Assembly (NCBI GenBank): GCA_017437755.1
Contig: JAFRXI010000075.1
Span: forward strand, 1-37,507
From: Bacteroidales bacterium
GTDB lineage: Bacteria > Bacteroidota > Bacteroidia > Bacteroidales > UBA932
Direction: 5' to 3'
Length of the DNA stretch: 37,507 nucleotides
Shown: positions 1 to 37,507 of the stretch, one piece after another
How positions within the stretch are numbered: position 1 is the first letter of the stretch
How the letters are laid out: the number at the start of each line of letters is the position of its first letter
Notes under the pieces: model-generated
Database searches by the model: none
What the model saw: the letters and a program-made list of their open reading frames with translations, nothing else
What the model was told of the DNA's origin: nothing
Position numbers and translations under genes: made by a program

Positions 1-66
1 CTCATCAAGCTGATGTCCATGGTGTCGATCGTCATGGCAGGTCTCACCGTGATGCTTCACGGATAG
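1..66 (+). CDS. hppA: C-terminus of membrane-bound pyrophosphatase (partial)
   Basis: The first frame reads through to a TAG at 64-66 and gives the peptide LIKLMSMVSIVMAGLTVMLH plus a final Gly. This matches the usual C-terminal end of membrane-integral, sodium- or proton-pumping pyrophosphatases, where a conserved NILIKLM-type segment leads into the last transmembrane helix. In Bacteroidota this pump couples pyrophosphate hydrolysis to ion export in the inner membrane. Only about 21 residues are present, so the call rests on a short but characteristic tail. Its last 23 bases overlap the 3' end of the convergent phosphatase gene on the other strand. Confidence 0.65.
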   Translation, partial: LIKLMSMVSIVMAGLTVMLHG

Positions 67-1372
67 AGTCGAGCTTTTTGATGGAGGCTTCAATGCAGGG
101 AACAAACCTGGCCTTGAAGTCGCTCCACCTGTAGTAGGGGCCATCCACCGCGTCGAGCGGCAGGGTGGCCTCCCTTTCGTTGAGGAGCAGCTTGAAGAGC
201 ACCTCGGGGGTTTTGCGGGAGCGGAAGAAGATGAATTGCAGCGAGGCTCCCATCGGAACGTTGAACCTGGGGTAGATTTCGGAGGCCTCCTCCGGTGATG
301 TGATTTCCCTGCCCATGCCGTTCACGTTCATTATGTTGAGGAGCGGAAGTATCTGGGAATCATGGCAGAAGCGGAGACGGAGCTGATGCTCTCCGGACGC
401 CATGTCCGAGTCGGCGGTTTCAATTATGTGCTTCAGGGTGTAGGCCGACATCAGGTAATAAACGGCTCCGGAGCCCTTGTAGTTGGCCAGGAAAATGGCA
501 TCGTCGAGGTTTTCACAGCAGAACAGGGCGTATTCCTCTTCCGGGGTGAAGGTGCCTTTGAAGAGGTCCCTGTCGTGGTCTAGGCACTGCATCCCGTCGG
601 TCACGTCGTGAAGGTAAATGAGGAATCTCCGCATGGATACGCCCCGGTCCGACAGTTTTACCGTGTCGGTGAAGAATCGGTCGCAGATTCCCTTTACGGG
701 AACGGTGCTGTAGAAGAACCTGTGGTTCATCTTTTCGGTTTGGGCATTTACCCTGGGGTGCCTGACGTAGGTAGGGCTGCTCTTGTGGTTGGGCTGCAGG
801 AAGGGACACAGGGCGAGCGAGGCGTCGAACGAGGCGTCAAATGTGCGGTCCAGGGTCTTGAGGGTGTCCAGGAAGCACATCATGCTGAGGATCACCCTGG
901 GCGATTCGGTAGCCACCGCCCAGGCGGCAGTCTGTCCCTTGAATACCTCTGGATAGTTCCGGAACATCCTCGCCGCAATGGTCTTGTGCTGGTCCATGCC
1001 GATGGATGTGAGGCTTCCTCCGCGGAGACGGACTTTCTCATAGAAGGGGAAGTACTTTTGGGCGAAGGCCTTGCCGTAAGGAGTGAGGACCCCTTCCTTG
1101 CCGGCCCATCTGAACCAGGCGTCCAGTGAGTCGTACTGGGTGAACTGATATCTGGCGCCGTGCCGGCTCAAATGGCTGACATAGAACGGTTTATATCCTT
1201 TTGGCGGCTTGGTCGCAGGCGGGTCTGCCTTATAGTCATATACATAGTGCAGCCCTCCTGCCTTGTTGATGTCGGCCATCACCTCGTCCCTTACGCCCTG
1301 GGCGTTCAGGGGCTGCGCCGGCATAGTCACCGACAAGGTTGCTGCCAGTATAAGAACAGCTGATTTTTTCAT
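44..1372 (-). CDS. Histidine acid phosphatase, MINPP/phytase-like, exported
   Basis: This 442-residue protein belongs to histidine phosphatase clade 2, most like multiple inositol polyphosphate phosphatases (MINPP) of gut Bacteroidota, which release phosphate from phytate. The phosphate-binding and nucleophile motif SRHGAR is at residues 69-74, and the C-terminal proton-donor region appears as CHDSQ near residue 337 (HD rather than HAE). An N-terminal signal peptide (MKKSAVLILAATLSV) indicates export to the periplasm or surface. I chose ATG 1372 over the in-frame ATG at 1393 because it starts a clean signal peptide and lies 17 nt after a -7-like box. Phytase, MINPP-like and general acid phosphatase activity cannot be separated by eye. 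It is tail-to-tail with the pyrophosphatase gene. Confidence 0.88.
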   Translation of the reverse strand: MKKSAVLILAATLSVTMPAQPLNAQGVRDEVMADINKAGGLHYVYDYKADPPATKPPKGYKPFYVSHLSRHGARYQFTQYDSLDAWFRWAGKEGVLTPYGKAFAQKYFPFYEKVRLRGGSLTSIGMDQHKTIAARMFRNYPEVFKGQTAAWAVATESPRVILSMMCFLDTLKTLDRTFDASFDASLALCPFLQPNHKSSPTYVRHPRVNAQTEKMNHRFFYSTVPVKGICDRFFTDTVKLSDRGVSMRRFLIYLHDVTDGMQCLDHDRDLFKGTFTPEEEYALFCCENLDDAIFLANYKGSGAVYYLMSAYTLKHIIETADSDMASGEHQLRLRFCHDSQILPLLNIMNVNGMGREITSPEEASEIYPRFNVPMGASLQFIFFRSRKTPEVLFKLLLNEREATLPLDAVDGPYYRWSDFKARFVPCIEASIKKLDSIREASR

Positions 1373-1389
1373 ATGCATGGATTTACGCT

Positions 1390-1397
1390 GCAAGATA
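1390..1397 (-). promoter_or_regulatory. -7-like promoter box of the MINPP-like gene
   Basis: On the minus strand this reads TATCTTGC, a variant of the Bacteroidota -7 element TAnnTTTG. It lies 17 nt before the chosen ATG at 1372. The whole stretch from this box to the start codon closely resembles the corresponding stretch at 2801-2828 in front of the CE2-like gene, and that likeness supports it as a real promoter and leader. Confidence 0.5.
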
Positions 1398-1582
1398 CGT
1401 CTTTTATCTGAAAACTCATACCGTCTTCACTCCGCACCTTCCTGCCTTCCCCCGCTTCCCCGTCACCTTCCTGCCTCTCTCCGCACCCCATGATTCCCCC
1501 CCCCCGCTTCTCACGCTCCACCCCCGCTTCCTCGTCTCCACCACGCCGCCAGAAGCCGCTGCACGTAAGGTGTTTATTATTA
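1398..1582. other. Pyrimidine-rich non-coding stretch
   Basis: No convincing gene is present. From about 1421 to 1555 the plus strand is almost all C and T, with recurring words such as CACCTTCCTGCC (twice) and CCCCCGCTTC (three times). The short frames that cross it are low-complexity Pro/Ser/Arg-rich and look non-coding. Confidence 0.6.
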
Positions 1583-1639
1583 GTGATTTACGCGTTTCGG
1601 CGGTACTGTCCTGGAATACCGTTGAATCGCCTAAAGCAC
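1583..1639. repeat. REP-like imperfect palindrome, RAYT 3' side
   Basis: This 57-nt element starts GTGATTTACGCG and ends CGCCTAAAGCAC. It is an imperfect palindrome with outer arms GTG-TTTA-GCG and inner arms CGGTA/TACCG. It ends 6 nt before the stop codon of the RAYT gene. A related element, in the same orientation, lies on the other side of the gene at 2701-2756. RAYT enzymes are known to act on such hairpins. Confidence 0.65.
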
Positions 1640-1645
1640 TGTGCC

Positions 1646-2578
1646 TTAACGTTTTATCTGCTGCGGTATTTCAATCCTAAGATATTTGCACAGTTGCTTC
1701 ATGGTTGCTTTTGATACGTGAAACAGCGACAGAAGGATTTCGAACCGGCTTTCTGGCGGGAGTTTGAGAATGGACTTGATGTCTTTATGCCCCATGTCGG
1801 AAAGTCTCCGGGGAATTTCCATGAAGGCCCGATGCGAGGTGGGGTCGTATTCTTCATGGATATCGTATTCCGCTCCTTGATTGGACGCAAAGGCAAGACA
1901 GGCCTGGTTGTAGGAATTCCCATACAGGGACAGAAGGGTCTCGTAATCGATACAGTTATACGACGTGATAATAAAATCTACAAGCTGTTGTTTCTCTTTG
2001 GCACATAATCCTGAGAACTCTTTTTTCAGCAAAGGATAAACCAGGGGAAGGCTGCTTGTTCTTAAAAGATTGATTCCCTTCATGGCCCTGACGAGTCTTC
2101 TGGAACACTTTTTTTTGATAAGCGGCTCCGAAAAAGGATGGGTGCTGGCGGCGTAGGCAAGGAAAGTCCATCTAAACTCCTCCGCCTTTGTACACAATCC
2201 TTTTTCCCCGGGATTGTTATACAAGTATGACAGCGTTGTGCGAATTGCCTTGTCGCCCTTTTTTACAGCACAGCCAAAATGCTTGCAGAATACCGGCCCG
2301 CTGGCACCTATGGATGCGTTGAAGGCTTTTGCGTACTGTGAGAAAACGTCCCGTACAAACATGCGGACATCTTCTCGACGCTCTGCCGCAACCACCATGT
2401 GAACATGGTCGAACATAGGGCAAATGCCGAGTACCCGCATACCCCTGTTTCTGGCGGCATTGCAGGCAATGGAGAAAAACACAAGATAATCAGATGCGGT
2501 GTAGAACAGCAGATAGCCGTTCTTGGATCTTTGATAAATATGCACAACCCGACGCGCCCCGGAAAAACTCTTTTCCAT
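1646..2578 (-). CDS. REP-associated tyrosine transposase (Y1/HUH, RAYT-like)
   Basis: This 310-residue protein has the Y1_Tnp (IS200-like) fold signature in its first 130 residues. The metal-binding HUH motif is FDHVHMVV (His58 and His60), and the nucleophile region is YLYNNP with Tyr118 at the usual catalytic place. RAYTs are single-copy, domesticated relatives of IS200/IS605 transposases that cleave or move REP hairpins. The C-terminal half (about 150-310) is a Bacteroidota-type extension I cannot assign further; its last 50 residues look helical and could bind DNA. I chose ATG 2578 over 2599 because a CATATTTG box at 2611-2618 (minus) would leave only a few nucleotides of leader for the upstream start. 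Related palindromes flank the gene on both sides. Confidence 0.82.
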   Translation of the reverse strand: MEKSFSGARRVVHIYQRSKNGYLLFYTASDYLVFFSIACNAARNRGMRVLGICPMFDHVHMVVAAERREDVRMFVRDVFSQYAKAFNASIGASGPVFCKHFGCAVKKGDKAIRTTLSYLYNNPGEKGLCTKAEEFRWTFLAYAASTHPFSEPLIKKKCSRRLVRAMKGINLLRTSSLPLVYPLLKKEFSGLCAKEKQQLVDFIITSYNCIDYETLLSLYGNSYNQACLAFASNQGAEYDIHEEYDPTSHRAFMEIPRRLSDMGHKDIKSILKLPPESRFEILLSLFHVSKATMKQLCKYLRIEIPQQIKR

Positions 2579-2610
2579 CCTACCAAAAGCGTTTAACATA
2601 GTCCAAGAGC

Positions 2611-2618
2611 CAAATATG
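2611..2618 (-). promoter_or_regulatory. Possible -7 box of the RAYT gene
   Basis: The minus strand reads CATATTTG, one mismatch from TAnnTTTG, 32 nt before ATG 2578. I could not find a clear -33 element. Confidence 0.35.
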
Positions 2619-2700
2619 CAAAAGATTAATCAGGAATGCAACACCGTCCGTGCCGGGAAAAACAGAAAATGCACGCCGCGCTTAAAGTGCTGTAACATAA

Positions 2701-2756
2701 TGATTTAACCGATTTGACGGTGGGGCCTGACCGTACCGTGGAATCGCTTAAATGCA
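2701..2756. repeat. REP-like imperfect palindrome, RAYT 5' side
   Basis: The element begins TGATTTAACCGATTTGACGG and ends with ACCGTGGAATCGCTTAAATG plus CA. Its arms pair as ATTTAA/TTAAAT, CGATT/AATCG and CGGT/ACCG. Aligned to 1583-1639 it shares GATTTA, ACCGT-GAATCGC and TAAA blocks in the same order and orientation. It lies just before the promoter region of the CE2-like gene. Confidence 0.65.
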
Positions 2757-2800
2757 ACATAATAAGACAGATAGGTGACGCGCGTTTGAGGGAAAAACAG

Positions 2801-2808
2801 TATCTTGC
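2801..2808 (+). promoter_or_regulatory. -7-like promoter box of the CE2-like gene
   Basis: TATCTTGC lies 17 nt before ATG 2826, the same spacing and nearly the same downstream sequence as in front of the MINPP-like gene. It is a variant of TAnnTTTG. No -33 box with the usual 19-nt spacing is evident. Confidence 0.45.
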
Positions 2809-2825
2809 AGCATAAAAACATGCTT

Positions 2826-3935
2826 ATGAAAAGGTTTTTCCTCATTCTTTGCGCAGATATGCTGTTTGCCGCAGCAGCCGGAGCCGGGACTCCGGCAAAA
2901 AACCCTGAGAAAGCCACCATTCCGGCCGACAGTGAAAAGGTCACATTCATTGGAAGGACGCTGCAGGAGGGCGGAAACGTCAGTTTTGACTGGAGCGGCG
3001 TCACGGCTGTTGTCTGCTTCAGCGGAACCTTCCTTGAACTCGACTATGAGGCCACCGGCGACAACTACGTGAACGTCTGGACCGACATGGAGCCCGCCGC
3101 CACTGGAGCCGATGTGATCAGGCTGAAGGACGGTGGAAAGGCGGTCATGGTATCCGGCCTCAAAAAAGGAAGGCACACCGTCACAATCCAGAAGCGGAAC
3201 GAGGGCAGGCAGGGCCGGCTCACATTCAAGGGCTTATGCACCGACGGCGAATTCCTTCAGGCCCGGAGCCTCAAGGACCGGAAAATCGAAGCCATAGGCG
3301 ACTCATACACATGCGGTTACGGGACGGAGGGAAAGGACCGGTCGGAAGGCTTCAAAGTTGAGACCGAGAACTGCAACCTGACCTATGCCGCCATCATCGG
3401 CCGGTTTTTCAATGCCGACGTGGCCTATGTCTCGCACTCCGGACAGGGCGTTGCGAGGAACTACGGCGGCGCTTCCCCCGAGTGCACCATGGTTCACCGG
3501 TATCTGCGGACATTTGACGAAGCTGTGGAACCGATTTGGAAAGTATCCCCGTCCTTCATCCCGGATATCGTACTTATCTATCTGGGAACCAACGACTTCT
3601 CTACCAAACAACAACCCATCCTCGGCAAGTGGAGCAGTGATTATAAAACGCTCCTTCAGGAGGTCAGGTCGAACTACGGCGGGTCCGTGCCCATCCTCTG
3701 CATAGCCTCAAAGGTCGACGATCTCCTTGCCGAATATGTCAAACGGGCAGTTCTGGACAGCGACATCCCGAATGTCTACTGGACGGCCATACACGACCAA
3801 GCCCACGACATCACTTCCGAGCTGGGCTCCGGCTGGCATCCCAACTACAAGGGACACCGGAAGGTTGCTACCTGCATAATCCCGTACATTTCCACCATCA
3901 CCGGCTGGGAGATGCCCTTTACGCCAGTGGAATAG
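2826..3935 (+). CDS. Carbohydrate esterase family 2-like acetyl-esterase, exported
   Basis: This 369-residue exported protein has the two-domain build of CE2 esterases: an N-terminal jelly-roll-like domain (about 30-140) and a C-terminal SGNH hydrolase domain (about 150-360). The nucleophile motif is GDSYTCGYG with Ser160, the oxyanion block is LGTND at 253-257, and the catalytic His338 is in SGWHP. There is no Asp two or three residues before that His, as is known for CE2, which use a Ser-His dyad. Such enzymes remove O-acetyl groups from glycans. The signal peptide is MKRFFLILCADMLFAAAAGA. ATG 2826 is preferred over ATG 2820 and a TTG at 2805 because it gives the standard 17-nt spacing from the promoter box. 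It precedes, but is probably not co-transcribed with, the acyltransferase operon. Confidence 0.83.
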   Translation: MKRFFLILCADMLFAAAAGAGTPAKNPEKATIPADSEKVTFIGRTLQEGGNVSFDWSGVTAVVCFSGTFLELDYEATGDNYVNVWTDMEPAATGADVIRLKDGGKAVMVSGLKKGRHTVTIQKRNEGRQGRLTFKGLCTDGEFLQARSLKDRKIEAIGDSYTCGYGTEGKDRSEGFKVETENCNLTYAAIIGRFFNADVAYVSHSGQGVARNYGGASPECTMVHRYLRTFDEAVEPIWKVSPSFIPDIVLIYLGTNDFSTKQQPILGKWSSDYKTLLQEVRSNYGGSVPILCIASKVDDLLAEYVKRAVLDSDIPNVYWTAIHDQAHDITSELGSGWHPNYKGHRKVATCIIPYISTITGWEMPFTPVE

Positions 3936-3956
3936 TGTCCTGTCCGGAATTATTTG

Positions 3957-3964
3957 TATTTTTG
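3957..3964 (+). promoter_or_regulatory. -7 promoter box of the SGNH-SGNH-MBOAT operon
   Basis: TATTTTTG matches the Bacteroidota -7 consensus TAnnTTTG exactly and lies 19 nt before ATG 3984. The -33 position is poor (AGTG). The box sits only 21 nt after the stop of the CE2-like gene, so the operon has its own promoter. Confidence 0.6.
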
Positions 3965-3983
3965 CAGGCTAAATGCAATTTGA

Positions 3984-5432
3984 ATGAAAGCTTACCAGGT
4001 TTTACTGTCCATACTCGGGGTGTTTGCCCTGATGGGAATCGGCTGGGCCGTATTTCCGGCCCAGGGCGTGGAACTTGGCGGGCTGACACTGCATTTTGCG
4101 TCGCTCAAAGGCTCCATCGCCGAAGCGTCGGAGACAAAGGTCGACGTGGACAAGGTGCTGAGCGGGGTGGACCAGGGGCTGACACTGGTGTCCGGATCGT
4201 CCAAAGACACCCTGGACTATTACCGGAACTATTTCTATTCCAACGAGGACCGCGTGTTTGTCCCGGGCGACGATTACAAGTGGTTCGATGGCGTTTTTGC
4301 CTCGTTCGAGGGCGCTCGCCGGCAAGGGAAGGTCCTGAGGGTCAAGCACTACGGCGATTCCCAGATAGAGATGGACCGGATTTCCTCCGGGCTGAGGGAA
4401 GGGCTCCAGAAGCGGTTCGGCGGTTCCGGCACGGGAATGTTCCCGGCGCTTTCCAACGTTCCTTCCGCGTCGGTTTACAGGAGCGCATCGGGAGGGATGG
4501 CGCATTACACCATGTACGGGGATTCCACCACGAGGCGCGCCCCGCACCGCCGTTATGGCGTAATGGCCCAGCTCACAAGCCTTTACGGAGGCGGAACCGA
4601 GAGCATAAGGGTGTCGTCGTCTTCAACCGTGAAGCCGCTTTGCAAGTCGTTCTCAAGGGTTTCGCTGCTGATGGGCCGCAACTCCGACGGCTTCAGCGCC
4701 AGGGTGGTTTCGGACACAATGAAACTGGGTCCTGAAACCTTGGCCAGGGACACTACAGGGGCCGTCCTGGTGTCGTTCAAGTTCCCGAGGGCCGTCACCA
4801 AGGCCTCCCTTATCATGAAGGGAAATGCCGAGATATATGGCATAATGGCCGACGGGGACGGCGGCGTGGCGGTGGACAACATCCCGCTGAGAGGTTGTTC
4901 CGGAACCATTTTCACAAGGATCGACAAGGCCGTGATGACGCGCTCGTTCCAGCTTGACGGTACGCGCCTCATAATACTCCAGTTCGGCGGGAACTATATG
5001 CCGTCTATCCATTCCGACGCCGCGATAGGGGAGTACACGGCCAAGATCGCGGCGCAGATCCGTTATTTCCAAGAAGTTGCGCCATCTGCAAAGATACTTT
5101 TCATAGGCCCCTCCGACATGGGCAAGTCCGTTGGCGGAAGGATCGTCACCTGGCCCAGGCTTCCCAAGTTGGTGGACGCGCTCAAGGCGACATGTCTGGA
5201 AAACGGGGCGGCGTTCTGGGACCTCTACCACATGATGGGCGGCGAGAATTCCATGGGCCGGTGGGTAAAGCACAGCCCCGCCTATGCCGGACCGGATTAT
5301 ATCCATTTCACCTCCAAGGGGGCCGAGGTGGTGGGCGACGCACTTACGCGTTCGCTGCTTGTTTACCATGATTTCTACCGTCTCCGCAAGAGCCTGGGCA
5401 ATTCGGCGGTCGATAGCTATATGAAGCGATGA
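3984..5432 (+). CDS. SGNH/GDSL-fold protein 1 of an O-acyltransferase operon
   Basis: This 482-residue protein starts with a hydrophobic anchor or signal (YQVLLSILGVFALMGIGWAV) and is predicted to face the periplasm. SGNH blocks are visible: YGDSQ with nucleophile Ser126, FGGN with Asn337, and DYIHF with Asp438 and His441, so the catalytic residues are intact. Between them (about 170-320) is a beta-rich region typical of AlgX/AlgJ-like and DUF459-like partners of MBOAT enzymes. The family role is to take an acyl group passed across the membrane by the MBOAT protein and put it on a glycan, or to remove it. Its stop overlaps the start of the next gene in ATGA, so the two are translationally coupled. 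Confidence 0.78.
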   Translation: MKAYQVLLSILGVFALMGIGWAVFPAQGVELGGLTLHFASLKGSIAEASETKVDVDKVLSGVDQGLTLVSGSSKDTLDYYRNYFYSNEDRVFVPGDDYKWFDGVFASFEGARRQGKVLRVKHYGDSQIEMDRISSGLREGLQKRFGGSGTGMFPALSNVPSASVYRSASGGMAHYTMYGDSTTRRAPHRRYGVMAQLTSLYGGGTESIRVSSSSTVKPLCKSFSRVSLLMGRNSDGFSARVVSDTMKLGPETLARDTTGAVLVSFKFPRAVTKASLIMKGNAEIYGIMADGDGGVAVDNIPLRGCSGTIFTRIDKAVMTRSFQLDGTRLIILQFGGNYMPSIHSDAAIGEYTAKIAAQIRYFQEVAPSAKILFIGPSDMGKSVGGRIVTWPRLPKLVDALKATCLENGAAFWDLYHMMGGENSMGRWVKHSPAYAGPDYIHFTSKGAEVVGDALTRSLLVYHDFYRLRKSLGNSAVDSYMKR

Positions 5433-6658
5433 AAGCGGCCCTGAAGACAGTCCTGGCGGTGTTCCTGCTGGTTTGCCCCATGGTTGCGGCTGCGCGCGAC
5501 CGGAGTGTCCCGTACATTCCGGGGACCCGTTTCAGCGACAATGCCATAGAGTTTCCTTCGGGGAAGGGCTACGGTTTTGACCGTTTTTACAAGAAGCTCG
5601 ACACCCTGATGGGAATAAGCCGCTGCGACCTGCGGATTCTCCATGTGGGAGGTTCCCATGTGCAGGCGGGGACCTGGACCCAGCAGCTCAGGCGGAACCT
5701 TCTGTCGCTCAGGTACGGGATGGACGGCGGACGCGGACTGGTGTTCCCTTATTCAGCCGCCGGGACCAACACCCCCATGAGTTACACCTCTTACAGCACC
5801 GGGAACTGGACCTTCAGCAGGTGCCTGAAACCGGAGGATGACCACCCGCTTGGCGTTACGGGGATGTCGGTCAGCACGTCGGACCCTTCGGCCACCATCA
5901 TGATAGACATGGTGGAAAGGAACGCCAGGGAGGCTTCTCCAGGCTTCACCTTCAAGACCGTGGATATCCTGGGGTATTCCACCGGAGGAGCGTATCCCGT
6001 GGTGATAATGCATCGCGACACCCTAGTCGGAAGGCGCGACAAGGCCTCGGGGCTCTGGCATTTTGACCTGCCGCATTTCACTGATTACGTGAGGGTTGGC
6101 GTGAAAGGCCTGCCAGGGGAGCTTACCATCACCGGCCTTTATCTTGACAAGCCGGCCATGGGCCTTTCCGTTTCCGGGGCCGGGGTCAACGGCGCCAGCA
6201 CATGGTCTTGGACCGGGTGCCACGACTGGGCCAGGGACATCGCCCTCCTAAAGCCGGACCTGGTGATCTTTTCAATAGGTATAAACGATATCCAGGGTAC
6301 GGAATTCCGCCAGGGAGGATTCATTTCCAACTACGGAAAGCTGGTGTCGATGGTGCGTAAGGCCTCGCCCGGATGCGCCATCCTGTTCACCACGAACAAC
6401 GACAGTTACCGCAAGGGCTCCCCGAATCCGTTCACGGGGGAGTGTACCGATGCGTTTTACCAGCTTGCAAGAAAGTGGGACGCCGGGGTCTGGAACCTTT
6501 ACCGGATAATGGGCGGCGAAGGGTCGATGCAGGCCTGGGAGGCCGCGGGATATGCCCAGGGCGACCGTATCCATTTCCGCTCCGAGGGGTATGACGTCCT
6601 CGGAAACCTGCTTTTCAACGCCATAATGGACGGTTGGCGAAATTCACGGCACAAATGA
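5429..6658 (+). CDS. SGNH/GDSL-fold protein 2 of an O-acyltransferase operon
   Basis: This 409-residue protein has a clear signal peptide (MKAALKTVLAVFLLVCPMVAAA). It carries the SGNH blocks with a changed first motif: GGSH with Ser76, GIND at 284-287, and DRIH with Asp379 and His382. It resembles its upstream neighbour over the whole length, including the phrase MGGE-SMQ/M in the C-terminal third, so the two are diverged paralogs. It probably acts in the periplasm on the same glycan as its neighbour, one perhaps as transferase and the other as esterase or substrate binder. It overlaps both neighbours by ATGA. Confidence 0.75.
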   Translation: MKAALKTVLAVFLLVCPMVAAARDRSVPYIPGTRFSDNAIEFPSGKGYGFDRFYKKLDTLMGISRCDLRILHVGGSHVQAGTWTQQLRRNLLSLRYGMDGGRGLVFPYSAAGTNTPMSYTSYSTGNWTFSRCLKPEDDHPLGVTGMSVSTSDPSATIMIDMVERNAREASPGFTFKTVDILGYSTGGAYPVVIMHRDTLVGRRDKASGLWHFDLPHFTDYVRVGVKGLPGELTITGLYLDKPAMGLSVSGAGVNGASTWSWTGCHDWARDIALLKPDLVIFSIGINDIQGTEFRQGGFISNYGKLVSMVRKASPGCAILFTTNNDSYRKGSPNPFTGECTDAFYQLARKWDAGVWNLYRIMGGEGSMQAWEAAGYAQGDRIHFRSEGYDVLGNLLFNAIMDGWRNSRHK

Positions 6659-8511
6659 CCGCATGGAACGTAATAGGGGATTTCTTCGTGAACCTGTTCT
6701 CCTTTGACCAGGCCCACCCCCTCCTTTTCACCCAGTTCTATTTCTGGGCGTTCTTTGCATTGGTCTTTGCCGGGATGTCGGTTTTCAGGAACAAGGTGCT
6801 GCTCAGGAACACCTTCCTGTTCGCGTCCAGCCTGTTTTTCTACTACAAGACCAGCGGCCTTTTCCTCATACTGCTGCTTTTTGTCATCGTCTATAACTAT
6901 CTGGCCGGCCTGGGGCTTGGCAGGATGCGGAAAGGGCGTAAGGCGCTGCTGGTGCTGAGCGTGGTGGTAGACCTGTCGCTGCTGGCCTATTTCAAGTATG
7001 CCTATTTCCTTACGGACCTGGTAAACAGCCTGTTTGGGACGCACTTCGCCGTTTTTGACATCTTTGCCCTGGTGGGGAATACCATCACCGGGCAGGAGCG
7101 GTTTGACATAGGCAACATCTTCCTGCCGGTGGGCGTGTCGTTCTTTACCTTCCAGGCAATCAGCTACATAGCGGACATATACCGGAAGAAGATACAGCCG
7201 GTTGGCAACTTTCTGGATTTCGGTTTCTACCTCAGCTTCTTCCCGCAGCTGGTGGCCGGGCCCATCGTGAGGGCGTCCGACTTCATTAGCCAGCTCCACA
7301 AGCCGTTCAGCCTGAGCCGGCGCTGGTTTGGGATAGCGGTGTTCTGGATAATGAACGGCCTGGTTAAAAAAATAGTTCTCAGCGACTATATCGCCGTGAA
7401 TTTCTGCGACAGGGTGTTCGAGAACCCCTTGCTGTACAGCGGTTTCGAGAACCTTGCGGCCCTGTTCGGCTACTCCCTCCAGGTCTATGCCGACTTTTCC
7501 GGCTATACCGACATCGCCATAGGAGTGGCGCTGCTGATGGGGTTCTACCTGCCCAAGAACTTCAATTCGCCGTATAAGGCCCGCACGGCCGGAGAGTTCT
7601 GGAAACGCTGGCACATGAGCCTTTCGTCCTGGCTGAAGGACTACCTGTACATCCCCCTCGGAGGCAACCGGAACGCCACTCCGGGTACCTGGATATGCAT
7701 TTTCGGGATAGCGTTGATTGCAGTCTTCCTGTCGGGAAGCCTGTGGGTTGCGGGCGTGGTGGCGGCGCTCACGCTGGTGGTCGGCCTTTGGGCGCTGTTC
7801 AGCCCCGGGAGCCGGAGGAAGATAGTCACCAACATCAACTCCATGAACACCATGCTCCTGGGAGGTCTGTGGCACGGAGCCAGCTGGAATTTCATGATCT
7901 GGGGCGGCCTGAACGGCCTTGGAATGATAATAAACAAGTTCTGGAAGGGGTGGAACGTTTATGCCAGGGCGGGAATCACGATGGCCCTGTCGGCGGCCTT
8001 GTGGCTCATTGGCAGATACTTCCCGGCACCGGTATGGAATCTTTTCCTGGTCTGGATGCTCGTCACCTGCGCGGGTGCTGTCATTCATGCCGTTTACCGT
8101 GCAACGGGCTTCAAGTGGGAATTCAAGTGGCTGGATACCGCCTGGGCGGTGTTCCAGACCTTCGTTTTCATCACCTTCACCAGGCTTTTCTTCCGCAGCG
8201 GCTCCAATCTCGACCCGGCCGAGGCCAATGAAAAGGCCTGGAACACCGCAAAGAACATGGTGAACCAGATAGGATCGGCCTGGGACGTCTCCAAGATTCC
8301 GGACATGCTCTGGCAGTACAAGGCGGTGTTCATCACAATCGTGGTGGGAATGATAATCCACTGGCTTCCGGAACGTTTCAAGAGGCGTTACCGCATCTGG
8401 TTCTCCAGGATGCCCATCCCCGTGATGGTGGTTGCCTGCGCTGCCATAATCTTCTTCTTCTACCAGTTCATAACGGCCGATCTCCAGAGTTTCATTTACT
8501 TCCAGTTCTAG
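6655..8511 (+). CDS. MBOAT-family O-acyltransferase (AlgI/DltB-like)
   Basis: This 618-residue polytopic membrane protein belongs to the MBOAT family and is closest in style to alginate O-acetylase AlgI. Seen motifs include FSGYTDIAIG, FWKRWHMSLSSWLKDYLYIP with His320, and GGLWHGASWNF with the catalytic His407. Such proteins pass an acyl group, usually acetyl, across the inner membrane to a periplasmic SGNH partner. I chose ATG 6655, which overlaps the previous stop as ATGA, rather than the in-frame TTG at 6634. Between GGNR (about 342) and the catalytic GGLWHG there are about 62 residues against roughly 16 in AlgI; the extra part is hydrophobic and could add two membrane passes. A strong hairpin follows the gene. 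Confidence 0.9.
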   Translation: MTAWNVIGDFFVNLFSFDQAHPLLFTQFYFWAFFALVFAGMSVFRNKVLLRNTFLFASSLFFYYKTSGLFLILLLFVIVYNYLAGLGLGRMRKGRKALLVLSVVVDLSLLAYFKYAYFLTDLVNSLFGTHFAVFDIFALVGNTITGQERFDIGNIFLPVGVSFFTFQAISYIADIYRKKIQPVGNFLDFGFYLSFFPQLVAGPIVRASDFISQLHKPFSLSRRWFGIAVFWIMNGLVKKIVLSDYIAVNFCDRVFENPLLYSGFENLAALFGYSLQVYADFSGYTDIAIGVALLMGFYLPKNFNSPYKARTAGEFWKRWHMSLSSWLKDYLYIPLGGNRNATPGTWICIFGIALIAVFLSGSLWVAGVVAALTLVVGLWALFSPGSRRKIVTNINSMNTMLLGGLWHGASWNFMIWGGLNGLGMIINKFWKGWNVYARAGITMALSAALWLIGRYFPAPVWNLFLVWMLVTCAGAVIHAVYRATGFKWEFKWLDTAWAVFQTFVFITFTRLFFRSGSNLDPAEANEKAWNTAKNMVNQIGSAWDVSKIPDMLWQYKAVFITIVVGMIIHWLPERFKRRYRIWFSRMPIPVMVVACAAIIFFFYQFITADLQSFIYFQF

Positions 8512-8540
8512 GAAGCAGCGGACGATTTTCTGCGGTTGCG

Positions 8541-8579
8541 GGTGTTTTTCGTAATATGTTTCATATTATGAAAAACACC
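8541..8579 (+). terminator. Hairpin terminator after the MBOAT operon
   Basis: GGTGTTTTTC (8541-8550) pairs with GAAAAACACC (8570-8579), and the inner arms GTAATATG and CATATTAT extend the stem to 18 bp with one G-T pair and a 3-nt TTT loop. It is followed by the T-rich GTTATTTGTTTCTT. The right half also contains the first TTTCATATTATGAAA box, so terminator and operator palindromes overlap but have different centres. Confidence 0.7.
8559..8573. promoter_or_regulatory. Putative IclR-type operator box 1
   Basis: TTTCATATTATGAAA is a perfect 7-1-7 palindrome. It is the first of three copies before the regulator gene; three more lie before the SusCD operon. Confidence 0.55.
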
Positions 8580-8587
8580 GTTATTTG

Positions 8588-8602
8588 TTTCTTAATGTGA
8601 AA
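8588..8602. promoter_or_regulatory. Putative IclR-type operator box 2
   Basis: TTTCTTAATGTGAAA keeps the TTTC-N7-GAAA frame of the other boxes. It lies 29 nt, centre to centre, after box 1. Confidence 0.5.
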
Positions 8603-8649
8603 AATGGTCGGAAATATGTAGAAATCTTGTTTTACTGACAGGAAAATGG

Positions 8650-8680
8650 TTTGTTATTTTATTAAACTTCATTATTTTCG
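8650..8680 (+). promoter_or_regulatory. Promoter of the IclR-family regulator gene
   Basis: TTTG at 8650-8653 is followed after exactly 19 nt by TATTTTCG at 8673-8680, one mismatch from TAnnTTTG. The spacing is that of Bacteroidota vegetative promoters. A palindromic box starts 8 nt downstream, about at the transcription start, which fits autoregulation. Confidence 0.6.
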
Positions 8681-8688
8681 TATACCAC

Positions 8689-8703
8689 TTTCATAATAAG
8701 AAA
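8689..8703. promoter_or_regulatory. Putative IclR-type operator box 3, at the regulator's start of transcription
   Basis: TTTCATAATAAGAAA matches the shared 15-nt box and sits just after the -7 element of the regulator promoter, where bound protein would block transcription. Confidence 0.6.
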
Positions 8704-8726
8704 TTTTGGTATTTATCTGACCACAA

Positions 8727-9473
8727 ATGATACTGGTACTGGACAAAGCTCTCCGTATATTGGAATTCCTGGGCGAGAATCCCCGCAAACCCGTCCCCAT
8801 GTCGGAGATTGCCGATACATTGTCGCTTGACCGCGGGACCTGCGCCCATATCCTCAAGTCGCTTTCCGCCCGGGGCTTCGTGCAGCAGGAGGCTCCCCGG
8901 AGCGGCTATCAGCTGGGCTACAAGATTTATCACATCACCGGCCACTACGTTGAAAACGCGGAACTTACGTCAATCGCGCGGAAAGACGTGGACGCCCTTG
9001 GTGCGGAACTCAACGAAACCGCCATCCTGGCCGTGGCCAGGAACGACATGCGGGTAGTCCTTTACGATACCGTCCCGGAGAGGCGTCTCCTGGCCCGTAC
9101 CGATATGGCCAGGCCCATCTATGCCGCCTGCGCCGGCCGTGTGATAATGGCCAATTATACATCGGCACATCTGGAGAAATGCCTGATCAGGCTGGGGCTT
9201 CCATCGCGGAAGGAGTGGCCGGAAATATATCTTTCCGAGCATCCGGAGCAGGAGTTGGTAAACGCCCTTGCCCAGATCAAGCAGCGCGGCTATGCCATTC
9301 AGTACGACCATGAGATCACCGGCTTTGCGGCGCCGCTTTTCATGGGAGGGCACGTGAAGGGAAGCCTCGGGACTTACCTTCCCAACGACAGGATAACCGA
9401 CGAGAAGGTAATCATCAATGCGCTGCTCCGACATGCCGACGAAATCAACCGTAAACTGAGCATTGTAAAATGA
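8727..9473 (+). CDS. IclR-family transcriptional regulator
   Basis: This 248-residue protein has the IclR layout: an N-terminal winged helix-turn-helix (VLDKALRILEFL ... SEIADTLSLDRGTCAHILKSL, residues 3-65) and a C-terminal effector-binding domain (about 80-245) containing RPIYAACAGRVIMA and ITGFAAPLF. IclR proteins act as dimers or tetramers and sense small acids; the KdgR branch senses 2-keto-3-deoxygluconate, which fits the KDG pathway encoded downstream. Three 15-nt palindromes precede the gene and three more precede the SusCD operon, so it probably controls both and itself. It is translationally coupled or nearly so to the GH43-like gene. Whether it represses or activates cannot be read from the sequence. 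Confidence 0.9.
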   Translation: MILVLDKALRILEFLGENPRKPVPMSEIADTLSLDRGTCAHILKSLSARGFVQQEAPRSGYQLGYKIYHITGHYVENAELTSIARKDVDALGAELNETAILAVARNDMRVVLYDTVPERRLLARTDMARPIYAACAGRVIMANYTSAHLEKCLIRLGLPSRKEWPEIYLSEHPEQELVNALAQIKQRGYAIQYDHEITGFAAPLFMGGHVKGSLGTYLPNDRITDEKVIINALLRHADEINRKLSIVK

Positions 9474-9481
9474 TCCGCCAT

Positions 9482-10696
9482 ATGAAAAAGATCCTGCTGA
9501 TGATTGCGCTGACCGTGCCGGTGTCATGCGGTCCCGCTTCCCCGGACGCCCCCAAGACCGTTATGGAAACCACCCTGGTCAGGGAGGGCGTCGCCGACCC
9601 GTGCCTGGTCTTTGACGACGGCCTCTATTACCTTACCTCGACAGGGGGGTCCAGGCTCGTGATGGTCAAGGACAAGTCCGTAGCCGGCCTGTCCAACGAG
9701 GCGCATCCGGGTTCGGAAGCGGCGGTCATATATGATTCCGCCGGGGATCCCACCGTGGAACAGCTGTATGGGGAAGGCGCCGTCATCAACGGCTGCTGGT
9801 CTCCCGAGATCCACTATTTCTCCGAGAAGGAGTTCCCCGGCAACTCGGGATGGTACATGTACTTTGGTCTCAGGCAGAAGTATTCCGACCAGACCGGGAC
9901 GTCGCGCAACATCAGGATGGTGGTGCTTAAGTCGGCCAGCGGCAAGGTGGACGGCCCGTACGTGAGCCCCGTCACAGGCGTGGTCTGCCAGACCCAGCCC
10001 GTGCTGGGGGCCGACGGCAACCCCATTGCCAGGTGGGCCGTGGGGCCGAGCGTCCTCCGCGTGCCGTCGGGCAAATACAGGGGAACCTACCTGATGTGGG
10101 TTGAGGAAACCGGCCGCGGCGAGGGATACGGCAAATTCTACCAGAAAATAATGATATCGCACTTCTCGTCCCCCTGGCAGCTGGAAGGCGAGCCCGGGAT
10201 CATAACCACGCCCACCCAGGAGTGGGAGACCCATGGCGCCAACGAGAAAAAGCCATGTGTGGTGGAGGGCGCCACGGCTGTTTACGGCGACCGCGGCGAG
10301 GTGTTCCTGACCTACTGCGGCAGCGGTTACTGGTCGGACTACGGAATCGGCCAGCTTACCCTTAAGCGCAAGGGCCGCAGGTTCGAGGATCCGCTCAAGA
10401 CGGAATCCTGGGTGAAGTACGATGGCAATCCGGTTTTTTCGTCCGTCAAGAGCGGGGACCTGCGCGGAGCGGGACACGGATTCTTCGTGAGGAGCGCCTC
10501 CGGCGGCCGTTTCATCTGCTATCATGCCTTCCCTTTTGAAAACGGGGAGAAGATAAACCGTCGCAACGCCTATCTGGAGCCCTACTCCATCGACAAGTCG
10601 GCGGCATGCCCCACGGCCCCGGACGGCGTAATCCGCATGGGGGCCCTCGGCACCGGGGTTACCGCACCGGTAAAAGGTACCAGGATAGAATTCTGA
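9482..10696 (+). CDS. GH43-like glycoside hydrolase lipoprotein (paralog 1)
   Basis: This 404-residue protein is a lipoprotein (TVPVSC with lipid Cys16) with a five-bladed beta-propeller of the GH43/GH32 clan type. ADPCLVF gives the likely base Asp39, CWSPE contains Glu109 where GH43 has its WAPD/E motif, and VEGATAVY contains Glu262, the likely general acid. The phrase YCGSGYWSDYGIGQLTL resembles the GH43 motif YSxSxxWTxxYxLGxLT. It shares all these with the protein at 31136-32428. GH43 enzymes mostly cut arabinose, xylose or galactose links; the subfamily here is unclear. An alternative ATG at 9470 overlaps the IclR stop as ATGA; 9482 gives the cleaner signal peptide. It is likely on the outer membrane or periplasmic. 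Confidence 0.75.
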   Translation: MKKILLMIALTVPVSCGPASPDAPKTVMETTLVREGVADPCLVFDDGLYYLTSTGGSRLVMVKDKSVAGLSNEAHPGSEAAVIYDSAGDPTVEQLYGEGAVINGCWSPEIHYFSEKEFPGNSGWYMYFGLRQKYSDQTGTSRNIRMVVLKSASGKVDGPYVSPVTGVVCQTQPVLGADGNPIARWAVGPSVLRVPSGKYRGTYLMWVEETGRGEGYGKFYQKIMISHFSSPWQLEGEPGIITTPTQEWETHGANEKKPCVVEGATAVYGDRGEVFLTYCGSGYWSDYGIGQLTLKRKGRRFEDPLKTESWVKYDGNPVFSSVKSGDLRGAGHGFFVRSASGGRFICYHAFPFENGEKINRRNAYLEPYSIDKSAACPTAPDGVIRMGALGTGVTAPVKGTRIEF

Positions 10697-10700
10697 TCAT

Positions 10701-12149
10701 ATGAAAAGGCTGTTTTCGGCGGTACTTTTTGCCGCGCTTTGCATGACCGTTGCGGCCAAACCCGCCAAGCGGGATCTGCGGCATGTGGGGATGGACTATC
10801 TGGACAAGAGTTTTGCGGTCTACGACAGCATCCAGAAGCGGATCCACGGCTTTGCCGAACCCGGATTCAGGGAATACCGCAGCTCGGCGACCCTGGCTGA
10901 TTTCCTGGAGGAGAATGGTTTCAGCGTCGAGCGGGGAGTGGCGGAAATCCCCACCGCCTTCATCGCCACCTTTGGCAGCGGCAGTCCCGTAATCGGGGTC
11001 ATGGCGGAATATGACGCCCTCCCTGGCCTTTCGCAGGACACGGTGAGTTTCCGGAAGCCCGTCGGGGGCATGGACTACGGGCACGGCTGCGGGCACAACC
11101 TGATTGGAACCGCCTCCGTTGCGGCCGGGGTCTCGATTTCCCGATTCCTCGCGGCGAGCGGCCTTCCGGGCACCATCAAGGTATTCGGCTGCCCGGCCGA
11201 GGAGAATGGGAGCGGCAAGGCGTATATGGTCATGGCCGGCTGCTTCAACGGCTGCGACGCCGTCTTTGACTGGCACCCCTCGGGCGGAAACAGGATGCAG
11301 ACGACCCCAGGCCTTGCCATCATCAGCGCCAGGTTCACCTTCAAGGGTGTCAGCGCCCATGCGTCCGGTGCCCCGTGGAAAGGCCGCTCGGCCCTGGATG
11401 GGGTGGAAGCATTTGATTATATGATGAATATGATGCGGGAACATATCCCGCCAAGCGCCAGGGTCCATTATGTGATCACCGACGGCGGGAAGGCGCCCAA
11501 CGTGGTTCCCGACCAGGCGCAGGTGCTCTATTATTTCCGCCATCCCAGCGGAGCGGAAGCCAGGAAAATCTTTGACAGGGCCGTGCTTGCGGCGGAGGGG
11601 GCTGCAATGGGAACAGGCACATCCATGGAATATGAAATCATGGGGGGCAACTATGAGATACTTATCAACCGCTCCCTCGCCCAAATCATCCAGGACAACC
11701 TGGTCAGGGTGGGCGGACTGGACCTGGACAGCCGTGAAAGGGAATTCATAAAGGAGCTTGCGGCCAATTCGGGGTCCAAGGATCCGGAGAAGGACCTGGA
11801 AAGGATGACTACCGTGGTTGAGAAACTCGGGCCTCCTTCCAGCGGAGGGGGATCCACCGACGTGGGGAACGTCTCGCAGATAGTACCCGTAGCCACCCTC
11901 CAGGTCGCCACCACCGTTTCCTCCGCCGGAATGCATACCTGGCAGCAGACGGCTTCGGGCGGAACAACCATTGGAACCAAGGCCCTCCTCAACGTGGCCA
12001 GGATCTATTACCTTTCGGCGGTGGACATCTATACCGATCCCGCCAGGCTCGGGCCGGTGAAGGAGGAGTTCCGGTCCAAGCGCGGGGAGCACCCCGGATT
12101 CGTGCCCCTGACGGGAAACCGCAAGCCGCCCTTGGATTACCGGGATTAG
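10701..12149 (+). CDS. Exported M20 amidohydrolase, AbgB-like
   Basis: This 482-residue protein belongs to peptidase family M20, subfamily D, and is closest to AbgB (p-aminobenzoyl-glutamate hydrolase subunit B). The zinc-ligand motif GHGCGHN is at 127-133 (His128, His132), with AEENGSGKA as the Glu-containing motif and the family words GGGSTDVGNVSQ and HTWQQTA near the C-terminus. Residues about 205-320 form the lid or dimerisation domain. Unlike AbgB it has a signal peptide (MKRLFSAVLFAALCMTVAA), so it acts in the periplasm. The family hydrolyses amide bonds of N-acyl amino acids and similar compounds. It lies 4 nt after the GH43-like gene, in one operon with the regulator, which suggests the locus substrate carries an amide link. 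Confidence 0.85.
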   Translation: MKRLFSAVLFAALCMTVAAKPAKRDLRHVGMDYLDKSFAVYDSIQKRIHGFAEPGFREYRSSATLADFLEENGFSVERGVAEIPTAFIATFGSGSPVIGVMAEYDALPGLSQDTVSFRKPVGGMDYGHGCGHNLIGTASVAAGVSISRFLAASGLPGTIKVFGCPAEENGSGKAYMVMAGCFNGCDAVFDWHPSGGNRMQTTPGLAIISARFTFKGVSAHASGAPWKGRSALDGVEAFDYMMNMMREHIPPSARVHYVITDGGKAPNVVPDQAQVLYYFRHPSGAEARKIFDRAVLAAEGAAMGTGTSMEYEIMGGNYEILINRSLAQIIQDNLVRVGGLDLDSREREFIKELAANSGSKDPEKDLERMTTVVEKLGPPSSGGGSTDVGNVSQIVPVATLQVATTVSSAGMHTWQQTASGGTTIGTKALLNVARIYYLSAVDIYTDPARLGPVKEEFRSKRGEHPGFVPLTGNRKPPLDYRD

Positions 12150-12151
12150 TG

Positions 12152-12166
12152 TTTCACATCATGAAA
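12152..12166. promoter_or_regulatory. Putative IclR-type operator box 4
   Basis: TTTCACATCATGAAA starts 2 nt after the stop codon of the amidohydrolase gene and matches the boxes before the regulator gene. Confidence 0.55.
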
Positions 12167-12180
12167 ATAAAGCAAACAGG

Positions 12181-12195
12181 TTTCACTATGTGAAC
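12181..12195. promoter_or_regulatory. Putative IclR-type operator box 5
   Basis: TTTCACTATGTGAAC matches the shared box with one change in the outer arm. It lies 29 nt, centre to centre, after box 4, the same distance as boxes 1 and 2. Confidence 0.5.
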
Positions 12196-12213
12196 AAGGA
12201 CGCCAAAATGGGA

Positions 12214-12228
12214 TATGGTTAAACCATA
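12214..12228. promoter_or_regulatory. Second, unrelated palindrome before the SusCD operon
   Basis: TATGGTTAAACCATA is a perfect 7-1-7 palindrome, different in sequence from the TTTCA...TGAAA boxes that surround it. It could be the site of another regulator. I saw no second copy in the window. Confidence 0.35.
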
Positions 12229-12245
12229 ATCCGATAAAGATTACT

Positions 12246-12253
12246 TATTTTTA
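12246..12253 (+). promoter_or_regulatory. Possible -7 box of the SusCD operon
   Basis: TATTTTTA is one mismatch from TAnnTTTG. It lies 9 nt before operator box 6, nearly the same geometry as at the regulator promoter (8 nt). No good -33 box is seen, which would fit an activated or weak promoter. Confidence 0.35.
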
Positions 12254-12262
12254 GTAGTGACT

Positions 12263-12277
12263 TTTCACATTATGAAA
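12263..12277. promoter_or_regulatory. Putative IclR-type operator box 6
   Basis: TTTCACATTATGAAA is close to the consensus of the set and lies between the likely -7 box and the first gene of the SusCD operon. Confidence 0.6.
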
Positions 12278-12312
12278 AAATAATATAATTAACCAATACT
12301 GCAGATGTTCTT

Positions 12313-13935
12313 ATGAGAAAACAATCTCTTGCAATTTGTCTGCTTGCCATGCTGGTAGCATGTCAGCAGACGCCAACGGAGTCCAATCCGCTGGATTACG
12401 ACGAAATCGACGTCTGTTTCAAGGCTTCGCTTACCGGCGCGGAGTGGCCTGAAGGCGCCACCGTCGGCATCGTGGCCACATGCGTTAGGGACGGGGAGGA
12501 AGGAACCGTGATGAGCGGCTCAAAGGTGGCCCGCTTCAAGACAGGCGGCGAATACCTTGTTCCCGTTTCGGAAAACGACAGGGTTATCGCCAGGAGGGGC
12601 GACCACGGGTTCAAGTTCATCGCCATCTATCCTTGTCCCGACGCCAATGCCGACCTGGCCGCCATCCCCGTGGCAGTACCCGCCACCCAGGACGGCCGGT
12701 CCGACATCAGCACCAGGCTCGTGAGTATCGGCAGCACGGGGGCGCTGACTGTGCTCCCGCCCGTGGAGATCAACCTGTCTTCGCCGTTCAGCATCCTTAC
12801 CTTCGAGATTCCGTCGGACGAACTCACCGGAACCTCGTTCTCCATCAAAAAGGTCAATGTCTCATTGGAGTCAGGCTCCCTTGTACAGTCCGGTACATAC
12901 AATGCCTTCACTGGGAAATTCACGGAGACCGGCACCTCCGGCGAAGTGACCGTTGACTTTGGGGAAGGCATAAGCCTTGGTTCCTCTTCGGCTATCGTGC
13001 AGTTCCTTACAGCTCCTTTCACCGTTCCCGAAGGCGGTGTGGAGGTCAACATTATCGAGGGAGACAATACGGAAACCACGCTCAGCGCTTTCTCCGGAGA
13101 TAAGGATAAAGGCATGCAGATCAAGGAGGGCGGCACCTATTCCACCGTCCTGACAGGCGACGGAATCGTGCCTGTCAAGTTCCCCGTGGTCTTCCCGCTG
13201 GGATACAAGAGCGATAATACGGCATACTATACGTCAACCGATCCCGCTCCTTATTGGGTCGACTGGGTACAGGATGAAGCATTCAGGAAAACCGGGACAT
13301 GGACCGGCCAGCACGGCAAGATACTCTGCCCTGACCAGCCCCAGGCCTATTTCACCTGGAACTGGGACGAGAAGATCAGCAAGCTTGGAATAGTATACAA
13401 ACTCGACGCCGTGGCCAATGCCAATGCAGGTATCCGTATGAACAGCCCCTGGCCCGTTGGTATGTGGACCGATGACTTCTTTGAATTCGTAATCCCGGTA
13501 CGCAAGTTCGCCGCGGGTTCCATCCTGAAATTGACCATTCCGTTCTTCACCCGTAAGGGCCCCACCTTCTGGGAGGTTCTGTATCTTGACGGAGATGAGT
13601 GGAAATCCACCGCCCAGGACGACCTGCCAGCACTGCCCGACTCCGACATCAAGGCCCGCGCCACATGGGCTGTACCGTATCATGAGGTAAAGGATGTCTG
13701 GGACAACAATTTCAGCGTCAGGATGACTTTTGCAAACGCTATCCCCAGCGGAGAGATCCATATCAAGGTCCGCGTAGTGGACGGCTCCATCATTTCCTTC
13801 GCCGCCAACACGGTGACCACCGGCAATACCACGCCCAATGTCAGCGGCACCACGGCCAATGCCCCCTGGTACCTCGCGGATTGCAGTGATACGGAGAAAG
13901 TCAGGGCTGACCAGGCCATAAGGATAGAGATGTAA
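12313..13935 (+). CDS. Fimbrillin-like surface lipoprotein, first gene of the SusCD operon
   Basis: This 540-residue lipoprotein (LLAMLVACQQ, lipid Cys17) has an N-terminal half (about 25-300) in the style of Bacteroidota fimbrillin-like proteins: DYDEIDVCFKAS, FKFIAIYPCPDAN, then repeated beta strands rich in Ser, Thr and Gly. The C-terminal half (about 305-540) looks like a further beta-sandwich with many aromatic residues (YWVDWVQDEAF, YFTWNWDEK) and may bind glycan. SusE/SusF-type glycan-binding lipoproteins usually follow SusD; here a lipoprotein precedes SusC by 21 nt. A role as the surface glycan-binding protein of the locus is my inference. No enzyme motif is seen. Confidence 0.6.
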   Translation: MRKQSLAICLLAMLVACQQTPTESNPLDYDEIDVCFKASLTGAEWPEGATVGIVATCVRDGEEGTVMSGSKVARFKTGGEYLVPVSENDRVIARRGDHGFKFIAIYPCPDANADLAAIPVAVPATQDGRSDISTRLVSIGSTGALTVLPPVEINLSSPFSILTFEIPSDELTGTSFSIKKVNVSLESGSLVQSGTYNAFTGKFTETGTSGEVTVDFGEGISLGSSSAIVQFLTAPFTVPEGGVEVNIIEGDNTETTLSAFSGDKDKGMQIKEGGTYSTVLTGDGIVPVKFPVVFPLGYKSDNTAYYTSTDPAPYWVDWVQDEAFRKTGTWTGQHGKILCPDQPQAYFTWNWDEKISKLGIVYKLDAVANANAGIRMNSPWPVGMWTDDFFEFVIPVRKFAAGSILKLTIPFFTRKGPTFWEVLYLDGDEWKSTAQDDLPALPDSDIKARATWAVPYHEVKDVWDNNFSVRMTFANAIPSGEIHIKVRVVDGSIISFAANTVTTGNTTPNVSGTTANAPWYLADCSDTEKVRADQAIRIEM

Positions 13936-13956
13936 TAACGTTAAATCAGGATTATT

Positions 13957-16900
13957 ATGTTTTCGTTAAAAAGAAATATTATCCTGGCACTCCTGCTTTT
14001 CATCCCCGTGTGGGCCGGAGCCCAGGTTGTGAATGTCAGCGGCCATGTGAAGGATGAATCCGGCGAGCCGCTCCCCGGCGCAACCGTCATGATCCGCGGC
14101 ACGTCCACCGGAGTTACGGCGGATGCGAACGGTGCCTTCAAGATCAAGGCCGATGCCGATGATGTCCTGGAATTCAGTTTCATGGGATACAAGACAGGCG
14201 ACCTGCAAGTGAGGGGAAGGACCAGTCTTGAAATGGTCCTTTATCCTGAAGACAATTACCTGGAGGAGACGGTGGTGGTGGGATACGGTACCCAGAAGAA
14301 AGTCAACATGACTGGATCCGTATCCACGGTCGATTACGGCTCGGTATCGGCCTCCAGGCCCATAACCACAGCAGCCGCGGCCCTGTCGGGACTCAATGCC
14401 GGCGTGCATATCCAGCAGACCGCTTCCAACCCCGGAAACGAGGACGTGCTGGTGCGGATCCGCGGTGTGGGGACGCTGAACAGCTCGTCCCCGCTGGTTA
14501 TAGTGGACGGTTTCGAGGGCACAATCAGCAACGTGAACCCCGATGACATCGCCAGTATCTCTGTCCTGAAAGACGCTGCGTCCTGCGCCATTTACGGTAA
14601 CAGGGGCGCCAACGGCGTGGTGCTCATCACCACCAAGTCCGGAGATTCCATGAAAAACGGCAAGCACTCCATAAGCTACAACGGGCAGTTTGCCATAAAT
14701 ACCCCGGCCAATTCCTTCCGCCTTGTTTCCGATTATGCGGATTACATGGAGATAATCAACGAGTCGGCCGACGCCATAGGCGCAAACAGGGTCTTCTCCG
14801 ATGCGATGATTACCTTGTGGAGGGAGAAATCCCTGGACCCCAACGGCATTGCGGAGAGCGGATATCCCAACTATGTGGCATACCCCAACACGGACTGGAT
14901 CGACGCCATGTTCAACTACAACGTCTACCAGAAGCACAATATTTCCGCAAGCGGTACAGGCGGCGGTGTCCACTACCTGATTTCCGCCTCCTATATGGAC
15001 AACCCCGGCATCGTGGACAATACGGGCTACAAACGCTATCAGATAAGGGCCAACGTGTCGGCAAACGTAACCCCCTGGCTGGAGGTGGGAACCCGCCTCT
15101 GGGGCTACTACGGAAGACGCCAGATAAACGACTTCTCCGGAGCTTCCTCCTATATGTCGCGTGCCGTCCCCGGTATCTATCCTTATTATGACGGCAAGTT
15201 CGGCTGGATGGAAAACGCGGAGCAGAATACCAATTCCAGGAACAACCTGTATTTCATGCACCGTGCCGACGGTTACGACAAGCGGCTTTACGCCAACGCG
15301 GCGCTGTTCGCGACTGCCAGCCTTCCGTTTGACATCAAGTACAACGTTTCGTTCAACTACACCTACACCAACAAGGATTACTTCAAATGGAACAACCTTG
15401 GCGGAGCATGGTCGTTCAGCCGGAATGCCTCGGCCTATGAATACAACAACCTCGCCAACCAGTTCACGGAGGTGCAGTATTCCCATGATTATCGCTGGAC
15501 CTTCCAGACCAACCTTTCCTGGAACCATACCTTTGCAAAGAAGCACGAGGTGGGCGCCCTGATAGGCTTCGAGGCCATTGACAACCTTGCGGGCAACAGC
15601 ACTTCCCGCAACACGGGTGCCACCACCATGGAACTCCATGAACTCAACACATTGACCAACATGACCACCATCAAGGGAACGCATTCCGAGTATGCTTCGG
15701 CCTCGGTCTTCGGCCGTGCAACCTACGCATATGACAGCCGTTACCTTCTGGAGGTGAACCTCCGTTATGACGGATGCTCGCGGTTCTCCCGCAGGGCCCG
15801 CTGGGGTCTGTTCCCTTCGGTCTCGGCCGGATGGCGTATCTCCCAGGAGCCGTGGATGAAGAATTCGGGCATCGACAACCTCAAGATCCGGGCCTCATGG
15901 GGTAAACTCGGAAACAACTCCATCGATGAATACGAGTATCTTTCCACTTACAGCACGGGATATGAGTATCCTTTTGGCGGAGCACAGAAATCGGGTATCG
16001 TGGCAACCCTGTCCAACGACCTCCTGGAGTGGGAGACAACCACCTCCTACGACCTTGGCATTGAACTGGGCGTGCTCCGGAACCGCCTTACATTCGAGGG
16101 AGACATCTATGACAGGATTACCGGCGGTATCCTTTACAAGGCCCCTATCTATGCCACCATCGGTGACAAGACCGCACCCAGGCAGAATCTCTGCGAGGTG
16201 ACCAACAAGGGATTTGAACTTACTCTGGGCTGGAAGGATTCCGTGGGCGATTTCCGCTATGGGATATCCGCCAACTTCACCCGCAACTGGAACATGGTCA
16301 CCAAGTACAACGGAAAGCTTGAGAGGGGTTGGGTTAACACAGAAGACGGCGGCCGTGTCTATAAGACCAACATCGGTGACGTGTCCACGGGCACCGACCG
16401 AAGGGTCATGGAAGGCAAGATCATCAACGAGTGGTATCTTGCTCCCGTATATTCCGGTGACGGCTCCCACTTCTTTGCCGACGGCGCCGTCAATCCTGCC
16501 GGCGGTCCCAAGGACGGTATGATCCGTACCGAGGAGGATATGGCATGGCTGAAGGCCATGGTGGAAGCCGGGGCTCAGTTCCTTCCCGGCAAGGATGTGT
16601 CAAAGGGCAAGATATGGTACGGTGACTACATCTATGCCGACACTAACGGTGACGGTATCTATGGAGGAGAGAACGACTATCAGTTCCAGAACAAGAGCCT
16701 GACGCCCAAGTTCTATTACGGATTGCAGTTCGACGCGGCATGGAAGGGGATAGACTTCTCCTTCGCCCTCTCCGGCTCGGGCGGCAACGGCGTGTACTGG
16801 CGCTACGCCGGCTATAACGCCTACGGTCTCCGTTCCGACCTGTCCATCCCTTATGATCTGGGCTATGACCATTACTTCTACGACCCCGAGAATCCGGACG

Positions 16901-17217
16901 ATCCGCGTACCAACACTACATCCAAGCATGCCCGTCTGACCCTTAACAACGGTTCGGAGCAGAGCGGCTCAGGAGTGGCGTCAACGCATTTCTTCTACAA
17001 TCTGGACTTCCTGCGAATCAAGAACGTAACCCTCGGTTATACCCTGCCGGCCAGATTGACGCGCAAGGTGGCCATTCAGAACTTCAGGATCTATCTCAGC
17101 GGAGAGAACCTGTTCACGTTCACCAAATACCCCGGAATGGATCCGGAGTTCAACAGCACCACCAATTATTACGCCATGCTCAGGCAGTATACACTCGGTA
17201 TCAGCATCAAATTCTAG
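13957..17217 (+). CDS. SusC/RagA-family TonB-dependent outer membrane transporter
   Basis: This 1086-residue protein has a signal peptide (MFSLKRNIILALLLFIPVWA), a carboxypeptidase-D-like regulatory domain (about 24-95, with VSGHVKDESGEPLPGATVMI), the SusC hallmark EETVVVGYGTQKKVNMTGSV (about 105-124), a plug domain to about 230 and a 22-strand beta-barrel to the C-terminal Phe (LGISIKF). It imports oligosaccharides through the outer membrane, with the SusD lipoprotein as lid and TonB supplying energy. The length is normal for the family. It is followed 6 nt later by the SusD gene. The substrate cannot be read from the sequence, but the locus context suggests a glycan yielding hexonic or uronic acids. 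Confidence 0.96.
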   Translation: MFSLKRNIILALLLFIPVWAGAQVVNVSGHVKDESGEPLPGATVMIRGTSTGVTADANGAFKIKADADDVLEFSFMGYKTGDLQVRGRTSLEMVLYPEDNYLEETVVVGYGTQKKVNMTGSVSTVDYGSVSASRPITTAAAALSGLNAGVHIQQTASNPGNEDVLVRIRGVGTLNSSSPLVIVDGFEGTISNVNPDDIASISVLKDAASCAIYGNRGANGVVLITTKSGDSMKNGKHSISYNGQFAINTPANSFRLVSDYADYMEIINESADAIGANRVFSDAMITLWREKSLDPNGIAESGYPNYVAYPNTDWIDAMFNYNVYQKHNISASGTGGGVHYLISASYMDNPGIVDNTGYKRYQIRANVSANVTPWLEVGTRLWGYYGRRQINDFSGASSYMSRAVPGIYPYYDGKFGWMENAEQNTNSRNNLYFMHRADGYDKRLYANAALFATASLPFDIKYNVSFNYTYTNKDYFKWNNLGGAWSFSRNASAYEYNNLANQFTEVQYSHDYRWTFQTNLSWNHTFAKKHEVGALIGFEAIDNLAGNSTSRNTGATTMELHELNTLTNMTTIKGTHSEYASASVFGRATYAYDSRYLLEVNLRYDGCSRFSRRARWGLFPSVSAGWRISQEPWMKNSGIDNLKIRASWGKLGNNSIDEYEYLSTYSTGYEYPFGGAQKSGIVATLSNDLLEWETTTSYDLGIELGVLRNRLTFEGDIYDRITGGILYKAPIYATIGDKTAPRQNLCEVTNKGFELTLGWKDSVGDFRYGISANFTRNWNMVTKYNGKLERGWVNTEDGGRVYKTNIGDVSTGTDRRVMEGKIINEWYLAPVYSGDGSHFFADGAVNPAGGPKDGMIRTEEDMAWLKAMVEAGAQFLPGKDVSKGKIWYGDYIYADTNGDGIYGGENDYQFQNKSLTPKFYYGLQFDAAWKGIDFSFALSGSGGNGVYWRYAGYNAYGLRSDLSIPYDLGYDHYFYDPENPDDPRTNTTSKHARLTLNNGSEQSGSGVASTHFFYNLDFLRIKNVTLGYTLPARLTRKVAIQNFRIYLSGENLFTFTKYPGMDPEFNSTTNYYAMLRQYTLGISIKF

Positions 17218-17223
17218 GACATC

Positions 17224-18990
17224 ATGAAAAGAATACTCAATATAGCCACATGCATAGGCCTCATCCTCATGACGGGGTCGTGCAACGATTTCCTGGACCG
17301 TTTCCCTACCGACGAGGTGGGTTCCAATACGGTTTTCTCCTCGGCCGACCTGGCTGAGAGCGCCGTGGTGGGAGCATACAGCGCCATCCTTTACGACTAT
17401 GTTTCAAGCGACCTGGCCAGGAGGAACTGGGACGTATTTGCCGGAATACTGGACACCACATATAGCAACTTCTACCAGTACTATATTTTCCTGAACGGCA
17501 CCATACAGCCCAACAACGGACTTTTCAGCACTTACTGGAAGCGCCTTTACGAGGGCGTCAACAGGGCCAACGACGTCATCAACAATATCGGTGATGTAAA
17601 TGACCTGCCGGAAGCTGTGAGGGCACAACGCATCGCCGAATGCAAGTTCCTCCGTGCGTACAATTATTACAAACTCAATGCGCTCTGGGGAGGGGTTCCC
17701 TGGTATCCCTCCAACATGGCCCCCGTGGAATACACCAAGGCCCGTGAGACGCAGGACGCCATCTGGGAGAAGATCGTGCAGGACCTGACCGACTGCATCG
17801 AGTGCGAAAGCCTTCCAAACAAGAACGGTTCCGGCTCCGCCGATTTCGGCCGCGTGACCAAGGGTGCCGCCTATGCGCTGCGCGGAAAGGTCTATATGTG
17901 GCAGAAGAAATGGTCTGAGGCGGAGAAGGACCTCAAGGCGGTCGCCACCATGGGATACGGCCTGCTCCAGGCTCCTTATGCCGACCTGTTTACACTTAAG
18001 AATGAAACCTGCGACGAGATGATATTCTCCGCCCGCATGGTGGAACTGAGCGGCAGCGGCAACACCTTCTCAAGGAACTATGGCAACTTCACCACGGCCG
18101 GCAACGGCTATACCGCCTATTCCATGAGCACGCATGTGGTTGACAGCTACCAGAACAGCGACGGCTCGGAGTTCAAGTGGTCCGACTTCTTCCCCAACTG
18201 GGACAACATGTCTCCCGAGGCCCGAAGCGTGTATTTCCTCCGCGACGGCCTCACGCCGGACGAAAAGGCCGCCATGTCAGCATACGGAGCCGACATGTCA
18301 CAGTATCTTGACAGCGGCAACGAGGCCAGGATCATGGCCGCATATGCGTCAAGGGATCCCAGGCTGGCCGCCACGGTGATTACGCCGTATTCCACCTACA
18401 AGGGCGGTTGCACCGGCAAGGCCGAAACCTATACCCGCCGTTTCCCCTTCCGGGCCGAGCAGTCACCCCAGTTCGATGTCAGGACCAACACCAACAGCAA
18501 TTTCAACTACTGCCTGCGCAAGTTCGTCACGGTTGGAATGGATTATACAAACCCCACCTACAATCCGGTGGACGTTCCCATCATCCGCTATGCCCAGGTG
18601 CTTCTGGACCTTGCCGAAGCCATAAACGAGCAGGGGCGCACCTCCGATGCGGTCCAGTACATAAACCAGGTCCGCACCAGGGCCGGGATGCCCGGGTATA
18701 ACTCCGGTCCCGCCCATCTCCAGGTCTCGTCAAAGGAGGATCTCCGCGCCAGGATAATACTCGAGCGCCGCTGGGAACTTGCCGGCGAGGAGGTAATATA
18801 CTACGACGAACTCCGTCAGGGAACATGGAAGGACTTCCGTTTTGCCAAGGGCAACGGCAATGTCGAACCCTGGGGCACGACCGTGTATGATACCCTCTGG
18901 GGAGGGAACGAATACATGCTGTGGGCCATTCCTTCAAAGGAGGTAGAGATGAACCGCAACCTTGTCCAGAACGAAGGTTGGAGAGGATGA
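17224..18990 (+). CDS. SusD/RagB-family glycan-binding lipoprotein
   Basis: This 588-residue surface lipoprotein has the lipobox ILMTGSCNDFLDRFPTDEVG, typical of SusD proteins. Helical TPR-like stretches follow (RANDVINNIGDV, RIAECKFLRAYNYYKL, KWSEAEKDLKAV), and the C-terminal part has the family words IRYAQVLLDLAEAINEQG, YINQVRTRAGMPGY and RRWELAGEEVIYYDELRQGTW. It forms the hinged lid on the SusC barrel and binds the incoming glycan. It sits directly after susC in the same operon. Confidence 0.96.
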   Translation: MKRILNIATCIGLILMTGSCNDFLDRFPTDEVGSNTVFSSADLAESAVVGAYSAILYDYVSSDLARRNWDVFAGILDTTYSNFYQYYIFLNGTIQPNNGLFSTYWKRLYEGVNRANDVINNIGDVNDLPEAVRAQRIAECKFLRAYNYYKLNALWGGVPWYPSNMAPVEYTKARETQDAIWEKIVQDLTDCIECESLPNKNGSGSADFGRVTKGAAYALRGKVYMWQKKWSEAEKDLKAVATMGYGLLQAPYADLFTLKNETCDEMIFSARMVELSGSGNTFSRNYGNFTTAGNGYTAYSMSTHVVDSYQNSDGSEFKWSDFFPNWDNMSPEARSVYFLRDGLTPDEKAAMSAYGADMSQYLDSGNEARIMAAYASRDPRLAATVITPYSTYKGGCTGKAETYTRRFPFRAEQSPQFDVRTNTNSNFNYCLRKFVTVGMDYTNPTYNPVDVPIIRYAQVLLDLAEAINEQGRTSDAVQYINQVRTRAGMPGYNSGPAHLQVSSKEDLRARIILERRWELAGEEVIYYDELRQGTWKDFRFAKGNGNVEPWGTTVYDTLWGGNEYMLWAIPSKEVEMNRNLVQNEGWRG

Positions 18991-18999
18991 GTCTGCAAA

Positions 19000-19014
19000 T
19001 TCAACAATATTGAA
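19000..19014. promoter_or_regulatory. Operator-like box before the toroid-mutarotase gene (1)
   Basis: TTCAACAATATTGAA is a near-perfect palindrome of the same 15-nt length as the TTTCA...TGAAA boxes but diverged in sequence. It lies 10 nt after the SusD stop codon. Confidence 0.35.
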
Positions 19015-19050
19015 AACAAAGAGTATTTGCCCGCCCGGGCCCCGCTTTGA

Positions 19051-19081
19051 GTTCAACATTATTAAAAACGTGGTATCTTTG
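19051..19081 (+). promoter_or_regulatory. Promoter of the toroid-mutarotase gene with embedded operator-like box
   Basis: GTTC at 19051-19054, then 19 nt, then TATCTTTG at 19074-19081, an exact TAnnTTTG. The box is 19 nt before ATG 19101. TTCAACATTATTAAA at 19052-19066 overlaps the -33 element and spacer and matches 12 of 15 positions of operator box 6, so this promoter may be under the same regulator. Confidence 0.6.
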
Positions 19082-19100
19082 TCCCAGAACTTGGACCATT

Positions 19101-21980
19101 ATGAGAAAAAGGAGTGCCCTAATTGCAATCTTACTCTCCCTTGCTGCGGTGCAACCCGGACTTGCGGGAGGTAAGACCCCGGAATTCAAGGTAGGAACCG
19201 TACCTTCAGAGGATGGACTTGAAACCACCCTGAAGGTAGCGGTCCTCCCTTCGGGAAAATATGAAAAAGGGATCAAGGTGTGGCGCATCGACGCCTCCGC
19301 CGTCAACAATACCCCGGACACAAAGACGTTCAAGCTGGTGCTGTGCGCCGAGCCGCACATCAGGGCCGACCGTTACCTGATTCCGGGGGTAATGTACAAC
19401 GGAAACGAGTTCGTGGGGGATTTCATCCTCAGCGACGGCCGGTCCTTTGCCAGCGCGATGCCCAACGGATGGGAGAAGGACGGGGAGCCGTGGATCTTTG
19501 CCGGCGACCGGAGCAGCATCCCTGCGTGCTCCATAAGCGAGAACCGGCGTAAGGCCTTCGGTCTCTTCGCTTCCGACTCGGACCTCAATTCCATCACCGG
19601 TTCCAGTTCCCTGGAGAAACTCCCCGACGGGTCCTTCAGGCATCTGATCTACTGGCCCATGACCGAGGCCCCCGTCTCCTATACCGACAAGCGTAAATTC
19701 ACCGACCGTTACGACACCTATATCACCCTGGCTCCCGGCGAGAGCTACAGCGTTACCGCCTTCGCGTGCCAGGGTCGCCCCAAGTGGAGGAACTACGGCT
19801 TCACCACGGTCTTCCCCATAGCCTGGAAGGTGCTCAGCCATGAGACAAAGGCCCAGCACACCATCGCCGAGACCGTCAGTCTGGACCGTACCTTCATGGA
19901 CTGGACCCGCAGGCGCAACGAGGAGGGTTCCTGGTTCGGCGGCGGCCACGACGACAAGATGTTCACCATGGGTTACATGAACATCCCGCGCTCCAAGGCC
20001 GGATACACCCTTGCCGATTACGAGAAGGACTTTACCCTTGACCGCTGGAATAACGACGACATAGAGAAGTCAAAGCTTCTCGCCCCCGGAGAATACCTTG
20101 TCAGCGGAGGTACCACAAACATCGGCTTTGCCTCCCAGAGTTTCCAAAGGGCGCGCGTTACGCTGGAGTATGCCCTTGAGGACGGAGACGCCGAGGGCGC
20201 CAGGTTCGGATGCGAGGTCCTCCGCAGCTGGATAAGGGTCCGGCAGCAGGAGAGCGGATTTTTCCGCAAGGGCAGGGCCCCCGTCCCCGGGAAAACGTTT
20301 ACCGACGCTTCCGAGGTGGGCTGGTCAATAGGCGAACTCGCCAGAACCGCGATGTTCCTGAGGGAGCATCGCAGTGAATTGGCGGCGCTCGGAATCGATG
20401 CGGATGACTATGCCGACGAGTTTGAGCAGTCTTCCGCCAAGGTGGTGAAAGCCCTCCTTGCCGTCCTGCCGGAAGACGGCGGCCTGGGTTCCCAGTGGGA
20501 CTTTGCAACCGGCGAAATGACCAATTCGGCCGGCGATTGCGGCGGTTATGTGCTGATGGGACTCGTCCGTTACTGGAAGCTGACCCGGGATCCGGATGTC
20601 AAGAAGGCCATCGACGGTGCGTTCAAGTACTATTTCGGCCGCGACATAGACCGTTTCGAGTGCAACGGCGGAGCAATGGACTGCTCCAGCGTCGACCGCG
20701 AGGGTATCCAGCCCTTCCTGTCGGCAGCGGTGGAGATGTGGGAGATGACCGGACGCCGGTGCTACCTCAACTATGCCCGCAAGGCCGGATGGTACTTCCT
20801 TTCCTGGGTGTACCTTCAGAATCCCACCTACGGTCCGGACCTCGACCTTTCCATATACAACTGGCGTCCCGCCGGAGCCACCATCGTGGGCACCGAGCAT
20901 TCCGCCCTCGACGATTACGGCAACCTGCTCATCTCGGAGCTGTTCACCCTTTCAAAGGTGGACAGGAATCCCATGTGGAAGGAGGTTGCGGCCTTGATGT
21001 GGCGTAACGGCACGCAGGGATTCGCCGACGGGAACCGCGAGATATGGCATTCGCTCGAGCGCCCTGTGGGCTCGAAGAACGAGGCCTGGTTCCAGACCCG
21101 CTGGAGCAAGTACCGCACCGGCGAGAACAAGAGGGGGAGCCTCAACGACCATCTCATGACCTGGGGCGGCACCTACCGGCTCGCCTCTCTCCTGGAGTTG
21201 TCGGAAGAGGATTATGCATGGCTGGAAAGCGTTTCCCAGCCGCAGACCCAGGTGGTGCTCTCCAATTCCTTGGGAGAGGCCCGTGTGGACCTTCGCGGAG
21301 CCAACATGCGCAGCTGGAAACCCGCCGGCCAGACCGAGGTGCTGGGTAACCTGGGCATTCCCATCTACTGGCCGTGGGCTATCTACGAGGGCCGTCCCGG
21401 CTGCAACATCCACGGCCTTACACCGTACTTCGACTGGCATGTGGTTTCGCAGGACAAGGACTGCGTGGTCCTCGCCCTCGACGACAGCGAATCCAGCCTC
21501 AGGGCATGGCCCCACAAGTTCCATGCAGAGATGAAATACACCCTCGGAGAGACGCTCACGGCCGAATTCACCGTGACCAACACCGACTCCGTGGAGTATT
21601 CCTGCACTGAGCTGCTGCATCCTTTCTTCAGGGTTTCCCATCCTTCCAACTGCACCATCGAAGGCCTTTCCGGCAGCAAGTATTTCTGGAAATACGAGGC
21701 CGACAAGGGTCACGACCGCATATGGAAGGGGGCTTTCCCGGTGAAAAACATCTCAGGCGGCAAGCCCGGAATCGTATTCGAGACCGGCGACGGGGCATAC
21801 ACCCTGGTTGACGGCAAACGCCGGGTGACCGCAGGTTTCAAGGGAGGCATAAAGTTCGTTGGATACGTGGCACCCGAAGGGGCGGTGGCCATGGAGACCG
21901 GTACGATCTACCGCGACCGGGCCTACACCCTCAAACCCGGAGAAACCCACACGGTCTCCGTCACACTTTCAGTTAAATGA
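19101..21980 (+). CDS. Exported glycan-active protein: (alpha/alpha)6-toroid-like region plus YeaD-like mutarotase domain
   Basis: This 959-residue protein has a signal peptide (MRKRSALIAILLSLAAVQPGLAG). Residues about 25-250 are beta-rich. Residues about 253-705 are helical and rich in Trp, Gly and acidic residues, with repeats in the manner of an (alpha/alpha)6 toroid (GWSIGELARTAMFLREH, AGDCGGYVLMGLVRYWKLT, GIQPFLSAAVEMWEMTG). From about 710 it resembles aldose-1-epimerase-like YeaD proteins: LGEARVDLRGANMRSWKP, then IPIYWPWAIYEGRPGCNIHG, like the family's GIPxCWPWFG...HGFxR. I know no named family with this order. It could be a hydrolase, lyase or epimerase. The start was moved from an upstream in-frame ATG to 19101, after the -7 box. 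Confidence 0.6.
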   Translation: MRKRSALIAILLSLAAVQPGLAGGKTPEFKVGTVPSEDGLETTLKVAVLPSGKYEKGIKVWRIDASAVNNTPDTKTFKLVLCAEPHIRADRYLIPGVMYNGNEFVGDFILSDGRSFASAMPNGWEKDGEPWIFAGDRSSIPACSISENRRKAFGLFASDSDLNSITGSSSLEKLPDGSFRHLIYWPMTEAPVSYTDKRKFTDRYDTYITLAPGESYSVTAFACQGRPKWRNYGFTTVFPIAWKVLSHETKAQHTIAETVSLDRTFMDWTRRRNEEGSWFGGGHDDKMFTMGYMNIPRSKAGYTLADYEKDFTLDRWNNDDIEKSKLLAPGEYLVSGGTTNIGFASQSFQRARVTLEYALEDGDAEGARFGCEVLRSWIRVRQQESGFFRKGRAPVPGKTFTDASEVGWSIGELARTAMFLREHRSELAALGIDADDYADEFEQSSAKVVKALLAVLPEDGGLGSQWDFATGEMTNSAGDCGGYVLMGLVRYWKLTRDPDVKKAIDGAFKYYFGRDIDRFECNGGAMDCSSVDREGIQPFLSAAVEMWEMTGRRCYLNYARKAGWYFLSWVYLQNPTYGPDLDLSIYNWRPAGATIVGTEHSALDDYGNLLISELFTLSKVDRNPMWKEVAALMWRNGTQGFADGNREIWHSLERPVGSKNEAWFQTRWSKYRTGENKRGSLNDHLMTWGGTYRLASLLELSEEDYAWLESVSQPQTQVVLSNSLGEARVDLRGANMRSWKPAGQTEVLGNLGIPIYWPWAIYEGRPGCNIHGLTPYFDWHVVSQDKDCVVLALDDSESSLRAWPHKFHAEMKYTLGETLTAEFTVTNTDSVEYSCTELLHPFFRVSHPSNCTIEGLSGSKYFWKYEADKGHDRIWKGAFPVKNISGGKPGIVFETGDGAYTLVDGKRRVTAGFKGGIKFVGYVAPEGAVAMETGTIYRDRAYTLKPGETHTVSVTLSVK

Positions 21981-21985
21981 GACAA

Positions 21986-21993
21986 TATATTTG
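21986..21993 (+). promoter_or_regulatory. -7 box before the catabolic operon
   Basis: TATATTTG is an exact TAnnTTTG match in the 31-nt gap between the toroid-mutarotase gene and the SDR gene, 18 nt before ATG 22012. The -33 region is poor, so it may be a secondary promoter for the nine catabolic genes. Confidence 0.45.
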
Positions 21994-22011
21994 GATATTA
22001 AATAGTTAGAC

Positions 22012-22821
22012 ATGGCAAGAAATATTCTTATTACGGGTTCATCCCATGGTATCGGCGCAGGATGCGCAGTGGCGTTTGCAAGGGATGAGGGCGCCAATAT
22101 AGGCATTTGCGGAAACAAATGCCCTGAAGGGGCTGAGGAAGTCGCACGGCAGTGCGAGGCATACGGCGTCAAGACCAAAATATACCTCGGAAACGTGGGC
22201 GACCATGATTTCTGCAAGGCCACGATGGAGGATTTCATCGCGACTTTCGGCAAGATTGACGTACTTGTCAACAACGCCGGCGGCGCCCTGCAGATTCCCG
22301 GCGGCCCCAAGGGCGAGTTCAAGGATATGCCAATGGAATACTGGGACAGCCAGATAGCGCTGAACCTCAACAGCGCCGCTTACCTTTCGCGGTACGCGGT
22401 TGCCGACATGATAGAGAAAAAGACCGAAGGCCGTATCGTCAACATCTCGTCGATCCATGGCCAGGTGACCTGGGTCCATCGCCGCATGCTGCCTTATTCG
22501 GCAGGCAAGGCCGGACTGAACATGTTCACCAAGGCCCTGGGGGTGGAGGTGGCCAAGTACGGGATCCGCGTAAACTGCGTGGCTCCGGGCCTTATTTTTA
22601 CCAAGGTCATTGCGCGCTATTCAAAAGCCGACCTGGAGGCCTTCTCGCACAAGATCCCCGTTGGACGCGGCGGCTCTGTGGAGGAGATCGTCCCCACGGT
22701 CCAGTTCCTCGCCGATATAGAGAAGACCCGCTTCATCGTGGGTCAGGTTATCTGCGTGGACGGCGGGCAGTCGGCCGACGGGACGATTGAATCGATGAAT
22801 TTTCCTCTGTACCAAGGCTAA
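22012..22821 (+). CDS. SDR-family sugar dehydrogenase (glucose/gluconate dehydrogenase-like)
   Basis: This 269-residue cytoplasmic protein is a classical short-chain dehydrogenase. The NAD(P)-binding motif TGSSHGIG is at 8-15, NNAG at 87-90, catalytic Ser147 in NISS, and YSAGK with Tyr162 and Lys166. The loop between Ser147 and Tyr162 is two residues longer than usual. The C-terminal GQVICVDGGQSADG is typical of glucose 1-dehydrogenase and gluconate 5-dehydrogenase relatives. As first gene of a sugar-acid operon it most likely oxidises the imported sugar to its lactone or interconverts keto and hydroxy acids; that role is inferred from context. The next gene starts 21 nt later. Confidence 0.85.
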   Translation: MARNILITGSSHGIGAGCAVAFARDEGANIGICGNKCPEGAEEVARQCEAYGVKTKIYLGNVGDHDFCKATMEDFIATFGKIDVLVNNAGGALQIPGGPKGEFKDMPMEYWDSQIALNLNSAAYLSRYAVADMIEKKTEGRIVNISSIHGQVTWVHRRMLPYSAGKAGLNMFTKALGVEVAKYGIRVNCVAPGLIFTKVIARYSKADLEAFSHKIPVGRGGSVEEIVPTVQFLADIEKTRFIVGQVICVDGGQSADGTIESMNFPLYQG

Positions 22822-22842
22822 ACAATTGTCAAACATACTGAA

Positions 22843-24495
22843 ATGAAACTTAAAAGTCAGTGGGAATTCGGCCAGGCGAGCGAATGCCGCCGCGGGCTGA
22901 TGTGCGGAATGGGATATTCCGCGGAAGAGCAGGACAGGCCGCGTATCGCGGTAGTCAATTCATGGAACGAGTACAATCCCGGACACGTCCATCTCAGGCA
23001 GCTTGCCGAGAGGGTGAAGGCCGGTATTCGTGATGCCGGAGGACTTCCCCTCGAGGTGATGACGACCGGCATTTGCGACGGAATGGTGCTGAAGAATCCC
23101 AAGTACATCGAGGTCCCCAGCCGCAACTCCATTGCAGACCAGGTGGAACTTACGGTGGAAGGCAATTTCTTCGACGGAATGGTACTCCTCTCCACCTGCG
23201 ATTCCATCGTTCCCGGGCACCTCATGGGGGCGGCCAGGATCGACATTCCCGCCATCATGGTGACGGGCGGATATATGCCGCTGGGAGTATGCCGCGGACA
23301 GGAAGTGCTGCATATCCATGCCCAGGACAAGGTGGGCGCCATGGAGGCCGGCCGTATCGACCCTGACCTCTACAACGACCTCATCCAGCACTCCTGGGGA
23401 ACCTGCGGAGGCTGCACCTCTATGACCACTGCCAACTCCATGTGCATGGTAGCCGAGGCCCTGGGAATGTCGCTTCCCGGCAACTCCACCGTGGCCGCCA
23501 CGTCCAGCGAGCTCTATCTGATTGCCTATCAGTCCGGATTACGCATCATGGATATGGTAAGGAAGGGAATCACCGCCCGCCAGATCATCACCCCCAAGTC
23601 CATCCGCAACGCCATCAAGATGGATATGGCCATCGCAGCGTCGGCCAACCTGATCCTCCACATCCCGGCCATCGCCAACGAGGCCGGCTACGACGAACCC
23701 TGGTGGAAGTACTTCGACGAGGCGTCCAACGACATTCCGCTCCTTGCCCATATCGCGCCGAGCGGTCCCAAGTATTCGGTGCACGACCTCTGCCTCGCCG
23801 GCGGCATGCCGGCCCTGCTTAAGGAGCTGCTGCCCAAGCTCGACGGCGACTGCCTCACCGTTACCGGAAAGACCCTCGCCGAGAACGTCCGGAACGCCGT
23901 TGTGTACAACCACGACGTCATCCATTCCCTGGACAATCCCGTCATGAGGATGCCGGGCATCGGCGTGCTCTACGGCAGCCTTGCCCCTGAAGGGTCGATC
24001 ATCAAGATTGCCGCTGTGCCCGAACACCTTATGACCTACAGCGGCCCCGCCCGCGTATTCGACGAGGAGGACGATGCACTCAAGGCTCTCAAGAACGGTG
24101 AAATCAAGCCCGGAGACGCCTGCGTGCTGCGCTTCCTCGGCCTCAAGGGTCGTTTCGGAACCACAGCGTTCATGTTCCAGGAGATGCTCAAGGGCCGCAA
24201 GGAACTCTTCAATTCCTGCGCTATCATCTCCGACGGACGCTTCTCCGGAGGCTCCTCCGGCCTTTCGGTGGGCTATGTCTCGCCCGAGGCCGCGCTTATG
24301 GGTCCTCTCGGGCTCGTCAAGGACGGCGATATCATAACCATCGACGTCCCCAACCGCCGGATCGACGTGGATGCCGACCTGGAGTCCCGCAAGAAGGACT
24401 TCAACTGGAAGTACGACAGCTCCAAGTATCCTCGCTACCTGAATACATTCGTCAAGAACGTGGGCTCCATGGCCCATGGTGGAATCTGGGAGTAA
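22843..24495 (+). CDS. IlvD/Edd-family sugar-acid dehydratase
   Basis: This 550-residue protein belongs to the dihydroxy-acid/6-phosphogluconate dehydratase family, which uses a labile Fe-S cluster to turn an aldonic acid into a 2-keto-3-deoxy acid. Cluster-ligand Cys119 is in STCDS, and Cys191 aligns with the family ligand (CTSMTTANSM against CNTMGTASTM). The third family Cys, normally in PCN near the N-terminus, is replaced: the sequence is NSWNEYNPGH with Gly47. An extra Cys188 stands three residues before Cys191 (GTCGGC). The C-terminal part has SDGRFSGGSSGLSVGYVSPEA, as expected. With KDG kinase and KDPG aldolase directly downstream it should make 2-keto-3-deoxygluconate or an epimer. 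Confidence 0.88.
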   Translation: MKLKSQWEFGQASECRRGLMCGMGYSAEEQDRPRIAVVNSWNEYNPGHVHLRQLAERVKAGIRDAGGLPLEVMTTGICDGMVLKNPKYIEVPSRNSIADQVELTVEGNFFDGMVLLSTCDSIVPGHLMGAARIDIPAIMVTGGYMPLGVCRGQEVLHIHAQDKVGAMEAGRIDPDLYNDLIQHSWGTCGGCTSMTTANSMCMVAEALGMSLPGNSTVAATSSELYLIAYQSGLRIMDMVRKGITARQIITPKSIRNAIKMDMAIAASANLILHIPAIANEAGYDEPWWKYFDEASNDIPLLAHIAPSGPKYSVHDLCLAGGMPALLKELLPKLDGDCLTVTGKTLAENVRNAVVYNHDVIHSLDNPVMRMPGIGVLYGSLAPEGSIIKIAAVPEHLMTYSGPARVFDEEDDALKALKNGEIKPGDACVLRFLGLKGRFGTTAFMFQEMLKGRKELFNSCAIISDGRFSGGSSGLSVGYVSPEAALMGPLGLVKDGDIITIDVPNRRIDVDADLESRKKDFNWKYDSSKYPRYLNTFVKNVGSMAHGGIWE

Positions 24496-24499
24496 TACT

Positions 24500-25114
24500 A
24501 TGATCGTTGCAATAATACGGGGCTTCGAGCCGGAGGTCTGCCTCCGGCTCGCTGAAGCCTATGAAAAGGGCGGGATCAACATGGTTGAGGTGACTTTCAA
24601 CCAGAAGGCCCCCGAAACGTGGAAGGATACCGCCGCCGCCATCAAATCCATCAAGGAACACTTCGGCGGAACCGTAAAGGTGGGTGCCGGGACCGTGCTG
24701 ACGCCACAGCAGCTGAGGATCTGCGAAGACGCCGGCGGCGAGTTTATGGTCACGCCCAACACAAACCCCTCCCTGATAAGGCAATGCGTTGCCGACGGCC
24801 TGGTTGCGATGCCCGGAGCCCTTACCCCCACCGAAGCCGTGGAGGCATTCGACGCCGGTGCAAGCTATGTCAAGATTTTCCCCGCCGGATCGCTCGGCCC
24901 GGGATACATAAAAGCCATCAAGGCACCCCTGTCGCACATCCCCCTGCTGGCCGTGGGCGGAATAGGCCCCGACAACATCGCCGATTTCATCAAGGCCGGC
25001 TGCGTCGGAGCAGGAGTTGGCGGCAATCTTACCAATAAGGAATGGATCCGTGCTGGCGAGTGGGACAAGATAACCGCCACCGCCGCCCTGCTTGTCAAAA
25101 ACTCACAAAACTAA
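24500..25114 (+). CDS. eda: KDPG-type aldolase (2-keto-3-deoxy-6-phosphogluconate aldolase)
   Basis: This 204-residue class I aldolase has the KDPG family signatures: VEVTF with Glu30, GAGTVL, TPNTNP, and YVKIFPA with the Schiff-base Lys125, then AVGGI for phosphate binding. It splits KDPG (or KDPGal) into pyruvate and glyceraldehyde 3-phosphate. ATG 24500, 4 nt after the dehydratase stop, is preferred over an in-frame ATG at 24476 that lies inside the dehydratase gene. Length is normal. Confidence 0.93.
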   Translation: MIVAIIRGFEPEVCLRLAEAYEKGGINMVEVTFNQKAPETWKDTAAAIKSIKEHFGGTVKVGAGTVLTPQQLRICEDAGGEFMVTPNTNPSLIRQCVADGLVAMPGALTPTEAVEAFDAGASYVKIFPAGSLGPGYIKAIKAPLSHIPLLAVGGIGPDNIADFIKAGCVGAGVGGNLTNKEWIRAGEWDKITATAALLVKNSQN

Positions 25115-25120
25115 GTTCCT

Positions 25121-26146
25121 ATGAAAGTCGTTACTTTCGGTGAAATAATGATGCGCCTGAATCCGGAGGGATACCAGCGCTTCTATCAGGCCGAGAAATT
25201 CGAGGCCTCCTATGCCGGCGGCGAGGCCAATGTGGCCGTTTCGCTGGCAAATTACGGGGTGGACGCTTCCTTTGTGACCAAGCTCCCTGCAAATCCCCTC
25301 GGGGAATGCGCCCGCAATGCAATCCGTCATTTTGGCGTTGAAACCAAGGACATCGTATGGGGCGGCCCCCGTCTGGGTATCTACTTTGTGGAGAAAGGTG
25401 CCTCGCAGCGTGCCTCCAAGGTGGTTTATGACCGTGCCGGTTCGTCCATCGCAACGGCAAGGCGCGGGGATTTTGACTGGGCGAAGATATTCGACGGGGC
25501 CGGTTGGTTCCATTTCACCGGCATCACCCCGGCCCTCGGTGGTGAACTGCCGGCCATCTGCCTCGACGCCCTGGAATACTGCCGCGCCCACGGGATCACG
25601 GTATCGTGCGACCTCAACTACCGCGGCAAGCTGTGGACAAAGCAGGAAGCCGGCAGGGTGATGGCGGAACTCGTCCCGTATGTGGATGTCCTGATCGCCA
25701 ACGAGGCCGACGCCGCAGATGTCTTTGGCATAGTGGGCAAGGGAAGCGACGTGGAATCGGGCAAGCTCAACAAGGAGGGATACGTCTCCGTGGCCGAGCA
25801 GCTGGTAGAGCGCTTCGGTGTGGGCAAGGTGGCCATAACCCTCAGGACCTCGCTCTCAGCCTTTGACAACCTCTGGGCCGGGATGCTGTACGACGCCAAG
25901 ACCGGAACCACCTGTTTCTCAACGGAATACAAGGTTCACATAGTGGACCGCGTGGGTGGAGGCGACAGCTTTGGCGGCGGACTCATCTATGCGCTGCTTT
26001 CCGGCAAGGACACGCAGGGTGCGATTGATTTTGCCGTGGCGGCAAGCTGCCTGAAGCATTCCATCGAGCACGATTTCAACCTTGTAACCGTCCAGGAAGT
26101 GGAAACCCTGGCTGCCGGAAACGGTACCGGAAGGGTGCAAAGATAA
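25121..26146 (+). CDS. kdgK: 2-keto-3-deoxygluconate kinase (PfkB family)
   Basis: This 341-residue protein is a PfkB/ribokinase-family sugar kinase. The N-terminal GEIMMRLNPEGYQRFYQAEK and YAGGEANVAVSLANYG fit 2-keto-3-deoxygluconate kinases, and the anion-hole and catalytic motif DRVGGGDSFGGGL contains base Asp282. It phosphorylates KDG at C6, making the substrate of the aldolase encoded 6 nt upstream. Order dehydratase-aldolase-kinase gives a semi-phosphorylative Entner-Doudoroff route. Confidence 0.92.
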   Translation: MKVVTFGEIMMRLNPEGYQRFYQAEKFEASYAGGEANVAVSLANYGVDASFVTKLPANPLGECARNAIRHFGVETKDIVWGGPRLGIYFVEKGASQRASKVVYDRAGSSIATARRGDFDWAKIFDGAGWFHFTGITPALGGELPAICLDALEYCRAHGITVSCDLNYRGKLWTKQEAGRVMAELVPYVDVLIANEADAADVFGIVGKGSDVESGKLNKEGYVSVAEQLVERFGVGKVAITLRTSLSAFDNLWAGMLYDAKTGTTCFSTEYKVHIVDRVGGGDSFGGGLIYALLSGKDTQGAIDFAVAASCLKHSIEHDFNLVTVQEVETLAAGNGTGRVQR

Positions 26147-26161
26147 CCTGCAACAGTATTG

Positions 26162-27226
26162 ATGGGAAGAGAGATCTTTATCATAGGCGGCGGACTGGCC
26201 GGCTGGCGGGCGGCGGAGGCCGCCGTCCGCGGCGGGGCGTCGGTGACGCTGGCGGCCAACGGTCCCGGCAACAGCCCCGACATCCACGCCCTGAACTGTC
26301 CGGTGCTTCCGGAGGATTCGGTGGAAAAGTTCATCGAGGACACCATGAAGAGCGGCCGGTACCAGAACGACCGGGCCCTTGTGGAAACGATGTGCCGCGA
26401 GTCGCTGTCGCTCAAGGACGAGTTCGACTTTGACGGCACCGTCATCCGCCCGGTGGGCACTTCGGTTCCGCGCTGCGTGTCCATCCGTCACGCCATCGGG
26501 GCAATCGCCGTGAAGGGGATCAAAGACCGCTTGAAAGGCCGTGTAACGGTGGAAAGGCGTACCGTAAGCGCTGACGATGTGCTTGCGCTTCGTGCCGCCG
26601 ACCCCGCAGTGAAAATCATCATCGCCACCGGCGGATGGTGCGGAAAATACGACTTCTCGGACAATCCGTCCTATCTCAAGGGCGACGGGCTGGTGATTGC
26701 CCGGGCGCTCGGGGCGGCGGTACGGGACGTGGACGAGGCGCACGTGCAGTACGAACCCACCGTCCGTATCGAGGGTCCCCGGCGCGGCATACCGGTTATA
26801 ACCACGCTCCTGTATGAGGGAGCCCGGCTGCTGACCCCGGACGGGAAGGAATTCCTGGAAGACGCCCGCCTTAACAAGGATGAACTTTCCAGGGCCATTC
26901 TGGGCATAGGCGGAACGGCCATCTATGACCTGACCGCAGTGCCGGAAGAAAAGATCCGTGAATGCAACATGGATCCGGACGAGAGGATAATAAAGGTCGC
27001 TCCGGCACCGCATTCCTCCATGGGCGGAATTGTGATCGATACCAGATGCCACGCGCTCGATGACGGCGGGCGTATCGTTCCCGGCGTATTTGCCTGCGGC
27101 GAAGTGACTGCCGGCATTCACGGGCTCAACCGCCTGGGCGGCAACGGTGGCACGGCGGCAATGGTTTTCGGCGCCATCGCCGGACGGGAGGCGGCGCTGG
27201 AAGTTAAAAATGAAAAGGAATCATGA
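26162..27226 (+). CDS. Small FAD-dependent oxidoreductase, FrdA/aspartate-oxidase-like
   Basis: This 354-residue protein has the FAD-binding motif IIGGGLAG near its start and the fumarate reductase/L-aspartate oxidase words LLYEGARLLTPDGKEFLEDA, HSSMGGIVIDT, PGVFACGEVTAGIHGLNRLG and GN, but it is far shorter than the 530-600 residues of those enzymes. The capping domain is reduced and the C-terminal helical domain is missing. The family phrase QFHPT is QYEPT here, so an active-site His is replaced by Glu. ATG 26162 is used, not the preceding TTG. Its last codons overlap the DUF1116 start (ATGA), which suggests the two products work together. Substrate unknown; an alpha-hydroxy or unsaturated acid is likely. 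Confidence 0.7.
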   Translation: MGREIFIIGGGLAGWRAAEAAVRGGASVTLAANGPGNSPDIHALNCPVLPEDSVEKFIEDTMKSGRYQNDRALVETMCRESLSLKDEFDFDGTVIRPVGTSVPRCVSIRHAIGAIAVKGIKDRLKGRVTVERRTVSADDVLALRAADPAVKIIIATGGWCGKYDFSDNPSYLKGDGLVIARALGAAVRDVDEAHVQYEPTVRIEGPRRGIPVITTLLYEGARLLTPDGKEFLEDARLNKDELSRAILGIGGTAIYDLTAVPEEKIRECNMDPDERIIKVAPAPHSSMGGIVIDTRCHALDDGGRIVPGVFACGEVTAGIHGLNRLGGNGGTAAMVFGAIAGREAALEVKNEKES

Positions 27227-28236
27227 AACCTGAAGAATTACGATATAAAGGCGATCCTTACTGGATTGACGTTAAAAGCGCCGGAGAGTTCCTGGGACTT
27301 CCCGACAAGACCGTGCTGCATGCTGGGCCTCCCATCGAGTATTCCAGGATGTGCGGTTCCCATCAGCGAAGCATGGTGAACGCCTGTTTCTTCGAGGGTT
27401 GGGCCAGGACGGAGGCCGAGGCCGTCCGTATGCTCCAAAGCGGCGAAGTCAAGGTTGAGGCGGCCTTTGACTATGCCACCAACGGCTCGGGGTACGGCAT
27501 CATCACAAAGTCCGTCCCGCTTCTGATCGTGGAGGACCGCGAGACCGGCGGTGTGGCCGGGCTTTTCCCTGCCGAAGGGAAGTTCGGCGGCGGTTTCTGC
27601 GGCTGGGGCGTATATTCCGAGGATATAGCGGCAAACTTGCGATGGCTTGGAAATGAATTGTTTCCGCCGCTTGTGTCAGTCCTGAAGGATGCCGGCGGAT
27701 TCCCCATGAGGGAACTTTTCCACGAGGCGCTCCGCATGGGCGACGAACTGCATTCATCGCAGAAGGCCATCGATCCTCTGTTCACCCGCGCCATCATCCC
27801 GTACGTCCTGAAGTGTCCCAACAGGGACGCTTTGCTGGACTATTTTGCCACCACCAACCGCTTCACCCATAATTTCGGGCAGGCGGCGAGCCGGGCCCTG
27901 CTGCTGGGACTGGAAAAGCAGGGAGTCAAGGGCCTGATGACCGCCGCCGGAGGAAACGGGGTGGAATACGGCATCAAGGTAGACGGGGTATGGCACGTAG
28001 CCCCTTCGCCGATGATCGTGGGACCCTATCTCACGCCCGGAGCCAGGAAGGAGAACCAGCTTCCCTGGCTGGGCGACAGTTCCGTGGTGGAATGCCGCGG
28101 CTGGGGAGGCACCATACGCCCCATCAATCCGGACTTCGGGGTTGAAGGGAAGGGCCTGGTCATAAACGGTGGAATGATGGACGTGAACGGCGGCTGGATG
28201 GGCGCAGGCTCCACCCGTATGCCGGTATATGTTTGA
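27223..28236 (+). CDS. Short DUF1116 protein, AllG/YlbE-like
   Basis: This 337-residue protein matches the DUF1116 family, known from E. coli YlbE (AllG), which I recall as a subunit of oxamate carbamoyltransferase acting with FdrA (AllF) and YlbF (AllH). Shared words include LLHAGPP (here VLHAGPP), ACFFEGWA, GIITKSVPLLIVED, VYSEDI and ALRMGDELH, with GAGSTRMP at the end like GAGTVRAP. It is about 80 residues shorter than YlbE, the loss lying mainly before the last 60 residues. No FdrA or YlbF partner is in this window. It overlaps the flavoprotein gene by 4 nt and the cupin-MBL gene starts 2 nt after its stop. Its function in sugar-acid breakdown is unknown. Confidence 0.75.
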   Translation: MKPEELRYKGDPYWIDVKSAGEFLGLPDKTVLHAGPPIEYSRMCGSHQRSMVNACFFEGWARTEAEAVRMLQSGEVKVEAAFDYATNGSGYGIITKSVPLLIVEDRETGGVAGLFPAEGKFGGGFCGWGVYSEDIAANLRWLGNELFPPLVSVLKDAGGFPMRELFHEALRMGDELHSSQKAIDPLFTRAIIPYVLKCPNRDALLDYFATTNRFTHNFGQAASRALLLGLEKQGVKGLMTAAGGNGVEYGIKVDGVWHVAPSPMIVGPYLTPGARKENQLPWLGDSSVVECRGWGGTIRPINPDFGVEGKGLVINGGMMDVNGGWMGAGSTRMPVYV

Positions 28237-28238
28237 TT

Positions 28239-29474
28239 ATGGACGGATTGGATATACTTGAACACGGCGGGACCGAGTATCGCCGCCTAGTGAACAATGC
28301 CAGGTGGACGCTCGCTTCGCTGAACTGGGCGCCCAGGTTCGACGAGGCCAACCTCGCCGAACTGGAACGGCATAACCGCACCGACGAGACTTTTGTCCTG
28401 CTTCATGGAAAGGCCACGCTTCTGTTGGGGGAGAAGGCCGAGCGGGTGGTAATGGAACCTCTCAAATATTACAACGTCCGCGCCGGCATCTGGCATCATA
28501 TCCTTGTTTCCAGGGATGCCCGCGTGCTGGTGGCGGAAAATGCCGATACATCCAAGGACAATACCGAGTATCTATCCCTGGCAACCGGGAAGGTCTTCAG
28601 GAAGCGTCCGGGATTCGAGGAGGTGCTGCCCGGAATCTGTCTGCTGAAAGTTCCGTTCGGTCCGGTCTGGACAGGAATCATCCTGGTCAGGGGCGATAAA
28701 AACATCCTCATCGACTCGTCGCACCTGGAACCGGAGAAATACCTTATCCCCGCGCTGGAGGACCTTGGAATGAAGCTCGGCGATATCCACTGGCTCCTGA
28801 ATACCCATGTCCACGGCGACCATATCGGCGGGCATCACGCCCTCGTTACCCGGTACGGCCTAAGGACGGCTACGCTGAAATCTTCCGCGGACGCCCTTCG
28901 CGACCCGGTGAAGGTGGCCATCCGCGTAAGGACCCGTTTCCCTAAAAATTCCCCGCCGCCCCAGTCGTATCTCAAGGGGGTGGAACCCGATAAGCTCCTG
29001 GAAGAGAAAGAGTTGCTTGAGGGCCGTTTCTATGCCGTGGCCACTCCCGGACACGATGACGACTGCCTCACATGGGTGGATTCCGTCACTGGGACGGCCT
29101 TTACGGGAGACTCCATACAGGCCAACGGCACCCCCACCCAGGGGATAGGTTTTTACCGCAACCTGGACTCTTACCGCCGCAGCCTGGATGTCCTTTCCGG
29201 GCTCGGCCTGGAAAATATTGTCTGCGGACACGACTACGACGGGATAGGCAGCGTGGTGAAGGGCAGGGAAGCAGTTTCGGCGGCACTCCGCTACTGTGCC
29301 GAAAGGGTGGAACTGTATGACCGGAAGATAAAGGAATATGTGGCTTCGGGCGTTCCCGTTGAAGAGGAGCCCGTGTCGATCGCGCTCAAACTTATCGGCG
29401 AGGTGGGCTGCGGAATGCCGGATGCGCTCTTCCTGGCTTTGCACACCGTTTCCGAGCATTTGAAAAACAAATAA
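28239..29474 (+). CDS. Cupin-metallo-beta-lactamase fusion hydrolase
   Basis: This 411-residue protein joins an N-terminal cupin-like beta-barrel (about 20-120, with TFVLLHGKATLLLG and RAGIWHHILVSRDARVLVAE) to a metallo-beta-lactamase-fold domain (about 125-340). All metal ligands of a dinuclear site are present: His190, His192, Asp194 and His195 in THVHGDHIGGHH, His272 in TPGHDDD, Asp291 in FTGDS and His331 in CGHDYD. MBL-fold enzymes include lactonases such as UlaG, so a sugar-acid lactonase between the SDR and the dehydratase is a reasonable inference. A C-terminal helical tail covers about 345-411. ATG 28239 is used; the upstream TTG at 28233 overlaps the DUF1116 stop. Confidence 0.75.
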   Translation: MDGLDILEHGGTEYRRLVNNARWTLASLNWAPRFDEANLAELERHNRTDETFVLLHGKATLLLGEKAERVVMEPLKYYNVRAGIWHHILVSRDARVLVAENADTSKDNTEYLSLATGKVFRKRPGFEEVLPGICLLKVPFGPVWTGIILVRGDKNILIDSSHLEPEKYLIPALEDLGMKLGDIHWLLNTHVHGDHIGGHHALVTRYGLRTATLKSSADALRDPVKVAIRVRTRFPKNSPPPQSYLKGVEPDKLLEEKELLEGRFYAVATPGHDDDCLTWVDSVTGTAFTGDSIQANGTPTQGIGFYRNLDSYRRSLDVLSGLGLENIVCGHDYDGIGSVVKGREAVSAALRYCAERVELYDRKIKEYVASGVPVEEEPVSIALKLIGEVGCGMPDALFLALHTVSEHLKNK

Positions 29475-29483
29475 GATAAATAT

Positions 29484-31133
29484 ATGAGTCTCAATTACAT
29501 CGACTACATCGTCATGGCCGCGTTCTTTGCGGCGCTTATTCTTATCCCGGCGGTTTCCGGACTGAAATCCAAAGGGAAAGGCGCCAAAGAGTACTTCAAA
29601 TCCGCCGGCACCATGCCCTGGTGGCTTATTGGAGTCTCGATGGTGGCCGCAACCACGAGCACCAACTCTGCGAACCTGTTCACGGAGATCATCCGCCGGG
29701 ACGGCCTTAGCGGAAACTGGGTGTGGTGGGCCTTCCTGCTCACCGGCATGCTCACGGTCTTTGTGTATTCCAAACTCTGGGTGCGGTCCGGTGCCACAAC
29801 CGACATTTCCTTCTACGAACTCCGCTACTCGGGCAAGCCAGCGGCTTTCCTCCGCGGCTTCAGGGCGCTTTATCTGGGCGTGATCTACAACCTTGTGGTG
29901 ATGGCCACGGTGCTCCTCGGCGCGGTCAAGATAGGGGTGGTCCTGTTCGGGGTCCCGGCCTCCACAATCCTTATCGTAACCGGCGTCGTTTCAATTATTT
30001 ATTGCTCCCTGTCGGGAATCCGTGGGACGATCTATACGGACTTCTTCATCTTTGCGGTGGTGATGACCGGCGCCTTTGCGGTCATGCATTACAGCGTACA
30101 TCATCCCGCTGTGGGCGGATGGTCCAGCCTTATGAGCAATCCGGAGGTCACCTCGCGCCTTTCGTTCATTCCGTCCCTCTCCAATAAGGAGGCATTCATC
30201 GCAGTATTCCTCATCCCCGTTGCGGTGCAGTGGTGGAACGTGTGGTACTCCGGCTCCGAGCCGGGCGGCGGCGGATACATCGTCCAGCGCATGCTCACGG
30301 CCAAGAGTCCCAAACACGCAGTGGGCGGTACGCTGTTCTTCAATGTCCTGAACTATGCCCTCCGTCCCTGGCCCTGGTACATCGCGGCATTCGCGTCGAT
30401 TCTGATCTTCCCCAACCTCTCTTCCATCCGCGAGGCCTTCCCCAGCGTGGACCCCGCCCTCGTGGGCGACGACATGGCCTATCCGGCCCTGATCAAGATA
30501 GTTCCCAACGGATGGATCGGACTGGTTGCCGCTTCCCTGATGGGAGCCCTGTTCTCCACCATCGCCGCGCAGCTTTCCATGGGTGCCAATTACGTCACCA
30601 ACGATATCTGGAAACGCTTTGTGAGGAAGGACGCCTCAGACAAGGAACAGATCCTCGTTGCAAGGGTCTCGTCCATAGTCCTCATGGTACTGGGCTGCAT
30701 CATGGTGCCGCTCTTCGAGAGCGCCAAGGCCGGGTTCGACATGATGGTGCAGATAGGTGCCGGAACCGGCATCATCTTCCTGCTCAGATGGTTCTGGATG
30801 CGCATCAACGCATGGACGGAGATCGTGGCCATGGGTGTTTCCATCCTCTGTGCCGTGTTCTTCCAGATGATCTGGCCCAAGATAGGCGGCGTTGAACTTC
30901 TCTTCTACGAGAAACTCCTCTGGACCATCCTCATAACCACCGTTTCATGGCTTGTGGTCACCTTCCTCACCGCCCCTGAAAAGCCCGAGGTGATTGACAG
31001 GTTCAAGTCGCTGGTCAGGGCCGACGGACGCGACGTGGGCAAGGGCCTCCTCAAGATGTTTGTCGCATCCATCGCCATCTACGCCTTCATGTGGGGCATC
31101 GGGGCACTTATCGGAGCTATTGGAGGAAATTGA
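29484..31133 (+). CDS. Sodium:solute symporter (SSS family)
   Basis: This 549-residue inner membrane protein has the SSS layout of about 13-14 transmembrane helices, with the early conserved stretch STNSANLFTEI (about 58-68) and the later IYTDFFIFAVV and LMGALFSTIAAQLSMGANYV, which corresponds to the sodium-binding fifth-repeat helix. It couples sodium influx to uptake of a sugar or sugar acid. Position between the catabolic enzymes and the last GH43-like gene suggests it brings the monosaccharide or acid freed in the periplasm into the cell. Confidence 0.93.
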   Translation: MSLNYIDYIVMAAFFAALILIPAVSGLKSKGKGAKEYFKSAGTMPWWLIGVSMVAATTSTNSANLFTEIIRRDGLSGNWVWWAFLLTGMLTVFVYSKLWVRSGATTDISFYELRYSGKPAAFLRGFRALYLGVIYNLVVMATVLLGAVKIGVVLFGVPASTILIVTGVVSIIYCSLSGIRGTIYTDFFIFAVVMTGAFAVMHYSVHHPAVGGWSSLMSNPEVTSRLSFIPSLSNKEAFIAVFLIPVAVQWWNVWYSGSEPGGGGYIVQRMLTAKSPKHAVGGTLFFNVLNYALRPWPWYIAAFASILIFPNLSSIREAFPSVDPALVGDDMAYPALIKIVPNGWIGLVAASLMGALFSTIAAQLSMGANYVTNDIWKRFVRKDASDKEQILVARVSSIVLMVLGCIMVPLFESAKAGFDMMVQIGAGTGIIFLLRWFWMRINAWTEIVAMGVSILCAVFFQMIWPKIGGVELLFYEKLLWTILITTVSWLVVTFLTAPEKPEVIDRFKSLVRADGRDVGKGLLKMFVASIAIYAFMWGIGALIGAIGGN

Positions 31134-31135
31134 TT

Positions 31136-32428
31136 ATGAAACGTTTTCGCATTTTTACACTCGTTGCCGCGGCGGTTGTTTTCCTTTCGGCTTCCTGCCA
31201 GGATGAACCGCCCCACAGGCCCTCGGTACCTCAGAAGACAGAAGAAGATGACGATCCCACAGGCGGTATCAAGGACTACCAGCTGGTAACAAAGGACGGG
31301 ACGCTGCTGCGTACCAGTTGTGCGGATCCGAGCCTTGTATATTGGAAAGGGGAGTTCTATCTCACCATGACGGGAGCATCCAATCTCGCCCTGGTGCATG
31401 ACGAGGACCTGTCCAAACTGACCACCTCGGCTCACGCTACCTCCTCCAACCTCATATACCAGAGCGGTGCCGACAAGAATGTTACCGACATCTGGGGAGC
31501 CGGCACCACGATCAACGGCACCTGGTCGCCCGAACTGCACTATTTCTCGGAGACCGACTGTCCCGGGCACGCCGGCTGGTACATCGTGTTCGGCCTGAGG
31601 AAGGAAAACAGCGCCAACGACTCTTCGGAGATTCGTCCCGTGGTGATCAAGTCCCTGGGCAGCAGCCCTGCTGGGCCCTGGGGCCATCCTGTTACCGGTG
31701 TCAGGAACGTATCGCAGCGCCTGCTCGACGCCGAGGGCAACCCGTTCAGCCAGTGGGCGGTAGGGATGAGTTTCCTCCGCATCCCCACCGGTGAGCACAA
31801 GGGCATCTATGCGCTCTGGGTGGATGAAGTGGGCCGCGGAGAGGGCCTTGGCAAGTTCTACCAGCGGCTTCGCATCGCCAGGATGAAAACGCCCTGGCAG
31901 ATCGATTCCGAGGCGGCCACCATCACCCAGCCCACCCAGGACTGGGAGAAGAAGGGAGCTTCGTCCAAACTGCCTCAGGTGGTTGAGGGTGTAACGGCCA
32001 TCTATGGCAAGAACGGCGAGGTCTTCCTGGCCTATTGCGGCAGCGGTTACTGGTCGGACTACGGCCTGGGGCAGCTTACGCTTAAAAAAGTGTGGGACGA
32101 CTACGCCGATCCGCTCAAGACCGACTCCTGGATCAAATACGAAGACAATCCCATTTTCACCTCCAGGTTTTCCGACGACCTGCGGGGCGCAGGGCATGCT
32201 TTCTTCTTCGAGGACGCCAAGGGTAACAGGCTCATGTGCTATCACTCATATACTTACGTCAACGGCACCAAGTCCAGCAGCCGTAACGCATACGTGGAGC
32301 CCTTTGAGATTGATTACTCGGTCAAATCGGCTACGGCCCCCCAGGGTCTGATCAAATTCGGCATCATGAAGAACGGCCGGACCGCTCCGGTGACGTCATC
32401 GTTCCAGTATTACAAGGCTGTGAAATAG
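31136..32428 (+). CDS. GH43-like glycoside hydrolase lipoprotein (paralog 2)
   Basis: This 430-residue lipoprotein (VVFLSASCQD, lipid Cys21) is a paralog of the protein at 9482-10696. Shared landmarks are ADPSLVY with Asp64, TWSPELHYFSE with Glu133, VEGVTAIY with Glu284, and YCGSGYWSDYGLGQLTL. After the lipid Cys it has a longer acidic linker (KTEEDDDPTGG) that would hold the enzyme away from the membrane. It starts 2 nt after the symporter stop and ends the catabolic operon. Likely a surface or periplasmic exo-acting glycosidase; activity not assignable. ATG 31136 is chosen over a GTG at 31091 inside the symporter gene. Confidence 0.75.
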   Translation: MKRFRIFTLVAAAVVFLSASCQDEPPHRPSVPQKTEEDDDPTGGIKDYQLVTKDGTLLRTSCADPSLVYWKGEFYLTMTGASNLALVHDEDLSKLTTSAHATSSNLIYQSGADKNVTDIWGAGTTINGTWSPELHYFSETDCPGHAGWYIVFGLRKENSANDSSEIRPVVIKSLGSSPAGPWGHPVTGVRNVSQRLLDAEGNPFSQWAVGMSFLRIPTGEHKGIYALWVDEVGRGEGLGKFYQRLRIARMKTPWQIDSEAATITQPTQDWEKKGASSKLPQVVEGVTAIYGKNGEVFLAYCGSGYWSDYGLGQLTLKKVWDDYADPLKTDSWIKYEDNPIFTSRFSDDLRGAGHAFFFEDAKGNRLMCYHSYTYVNGTKSSSRNAYVEPFEIDYSVKSATAPQGLIKFGIMKNGRTAPVTSSFQYYKAVK

Positions 32429-32456
32429 ATTTCCCCGCTTTTCTGCGGAGCAGAAT

Positions 32457-32500
32457 GCACGATCGGGCCCGGTTTTGACCATAACCGGGTCCGATCGTGT
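32457..32500 (+). terminator. Long hairpin after the catabolic operon
   Basis: The 18-nt arm starting GCACGATCGGGCCC (32457-32474) pairs with the arm ending GTCCGATCGTGT (32483-32500), all Watson-Crick apart from two G-T pairs, around an 8-nt loop. No T-tract follows, so it may terminate weakly, protect the mRNA 3' end, or both. A smaller CCGC/GCGG hairpin lies at 32434-32447. Confidence 0.5.
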
Positions 32501-32583
32501 CAACGGTGTGAACTCTCGGCCGGAAACCTCTCCGGCTGCTTCTATGAATGGGAGAAGGTAAAACAGTATTAGTGAAAGGGCGG

Positions 32584-32614
32584 GTTGTTTTATCCGCCGG
32601 ATTCACTATATTTG
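32584..32614 (+). promoter_or_regulatory. Promoter of the zinc metallopeptidase gene
   Basis: GTTG at 32584-32587, 19 nt, then TATATTTG at 32607-32614, a model Bacteroidota promoter. ATG 32638 follows after 23 nt. It may also serve the two NagB-related genes downstream. Confidence 0.75.
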
Positions 32615-32637
32615 CATGATAAAACAATTCTTTAACC

Positions 32638-33510
32638 ATGAAACTCGACGGAAGACGCGAAAGCAGCAATGTAGAAGACCGCAGGCGGATGAGCGGCGGC
32701 CAGGCCGCAGGGCTCGGTATCGGCGGAATACTCATAGTGGGTCTCATTACCCTCCTGATGGGAGGTGACCTGGGCGACGTTATGCAGACTGTCCAGAGCG
32801 TGGGCGGCGGCATCGGCACCGAACAGGAGGCCGCAACGGGCGAATTCACCCCCGAGGAGCAGGCCCTCGCCACATTCTCAAAGCAGATCCTGGCCAGCAC
32901 CGAGGACGTCTGGTCGGCCTATTTCAAGAAGCACAATCTGGGGACCTACCGTAACCCGATACTGGTCCTTTACACCGGAACCACCAGCACCAGCTGCGGT
33001 ACCGGGCAGTCGGCCATGGGTCCGTTCTACTGTTCGGCCGACGAGCGTCTTTACATCGACCTCTCCTTCTTCAGCACCATGAAGCGTTCGCTCGGGGCCG
33101 ACGGTGACTTTGCCTATGCCTACGTCATCGCCCATGAGGTAGGGCATCACGTCCAGAACCTCCTGGGGACCCTCGGCTCGGCGCACAAGCAGATGTCGCG
33201 CATGAGCAGCGAGCAGGCCAACCGCATCAGCGTCAGGTTGGAACTCCAGGCCGATTTCTATGCCGGCGTATGGGGCCACTACGAGAACAGCATGTTCGGT
33301 TCGCTCGATGAAGGCGACCTCAAGGAAGCCATAGACTGCGCTTCCGTCATAGGCGACGACTATCTCCAGAAGAAGTCCCAGGGCTACGCCGTTGAGGAAT
33401 CATTCACCCACGGAACCGCAGCCCAGAGGATGAGATGGCTCAAGAAGGGCCTGACCACCGGCGACATCTCCCAGGGCGACACTTTCTCAGTAAGCGACAG
33501 GAATCTATAA
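32638..33510 (+). CDS. YpfJ-family neutral zinc metallopeptidase
   Basis: This 290-residue protein is a YpfJ/KPN_02809-type predicted metallopeptidase. One transmembrane helix lies at about 24-42 (GLGIGGILIVGLITLLMGG), followed by a periplasmic domain with the zinc motif HEVGHH (His166, Glu167, His170) and the downstream Glu in ELQADFYAGVW. A conserved pair of Cys appears in TSCGTGQSAMGPFYC. The N-terminal MKLDGRRES-NVEDRR is typical of the family, whose physiological role is unknown. It has its own promoter and precedes the NagB-LmbE gene by 7 nt, without obvious functional link. Confidence 0.9.
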   Translation: MKLDGRRESSNVEDRRRMSGGQAAGLGIGGILIVGLITLLMGGDLGDVMQTVQSVGGGIGTEQEAATGEFTPEEQALATFSKQILASTEDVWSAYFKKHNLGTYRNPILVLYTGTTSTSCGTGQSAMGPFYCSADERLYIDLSFFSTMKRSLGADGDFAYAYVIAHEVGHHVQNLLGTLGSAHKQMSRMSSEQANRISVRLELQADFYAGVWGHYENSMFGSLDEGDLKEAIDCASVIGDDYLQKKSQGYAVEESFTHGTAAQRMRWLKKGLTTGDISQGDTFSVSDRNL

Positions 33511-33517
33511 TCAAGCT

Positions 33518-35440
33518 ATGAAACATTTTACATTACCAAGAGAGGGCGGTCTCATTGAGAATGGGCTGCCCAAGGGTATTCTCCACGGTTATGAGAAAGT
33601 GACCGCGGAGGTTTTTTCGGAATCCAGGGAAGCGGCCCGCGAAATAGCCGACACCATAGTCGCTGCAATCAACGGCACCAAGGACAGGTATTTCCGTCTG
33701 GGTCTCACCACCGGGGCCACCCCCGTATCGCTTTACAACGAGCTGGCAAGGCGTTGCAGCGCCGGGGAAGTCTCGTTCAAGGATGTGGAAATAGTGTCCA
33801 TCGACGAATACTATCCTTCCAGCAGCGATGAACGCCAGAGCCGCAACCACCGTCTTCACGAGGCCCTTCTGGACAAGATCGACATTCTGCCTGAAAATAT
33901 CCATATCCCCGACGGCACCGTTCCGCAGGACAAGGTTTCCGACTATTGCGCCGGATTCGACAAATATGCCAGGAACCTGGACCTCCTGGTGATAGGCATA
34001 GGCGAACTGGGGCAGCTTGGCTTCAACGAGGCCGGTTCGTCGGAGAAGAGCCGCACCCGCACCGTAAGGCTATCGTACCAGTCGCGCAAGCGCCAGTCCC
34101 GCAACTTCAACGGCGACCTGTCTGCTACACCCAGTGCGGCCATCACCGTGGGCATAGGCACCATGCTCTCCGCCTCAAGGATAATAGTGATGGCCTGGGG
34201 CGAAGACAAGGCCGGGGCCGTGAAGGCCATCGTGGAAGAGCCCATCAACCCGTCCTGTCCGGCTTCTTATCTCCAGAAGCACGATAATGTTTCCATATAT
34301 GTGGACGAGAGTGCCGCCTGCCTTCTCACCAGGGTGGTGGCGCCGTGGATGGTGGGGCCCTGCGAGTGGACTCCCAAATTCATCCGCAAGGCAGTGGTAT
34401 GGCTGTGCCAGACGGTTCACAAACCCATCCTCAAGTTAACGGAGAAGGATTATCTGGAGAACAACTTGGGAGAGCTGATAGAGCGCTTCGGGCCCTACGA
34501 CCAGATCAACATAAAGGTCTTCAATGACCTCCAGCACACCATCACCGGATGGCCCGGAGGAAAGCCGAACGCCGACGATACCACCCGTCCCGTCTCTGCG
34601 AAACCTTATCCCAAGACGGTCCTGATCTTCTCGCCCCATCCCGACGACGACGTCATCTCCATGGGCGGAACCTTCATCCGTCTGGTTAGCCAGGGGCACG
34701 ACGTGCATGTGGCGTACGAGACTTCCGGCAACGTGGCCGTGCATGACGATGTGGTCCTGCAGCACATGGACGCCGCCTTCCAGCTTGGCTTTGCCGACAA
34801 GTTCGCCGAGGTCAAAGCGCTGGTGGACAGCAAGAAGCCCGGTGAGCCGGAGCCCAGGGAGCTGCTGAATATCAAGGGTGCCATCCGCCGCAGCGAGGCC
34901 CGCGGAGCGGTCCGCTCCTTCGGGCTCAACGACAATACCAACGCGCATTTCCTGAACCTTCCGTTCTATGAGTCCGGCGGCGTGAAGAAGAATCCTCGCA
35001 CCCAGGCCGACATAGACATCATCAAGAAGCTGATATCCGATCTCAAGCCGCATATGATATTCATGGCCGGCGACCTGGCCGACCCCCACGGAACCCACCG
35101 CGTGTGCACCGAGGCGGCACTGGAGGCCATCGAGCAGCTTAAGGAAGAGGGTTGCGGGTGGATTGCCGACACCCATGTGTGGCTCTATCGCGGCGCCTGG
35201 ATGGAGTGGGAACTCGGCCGCGTCGACATGGCTGTCCCGCTGAGTCCGGACGAACTCATCAAGAAGCGTCACGCCATCTTCCGCCACCTCTCGCAGAAGG
35301 ACATCGTCCCGTTCCCGGGCGACGACCCGCGCGAGTTCTGGCAGAGGGCCGAGGAGCGCACGCAGAACACCGCAAGGCTCTACGACGAGCTGGGAATGGC
35401 TGAGTATCAGGCGATTGAGGTTTTCCTTAAACTTTATTAG
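33518..35440 (+). CDS. NagB-like domain (degenerate) fused to LmbE/PIG-L deacetylase domain
   Basis: This 640-residue two-domain protein is of a type common in Bacteroidota and often annotated as glucosamine-6-phosphate deaminase. Residues about 25-280 are NagB-like, with [10 protein letters not shown] and SIDEYYP (Asp96 matching E. coli Asp72). However [16 protein letters not shown] replaces the usual [16 protein letters not shown]: E. coli Asp141 becomes Leu164 and His143 becomes Gln166, while Glu148 remains as Glu171. Deaminase activity is therefore doubtful. Residues about 365-600 are an LmbE/PIG-L domain with intact zinc motif SPHPDDD (His374, Asp376, Asp377) and DPHGTHR (His524, His527), suggesting amide hydrolysis such as N-deacetylation of an amino sugar. 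The intact NagB is encoded 2 nt downstream. Confidence 0.85.
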
Positions 35441-35442
35441 AA

Positions 35443-36237
35443 ATGAAAGTAATCATCAGAGAAAATGCGTCCGAAGGATCGCTTTGGGCTGCACACCATA
35501 TCGCAGACCGCATCAACGCCAAGAAGGCGGTATCGGACAAGCCCTTCGTGCTGGGTCTCTGCACCGGCAGCACTCCCATTGAGACCTATGCCGAACTTAT
35601 CCGCATGGTAAAGGCCGGCGAAGTGTCCTTCAAGAATGTAATCACCTTCAATATGGACGAGTATGTGGGCCTGCCCGAGGAGCACCCCGAGAGCTACCAT
35701 TCGTTCATGCACAAGTATCTGTTCGACCATATCGACATCCCCGCCGGCAACATCCATATCCTCAACGGCAACGCCGCCGACCCCGCGGCCGAATGCGAGG
35801 CTTATGAGAAAGCTATCGAGGCCGCCGGCGGATTCGACCTCTTTCTGGGCGGTGTGGGCGAAGACGGCCACATTGCCTTCAACGAGCCGTTCTCTTCGCT
35901 CAGTTCCCGCACCAGGGTAGTGACCCTTACCTACGACACCCGTGTGGTGAACGCCCGTTTCTTTGACGGTGACTGGAAGAAGGTTCCGGCCCAGGCCATG
36001 ACGGTGGGTGTAGCCACCGTCCTCGGTGCCCGCGAGGTGGTGATCCTGGCCTTCGGCCACAAGAAGGCCCGCGCCATAAAAGACGCCGTGGAGGGCCCCA
36101 TGAGCCATTATTGCACGCTTTCCGGTATGCAGAACCATCCCAACGGCACCATCGTCTGCGATGAACTCTCCGTTGGCGAGCTCAAGGTCAACAGCTACCG
36201 CTACTTCAAGGCCGTCGAGGCCGCCGAGAATCTCTAG
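35443..36237 (+). CDS. nagB: Glucosamine-6-phosphate deaminase
   Basis: This 264-residue protein is a standard Nag[12 protein letters not shown] for phosphate binding, NMDEYVGL with Asp72, and [20 protein letters not shown] with Asp141, His143 and Glu148 in exactly the E. coli numbering. It converts glucosamine 6-phosphate to fructose 6-phosphate and ammonia. It follows the NagB-LmbE gene after 2 nt in the same operon, so an LmbE deacetylase and a deaminase may act in sequence on an N-acetylated amino sugar. Confidence 0.96.
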
Positions 36238-36428
36238 CTCGCCCGCCCCTGTCCGCGGATGCCCGTAGCCTGCACGGGCGGCGCCGTTTTCCTGCAAATT
36301 CGGCCCCGTTCGTGCAAGGGTTGTTACGAACGGCGTCGTTTTCCTGCCAAACCGGCACTGGCCATGCCTTGCCAGATTGGCATCTCTTACCTTTACCTCG
36401 CAACAGCAGAATAACTGTGTGTAAAAAA
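36238..36428. repeat. Gene-free stretch with imperfect direct repeats
   Basis: CGGCGCCGTTTTCCTGCAAA (36279-) recurs as CGGCGTCGTTTTCCTGCCAA (36331-), each continuing to a CGGC, so a 26-nt unit is repeated 52 nt apart with about five changes. Between them CCGTTCGT (36306-36313) and ACGAACGG (36326-36333) form an inverted repeat. GCCCG/CGGGC at 36261-36279 could be a weak terminator hairpin for nagB. No gene is seen. Confidence 0.45.
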
Positions 36429-36490
36429 GGCGGTGATGGGCGTAATCGTATGCTTTAATAACGAAATAAACCCAAATGCCCGTCACCGCC
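36429..36490 (-). terminator. Terminator hairpin for the minus-strand regulator gene
   Basis: On the minus strand GGCGGTGACGGGC (36490-36478) pairs with GCCCATCACCGCC (36441-36429), with one G-T pair, a long 36-nt loop and a TTTTTT run directly after. The stop codon of the present regulator frame (36455) falls inside the loop, which is unusual and hints that the true end of the gene was further upstream. Confidence 0.55.
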
Positions 36491-37024
36491 TGGAATATAT
36501 AAAGAATGCGCGGAAACTATTGTGCAGCAGGGTGTCGAATCCCAGGGTGCAAATGACATGAGCGAACTTTTGCTATGGGTGCGTGTAAGCAGGCAGATGT
36601 CTTCATACCTAAACCCCAGGAACATCATGGCTAAAACATTGGAGGTTTTCGGCTTCATGGTTGGGTATTCTTTGTGAAGATGCTCCATGACACTGTCATG
36701 ACATGAGTTGAGCACATCTTCCAATAAAGTATATACCTTTGTGTCGTCTTTCAGGGAATTAAGATTGATTTCAAACTTCTTGAACAATTCATCTTTTACG
36801 GACCTCCGGTCTTCAGAGTGGTACTTGTTGGCAAGTTGAAGAAGATTGGAAACCTGTGCAAGCAAAATCTCTTTCAAACGGTAGCCGTCAGGACTTTTAC
36901 GTATATGAAGCTCCAGGGACTCAATCGCGGCCATATCCTCCTGAACCTGTTTCCTGTGCCTGACCATGCTTCCATACAGGAAAGCAAGCAGGGTAATTGA
37001 TGTTACTTGAAGCAGGGTCTTCAT
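36455..37024 (-). CDS. Short membrane-anchored HTH regulator-like protein, probably frameshifted
   Basis: This 189-residue protein has one N-terminal transmembrane helix (TLLQVTSITLLAFLYGSMV), a charged helical, probably coiled-coil stretch (about 20-105), and a region (about 110-150, with LHKEYPTMKPKTSNVLAMMFLGFRYEDICL in two blocks) like the C-terminal DNA-binding part of Bacteroidota TPR/HTH regulators (YPxLTxxxL...LIxLGFSxxEIAxLL). A periplasmic or TPR sensor part is absent. After about residue 150 the sequence (FAPWDSTPCCTIVSAHSLY) no longer looks like this family. A frame shift near the four-T run at 36568-36571 would give THSKVRS... and a stop at 36517-36519, before the terminator. ATG 37024 is set by a -7 box. 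Confidence 0.5.
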   Translation of the reverse strand: MKTLLQVTSITLLAFLYGSMVRHRKQVQEDMAAIESLELHIRKSPDGYRLKEILLAQVSNLLQLANKYHSEDRRSVKDELFKKFEINLNSLKDDTKVYTLLEDVLNSCHDSVMEHLHKEYPTMKPKTSNVLAMMFLGFRYEDICLLTRTHSKSSLMSFAPWDSTPCCTIVSAHSLYIPGGDGHLGLFRY

Positions 37025-37044
37025 ATCAGGCACATTTATCAACA

Positions 37045-37052
37045 CAAAAATA
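37045..37052 (-). promoter_or_regulatory. -7 promoter box of the minus-strand regulator gene
   Basis: The minus strand reads TATTTTTG, an exact TAnnTTTG, 20 nt before ATG 37024. This argues against the longer frame starting at 37081. Confidence 0.55.
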
Positions 37053-37085
37053 GCCTTTTTCAGCCCATTTTGCCGCACCAATATG

Positions 37086-37158
37086 AAAATGTAAGGTCCT
37101 TATGAAGTAAAAGCCTGATAGTGAGGTTTTTATGTTTTAAAAATGTAAGGTTCTGATT
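37086..37158. repeat. Three imperfect direct repeats GTRAGGTYYTKAT
   Basis: GTAAGGTCCTTATG (37091), GTGAGGTTTTTATG (37121) and GTAAGGTTCTGATT (37145) lie 30 and 24 nt apart between the regulator gene and the IS30-like gene. The first and third share a longer AAAATGTAAGGTYCT. They could be binding sites of a regulator acting on the divergent promoters. Confidence 0.4.
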
Positions 37159-37182
37159 ACATGTTCTTTCAGGGACATACGG

Positions 37183-37190
37183 TAAATTTG
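37183..37190 (+). promoter_or_regulatory. Possible -7 box facing the IS30-like gene
   Basis: TAAATTTG matches TAnnTTTG exactly. It lies inside an inverted repeat, TTACATGT (37157-37164) and ACATGTAA (37193-37200). It is about 100 nt before the transposase frame, further than other promoters in the window. A perfect 14-nt palindrome, ACGCTTTGAAGCGT, lies downstream at 37237-37250 and may belong to the end of the insertion sequence. Confidence 0.35.
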
Positions 37191-37307
37191 CAACATGTAA
37201 CCCAAAACTATAGGCTGGATTCTATTCTTAAGTGCAACGCTTTGAAGCGTGACAGTATAACTTTACTGCCATAACCAGAAAAGCGACAGAGGATGTGATA
37301 CAAGCAT

Positions 37308-37507
37308 TTGACAAGGGAGCAGCGATATACGATTGAGGCGTTGCTGCAAGCACCGATGAGCCTGAGGGAGATAGGGGAAGTGATTGGAGTCAGTGCAGGC
37401 ACGGTGAGCCGTGAGATTCGCAGGAACTGCGATATGCGTAGCTACCATCGGTACCGATGGCAACTGGCCCAAAAGAAGTACGAAAGGAGGATGAAGGTAA
37501 GGCGACA
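37308..37507 (+). CDS. IS30-family transposase, N-terminal part (cut by window end)
   Basis: The frame gives KHLTREQRYTIEALLQ at its start, then LREIGEVIGVSAGTVSREIR and RN, and continues to YRWQLAQKKYERRM. This is the N-terminal helix-turn-helix region of IS30-family transposases, which read HLTxEQRYxIExLL...IAxxIGVSxSTVSRELxRN. The DDE catalytic part lies beyond the window. The start is a problem: the in-frame ATG at 37293 is followed directly by TGA (37296), so I use TTG 37308. Either TTG is the real start, or the copy has a nonsense mutation. The left terminal repeat is not clear; it should lie between about 37200 and 37290. Confidence 0.75.
   Translation, partial: MTREQRYTIEALLQAPMSLREIGEVIGVSAGTVSREIRRNCDMRSYHRYRWQLAQKKYERRMKVRR

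Follow-up and report, generated by a model that had tools for sequence, protein, structure and literature searches.

The locus analysed lies in a 37,507-nucleotide stretch of DNA from a Bacteroidales bacterium (the window), and all of its genes are encoded on the plus strand. Three closely packed genes code for a 354-residue FAD_binding_2 flavoprotein similar to fumarate reductases and aspartate oxidases (26162..27226; Pfam, 121 bits), a short AllG/DUF1116 protein of 337 residues that belongs to a sugar-operon class (27223..28236; PF06545) and a protein, CupMBL, that combines a cupin-like domain with a metallo-beta-lactamase-fold (MBL) hydrolase domain and is a candidate aldonolactonase (28239..29474; Lactamase_B and motifs). 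The flavoprotein starts at the ATG at 26162, with a TTG three bases upstream. The AllG ATG at 27223 overlaps the flavoprotein stop by 4 nucleotides, and a 2-nucleotide gap separates the AllG stop (28236) from the CupMBL ATG (28239). Located upstream are an SDR dehydrogenase, candidate aldose 1-dehydrogenase (22012..22821), an IlvD/EDD dehydratase, candidate aldonate dehydratase (22843..24495), a KDPG/KHG aldolase of the Eda family (24476..25114) and a PfkB-family kinase similar to KDG kinase (KdgK, 25121..26146). The kinase and a downstream sodium:solute symporter (SSF, 29484..31133), both assigned with Pfam, flank the three genes, and the reading frames, overlaps and Pfam assignments agree with the sequence-only reading, which had described touching or overlapping genes at these positions between a KDG kinase-like gene and a symporter.

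The flavoprotein and AllG genes are adjacent in 12 of the 12 other same-genus loci, and the three genes are contiguous in 10 of them, the exceptions being a rearranged locus (L038) and one that ends with its contig (L039). Because this adjacency is kept across loci, the tight packing is not a product of chance. Of 400 same-genus genomes, 13, the window's own among them, encode an AllG of the window kind. Outside the genus it was found at 18 loci, and 13 of these carry Verrucomicrobia or Kiritimatiellae in their titles; CupMBL was found in the same 13 same-genus genomes and in one additional genome with the cupin only. A flavoprotein match (E up to 1e-40) was present in 17 of the 18 genomes behind L038 and L042-L059, and the remaining genome has a flavoprotein-like end at a contig edge. 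The AllG and IlvD trees recovered the same large groups. Among ten distant loci read, L081, L082, L084, L086 and L090 contain SDR, IlvD, flavoprotein, MBL and AllG genes together. Contrary to the refuting case of a set confined to one genome, the genes are present in many, and a sugar-acid operon, as judged from its gene content, is common to gut Bacteroidales and Verrucomicrobia/Kiritimatiellae, which are at least two distant groups. The three genes are very probably part of a larger operon, SDR-IlvD-Eda-(KdgK)-FAD-AllG-CupMBL-SSF, as the working unit. Their earlier description as a separate catabolic module does not fit G941 and G946, where the SDR-IlvD-FAD block and MBL-AllG-SSF are on separate contigs.

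The product of 27223..28236 belongs to the DUF1116/AllG family, as previously claimed, with a match to the full PF06545 profile (1-215; E 8.8e-40, 137 bits against a gathering cut-off of 27). The PDB gave a single match within the limit of E 1, 3clq_A (E 3.1e-27), and we know of no ligand-bound AllG. The protein had also been called short, and the alignment confirmed it, with 17 residues in a segment that spans 64-65 in 9 longer family members; by this alignment the shortness is due to an internal deletion of about 48 residues, and not to a loss of the C-terminal end. Seven residues invariant in 8 canonical rows (M90, K124, R127, N180, R244, D282 and T316) are all different in the window protein (G90, G124, G127, Q180, G244, W282 and G316), and this switch separates 37 of 37 sugar-operon rows from 8 of 8 canonical rows, at positions that were chosen from the same data that scored them and in rows that are related. 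A His at window position 82 is present in all 8 canonical rows and missing from the 37 sugar-operon rows. Another 33 alignment columns were identical in all 13 sugar-operon and canonical rows compared. Mean column identity was highest for AllG (92%, 12 sequences), with 82% for the flavoprotein (12) and 86% for CupMBL (10).

As far as the literature was searched, the sole experimental role of AllG is that of one of the three subunits of oxamic transcarbamylase (OXTCase), identified in 2024, and the subunit roles are left unsettled in that report (PMC11326118). With respect to the E. coli OXTCase (PMC11326118), the homology of the window protein extends across the full Pfam profile and the 33 columns are shared with the canonical rows, but the protein differs in the seven class residues, the inner loss, the fusion to MBL in three other loci and the lack of a FdrA match in the genome and of FdrA and AllH matches in the window. 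A search with the FdrA (AllF) of L090 gave no match at E up to 1e-12 in the window genome (G000, 84.87% complete), and no match in four other same-genus genomes and the four genomes behind L048, L049, L054 and L055. The tblastn searches of the window with four FdrA and five AllH (DUF2877) queries gave no match at E up to 0.1. The earlier claim of an AllG in a sugar-acid operon without FdrA was thus sustained by both genome and window; as for fdrA or allH lying just outside the three genes, the genome-wide search gave no FdrA match, and the negative result for AllH concerns the window. Three carbamate kinase queries produced one chance-level match in the window (46 residues, E 0.037, opposite strand), whereas a carbamate kinase was present in 4 of 4 annotated canonical AllG records examined. 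FdrA does accompany sugar-class AllG in L090, where it lies between the flavoprotein and AllG genes (FAD-FdrA-AllG-SDR-MBL-DHDPS-IlvD), and in L131 AllG adjoins both FdrA and AllH.

The flavoprotein shares the FAD_binding_2 fold, the PHxxxGG-type His and the HGx[ND]R Arg with fumarate reductase, succinate dehydrogenase (SDH) and L-aspartate oxidase, but it is shorter and departs from them at two active-site positions. In the numbering from the TTG start, Glu199 and Lys240 occupy the positions of a His and an Arg that were found in 3 of 3 SDH-like comparators, and His285 and Arg325 are retained. The Glu, within Q[YF]EP[TCA], and the Lys were found in 32 of 32 module flavoprotein rows, and the other His and Arg were kept in all of them. 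We take the replaced Arg to be the catalytic one in fumarate reductase/SDH flavoproteins and the replaced His to be a substrate residue, while the retained His and Arg presumably hold one carboxylate, a grip that would suit a substrate with a single carboxylate, for example a sugar acid. A plasmid search with the L090 flavoprotein gave 24 records, and the 4 examined were SDH-like or from other contexts.

Pfam placed Lactamase_B at residues 144-333 of the window CupMBL and assigned no cupin domain to it. Its residues 17-119 match 3d0j_A (CA_C3497, an uncharacterised protein), from which we read the N-terminus as cupin-like, and a stand-alone protein in L085, 63% identical, has a weak Cupin_2 match. 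The metal-binding pattern of the MBL fold (HxHxDH, H, D, H) is present as HVHGDH, PGHD, GDS and GH; all four strings occur in 28 of 28 MBL rows (window, same-genus and short-AllG loci), and the literal HVHGDH is missing from 6 of 7 distant MBL rows. The protein scored 52.5 bits with the subclass B3 beta-lactamase NCBIfam model, against a cut-off of 240, and a plasmid search with CupMBL gave no match. Its place in the pathway suggests that CupMBL could be a lactonase for an aldonolactone. A sugar dehydrogenase and an aldonate dehydratase normally need a lactonase, so the earlier statement that the conventional genes can do without the three proteins becomes doubtful. The MBL protein is also a better-supported physical partner of AllG than the flavoprotein, which had been suggested for this role, because MBL and AllG are joined in one ORF in L043, L045 and L059, three loci that represent two independent cases. 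The predicted structure of the natural Cup-MBL-AllG fusion of L059 had a mean pLDDT of 59.8 and a pTM of 0.48, and pLDDT fell below 50 in the cupin domain and over a large share of AllG; owing to this low confidence no conclusion was drawn on a contact between them. The cupin domain might be modelled on YhcH, the zinc anomerase of sialic acid operons and likewise a small metalloprotein in a sugar-acid operon (PMC8141875); the sequence match of the window domain is to 3d0j_A.

Tentatively, the three proteins are proposed to act together in a single sugar pathway that is oxidative and Entner-Doudoroff-like. An aldose would be taken up by the symporter and oxidised at C1 by the SDR to a lactone, which the MBL domain would hydrolyse, possibly aided in ring opening by the cupin domain. 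Dehydration of the aldonate by IlvD would give a 2-keto-3-deoxy acid, which the flavoprotein would oxidise at C4 to a 2,4-diketo acid, and AllG would cleave the latter, an oxalurate-like acylpyruvate, into pyruvate and a hydroxy acid. With FdrA, as in L090, the cleavage could be phosphorolytic and yield an acyl phosphate, and without it it would be hydrolytic; Eda and KdgK would form a parallel branch. The AllG step is proposed because oxalurate (H2N-CO-NH-CO-COO-), the known substrate of AllFGH, shares its skeleton with an acylpyruvate (R-CO-CH2-CO-COO-), and because oxamate and pyruvate are isosteric. Chemistry of the flavoprotein at C2 or C3 is as possible as at C4. The KDG kinase suggests a terminal hydroxyl and hence a hexose rather than a 6-deoxy sugar; no evidence was found for the nitrogen-substituted substrate suggested before, and sulfoquinovose, 4-O-methylglucuronate and L-rhamnose, considered as substrates, received no decisive support. 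A lutABC set downstream of the symporter, seen in one locus only (L041), would fit a lactate product.

The De Ley-Doudoroff or semi-phosphorylative Entner-Doudoroff pathway comprises an SDR, an IlvD-type dehydratase, KDG kinase and a KDPG-type aldolase, all with counterparts in the operon, which adds the flavoprotein and AllG and has an inconstant kinase. Just as tentatively, this pathway may operate here with the MBL protein as lactonase, while the flavoprotein and AllG remove or oxidise a modification on an unusual sugar ahead of KDG. Every conventional gene of that type is within the window, and KdgK is in 9 of the 12 other same-genus loci and in 5 of the 18 loci outside the genus, with homologues in 21 of 21 genomes queried. 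Against this, KdgK was not found in L034, L037 and L040, whose genomes (78-89% complete) contain a 54-55% paralogue and no close copy (G805 also a 29% one), and L081, L082 and L084 have SDR-IlvD-FAD-MBL-AllG with no match to KdgK or Eda in the stretch, although both are elsewhere in those genomes; in 18 kb of these loci, neither the Eda of the window nor the DHDPS of L090 had a tblastn match. The absence of Eda was dropped as an argument for the diketo route since Eda-family genes were found in 12 of 12 other genomes queried, and with Eda also encoded at each of the 12 other same-genus loci the diketo route is not forced.

AllG is unlikely to have remained a transferase of carbamoyl or acyl groups whose substrate is a sugar derivative of the acyl-urea or amide type, with the MBL protein supplying water in place of FdrA-bound phosphate. 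The 33 invariant columns and the FdrA and AllH neighbours in L131 and FdrA in L090 would agree with such a role, as would the 16% of wild-type oxamate reported for E. coli allGH without allF in a triple mutant (PMC11326118), but the seven class switches, the missing His, the chance-level carbamate kinase match and the lack of a FdrA match in nine short-AllG genomes speak against it. Equally improbable is that AllG serves the MBL lactonase as a non-catalytic or scaffolding subunit with no reaction of its own: the three fusions and the MBL genes without AllG in the L087 and L089 stretches favour this role, yet conservation is higher in AllG than in the other two proteins, and MBL and AllG are divergent genes in L081, L082 and L084.

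The acylpyruvate route has a close parallel in route III, a non-phosphorylative pathway of pentose and deoxyhexose catabolism that uses an SDR 4-dehydrogenase and a FAH-family diketo hydrolase (PMC6336799). The logic of a sugar dehydrogenase and an aldonate dehydratase, followed by a proposed dehydrogenase and an enzyme that cleaves a C-C bond, is common to both, but here the last two steps would fall to a flavoprotein and AllG, neither of which is related to the known enzymes, and the operon also has an aldolase and mostly a kinase. No match to PF01557 (FAH) was found in G000, G893 and G805. Replacement of AllG by FAH was considered for G1156 (MBL-SDR-IlvD-FAD) and G1174 (MBL and a cut SDR at a contig end), where AllG gave no match; FAH-family genes were present in 6 of 14 genomes queried, these two included, yet 11 of 14 control genomes have them too, and in the three regions examined around the strongest matches (L120-L122) they were not adjacent to module genes, so the idea was rejected. 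A second SDR beside the flavoprotein gene in L087 was considered as a 4-dehydrogenase and set aside on its FabG score.

A wider claim, rather unlikely at present, is that the AllG family has a second class of enzymes that cleave acylpyruvates (2,4-diketo-3-deoxyaldonates) in sugar catabolism. This class would share its origin with, or descend from, an FdrA-linked form able to cleave C-C bonds with phosphate and keep the energy as acyl phosphate, and its FdrA-free form, in gut Bacteroidales and Verrucomicrobia/Kiritimatiellae, would be coupled or fused to an MBL-fold protein and would receive its substrate from a flavin-dependent dehydrogenase of sugar acids. Should the acylpyruvate reading hold, anaerobes gain a non-homologous way to complete oxidative sugar breakdown. 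An AllG branch without FdrA, with core residues kept and clear class switches, opens the role of AllG itself to tests that need just one or two purified proteins. In addition, the operon marks a sugar-acid pathway common to both groups in animal guts, and its flavoprotein class has an active-site pattern that departs from the dicarboxylate one.

The operon is preceded by a gene for a large protein (19047..21980, plus strand), with an N-terminal part outside any Pfam family and an aldose 1-epimerase-like C-terminus. The predicted structure of the N-terminal part was moderate (pLDDT 69.1, pTM 0.78), and its Foldseek matches, with low TM-scores, were to cellobiose phosphorylases, the polysaccharide lyase BACCELL_00875, GH76 and cellobiose 2-epimerases; a helical-barrel fold is suggested by this model, and for these reasons only the fold class has been used. 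In several loci outside the genus, the two parts of the large protein are encoded by separate genes.

Profile searches of the window identified a FAD_binding_2 flavoprotein (26162-27226), an AllG/DUF1116 protein (27223-28236) and a Lactamase_B protein with a cupin-like N-terminus (CupMBL, 28239-29474). ORF reading found all three genes where the sequence-only reading had placed them, and its assignment of the second product to DUF1116 was borne out by the AllG/DUF1116 profile (137 bits versus a cut-off of 27). The same search revealed an SDR dehydrogenase, an IlvD/EDD dehydratase, a KDPG-type aldolase (Eda) and a KDG kinase-like PfkB protein (KdgK) 5' of the trio, and an SSF symporter 3' of it. 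Promoter-like (5 versus a shuffle mean of 5.6) and terminator-like sites (12 versus 12.9) in 18900-33600 were no commoner than in shuffles, so they are uninformative on transcripts. Farther 5' are SusD, a 977-residue protein (19047-21980) ending in an aldose epimerase-like part, and a 1086-residue ORF that is putatively SusC, judging by its place. No Pfam family covers the N-terminal part of the 977-residue protein (about 700 residues); a fold model places it tentatively among helical-barrel glycosidases or lyases, and stand-alone homologues of this part lie near AllG in several extra-genus loci. A single ORF at 33518-35440 joins glucosamine-6-phosphate isomerase-like and PIG-L deacetylase-like domains.

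At the sequence level, the AllG of sugar operons is a distinct class. Seven alignment positions separate 37 sugar-operon AllGs (31 short, 6 longer) from 8 canonical ones (the form of oxamic transcarbamylase, OXTCase), with zero exceptions on either side, a count that is descriptive because the positions were chosen from the same alignment and many rows are closely related. Two extra proteins, from genomes G1116 and G1033, agree with the sugar-operon pattern at these positions. No member of the sugar-operon class has the canonical His at window position 82. In the alignment, an inner segment of the window AllG is shorter by about 48 residues, and the glycine-rich end is retained. The best evidence for a partner comes from three extra-genus loci in which MBL and AllG form a single ORF, and points to MBL as a probable physical partner of AllG. 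The ORF of L059 includes the cupin (777 aa), and those of L043 and L045 have no cupin (686 aa, start codon chosen by the analyst); the latter two are near-identical, so the fusions count as two independent cases. Cupin stretches without the MBL part, 61-67% identical to the cupin domain, were found in a distant locus (L085, 8606-12328), where the stretch adjoins a GH28-DUF6259 protein, and in another genome (G698:C37:8529-8897).

The OXTCase partners FdrA (4 queries) and AllH (5 queries) gave no tblastn match in the window at E up to 0.1, and three carbamate kinase queries gave a single, chance-level match. Of the 8 canonical AllG rows, 4 were read in annotated records, and each of these is accompanied by fdrA, DUF2877 and carbamate kinase. 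Clusters of DUF2877-fdrA-DUF1116-carbamate kinase are also carried by E. coli and Citrobacter plasmids (L126, L127, L129), two of them typed conjugative. In one study (PMC11326118), OXTCase single-gene mutants formed no oxamate, except for partial values tabulated on complementation, and a triple mutant reached 16% of wild-type oxamate with allGH and 7% with allFG. FdrA was found in 3/19 genomes queried, namely two canonical-AllG genomes and G1033, where it scores 433.5 bits (cut-off 433) in a copy alongside the flavoprotein and AllG. This copy has the order flavoprotein, FdrA, AllG, SDR, MBL, DHDPS-type aldolase, IlvD. A G1033 stretch (L131, 5728-11536; G1033:C1, about 4.05 Mb) holds FdrA, a sugar-class AllG and AllH, with carbamate kinase absent among the four ORFs scanned, and may represent a step between OXTCase and the sugar module. 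The next large upstream ORF there has a CBM9 match and a weak GH42 match.

In all 32 module rows of the flavoprotein, the Q[YF]EP[TCA] stretch supplies a Glu and Lys takes the place of the catalytic Arg; at these two positions the SDH-like comparators have His and Arg (3/3). The HGx[ND]R Arg and the second His are retained in 32/32. The roles of these residues come from fumarate reductase work, and from this pattern we infer a substrate with one carboxylate plus hydroxyls. Broken-looking copies occur in L042 (5025-6902, in two pieces) and G937:C73:10223-11353 (one internal stop).

Together, the genes are consistent with a pathway that oxidizes an aldose, opens the lactone, dehydrates the aldonate and cleaves a 2-keto-3-deoxy acid. 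The flavoprotein would oxidize this acid to a 2,4-diketo acid, which AllG would then cleave; this scheme is proposed because acylpyruvates have the skeleton of oxalurate and oxamate is a pyruvate mimic. Route III, the non-phosphorylative pentose/deoxyhexose pathway (PMC6336799), is a known analogue of both steps, with enzymes unrelated to the flavoprotein and AllG. The diketo route is not forced, however, because the operon has Eda and mostly KdgK, Eda-family genes occur elsewhere (12/12 other genomes queried) and two genomes with module genes have no AllG match. Among the open-access matches listed, no treatment of AllG in sugar catabolism was evident by title, and a description could exist; nor, by title or abstract start, was any description of this operon evident among those listed on sugar-acid, diketo and lactonase topics.

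Sugar-operon-type AllG was found in 1/149 genomes of the family sample, the window's own, and in 13/400 of its genus, own included; in the phylum sample AllG matched in 3/395 genomes, the two besides the own being FdrA-linked canonical forms. CupMBL occurred in the same 13 genus genomes and in one cupin-only genome. Two peptide patterns run against named genomes gave 32 loci, 12 same-genus (L030-L041), 18 others (L042-L059) and 2 canonical; 13 of the 18 are titled Verrucomicrobia or Kiritimatiellae, and several record titles name the rumen or gut of buffalo, goat, roe deer or sheep. The 12 same-genus loci, with L034 and L039 cut by contig ends and L038 rearranged, contain SDR (11), IlvD (10), Eda (12), KdgK (9), flavoprotein (12), AllG (12), CupMBL (11) and SSF (9), and the 18 extra-genus loci SDR (8), IlvD (10), Eda (6), KdgK (5), flavoprotein (11), AllG (18), MBL (17) and SSF (14). 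The flavoprotein was found in 17/18 genomes searched and, when absent near AllG, lies mostly elsewhere in the genome. In G941, G946 and G948 it belongs to an SDR-IlvD-flavoprotein block on a different contig from the AllG stretch, which in G948 could reflect a contig break.

Neighbouring genes varied. In L050 (5594-9017), a Xylulokinase (above cut-off), a zinc alcohol dehydrogenase and a DeoC-type aldolase directly precede MBL-AllG-SSF, and its SDR-IlvD-flavoprotein genes are on another contig (L062). In L041 (13910-16585), lutABC-like lactate oxidation genes immediately follow the symporter. DUF5696 proteins, of which no mention was found in the open-access papers searched, recur beside module genes, assigned by Pfam in L033 (2686-4470, with a weak GH101 match too) and L049 (6834-8612) and by similarity in L067 (10403-12175), L081 (1782-3494) and L084 (4404-6128).

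In the AllG tree, the window and 12 same-genus sequences form one group (support 99/97) beside Verrucomicrobia/Kiritimatiellae-type sequences. The large groups recur in the IlvD tree, with one exception: the IlvD of L042 (5.2-Mb genome) is nested within the same-genus group, a placement that suggests lateral transfer, in either direction. When CupMBL was searched for in a sample of genome G940's phylum, 12/240 genomes matched. Five of ten stretches around more distant matches hold SDR, IlvD, flavoprotein, MBL and AllG (L081, L082, L084, L086, L090); L087 and L089 have no AllG in the stretch, and L083, L085 and L088 have fewer module genes. Identities to the best module query in five to seven distant loci were 38-60% (SDR), 57-59% (IlvD), 35-40% (flavoprotein) and 32-43% (AllG). 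G1116 has an SDR-IlvD-AllG stretch on a separate contig (L130). The FdrA-free module copy of G1033 (L089) is flanked by two 3-keto-disaccharide hydrolase-like (DUF1080) genes (1718-2467 and 9775-10515), one assigned via Pfam and the other via similarity.
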